This document shows positions 1 through 13,691 of a stretch of DNA of 13,691 bases, piece after piece. Made by a program: the position numbers and the translations under genes. The stretch is from Actinomycetota bacterium. GTDB lineage: Bacteria; Actinomycetota; Actinomycetes; Nanopelagicales; Nanopelagicaceae. Numbering within the stretch: position 1 is the stretch's first letter; each line of letters starts with the position of its first letter. Where the stretch lies: the NCBI GenBank assembly GCA_009706135.1, contig WLRX01000012.1, positions 1 through 13,691 on the forward strand, read 5' to 3'. The notes below the pieces were generated by a model. That model was not told where the DNA came from. It was given only the letters and a program-made list of their open reading frames with translations, and did no database searches.

Positions 1-1247
1 ACATCAATATCAATATCAGGCAGAGCGCGGCGAAGCGGCGAACAAAAACGTTCCATCAGCAATCCATGTGCAAGTGGATCAACTCCTGAGATACCAAGTA
101 AGTGACAGATAAGAGATCCTGCTCCAGAACCACGCGCCGATACGCGGATGCCACGTTCTCGCGCCATATCTGCAATATCGGCAACGGTAAGAAAATATGA
201 CTCGTATCCAAGGGTTGCAACCGTTGCGAGTTCGTCATCGAGTCTTTCGCGGGCGCTTTTAACTGCTTGCGTACCGCTGTATCTCCAATTTATTTTTGCC
301 TCCGATCTGTGGCGCAAGAGTGATCGCATCTCTTGGGCATTTTCTGCTCCAACAACATGTGCTTCAGGTAAATGAATTGAGCCAAGACCGATATCTCGTG
401 TGGGTGATAACAATGTTTGTTCTGCCCATGCACGCGTTGTCGAAAGAAGTGCGCGGGCATTGCGCTCACCACCTGCACGTGCAATTTCATCAGCGAGTAC
501 ATGCATCTCTGGTGTTGATTTGAGATACGCCTCAGCATTTGTGCGTCCTATATGACGAGGATGTAGTGGGACTAATTGGCGAGCACAATCCAAAATATCT
601 GCAACTGGTCCATCCTCTGGTCCACGCATCCGCGCAGCATTTGTAATGACAGCATCAATATCGTGATCTCGAGCAAAAATTAGTGAGCGCCCTGCATGAG
701 TAATAGATCCAGGACCATCACCCTTTGCTAGGTGCGATACGCATTCAATTGCATGGGCTTTAAAGTAATTGCGCGTCTTGTTAAATATAGCTAACGCACT
801 ATCTGTGCGGTGTGCAGCAATTACAGGTGCAATAGGTGCATCTAGCCCATGGAGAACATAGAGATTATCTGTGTATTGTCCAAAGCGTTCAAGAAAATCA
901 AGAGTAAGAACGGGTGCCCCTGTAGATAAATTAAGTGATGTCATGAGTCGCACAAGGTTGCGCCATCCCCCATCGCTGCCGGCAATGATGGTTAACCGCG
1001 GTAGTTTTTTCTTTTCCACCCCACGATTGGCCTCTAAATCAATAGCAAGGTTAACTCCAATGATTGGAGCAATGCCATATTCAAGACAAGCCTTTGTAAA
1101 TCGAATTGCACCTAAGAGGCCATCACGATCCGTTAATGCAAGTGCGGGCGCTTCTAATTGACTGGCACGTGCAACAAGGTCGCCCGGTTGTGTAGTGCCG
1201 TACTTAAGAGAGAATGCACTGGCAGTATGCAAGTGAATAAAACTCAT
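1..1247 (-). CDS. dnaE2: DnaE2-type error-prone DNA polymerase III alpha subunit (3' part missing at window edge)
   Basis: My translation from the ATG at 1247 stays open for about 415 residues to the left edge, so only the N-terminal part is visible. It starts with a PHP domain (HLHTASAFSLKYGT near residue 5, LALTDRDGL near residue 37). Near the edge comes the C-family polymerase palm sequence: RGSGAGSL, then GISGVDPLAHGLLMERF, then PDIDIDV, which carries the catalytic aspartates. Known for the family: DnaE2/ImuC polymerases carry out SOS-induced mutagenic translesion synthesis. The LTDRD variant of the PHP motif and the short N-terminus separate it from the replicative DnaE1. The ATG overlaps the stop of the upstream DUF6504 gene (ATGA), so translation is probably coupled, and both genes should answer to the LexA box at 1571-1586. 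The C-terminal domains and any beta-clamp motif lie outside the window. The polymerase call is firm; the DnaE2 subtype is probable. Confidence 0.88.
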   Translation of the reverse strand, partial: MSFIHLHTASAFSLKYGTTQPGDLVARASQLEAPALALTDRDGLLGAIRFTKACLEYGIAPIIGVNLAIDLEANRGVEKKKLPRLTIIAGSDGGWRNLVRLMTSLNLSTGAPVLTLDFLERFGQYTDNLYVLHGLDAPIAPVIAAHRTDSALAIFNKTRNYFKAHAIECVSHLAKGDGPGSITHAGRSLIFARDHDIDAVITNAARMRGPEDGPVADILDCARQLVPLHPRHIGRTNAEAYLKSTPEMHVLADEIARAGGERNARALLSTTRAWAEQTLLSPTRDIGLGSIHLPEAHVVGAENAQEMRSLLRHRSEAKINWRYSGTQAVKSARERLDDELATVATLGYESYFLTVADIADMARERGIRVSARGSGAGSLICHLLGISGVDPLAHGLLMERFCSPLRRALPDIDID

Positions 1248-1537
1248 ATCGCTTTAATAATCCATGCACCGGTGATCTCATCTCGCTCGAGTTCAAATGT
1301 TTGTAATGTGCCAATCGGTGCGGCTTCTACTTTCCATACTGCGCGTGCTTGATCATCAGGATGAAAGTTGCCATCACTAATTCGGTTCCACCAACCACCT
1401 GCTTCACACCATCTAGAAAGAACTGCGTGAATGCGAAAACGCTTTCCAGCAAAAGTGAATTCGATAGGACCAGAAGTGCCATCAGATAAAACATCACCTG
1501 GTTGGGCAATCTGGGCTCTTACATGCACGGCGGCCAT
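1244..1537 (-). CDS. DUF6504-family small protein of the SOS mutagenesis cassette
   Basis: This encodes 97 residues from the ATG at 1537. I chose that start because an in-frame upstream extension to 1615 would run through the LexA box, and because a GAAAGAG-like ribosome site precedes 1537. The sequence has the compact pattern I associate with DUF6504: a PIEFTFAGKRFRIHAVLSRW strand segment, then GGWWNR, then RAVWKVEA and a C-terminal ELERDEITGAWI strand. Such proteins are typically found beside DnaE2/Y-family polymerase genes in actinobacteria, and their biochemical role is not established to my knowledge. Its stop overlaps the dnaE2 start by four bases. It is the first gene after the LexA box, so it is expected to be DNA-damage inducible. 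The family call rests on pattern memory plus context, not on a search. Confidence 0.72.
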   Translation of the reverse strand: MAAVHVRAQIAQPGDVLSDGTSGPIEFTFAGKRFRIHAVLSRWCEAGGWWNRISDGNFHPDDQARAVWKVEAAPIGTLQTFELERDEITGAWIIKAI

Positions 1538-1570
1538 TGCAGGACTCTTTCTTGCTAGGGTGTGGATAAT

Positions 1571-1586
1571 TCGAACAGATGTTCGA
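1571..1586 (-). promoter_or_regulatory. LexA (SOS) box
   Basis: TCGAACAGATGTTCGA matches the Gram-positive/actinobacterial LexA operator pattern CGAAC-N4-GTTCG, with perfect 6-bp arms around AGAT. It ends 33 bases upstream of the DUF6504 ATG, a normal position for repressing that promoter. The divergent DoxX gene is about 135 bases away on the other side and less likely to be a target. Confidence 0.9.
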
Positions 1587-1591
1587 AAAAT

Positions 1592-1604
1592 AGTCCTTAG
1601 GACT
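1592..1604. repeat. 13-bp palindrome AGTCCTTAGGACT
   Basis: Perfect 6-bp arms (AGTCCT / AGGACT) flank a single central T, five bases beyond the LexA box. It could be a second operator in the divergent control region or a chance palindrome. No regulator can be named from the sequence. Confidence 0.45.
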
Positions 1605-1606
1605 GA

Positions 1607-1625
1607 CACGCGCAAGCCCCGCGTG
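1607..1625. repeat. GC-rich hairpin CACGCG / CGCGTG
   Basis: Six-base arms CACGCG (1607-1612) and CGCGTG (1620-1625) enclose a 7-base loop. A second, overlapping palindrome, GCGTGCGACACGC, lies at 1621-1633, and GACACGC is directly repeated at 1605-1611 and 1627-1633. The segment is much more GC-rich than its surroundings. It has no U-tract, so it is not a standard terminator. Confidence 0.4.
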
Positions 1626-1648
1626 CGACACGCTCAGAACAGAGGAGA

Positions 1649-1666
1649 TAGTTGAAGTTTCAACTA
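1649..1666. promoter_or_regulatory. Candidate operator TAGTTGAA-GT-TTCAACTA upstream of the DoxX gene
   Basis: Perfect 8-bp inverted arms around GT end 55 bases before the DoxX ATG. The size and symmetry suit a small dimeric helix-turn-helix repressor such as a MarR- or HxlR-type redox/quinone sensor. Such regulators control DoxX genes in other bacteria, for example the Bacillus catDE and mhqNOP systems. The regulator itself is not in the window. A TTGGCA at 1669-1674 could act as a -35 element just downstream, which would let a bound repressor block polymerase. The dyad is seen directly; the operator role is inferred. Confidence 0.5.
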
Positions 1667-1721
1667 CTTTGGCATACCTTTACCTCGTTAGTTCAAAAGC
1701 ACATACCTACAGAGGAGAAAC

Positions 1722-2150
1722 ATGGACGTAGTAACACTCATCGGTCGCCTGCTATTTGCAGCGCTATTTATTGGCTCAGGCATTGGTCACTTTGCAAAGC
1801 TTGAAGCAATGACTGGATATGCAAAGTACAAGAAGCTTCCAGCTGCGAAGTTCGGAGTTCTAATCAGCGGTCTCTTCTTCTTACTCGGTGGTATTTATAT
1901 CGCAATCGGATTATGGGTTGATCTTGGTGCGCTATTAGTTGCAATCACAGTAATTCTTGCCGGAATCATCTTCCACGCATACTGGAAAGAAACTGATGCA
2001 ACAGCAAAGATGAATGAGCAAATTGCATTCAATAAAGATCTTGCACTTGGCGGAGCAGCGCTAATCCTGTTCGCACTTATCGCAAGCGGAACAATTTCTG
2101 GATCAGATTTTGGTCCACACGTAGGAAACATTAGTTTCTTCAGCAAGTAA
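1722..2150 (+). CDS. DoxX-family integral membrane protein
   Basis: A 142-residue hydrophobic protein with about four membrane segments (roughly residues 4-22, 43-63, 68-88 and 110-128). The N-terminal helix has the DoxX-type pattern RLLFAALFIGSGIGHFAKLEAMTGYAKYKKLP. The family is loosely linked to respiration, thiol/quinone redox stress or membrane-bound oxidoreductase complexes, and the biochemical role of most members is unknown. A strong ribosome site, AGAGGAGAAAC, sits directly before the ATG. It is a single-gene unit ending in the terminator at 2162-2193, with a symmetric candidate operator 55 bases upstream of the start. The family call is confident; no specific substrate can be stated. 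Confidence 0.85.
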   Translation: MDVVTLIGRLLFAALFIGSGIGHFAKLEAMTGYAKYKKLPAAKFGVLISGLFFLLGGIYIAIGLWVDLGALLVAITVILAGIIFHAYWKETDATAKMNEQIAFNKDLALGGAALILFALIASGTISGSDFGPHVGNISFFSK

Positions 2151-2161
2151 GCCTTAAACAC

Positions 2162-2193
2162 AAAAAGCCCTCAGCGTGTGCTGGGGGCTTTTT
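2162..2193. terminator. Bidirectional intrinsic terminator
   Basis: Arms AAAAAGCCCTCAGC (2162-2175) and GCTGGGGGCTTTTT (2180-2193) enclose a GTGT loop. The stem is 14 bp with one G-T wobble in the plus-strand RNA, and runs of A and T on either side supply a U-tract in both directions. It lies between the convergent ends of the DoxX gene (2150) and the MFS gene (2197), so it can stop both transcripts. Confidence 0.9.
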
Positions 2194-2196
2194 GCT

Positions 2197-3393
2197 TTAC
2201 TTAATAACTCGCGAAAGAAAACCAGCAACGAGCAATGCAAGTATTGGAAAGATCATTGCTATAGAAATCGAAGAACCCTCTGCGAGGAATCCAATAATTG
2301 AAGGCCCAATAAAGAATCCGGATAGACCAATCACAAATGCACGTGCACTTGAGACGGATGGCGCAATTCCAGGTATGGAACTTGCTGCCAAAATAAACGC
2401 CGGAAACATTGGGGCAATTCCAAATCCAGCAAGCGCAAAACCTAAATTGATTATGACCAGTGCAAATAATGGATGTGTATCTGAAAGAGGTACAGCAATT
2501 GCAATACTTGAAGCCCAACCAATTCCACCAATTAAACCGGCAATCAATACGAGTTTTCTTGCTCCAAAGTGATTCATGGCGCGATCACCGAGGAATCGAG
2601 TAACAATCATGGCAAGTGCAAAAGATGCATATGCGGATGCATTAATTCCTTTACGGACACCCATCTCATCGCGAAGTAATAGAGCGCCCCAATCACTTGC
2701 AGCGCCTTCGGCAATTAAAGAACCCAGAAGTCCAAAACCAAGAAACCATAGAGAACGGACTTTGCTACCAAACAAAGGAATTTTTGCCTTCGTTACATCA
2801 GCTCCTCCATCATGATTGTCTAATTCACTGGGTAACAAGTAATGGATCACTCCCAAAAAGAAAACAGCAGACAACAGGGCAACAGAAATCAGATTGACTT
2901 GAGGCGAGACAAAATTTGCAATCGAACCGCCGAGAATCGTGGTTAAAAAAGCACCTAAACTCCACATGCCATGAAAAGAAGACATGCTTCTTTTGGACAT
3001 AATATTTTCAAGGGCAACGGCTTGAACACTGACGCATAGATCTGTACCCGAGTAACCAAAACCCACTATAAATAATGAGATAGCTAGGACTATTGGATTA
3101 AAAGAGAACGCAACGCCACAAATTCCAACGGACAAAATCATGGTAGTAAATCTCATCACATCACGTGAACCAAACCGATGTATATATCTACCTGCTAATT
3201 GAGCACCTGTTATTGAACCTAAGGAACTACCAAGTAAAACTAACCCGAAACCAGAATTCGATAAATTATTGGCGTCCTTAATTTCAGGTATTCGCGCAAC
3301 CCAGCACATAGACACAATTCCAAGCAAAGCGAATGAAGCCCAGAGGGCTCTTCTAGATTTTAGGGCTACTTCCTGAAATGGATGCGCTACCAA
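2197..3393 (-). CDS. MFS transporter (YbjJ/FucP-like 12-helix permease)
   Basis: A 398-residue protein with about 12 hydrophobic helices. The N-terminal segment has ARIPEIKDANNLSNSGFGLVLLG, then a motif-A-like loop GRYIHRFGSRDVMRF, resembling the YbjJ-type branch of the major facilitator superfamily. The probable start is a TTG at 3393, the only start codon between the upstream in-frame stop and helix 1. No strong ribosome site precedes it. It overlaps the 3' end of the oxidoreductase gene by seven bases, which implies translational coupling. It is the last gene of the seven-gene operon and ends at the bidirectional terminator. Because the divergent operon already encodes a high-affinity ABC importer, this carrier may instead export a by-product or bring in a related substrate. 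The direction of transport cannot be read from the sequence. Confidence 0.85.
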   Translation of the reverse strand: MVAHPFQEVALKSRRALWASFALLGIVSMCWVARIPEIKDANNLSNSGFGLVLLGSSLGSITGAQLAGRYIHRFGSRDVMRFTTMILSVGICGVAFSFNPIVLAISLFIVGFGYSGTDLCVSVQAVALENIMSKRSMSSFHGMWSLGAFLTTILGGSIANFVSPQVNLISVALLSAVFFLGVIHYLLPSELDNHDGGADVTKAKIPLFGSKVRSLWFLGFGLLGSLIAEGAASDWGALLLRDEMGVRKGINASAYASFALAMIVTRFLGDRAMNHFGARKLVLIAGLIGGIGWASSIAIAVPLSDTHPLFALVIINLGFALAGFGIAPMFPAFILAASSIPGIAPSVSSARAFVIGLSGFFIGPSIIGFLAEGSSISIAMIFPILALLVAGFLSRVIK

Positions 3394-4394
3394 TTTACAG
3401 ACTCAAGTATCGCCTCATCAGATATCTCAGAAAAATCTATCGTTTGTGCATATGAAAACCACAGTTTTTGTTCAATAGAAAACGATTGCGTTCGGCGCAC
3501 TGAGTCCAAGAATTCTTTCGAAGAAATCCCTAGGTCGGAAAGTCTATGACGGGTACCAGCTTTTTCGATGATGTCTTTTGCGCCATCAAAATTATTGCCT
3601 TGAAATTTTGACATTACCAAAACTCCCAGAGACACAAGTTCGCCATGCGCAATTGTTCTGCCGGTTACTTCTTCGAATGTGTAAGCGAAAAAATGCTCGC
3701 TGCCTTCTTCAAATCTTGCGTGTTTCATTTCGTGACAGCGCCATCCAATATCTCTATGCAATTCCATCAACCTTCTTAAACCATCATCTGTCTGTGCTTT
3801 GACACCTGGTGCGCATTCAGCAAGTTCAGCAAGATACTGAAGTGAGATCTCTGGAGACTCCGACGTCCAGCCGAATTCATCCTTGTTTTTTTCGTGTGCG
3901 TACTTCCAATCAAACCAAGCAGTATGACAAGCAAGCACATCTCCGATACCACTAGTTACCATTGATTCAGGGGCTGCTCTAAATAAATCAAAATCTACTA
4001 AGACAAGATCTGGCACCGCATCGCCGTCATAAATAACTCCACCTTGTTCACGTAGAGCACTCATTCGCGTAAAGCACGCGTCAACAGAGGGAATAGATGG
4101 AATTAAAGTTAATGGAAGCTGGCGGCGCCAATGCACCCACTTGGCCGTGTCCATGGCAGAGCCGCCACCTAATCCAACAACATGTACACCTGGAACTTCG
4201 TTTGCTAAATCATCTAGATATTTTTTCGAGAGCTCTTTGGCCCCCACAACAAATTTTGGCTGATTCGTTACATCTTTCTCGATTAACTCCCAAGGTTCTT
4301 TGTGAGTAATCAGAATGTAATCACCCAATGAATTCAGATAAGCGGAACAAATATTCGAACCGTACTTAACATTTGAGCCTTGAGCCTGAAACAT
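3387..4394 (-). CDS. Glycerol-1-phosphate dehydrogenase-like (AraM/EgsA type) metal-dependent oxidoreductase, copy 1
   Basis: 335 residues of the group-III iron-type alcohol dehydrogenase / G1PDH fold. The nucleotide-binding loop GLGGGSAMD is at about 74-82. The metal triad of the family is intact: Asp152 (SGIGDV), His234 (EGSEH) and His250 (IAHGE). Family members reduce or oxidise sugar- or polyol-phosphate alcohols with NAD(P) and Zn or another metal. The best-known reaction is DHAP to sn-glycerol-1-phosphate. The gene begins immediately after the PIG-L stop (TAAATG, no gap), behind a strong ribosome site GGGGGAGAAG. A paralogue is at 6924-7940; the two share the metal motifs but differ in much of the rest, suggesting different substrates. 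The setting, a sugar operon with no archaeal-type lipid gene nearby, argues against a membrane-lipid role. The family call is strong and the substrate unknown. Confidence 0.82.
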   Translation of the reverse strand: MFQAQGSNVKYGSNICSAYLNSLGDYILITHKEPWELIEKDVTNQPKFVVGAKELSKKYLDDLANEVPGVHVVGLGGGSAMDTAKWVHWRRQLPLTLIPSIPSVDACFTRMSALREQGGVIYDGDAVPDLVLVDFDLFRAAPESMVTSGIGDVLACHTAWFDWKYAHEKNKDEFGWTSESPEISLQYLAELAECAPGVKAQTDDGLRRLMELHRDIGWRCHEMKHARFEEGSEHFFAYTFEEVTGRTIAHGELVSLGVLVMSKFQGNNFDGAKDIIEKAGTRHRLSDLGISSKEFLDSVRRTQSFSIEQKLWFSYAQTIDFSEISDEAILESVNW

Positions 4395-5222
4395 TTACTT
4401 CTCCCCCAATTGACTTAAAGTCGATACCACGCCGGCATCATCAATCACTCTGTAAATCTCAGAGTATTTTCTGGATCGTGCATTCTTTTGACGGGTTTGT
4501 CTAACGATCATTTCAGCGAAAAAACGTACATCGTTATTCACGTTTTGAAAGAATTCATCGAGTGAGACTCCTGCTGTGCGCCCCTTAAGCCACCACTGTC
4601 TGGCCATATTGATTAGCATGGTCCTATGTAATGACGTTGCCACAATTAACTTATCAATAAATACGGTGACATCTAAATAATGAGTAGGTTTAGCAACTTC
4701 TCGCCCGAAATACCAACGAGCAACCGGCAAAAAAGGTTCAATCCCAACAGGTTGCGATCCTGGATGTTTATCAAATCCAGAAGTCCACATTGCCTCTGCC
4801 ATCGAAACTGCGACTTTTTTGTGATCCTCATTGTCTTCGTAAAGATATGAATCAGGATCAAACGTTAGTACCAAATACGGTTGCTCATCTCGAATTATAT
4901 CAATGTACTTTGTTCGTAAACTGACTTCGGAATAATCACCAAGGCGATCAGTATCTAGATTCAAATCAATAGTCTTACTAATGCCAAGATGTTTCATTGC
5001 AAGATTGAATTCTTTGGTATTTGTCTCAATTGTTGCGCTTTCATTCAAATTAAAACTATCCCATCGATCATTTGTTGCCCGCACAACTGTAACTTTCCAG
5101 CCAGCCTCAATTAGGGAGGCAACTCCACCACCGCAAAAAAGCAACAAATCATCTGCATGAGCGATCGAAATCAGAGCCACTTTATTTTTTGTTTCAGGAA
5201 GGCTTAATTCTTGAAGTTTCAT
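4395..5222 (-). CDS. PIG-L/LmbE-family N-deacetylase
   Basis: 275 residues. The N-terminal motif AHADDLLLFCGGG (residues 21-33) corresponds to the family AHPDDE signature. His22 and Asp25 are the expected zinc ligands, Asp24 the expected general base, and His134 in NEDHKKV the third ligand. Two usual residues differ: Pro to Ala and Glu to Leu within the signature. Family members remove acetyl groups from GlcNAc-containing molecules, as MshB does for GlcNAc-inositol in mycothiol synthesis and BtrD does for acetylated paromamine. The start ATG overlaps the ROK stop as TAATG with an AAAGGTG ribosome site, and the next gene follows without a gap. Beside a kinase and a SIS deaminase, it most likely removes an acyl group from the imported amino compound. 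The zinc site looks complete, so it is probably active; the exact substrate is unknown. Confidence 0.83.
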   Translation of the reverse strand: MKLQELSLPETKNKVALISIAHADDLLLFCGGGVASLIEAGWKVTVVRATNDRWDSFNLNESATIETNTKEFNLAMKHLGISKTIDLNLDTDRLGDYSEVSLRTKYIDIIRDEQPYLVLTFDPDSYLYEDNEDHKKVAVSMAEAMWTSGFDKHPGSQPVGIEPFLPVARWYFGREVAKPTHYLDVTVFIDKLIVATSLHRTMLINMARQWWLKGRTAGVSLDEFFQNVNNDVRFFAEMIVRQTRQKNARSRKYSEIYRVIDDAGVVSTLSQLGEK

Positions 5223-6127
5223 TATGGGCGCGCACCTTTACCAATTTTGTATTGAGCCAACATAGTTGCGCCAATCGCTCCGGATAGATCACCTATCGTA
5301 GAAGCTTGAATGTTTTTTGTTTCGCTAAAACCTCGATGTGTTTCTAATCTTTCGACTAGGTAGTTTTGGAAACTACTCCACTTGTCAATAATTGAGCCAC
5401 AAATGACAACTACTTCGGGTCTTGAAATCACTAAATGCGTAATCAATCCATCTGCAATCCGGTGGCCAAATTCTTGCCATGTTTTCTCAGATAAATTGGA
5501 AAAATCACAACGACCATCAACTAATGTAAACTCGGATCGAGATTTTGCGATTTCCTCTAACGCCAGGCGCGATGCACTCATCTCCCAACATGCATCCAAA
5601 CCGCAGTAACAAGGGGCAGAAATGTTTGGAACAGAAATATGACCGCCTTCTGGATGCTGCCCATCTAAAGCTCGGATTGGTTTTCTATCTTTAAACAAAG
5701 AAACACCCAGCCCTGTCCCAAGAGTTATACATAGAACAGATGAGTGATTTTTTCCAGCACCTAGAATCGCTTCCGACAAACCCGCTGCATTTGCATCGTT
5801 ATCTATCCAGACTTCTCGATTAAGCAAACTGGAAAGTTTTCCACCTAGGTCTAATCCCGAAAATTGAGGCAAGGTATCTGGGTTATCAATCACACCTGTA
5901 ACGAGATTCACGGGACCTGTTGAACCAATTCCAATTGCCTCTATATCTTTCAAATCAGGAACGTTTTTTGTTATCCAAGCACCTAGGAGTGAAATTGAAT
6001 CTTCATTTGAAACAGCCGCAAAACTTGAAGTTGCGATTTTTGATTCTTGAATTACTTCATGCTTTTCATTTGCCACAACTAAACGAATACCAGTGCCACC
6101 TATATCTAGGCCGATAAAATTAGACAT
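5222..6127 (-). CDS. ROK-family sugar kinase
   Basis: 301 residues with all ROK landmarks: the ATP loop DIGGTGIRLV (8-17), catalytic Asp111 in DNDANAA, the phosphate loop LGTGLGVS (136-143), EGGH (160-163), and the structural zinc motif CYCGLDAC (Cys173, Cys175, Cys180, with His163). ROK kinases phosphorylate hexoses and N-acetyl or free amino sugars such as glucose, GlcNAc, ManNAc or allose. There is no N-terminal helix-turn-helix, so this is a kinase rather than a ROK repressor. It starts four bases after the DeoR stop with a poor ribosome site, so translation is probably coupled, and its stop overlaps the PIG-L start. The product may be the phosphorylated sugar acted on by the SIS enzyme and sensed by DeoR. 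Substrate inferred from context only. Confidence 0.88.
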   Translation of the reverse strand: MSNFIGLDIGGTGIRLVVANEKHEVIQESKIATSSFAAVSNEDSISLLGAWITKNVPDLKDIEAIGIGSTGPVNLVTGVIDNPDTLPQFSGLDLGGKLSSLLNREVWIDNDANAAGLSEAILGAGKNHSSVLCITLGTGLGVSLFKDRKPIRALDGQHPEGGHISVPNISAPCYCGLDACWEMSASRLALEEIAKSRSEFTLVDGRCDFSNLSEKTWQEFGHRIADGLITHLVISRPEVVVICGSIIDKWSSFQNYLVERLETHRGFSETKNIQASTIGDLSGAIGATMLAQYKIGKGARP

Positions 6128-6131
6128 GGCG

Positions 6132-6893
6132 TTATTTTGTCACTCTTAAGTCAATTCCTGCCTTACGAAAATGTTCCCTGTAACTCTTATCGATTGCAGA
6201 ATCTGTGACTAAAATTGCAATTTCCTTTAATGCACAAACTTTTCCAAAAGCTTTCACGCCGAATTTGGATGAGTCCGCTGCAACGATAGTTCGGGTTGAA
6301 GCATGATGTGCCGCACGCTTAATCATTGCGTCATCAGAATTCCATTCGGTCAATCCATAAATAGGTTCTAAGCCAGAAGCGGTCATAATCATTTGATCAA
6401 AATGATAGTTCCTCAAAGTTTCGAGAGCCGCGGGCCCAATAAGAGACTCTTCGCCCTTGCGTACAAACCCACCGATAACCATCAACTGAATCTTAGGAGC
6501 AGCGCGTAAAACATCAGCAACGCGAAAACTTAGTGCACAAACTGTTAATTCTCGTTCAATTAATTGTTTAGCGATTGCAACACCAGTGGAACCACCATCT
6601 AAAACGATTGTCTCTCGATCATTGATGAGTGTCGCAACATATTTGGCAATCTCATTTTTAGCTTTAGACGCAATTTCACTTCTAATGGCAAAAGCTGGTT
6701 CGAACGAGCCACTTACCCCTTTTATTGCAAAGCCTTTTTCACGCCGAAGTAAACCAAGTCGAGATAAATGTTCAATGTCTCGGCGGATTGTCATTTCTGA
6801 CACTTTTAAGACTTTTGTTAGATCGGAAATCAAAACTCGTGCTTCGTCGTTGACGATATTCAAGATTTCTTGAAGTCGATCATCGGGTTTCAT
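6132..6893 (-). CDS. DeoR-family transcriptional repressor
   Basis: 253 residues. A DeoR-type winged helix-turn-helix occupies about residues 6-58 (LQEILNIVNDEARVLISDL, then VSEMTIRRDIEHLSRLGLLRR). The C-terminal DeoRC sugar-phosphate sensor follows, with IVLDGGSTGVAIAKQL (about 95-110) and MVIGGFVRKGEESLIGP. Members usually repress sugar operons and are released by a phosphorylated sugar intermediate. An AGGAAA ribosome site precedes the ATG. The gene sits inside the operon it probably controls, third after the SIS and oxidoreductase genes, so autoregulation is likely. A dyad in the divergent region (9094-9109) is one possible binding site. Which intermediate is sensed cannot be seen. Confidence 0.9.
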   Translation of the reverse strand: MKPDDRLQEILNIVNDEARVLISDLTKVLKVSEMTIRRDIEHLSRLGLLRREKGFAIKGVSGSFEPAFAIRSEIASKAKNEIAKYVATLINDRETIVLDGGSTGVAIAKQLIERELTVCALSFRVADVLRAAPKIQLMVIGGFVRKGEESLIGPAALETLRNYHFDQMIMTASGLEPIYGLTEWNSDDAMIKRAAHHASTRTIVAADSSKFGVKAFGKVCALKEIAILVTDSAIDKSYREHFRKAGIDLRVTK

Positions 6894-6923
6894 TGGTTTC
6901 CTAAATGTAATGGTGCTGAGATT

Positions 6924-7940
6924 CTAACCTTTAACCCACTCTTCGATTTCATCTAACTGCTTGTCAGTGATTTCAGTTTCCGTTGCAATTGTGTACCATA
7001 AATTCTTGGATTCCTTTGAGTAATCAATCATGTGCTTTAAGCCGTTACGTACATCTGTCCAAGTAATATCCATATCCTCTGGCTGATATGCGACACCCAT
7101 CTCATCTAGTTTGCCTTTAATGAATTTGGGATCATTGTTTTGAAGATAACTCATGATAACCACACCTAAGGAAACGATTTGACCATGCAAAAATGGCTTA
7201 TGAATCAAATGTTCAAGAGAATAAAAGAGAGTGTGCTCTGAACCTTCAATTGGCCGTGGATTCCATCCAGCATTGTTAAATGCTGCCCCGCCCCAACGCA
7301 ATGCATTCATCAAAGTTTGGACACCTCGATCATTGACCGCGTTGATGTCTGAAGTTGAATTGAGAACTGAGTTTAAAACTTCGGAAGCTTGAGATACCCA
7401 AAAATCGTCGTATGGCCACTTCTTTTCGCACTTCCCTACTTTTGTTGCGTACTCCCAATCCCATTTCGCTGTGTAATAACAAACGATGTCACCAACACCA
7501 GATCGATTGATGTACTCAGGTGCGCTTTGAATGACGTCATAATCTACATAAATCATCTCGGGGATGGCATAACCAACATATTTAAGAATTCCATTGTCGC
7601 GAACGGCAGATCGATGTCCAAAGGGTGCATTTACTGACATCGAGGTTGGACATTGGAATAGTGGCAAGTGTTTGCGCCACGCAAAATACTTGGCTACGTC
7701 GATTGCGACACCACCGCCGATTCCAACAATCGCCTTAACATCAGGAAGTTCTTTTAATGTTTTTTCAAGATCCTTGATTTCTAGTGAATCAACCAAGTGA
7801 ACAAAGGTCTCCTTAGAGTCAAAATAATGAGAAAAACGTGGCCAAAGGTCCTTATTTGATACGACTAAGAAAGGTGGATTAATAATTTTTGGTAACTCTG
7901 CATACAGCTCTCTTCCGTATGCGACATCAAATAATTGCAT
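6924..7940 (-). CDS. Glycerol-1-phosphate dehydrogenase-like metal-dependent oxidoreductase, copy 2
   Basis: 338 residues, a paralogue of the protein at 3387-4394. The nucleotide loop is GIGGGVAID (73-81), with Val where copy 1 has Ser. The metal triad is Asp151 (SGVGDI), His236 (EGSEH) and His252 (FLHGQ). Both copies share the block T-A-x-x-D-W-[EK]-Y-A after the first ligand and HG-[EQ]-[LI]-VSLGV around the last one. The inserted region between ligands one and two and the C-terminus are clearly different. A ribosome site AGGAAGAGG precedes the ATG, 21 bases after the SIS stop. The family oxidises or reduces phosphorylated polyols or keto-sugars; homology to dehydroquinate-synthase-like folds is remote. 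The role here is probably a redox step on an intermediate downstream of the SIS enzyme. Confidence 0.8.
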   Translation of the reverse strand: MQLFDVAYGRELYAELPKIINPPFLVVSNKDLWPRFSHYFDSKETFVHLVDSLEIKDLEKTLKELPDVKAIVGIGGGVAIDVAKYFAWRKHLPLFQCPTSMSVNAPFGHRSAVRDNGILKYVGYAIPEMIYVDYDVIQSAPEYINRSGVGDIVCYYTAKWDWEYATKVGKCEKKWPYDDFWVSQASEVLNSVLNSTSDINAVNDRGVQTLMNALRWGGAAFNNAGWNPRPIEGSEHTLFYSLEHLIHKPFLHGQIVSLGVVIMSYLQNNDPKFIKGKLDEMGVAYQPEDMDITWTDVRNGLKHMIDYSKESKNLWYTIATETEITDKQLDEIEEWVKG

Positions 7941-7961
7941 TAGATCCTCTTCCTAGTCGAT

Positions 7962-8990
7962 TTACAGAGTGTCAGTAACTTTTGACGCGTAGGCAAAACT
8001 ACCTGCCTGAACGCCGGTTCTTGCAGCTAGCGCAAAACTTAATGTTTGAAAACTTAATGTGTCACAAATGCGAGCGTCAGTGCCCTTGCGATCAGGTGAA
8101 GGAAGTTTTGTGCCTATGCCTTTATCGCCAATCCACGTTACAGAAGATCCTGAAGCAACTAATTCTGAAGCAAGCTTGATGTTGAGTGAATTGTGAGGTT
8201 CTGTTCCATGATCAAAGAATGTGATACTCAAATCTGGACCAGCTATTTCAATAGGACCATGTCTAAATGATGCAGAAGTAGTTCCTTCAATTGACATTTT
8301 TGCGGCTTCTTTAAGAATTAGTCCAGCTGTTTGTGAAGACGCGCCAGCTACTCCCCTACCCACGCAAACATAATTCTTTTTGTACGGCATATCCTTTTCG
8401 GCATTTTCTATTTGCGAATCAAGATCAGCAATGTACCTATCAATGGAATCTACTGTTCGTAGCAAAGTCGAACGTGAATCTTCGTAAGATTTAGAAACTT
8501 CGGAAAACACCAACTTCATGGCAGCAAGAGTGTTCAAGTAAGTTTTAGTACTCACTGTTGCCTCTGGACCAGCCTTTAGATCAACCAAATAATCGGAATG
8601 CTTTGCAAGATTACTTTCAGGATCATTTGTAATACCAAGTACGTCAACCTTGGAGAGGTCGAATTGCTTGAGAACTTGAGTTACTTCAGCGCTTTCACCC
8701 GATTGCGAGGTTAGACACAACAGAGTTCCTGGTGAGAGCAACCCAGCACCAACATCGATGAGCTCAGATGCTGGTAGCCACCAAGCAGGCAATCCCATTC
8801 GTGTGAAGGTTTCCCAGGTTTCATAGGATGCAAAATGACTGCTTCCCATGCCCGCAAAAACAATTCGGGATCTCTTTGAAACATCAAGGTCGCGGCCTAG
8901 GGCATGCATATCGTCGGCTCGAACCATGAATTGAGCGAGTTTTTCTGCTTGCTCATTGACGTTCAGGCGATATGGCGAGGTAACTGACAC
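7962..8990 (-). CDS. SIS-domain sugar-phosphate isomerase/deaminase (GlmS isomerase-half / NagB-II / AgaS type)
   Basis: 342 residues from the GTG at 8990. I chose this start because GGAGGG lies six bases upstream (8998-9003) and the protein then begins MSVTSPYRLNVNEQ, typical of the family; a GTG at 9035 has no ribosome site. Two SIS domains are present. The first has GMGSSHFASY and the phosphate loop TSQSGES (about 94-100). The second has GRGVAGASSQTAGLILKEAA. The GlmS isomerase residues have counterparts: Glu228 in LKE, His244 in FRHGP, and Lys337 in the C-terminal YASKVTDTL. The N-terminal glutaminase domain of GlmS is absent, so it should run as an isomerase/deaminase, releasing ammonia from an amino-sugar phosphate or deglycating a conjugate, as NagB-II, AgaS and FrlB do. 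It is the first gene of the minus-strand operon and divergent from the ABC importer. Exact substrate unknown. Confidence 0.85.
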   Translation of the reverse strand: MSVTSPYRLNVNEQAEKLAQFMVRADDMHALGRDLDVSKRSRIVFAGMGSSHFASYETWETFTRMGLPAWWLPASELIDVGAGLLSPGTLLCLTSQSGESAEVTQVLKQFDLSKVDVLGITNDPESNLAKHSDYLVDLKAGPEATVSTKTYLNTLAAMKLVFSEVSKSYEDSRSTLLRTVDSIDRYIADLDSQIENAEKDMPYKKNYVCVGRGVAGASSQTAGLILKEAAKMSIEGTTSASFRHGPIEIAGPDLSITFFDHGTEPHNSLNIKLASELVASGSSVTWIGDKGIGTKLPSPDRKGTDARICDTLSFQTLSFALAARTGVQAGSFAYASKVTDTL

Positions 8991-8997
8991 GTAAAGC

Positions 8998-9003
8998 CCT
9001 CCA
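8998..9003 (-). promoter_or_regulatory. Ribosome binding site that fixes the SIS gene start
   Basis: GGAGGG on the minus strand, followed by CTTTAC and then GTG at 8990. This is the best Shine-Dalgarno sequence in the area and argues against the longer start at 9035. Confidence 0.75.
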
Positions 9004-9035
9004 TGAGAGTGAGATCCAGCGAGATAATTTCTCAC

Positions 9036-9093
9036 AGATTTGATGAAAATACTACCATTTTTTTAACATTCCAAGTAGCATCCATCTGCCTAC
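9036..9093. promoter_or_regulatory. Divergent promoter region of the two sugar operons
   Basis: The 140 bases between the SIS start (8990) and the binding-protein start (9131) must hold both promoters. A leftward candidate is TTGGAA (9074-9069) and TATTTT (9051-9046) with 17-base spacing. A rightward candidate is TTGATG (9040-9045) and TAACAT (9064-9069) with 18-base spacing. Each element matches 3-4 of 6 consensus positions. The two candidates overlap face to face, so one repressor could control both operons. These are eye matches only. Confidence 0.4.
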
Positions 9094-9109
9094 GTGAGGA
9101 AACCCTCAC
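9094..9109. promoter_or_regulatory. Dyad GTGAGG-AAAC-CCTCAC: candidate operator or leader hairpin
   Basis: Perfect 6-base inverted arms with a 4-base centre lie 21 bases before the binding-protein start and just upstream of its ribosome site. It could be a DeoR operator or a short hairpin in the mRNA leader. No second copy was noticed elsewhere in the window. Confidence 0.4.
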
Positions 9110-9130
9110 TTCGAAAGGAAAGGATCCGCG

Positions 9131-10393
9131 GTGCTCAATTCCAAAACAATTAGACGTTTTGCTGGATTAGCATCAGTTTCATTACTTCTTGCTGCGTGCT
9201 CTAGCGGGGGAACTGACTCTGAGGCTTCTGGTGAAATAAACGTTTTTCTAATTTCTAGCCCTTCCTCAACTTCTATTCAAAGTTTTATTCCCGGCTTTGA
9301 AGCAGAAACGGGAATCAAAGTTAATGTTTCTGAAACTCCATACGGAGAAGCACATCAGAAGCAACTACTTTCATACCAGCAAAAAGCTGGTGCATACGAT
9401 GTAGCTCAATTTGATAACTCATTCTTGATGCCATTCTGTCAAGCACAGGCAATGGCACCACTTGATAGTTATTTGGGTGATTCATCTGAATATGACATTG
9501 CTGATTTTGGTCAAAGCCAACAGGATTACGGAAAGTGCAATGGTGAAACATTAGGTTTGACACTGAGCACTGAACCAATGATCCAGTGGTATCGAACAGA
9601 TATCTACGAAAAATTAGGACTCACACCAGCAAAAACTTGGGATGAGTACTACGACAACGCTAAAAAAGTTCAAGCCGCAGGTTACGGTGGTCAAATCATT
9701 GGATTTGGACCAAACGTTTCATGGTGGTGGATGACTATGGTGTGGTCATTCGGTGGAAAACTTTATGACGATGCACTTAATCCAACTGTAAATAGCAAAG
9801 AAGCTATTGCTGCCACTGATTTCCTTAAGAAATTGATGACAGTTTCCCCAAAGGGTGCTTCAACAGCAAACTCTGATGAAGTTACTAGCAAATTCCTGGG
9901 TGAAGATATTGGCGCCATGATCAATTACTCCGGTTATTACGGAAGCGTTCTTGATAAGACAATTAACAAGAACGAAGGCAAAATCGGTACAGCGCCGATG
10001 CCTAAGGGATCAGCAGATATCACTCACTTAGCTGGCTGGAACATTGGTATTCCAAAAGATGCCAAGAATCCAACTGCGGCATGGAAGTTCCTCGAATACG
10101 TTCTAGGAAAGTCTAATGCGAAGAGCTACCTTGAATCAGGTGCTGCTGCAATTGGCCGTAAGTCAATTACAACAAACGCAGAACTTCTCGCGAAGTTCCC
10201 TTACCTATCACAACTTGAAATTCCTTCAAGTTCACGCATTGAACGTTATCCTCAAATCGCTGTGTGGCCAGAGTTTGAAGTTGCTGCAATTGATGCAGTA
10301 ACTCAAGTACTCAACGGCAAGAGTGATTCGACTAAAGCAATGACGGCTCTAAATGAGAAATTGAAACCAATTCTCGCTAAAGAACCTAAGTAA
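9131..10393 (+). CDS. ABC transporter sugar-binding lipoprotein (family 1 extracellular solute-binding protein)
   Basis: 420 residues from a GTG start, with AAAGGAAAGGA six bases upstream. The N-terminus is a lipoprotein signal peptide: KTIRR, a hydrophobic stretch, then lipobox LLAAC with Cys23 as the lipidated residue. The mature protein has the family-1 layout, with INVFLISSP, GFEAETGIKVNVSETPYGE, YDVAQFDNSFLMPF, the WYRTDIYEKLGLTPAKTWDEY segment and a C-terminal VWPEFEVAAIDAVTQVL-type helix. Such proteins capture mono- or oligosaccharides, polyols or amino sugars outside the membrane for CUT1 permeases. It is the first gene of the plus-strand operon, and two matching permeases follow. Several aromatic residues (for example the WWWM cluster near residue 197) would suit stacking on a sugar ring. 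The exact ligand cannot be told. Confidence 0.92.
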   Translation: MLNSKTIRRFAGLASVSLLLAACSSGGTDSEASGEINVFLISSPSSTSIQSFIPGFEAETGIKVNVSETPYGEAHQKQLLSYQQKAGAYDVAQFDNSFLMPFCQAQAMAPLDSYLGDSSEYDIADFGQSQQDYGKCNGETLGLTLSTEPMIQWYRTDIYEKLGLTPAKTWDEYYDNAKKVQAAGYGGQIIGFGPNVSWWWMTMVWSFGGKLYDDALNPTVNSKEAIAATDFLKKLMTVSPKGASTANSDEVTSKFLGEDIGAMINYSGYYGSVLDKTINKNEGKIGTAPMPKGSADITHLAGWNIGIPKDAKNPTAAWKFLEYVLGKSNAKSYLESGAAAIGRKSITTNAELLAKFPYLSQLEIPSSSRIERYPQIAVWPEFEVAAIDAVTQVLNGKSDSTKAMTALNEKLKPILAKEPK

Positions 10394-10409
10394 GAAATAA
10401 ATTAATAAA

Positions 10410-10472
10410 CCTATTGGCCTAGTTAGAAAGTTCTTAAATGCCCAAACGCATGAAACTAACTAGGCCAATAGG
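10410..10472. repeat. 17-bp perfect inverted repeat spanning the permease start codon
   Basis: Arms CCTATTGGCCTAGTTAG (10410-10426) and CTAACTAGGCCAATAGG (10456-10472) are exact reverse complements, separated by 29 bases. The loop contains both possible starts of the permease gene (ATG at 10438 and 10450), and the right arm codes for permease residues 7-12. No T-run follows the right arm, so it is not a classic terminator. Likely roles are protecting the binding-protein mRNA 3' end and damping permease translation, giving an excess of binding protein over permease, as hairpins between malE and malF do. The repeat is seen directly; the role is inferred. Confidence 0.8.
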
Positions 10473-11310
10473 CCAATTTACATTCGGAGCCTGGGCGCTC
10501 CTATCGTTAACCGTGTTGATACCGATTTTTTACGGCATCTACATTTCATTTCTTGATATAAAACTCTCTTCATTCTTACCGCCGCAATTTGTTGGACTTG
10601 ATAATTACGTTGCGGCTTTTAAAGCTCCCGAAACTTGGGCAACGCTGAAGATCACTCTGGCTATGATGATTTTAGGCATGCTAGTTCAAATTCCTTTAGG
10701 CATGGCACTTGCCCTTGTGCTGCACCGTAATTTAAAGGGAAGCAAAGTATTTAGTTCCATCCTAATTACTCCGATGTTACTGACTCCCGTGGCGGTTGGT
10801 TTAACTTTTAGGTTCATGTTCGATACGGACCTGGGGATTATCAATTGGGTTTTGGAATCTTTCGGAATCGATAAAATTAATTGGCTTGGCCAACAAACAA
10901 CTGGAATTTTGGCGGTTGTACTAGTTGACTCCTGGCAATCTGTCCCATTCGTTATGTTGTTATTAGTTGCTGCTCTGGGATCAATCTCTCCACAACTCTA
11001 CGAAGCCGCCAGTATCGATGGGGCGACATCACGTCAAACTTTCTGGAAAATTACTTTGCCCTTGATTACACCAACACTACTTGTAGTAGTCATGATAAAA
11101 ATCATGGATTTCTTAAAACTTTTTGACACTCTCTTTATGTTAACTCGCGGTGGGCCCGGAAATGAAACCACAACATTGGGTTTATGGACTTATAAAACCG
11201 GCTTCATATTTCTTGAGTTCTCGCGTGCTGCTGCTTTAGGTGTCTTGATAATGATTATAAGTGCGCCTGTATATTTCTTATGGCGCCGTTCGACGAAGGA
11301 AGTTAAATGA
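10438..11310 (+). CDS. CUT1 sugar ABC transporter permease, MalF-like
   Basis: 290 residues with about six membrane helices (first near residues 16-36). The binding-protein-dependent permease EAA loop is present: EAASIDGATSRQTFWKITLPLITP, around residues 185-208, which docks the ATPase. The layout and the YVAAFKAPETWATLKITLAM segment resemble MalF/UgpA proteins. The start could be ATG 10438 or, four codons later, ATG 10450; AGAAAG just upstream of 10438 is a weak ribosome site. Both starts lie in the loop of a 17-bp inverted repeat, so access by ribosomes may be controlled. The stop overlaps the next permease start (ATGA). The partner ATPase is not visible in this window. Confidence 0.92.
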   Translation: MPKRMKLTRPIGQFTFGAWALLSLTVLIPIFYGIYISFLDIKLSSFLPPQFVGLDNYVAAFKAPETWATLKITLAMMILGMLVQIPLGMALALVLHRNLKGSKVFSSILITPMLLTPVAVGLTFRFMFDTDLGIINWVLESFGIDKINWLGQQTTGILAVVLVDSWQSVPFVMLLLVAALGSISPQLYEAASIDGATSRQTFWKITLPLITPTLLVVVMIKIMDFLKLFDTLFMLTRGGPGNETTTLGLWTYKTGFIFLEFSRAAALGVLIMIISAPVYFLWRRSTKEVK

Positions 11311-12137
11311 AAATAACCAAAAAGGGTAAATTTTCATCTTATTTAGTTTTGATTTTTTCTTCATTTCTAGCACTCTTTCCACTTTTCTGGACTTTTAGTA
11401 CATCAATTAAAGATCGAGTTGATACATACACTCTCCCTCCTAAATTCTTTAATTTCACCCCCACCTTTAAAAATTACACTTCACTTTTCCAAATTGATGC
11501 CTTCCCAAAAATCTATTTGAATACACTTTTTGTAACCATTATGAGCACCATAATCGTTCTAGTTATCGGAGCATTGAGCGCCTACGCGATCGCCCGTAGA
11601 TCTAGCTTTAGGGGTAGATCTTCCTTAGAAGCACTTATGATTGCGGTTCGTGCACTTCCTGGAATCGTTTTACTTCTTCCACTTTACAGATTGAGTTCTT
11701 TTCTTGGACTTTACGATTCTCTATGGGCACTAATTTTTATTTATGCTGGATTTAACTTGCCATTTGCAATTTGGCTTCTCACATCATTCTTTAGACAGAT
11801 TCCGATTGAACTAGAAGAAGCCGCAAGAGTAGATGGTGCCTCAAATACACGAATGTTTGTCAAAATTTTGCTCCCTTTGGCAATGCCAGGAATAGTTGCA
11901 ACTGGAGTTTTTATTGCGCTGCTTTCATGGAATGAATTCTTAATTCCAGTCATCATGGCTGGAGAAGGTTCGAAAACCCTGCCCGTTTTTGTTGCAAGTT
12001 TTATATCCAATAGAACTTTAGATTGGGGACCGATGGCTGCTGCAGCCACAATTGCACTAATTCCAATTGTGATTTTTACTATTTTTATTCAAAAGTACCT
12101 GGTAGCAGGACTTTCGAGTGGAGCAGTGAAAGAATGA
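11307..12137 (+). CDS. CUT1 sugar ABC transporter permease, MalG-like
   Basis: 276 residues, about six helices, with the EAA loop EEAARVDGASNTRMFVKILLPLAMPG at about 171-196. The N-terminal FPLFWTFSTSIK and the NTLFVTIMSTIIVLVIGALSAYAIAR segment are typical of MalG/UgpE/AraQ proteins. It pairs with the preceding permease to form the membrane channel; the ATGA overlap suggests coupled translation and equal amounts. Its own stop overlaps the ATG of a 10-codon mini-ORF leading to the aminotransferase gene. It probably uses a shared MsiK-like ATPase encoded elsewhere, or one encoded past the right edge. Confidence 0.92.
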   Translation: MKITKKGKFSSYLVLIFSSFLALFPLFWTFSTSIKDRVDTYTLPPKFFNFTPTFKNYTSLFQIDAFPKIYLNTLFVTIMSTIIVLVIGALSAYAIARRSSFRGRSSLEALMIAVRALPGIVLLLPLYRLSSFLGLYDSLWALIFIYAGFNLPFAIWLLTSFFRQIPIELEEAARVDGASNTRMFVKILLPLAMPGIVATGVFIALLSWNEFLIPVIMAGEGSKTLPVFVASFISNRTLDWGPMAAAATIALIPIVIFTIFIQKYLVAGLSSGAVKE

Positions 12138-12166
12138 CAACCGAGAGAATGGATCGAATAAGGTGA
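12134..12166 (+). CDS. Possible 10-codon coupling mini-ORF
   Basis: ATG at 12134 begins MTTERMDRIR followed by TGA. The ATG overlaps the stop of the permease (ATGA), and the TGA overlaps the GTG start of the aminotransferase (GTGA). Translation could pass from permease to aminotransferase through this short frame, which would explain why the aminotransferase has only AAGG right against its start. It may also be chance in a 25-base spacer. No function is suggested for the peptide. Confidence 0.3.
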   Translation: MTTERMDRIR

Positions 12167-13410
12167 GTTCACAACTAGCAGCACTTGGTGGAAAAAAAGT
12201 TCGAGACACTTCTTTCCCTGCTTGGCCACATTATGATGAAACTGAACGTGAAGCGTTGAATCGTGTTTTAGATTCTCGAAATTGGTGGGCAAATCATGGC
12301 GTAGAAGTTAAGGAATTTGAAAAAGAGTGGAGTGAATACACAGGCGCAACAGCTTCATTCGCAGTCACAAACGGAACTCACACTCTTGAAGTAATCTTTC
12401 TCGCCCTGGGAATTGGTGATGGCGATGAAGTCATTGTCGCTGATTGGTCTTTTTTAGCAACAATCGGAGCAATTCTCACTGTTAATGCAATTCCAAAAAT
12501 TGTTGATGTCGATCCTTTAACAGGAACTATCGATGTTGCTCAAGCGGAAGCAGCAATAGGTCCTAAAACTCGAGCAATTGTCTGCGTGCACGTGGCTGGT
12601 TCAATGTCGGATATGGATGCATTAACTGCAATCTGTAAAAAACACAATATTGCTCTTATTGAAGATAGTGCGCATGCGCATGGTTCACGTTGGAAAGGCG
12701 AACATGCCGGAACAATTGGAGATGCTGGATCGTTTTCTTTTCAAGCTTCAAAGTTGATGACATCTGGCGAAGGTGGAGTAATCACCACCAAAAGGGAAGA
12801 TCTGATTCCATTATTTAAATCTTTTGTAAATTGTGGACGTGGTGATGGTATTTGGTATTACAGACACCTGCGCCTTGGCGGAAATTACAGACTCAGCGAA
12901 TGGCAGGGAGCAATCCTGCGCACTCAATTAAATCGTTTCCCAGAGCAACAACAAAATCGCGGTAATAATGCAAACTGGTTAAATTCTGAAATTGCAAAAA
13001 TCCCTGGATTCAAACCTCAAGGTCGCTACGCAGGTTGCACGGAACAAGGAAACTACTGCTACGTCGTTGAAGTAGATTCGACTCTCATCTCTGGTGCGAC
13101 TCGTGATCAAATACGCCACGCACTACTTGCAGAAGGTATTCCACTTACAACATCGTATCCACCATTACATCGACTAGAGATGTTCAAGGATCCAAGTGGA
13201 CTTGCCCCGCGCCTTCGGGGTGAGGTAACCAAAATCAGATACAACGAACAGAGTTTCCCTGTAACTGATTATTTAGCGGCGAATACTCTTTGGTTTAATA
13301 CAGCAGTGCTGATGGGTTCACGCGATGATGCCAACTCTGTTCTTCAAGCTATTGCTAAGATTTCTGAACTTGGTGCAGAAGTCGCAAAAATAGATGCCCC
13401 TTCTTGGTAA
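12163..13410 (+). CDS. DegT/DnrJ/EryC1-family PLP aminotransferase, AHBA-synthase/StsC-like
   Basis: 415 residues from a GTG. The PLP site is intact: Asp168 in IEDSAHAHGSRWKG binds the pyridine ring, and Lys197 in SFSFQASKLMTSGEGG forms the Schiff base. The start MSSQLAALGGKKVRDTSFPAWP is normal for the family. The AHAHGSRW and SFSFQ-x-x-KLMT-x-GEGG forms resemble AHBA synthase and L-glutamine:scyllo-inosose aminotransferases (StsC/BtrR) more than cell-wall or LPS sugar members. Such enzymes transfer an amino group to or from a keto-cyclitol or 3-keto-sugar. It lies directly after an importer and before a Gfo/Idh oxidoreductase. A keto/amino conversion on the imported compound, possibly in the deaminating direction, or a kanosamine-like NtdA/NtdC step is therefore possible. 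No deletion or frameshift seen. Confidence 0.88.
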   Translation: MSSQLAALGGKKVRDTSFPAWPHYDETEREALNRVLDSRNWWANHGVEVKEFEKEWSEYTGATASFAVTNGTHTLEVIFLALGIGDGDEVIVADWSFLATIGAILTVNAIPKIVDVDPLTGTIDVAQAEAAIGPKTRAIVCVHVAGSMSDMDALTAICKKHNIALIEDSAHAHGSRWKGEHAGTIGDAGSFSFQASKLMTSGEGGVITTKREDLIPLFKSFVNCGRGDGIWYYRHLRLGGNYRLSEWQGAILRTQLNRFPEQQQNRGNNANWLNSEIAKIPGFKPQGRYAGCTEQGNYCYVVEVDSTLISGATRDQIRHALLAEGIPLTTSYPPLHRLEMFKDPSGLAPRLRGEVTKIRYNEQSFPVTDYLAANTLWFNTAVLMGSRDDANSVLQAIAKISELGAEVAKIDAPSW

Positions 13411-13433
13411 ATGAATAGATCAGGGAGGTATTA

Positions 13434-13691
13434 ATGACGCTTCGAGTTGGAATCGTCGGTGGATCTTTCGCGGGAACATTGCACGCTGAAGGATGGATAA
13501 AAACTGGGCGCGCACAAATTATTTCCGTGGCTTCACCTTCAAAATCAACTCAAGAAAATTTTCAAAATCGATTTAGTTGCAAGGCTTATTCAGATGCCTC
13601 TGAAATGTTAGAAAAAGAAGAATTAGACGTAATTTCATTGACATTACCAAATGTGTTTCACTACGAATTATCTTTACTCGCCCTAAGCAAA
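13434..13691 (+). CDS. Gfo/Idh/MocA-family NAD(P)-dependent oxidoreductase (3' part missing at window edge)
   Basis: My translation from the ATG at 13434 gives 86 residues that stay open to the right edge. It begins MTLRVGIVGGSFAGTLHAEG, a Rossmann dinucleotide-binding loop (GIVGGSFAG). It continues to LDVISLTLPNVFHYELSLLAL, equivalent to the family's hallmark ATPNxxH strand-helix after the second nucleotide contact. The catalytic EKP segment (usually near residue 95) lies just beyond the window. A strong ribosome site, CAGGGAGGT, precedes the ATG, 23 bases after the aminotransferase stop, so the genes are co-transcribed. Family members oxidise sugars, inositols and amino-cyclitols at a hydroxyl group, often at C3. 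It would supply or use the keto group needed by the upstream aminotransferase. Confidence 0.85.
   Translation, partial: MTLRVGIVGGSFAGTLHAEGWIKTGRAQIISVASPSKSTQENFQNRFSCKAYSDASEMLEKEELDVISLTLPNVFHYELSLLALSK

Follow-up and report, generated by a model that had tools for sequence, protein, structure and literature searches.

Described systems related to the locus

In the biosynthesis of kanamycin and gentamicin, the enzyme pairs KanD2/KanS2 and GenD2/GenS2 carry out oxidation and then amination at C3". Amino sugars such as kanosamine and the diamino hexoses occur in antibiotics and, in numerous bacteria, in lipid A and O-antigens. Kanosamine is made by RifL, RifK, RifN, and a phosphokanosamine isomerase, or by NtdC, NtdA, and NtdB. 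The archaeal deacetylase-first route for chitobiose and GlcNAc consists of a PIG-L deacetylase, a kinase, and a SIS protein, and chitin utilization in Thermococcales (Dac/GlmD) follows the same scheme.

The window analyzed here, a 13,691-nucleotide contig from a member of Nanopelagicaceae (acI), a small freshwater actinobacterium, shares features with each of these systems. Like KanD2/KanS2 and GenD2/GenS2, it encodes a Gfo/Idh oxidoreductase paired with a DegT aminotransferase, but the pair lies outside an antibiotic cluster, next to genes for an importer, a deacetylase, a kinase, a SIS protein, and two oxidoreductases resembling sn-glycerol-1-phosphate dehydrogenase (G1PDH), denoted G1A and G1B. 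An oxidoreductase, a DegT-type aminotransferase, a sugar kinase, and a sugar-phosphate isomerase are common to the locus and to kanosamine biosynthesis; however, neither a phosphatase nor a UDP-sugar gene was seen in the window, and the presence of genes for uptake and repression points toward the reverse direction. With the Thermococcales route, the locus shares the PIG-L deacetylase, a SIS deaminase-like protein, a kinase, and an ABC importer, whereas no glucosaminidase is encoded in the window, the G1, DegT, and Gfo genes are additional, and the SIS protein scores far below the GlmD cut-off.

Gene content and conserved residues

The open reading frames (ORFs) lie where an earlier note had placed them, and their family matches agree with the families it had named (Table 1). 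Seven minus-strand genes diverge from a plus-strand run led by the solute-binding protein (SBP) gene, with spacings of -7 to +30 bases in the former and -4 to +44 bases in the latter. Of the importer previously assigned to CUT1, the SBP and both permeases are present, but no ABC ATPase gene was seen among the window ORFs. The Gfo/Idh assignment stands for the family, but only part of the gene falls within the window. No glycosyltransferase, nucleotidyltransferase, or polyketide gene was detected among the window ORFs examined. The divergent intergenic region is nearly unchanged in the related locus L023 (column identity averages 93% across the aligned portion). No sigma-70-like site was found in positions 8900-9300, the divergent region of the window contained no inverted repeats under the search settings chosen (the only pairs, two weak ones, were in L023), and an Rfam scan of the window gave no match at gathering scores.

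Table 1. Features of the window
Feature	Coordinates	Strand	Remarks
MFS transporter	2197..3393	-	Last gene of the minus-strand run; Pfam MFS_1, E 7.7e-22; 7-base overlap with G1B
G1PDH-like oxidoreductase G1B	3387..4394	-	
PIG-L family N-deacetylase (predicted)	4395..5222	-	Pfam PIG-L, E 1e-17
ROK family protein	5222..6127	-	301 aa; Pfam ROK, E 1e-46
DeoR family regulator	6132..6893	-	Pfam DeoRC and HTH_DeoR
G1PDH-like oxidoreductase G1A	6924..7940	-	
SIS protein, GlmS/NagB-II type	7962..9035	-	Alternative GTG start at 8990
Divergent intergenic region	9006..9130		
SBP of importer	9131..10393	+	Pfam SBP_bac_1, E 1.4e-44
Importer permease 1	10438..11310	+	Pfam BPD_transp_1, E 2.9e-20
Importer permease 2	11307..12137	+	Pfam BPD_transp_1, E 4.2e-22
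DegT/DnrJ/EryC1/StrS aminotransferase	12163..13410	+	Pfam, E 2.7e-90
Gfo/Idh oxidoreductase	13434..13691	+	First 86 codons (N-terminal part), truncated by the contig end; Pfam GFO_IDH_MocA, E 4.3e-14

The PIG-L domain carries the H, D, D, H site of diacetylchitobiose deacetylase (Dac), the name borne by two of its six solved matches; H22, D24, D25, and H134, which we take to have active-site roles, are invariant in 7/7 sequences. The ROK protein, in which no HTH domain was matched and whose best solved match is a glucokinase, is probably a sugar kinase. The NCBIfam model nearest to the DeoR regulator is AgaR (165.8 bits, cut-off 260). The SIS protein matches the GlmS-type (E 9.3e-29), NagB-II (E 1.3e-20), and GlmD (E 5.5e-13) models, all under cut-off (whole-protein scores of 74 vs 430 bits for NagB-II and 48.8 vs 580 bits for GlmD), and retains SQSG, E233, H249, and K342 (numbering from base 9005), presumably the equivalents of the GlmS/NagB-II catalytic residues, in 6/6 sequences.

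Both G1 proteins share with G1PDH and glycerol dehydrogenase the Fe-ADH/G1PDH fold and a D, H, H site, which we take to be the metal ligands. The label "G1PDH-like" holds at the superfamily level only; as G1PDH proper it fails, with 97.7 bits for G1B and 137 bits for G1A against a cut-off of 413 (NF002022). In place of the S-x-D-G motif of the solved structures 5fb3, 3ce9, and 4rgq, the G1 proteins contain S-x-[DN]-A, found in all 14 rows of our alignment A1; of 20 homologues, 19 have it as well, G895 being the exception. In the phylogenetic tree, G1A (4 rows) and G1B (9 rows) form separate clades with support of 100/100 and 100/98, respectively, indicating that they are old paralogues. Among the named plasmid relatives of G1 (8 and 85 records), none reached 80% query coverage, and the gene context of one annotated plasmid locus (H1) was uninformative.

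The closest solved relative of the DegT protein is AHBA synthase (1b9h, E 8.5e-66), the next distinct enzymes are the 2-deoxy-scyllo-inosose aminotransferases 5w71 and 2c7t, and NtdA matches far less strongly (E 3e-21). K197, presumably the PLP lysine, is invariant in 4/4 sequences. An intact homologue of the truncated Gfo/Idh is encoded in L023 (342-aa ORF, 86% identity to the window fragment over 84 residues), and sequence and fold comparisons alike place GenD2 and KanD2 as its nearest solved relatives. Identity to these enzymes is only 26-28%, and C3 as the position acted upon is therefore a family-level guess. Given these affinities of Gfo/Idh and DegT, the earlier suggestion of a kanosamine- or aminoglycoside-like substrate gains support.

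Recurrence and modularity of the gene set

The gene set is a real but rare unit. Among 151 genomes of the family (including the source genome), 8 encode the SBP, 7 give a G1PDH-like match, and 6 have both. Nineteen genomes of the same genus yielded no G1 or SBP match at the thresholds used. L023 is nearly syntenic with the window, with the same arrangement apart from the absence of ROK from the run. In L061, from another family of the same class, ROK, DegT, G1, Gfo, and SIS form a tight run, and in L030, from another class, the importer, PIG-L, G1PDH-like, Gfo/Idh, DegT, and SIS genes occur together, with a single G1 found. The joint recurrence in L030 and L061 bears out the view that the amino-sugar genes and the DegT-Gfo/Idh pair belong together and therefore supports their action in one pathway. 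The importer is genetically linked to the enzymes, as expected of a catabolic pathway.

The set is also modular. In G077, the SIS/G1A/DeoR/ROK/importer part stands alone, with no PIG-L, DegT, or Gfo gene within 20 kb around G1A; other parts of this genome hold a weaker DegT match and a Gfo-like gene. Five acI loci (G025, G086, G092, G114, and L024) combine the importer, PIG-L, and G1B with no DegT or Gfo nearby; the G749 run of ROK, DegT, G1, Gfo, and SIS has no PIG-L match in the 20 kb examined; G936 has no SIS, kinase, or PIG-L gene nearby; and G1 is present without the rest of the set in G631 (ROK only), G196, and G895. Glycosidase genes are found beside several relatives of the set, and some PIG-L/G1B/importer loci adjoin genes for a NagA-like amidohydrolase, a NagB-II-like SIS protein, a BadF-type kinase, GH84, or GH3.

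At E 1e-85, a threshold that may miss relatives of 37-39% identity such as those in G936 and G172, DegT was matched among 148 genomes of the class in the source genome only. A profile (A4) derived from the proteins of the window, L023, G172, and G472 matched 8 of 16 genomes at E 1e-60, a scan biased by the choice of genomes for G1 or SBP and by the proteins that make up the profile; in the six best-scoring ones (E 7e-149 or better), DegT lies within 9 kb of G1. In seven acI genomes (G025, G029, G048, G086, G092, G098, and G114), a DegT of this kind was not detected at E 1e-60. Each of four haloarchaeal plasmid neighborhoods of DegT relatives contains between one and six Gfo/Idh genes, and some also hold sulfatase, TIM-barrel, heparinase, or PIG-L genes, which is suggestive of catabolic use of DegT; no G1 match was found in these four neighborhoods. 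The DegT neighborhoods covered also included one from Chloroflexota and one from Streptomyces; in the latter, a polyketide locus on a plasmid, a DegT gene is followed by a Gfo-like stretch. Plasmid matches also exist for PIG-L and SIS.

A possible pathway and its alternatives

The combination of a GenD2/KanD2-like Gfo/Idh and an AHBA synthase-like DegT with an importer, a repressor, and neighboring glycosidases makes the reverse of antibiotic-type amination the most likely function. We infer, with a probability of roughly 0.4, that the cluster is induced by its substrate and serves to break down an N-acetylated 3-amino sugar taken up from outside, either of the kanosamine type or a 2,3-diamino hexose, or else a small glycoside of such a sugar. 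The importer would take up the substrate, PIG-L would strip the N-acetyl group, and DegT would move the ring amino group onto a keto acceptor, yielding a 3-keto sugar whose ketone Gfo/Idh would reduce to an alcohol, that is, the chemistry of GenD2/KanD2 (and of RifL/RifK and NtdC/NtdA) in reverse. ROK would phosphorylate the sugar, SIS could convert the hexosamine phosphate into a ketose phosphate by isomerization or deamination, and the G1PDH-like proteins may catalyze an additional alcohol/ketone conversion that depends on NAD(P) and a metal. The low identity to GenD2 and KanD2, the acI loci devoid of DegT and Gfo, G077, G936, the lack of an assigned place for the G1 step, and the genomes with G1 without the rest of the set count against this reading, as does the kinase, which is not constant across the set because the L023 run lacks ROK and G172 has a repressor-type ROK protein with an HTH domain.

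The exclusion of the textbook GlcNAc route in the earlier note was too strong, because the trio of PIG-L, kinase, and SIS is similar to the archaeal route and some relatives lie beside GlcNAc-type genes; the claimed absence of NagB-I agrees with zero matches to PF01182 in the source assembly, which is only 70% complete. A deacetylase-first use of a GlcNAc-containing glycoside, in which PIG-L deacetylates, ROK forms GlcN-6-P, and SIS releases fructose-6-P and ammonia, while G1, DegT, and Gfo process the non-GlcNAc half (for example, by C3 oxidation enabling cleavage), would fit the Dac-named PIG-L matches and the sub-cut-off SIS matches to NagB-II and GlmD. It would also fit a 38% Gfo relative in Gemmatirosa that adjoins genes for a GMC oxidoreductase, gluconate-2-dh3, and a 3-keto-disaccharide hydrolase. 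We nevertheless consider it rather unlikely, given that it leaves the aminotransferase without a role and sits poorly with the ROK-less L023 run and with SIS and DegT lacking a PIG-L partner in G749.

Still less probable are at least two separate catabolic modules for different substrates on a shared accessory island (SIS, G1A, DeoR, and ROK; PIG-L and G1B; and the DegT/Gfo pair). The partial sets in G077 and the five acI loci, the age of the G1A/G1B paralogy, and the absence of matches in the 19 same-genus genomes at the thresholds used are consistent with such an island, but L023 keeps the same arrangement, and in L030, where only one G1 was found, the importer, PIG-L, G1, Gfo, DegT, and SIS occur together. 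A biosynthetic role, in which Gfo and DegT would act forward to make a kanosamine-like or aminocyclitol compound and the kinase and SIS would serve as they do in aminoshikimate supply, matches the RifL, RifK, RifN, and phosphokanosamine isomerase enzyme kinds and the Streptomyces polyketide locus but is very improbable in view of the importer, the repressor, the adjoining glycosidases, and the window ORFs, which include no glycosyltransferase, nucleotidyltransferase, phosphatase, or polyketide gene.

Returning to 3-amino-sugar catabolism, a literature search with little coverage of subscription journals found no description of such a cluster or of kanosamine as a carbon source. It is possible, if doubtful, that this is a new route, in which 3-amino or 2,3-diamino sugars are catabolized by a reversed antibiotic-type DegT and GenD2/KanD2-like pair, with a new G1PDH-like subfamily adding a step, in members of an abundant freshwater group. 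This subfamily, so far recognizable only as alcohol/glycerol dehydrogenase, gains a defined genomic setting. If the proposed pathway is correct, antibiotic-type C3 amination chemistry would have a catabolic twin, and kanosamine- or diamino-hexose-type amino sugars would feed some acI-type freshwater actinobacteria.

Gene organization and proposed pathway

The window makes up one entire contig (C16) of an 865 kb assembly that is 70% complete, and ORF and domain searches showed the gene list of the earlier note to be correct. Seven genes, encoding an MFS carrier, G1B, PIG-L, ROK, an AgaR-like DeoR repressor, G1A and SIS, run on the minus strand with intergenic gaps of -7 to +30 bases (G1A and G1B are the two G1PDH-like oxidoreductases; G1 denotes either one or a homologue). 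Five genes, encoding the importer (SBP and two permeases), DegT and Gfo/Idh, lie on the plus strand, spaced -4 to +44 bases apart. The closest named relative, a Candidatus Nanopelagicaceae assembly, carries the same cluster on contig CANHNH010000022.1 (L023), with protein identities of 74-95%. The Gfo/Idh gene, truncated by the contig end in the window, is complete in L023 and is followed there by a gene that by eye resembles a secreted beta-propeller protein. No ROK gene was found between DeoR and PIG-L in L023, and the contig stops past G1B, leaving MFS outside the visible range. The gene arrangement in the polymerase region of the window (see the table) is one known from imuB/dnaE2 mutagenesis cassettes.

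We read the cluster as antibiotic-type amino-sugar chemistry in reverse, and infer a catabolic direction because of the importer, the AgaR-like repressor and the glycosidases of relatives, and because no phosphatase, nucleotidyltransferase or glycosyltransferase genes were found among the window ORFs examined. The substrate would be deacetylated, a ring amino group would be lost through DegT, the ketone would then be reduced, and phosphorylation would be followed by isomerization/deamination. A 2,3-diamino sugar is an attractive hypothetical substrate that would call on DegT as well as SIS for removal of its amines. The kinase is not a fixed member of the cluster (exceptions are L023 and G172, a genome of another class). 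G1 would add a further, as yet unplaced step to the proposed route.

The crystal structure of KanD2 is, by its title, a complex with 3"-deamino-3"-hydroxykanamycin A, a glucoside whose C3" hydroxyl is oxidized ahead of amination. The window cluster contains the same kinds of enzyme as kanosamine-making systems, but adds the importer and the repressor, and its relatives add glycosidase neighbors; identity of the Gfo homologue to the antibiotic enzymes GenD2 and KanD2 is low (26-28%). According to PMC8788734, RifL and RifK, together with a kinase for kanosamine and an isomerase for its phosphate, supply the kanosamine for rifamycin, and the substrate of NtdC/NtdA is glucose-6-phosphate. Among the papers listed by our literature searches, none was seen to describe such a cluster, and the passages of a freshwater cultivation paper (PMC12381374) that we consulted hold nothing bearing on it.

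Haloarchaeal plasmid loci (L034, L035, L037 and L038) combine DegT with one to six Gfo/Idh genes, in some cases with PIG-L, sulfatase, TIM-barrel or heparinase genes, a possible separate catabolic use of DegT.

Coordinates of side features in the window and related loci
Locus	Position	Strand	Feature
Window	3-1615	-	Start of PHP-domain DNA polymerase III alpha (DnaE-type) gene, small DUF6504 protein ahead
Window	1722-2150	+	Lone DoxX-family membrane protein, between polymerase gene and cluster
L021 (G092)	9109-9657; 10921-11959		Short PIG-L; NagB-II-like SIS split over two ORFs
L022 (G029)	8785-9204; 9123-9542		Partial remnants of G1B and permease 2, adjoining full-length NagB-II-like SIS, SIS_2, SDR and NagA-like matches
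L029 (G472)	16800-18002		Protein adjoining PIG-L, same type as in L063; no Pfam family match; by eye recalls "neutral/alkaline ceramidase" annotation of haloarchaeal DegT loci
L063 (G986)	1492-2667		Same protein type, adjoining PIG-L
L082 (Gemmatirosa plasmid)	7400-12688		38% relative of Gfo protein, adjoining GMC oxidoreductase, gluconate-2-dh3 and 3-keto-disaccharide hydrolase domain protein

Gene partners of G1

We compared 18 G1-bearing loci (window, L023, L024, G025, G077, G086, G092, G114, G172, G196 twice, G472, G567, G631, G749, G895, G936 and G986), with G969 and the remnant in G029 left out. G1 has PIG-L nearby in 10 of the 18 (window, L023, L024, G025, G086, G092, G114, G172, G472 and G986) and a GlmS/NagB-II-type SIS in 8 (window, L023, L024, G077, G086, G092, G172 and G749). 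DegT and Gfo both occur within 18 kb of G1 in 7/18 loci (window, L023, G172, G472, G749, G936 and G986), a co-occurrence biased by G1-centered sampling. Five of these hold both within 8 kb; in G472 and G986, of the same genus, DegT is ~9 kb and Gfo ~18 kb away. In G567, DegT is farther off and Gfo gave no match. No PIG-L, DegT, Gfo or SIS match surrounds G1 in G631 (ROK only), G196 or G895, such absences being soft, as several of the 18 contigs are short. G1 ties the loci together, although they were found through G1. The two G1-like genes of G196 (L027 and L031) have neighbors that by eye are D-threonine-aldolase-like, DapA-like and RidA-like, which suggests other roles too in the wider G1-like family.

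Three arrangements, those of G172, G749 and G936, are the most informative. G172 shares the importer (SBP 61%, permeases 48 and 56% identity) and the enzymes (PIG-L 38%, G1 39%, Gfo 25%, DegT 38%, SIS 28%), and also has a MalK-type ABC ATPase and a ROK-type repressor that contains an HTH domain. G749, of another family in the same class, encodes ROK, DegT (61%), G1 (35%), Gfo (47% to that of L023) and SIS (34% to the acI NagB-II-like protein) in a run whose intergenic gaps span -4 to +9 bases, given internal starts. G936 combines G1 and importer with GH2, DegT (37%), Gfo (29%) and GH4. In the G472 locus, the genes around G1 are those for GH38, NagB-I, PIG-L, a ROK repressor, DegT, a permease, Gfo, a BadF-type kinase and a GH20-type protein.

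Distribution and partial versions in acI

Among 151 family genomes, own genome included, 7 have a G1 match, 8 an SBP match and 6 both (Fisher p 1.3e-8, relatedness ignored). Both SBP-only genomes carry SBP at a contig end: in G048 a PIG-L fragment adjoins it, and in G098 the contig begins within it. In G029, the sole G1-only genome, G1 is a broken remnant, and the acI locus there (L022) is decaying. More broadly, G1B was detected in 4/396 phylum genomes (E 1e-30) and SBP in 2/396 (E 1e-60), own genome included in both; the G1 profile A1 (E 1e-50) matched 5/394 class genomes and 5/148 in the order of G472; and G1B occurs in 1/17 genomes of the family and 1/27 of the class of G172, in each case G172 itself. 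Neither G1 nor SBP was found at the thresholds used in the 19 same-genus genomes listed individually, and the cluster is therefore an accessory trait.

In acI, PIG-L and G1B are divergent from the importer in G025, G086, G092, G114 and L024, with GH1 alongside wherever probed or scanned; some of these loci also contain GNAT, GntR/UTRA, SIS_2, NagA-like, NagB-II-like SIS, BadF-type kinase, and GH84 or GH3 genes. G077 has SIS, importer, G1A, DeoR and ROK only. The short PIG-L and split SIS of L021 may reflect either real decay or an assembly error. The acI loci that lack DegT/Gfo show that this pair is not needed for the importer, PIG-L and G1B to function, so ordinary GlcNAc glycosides may be the substrates of at least some members of the family.
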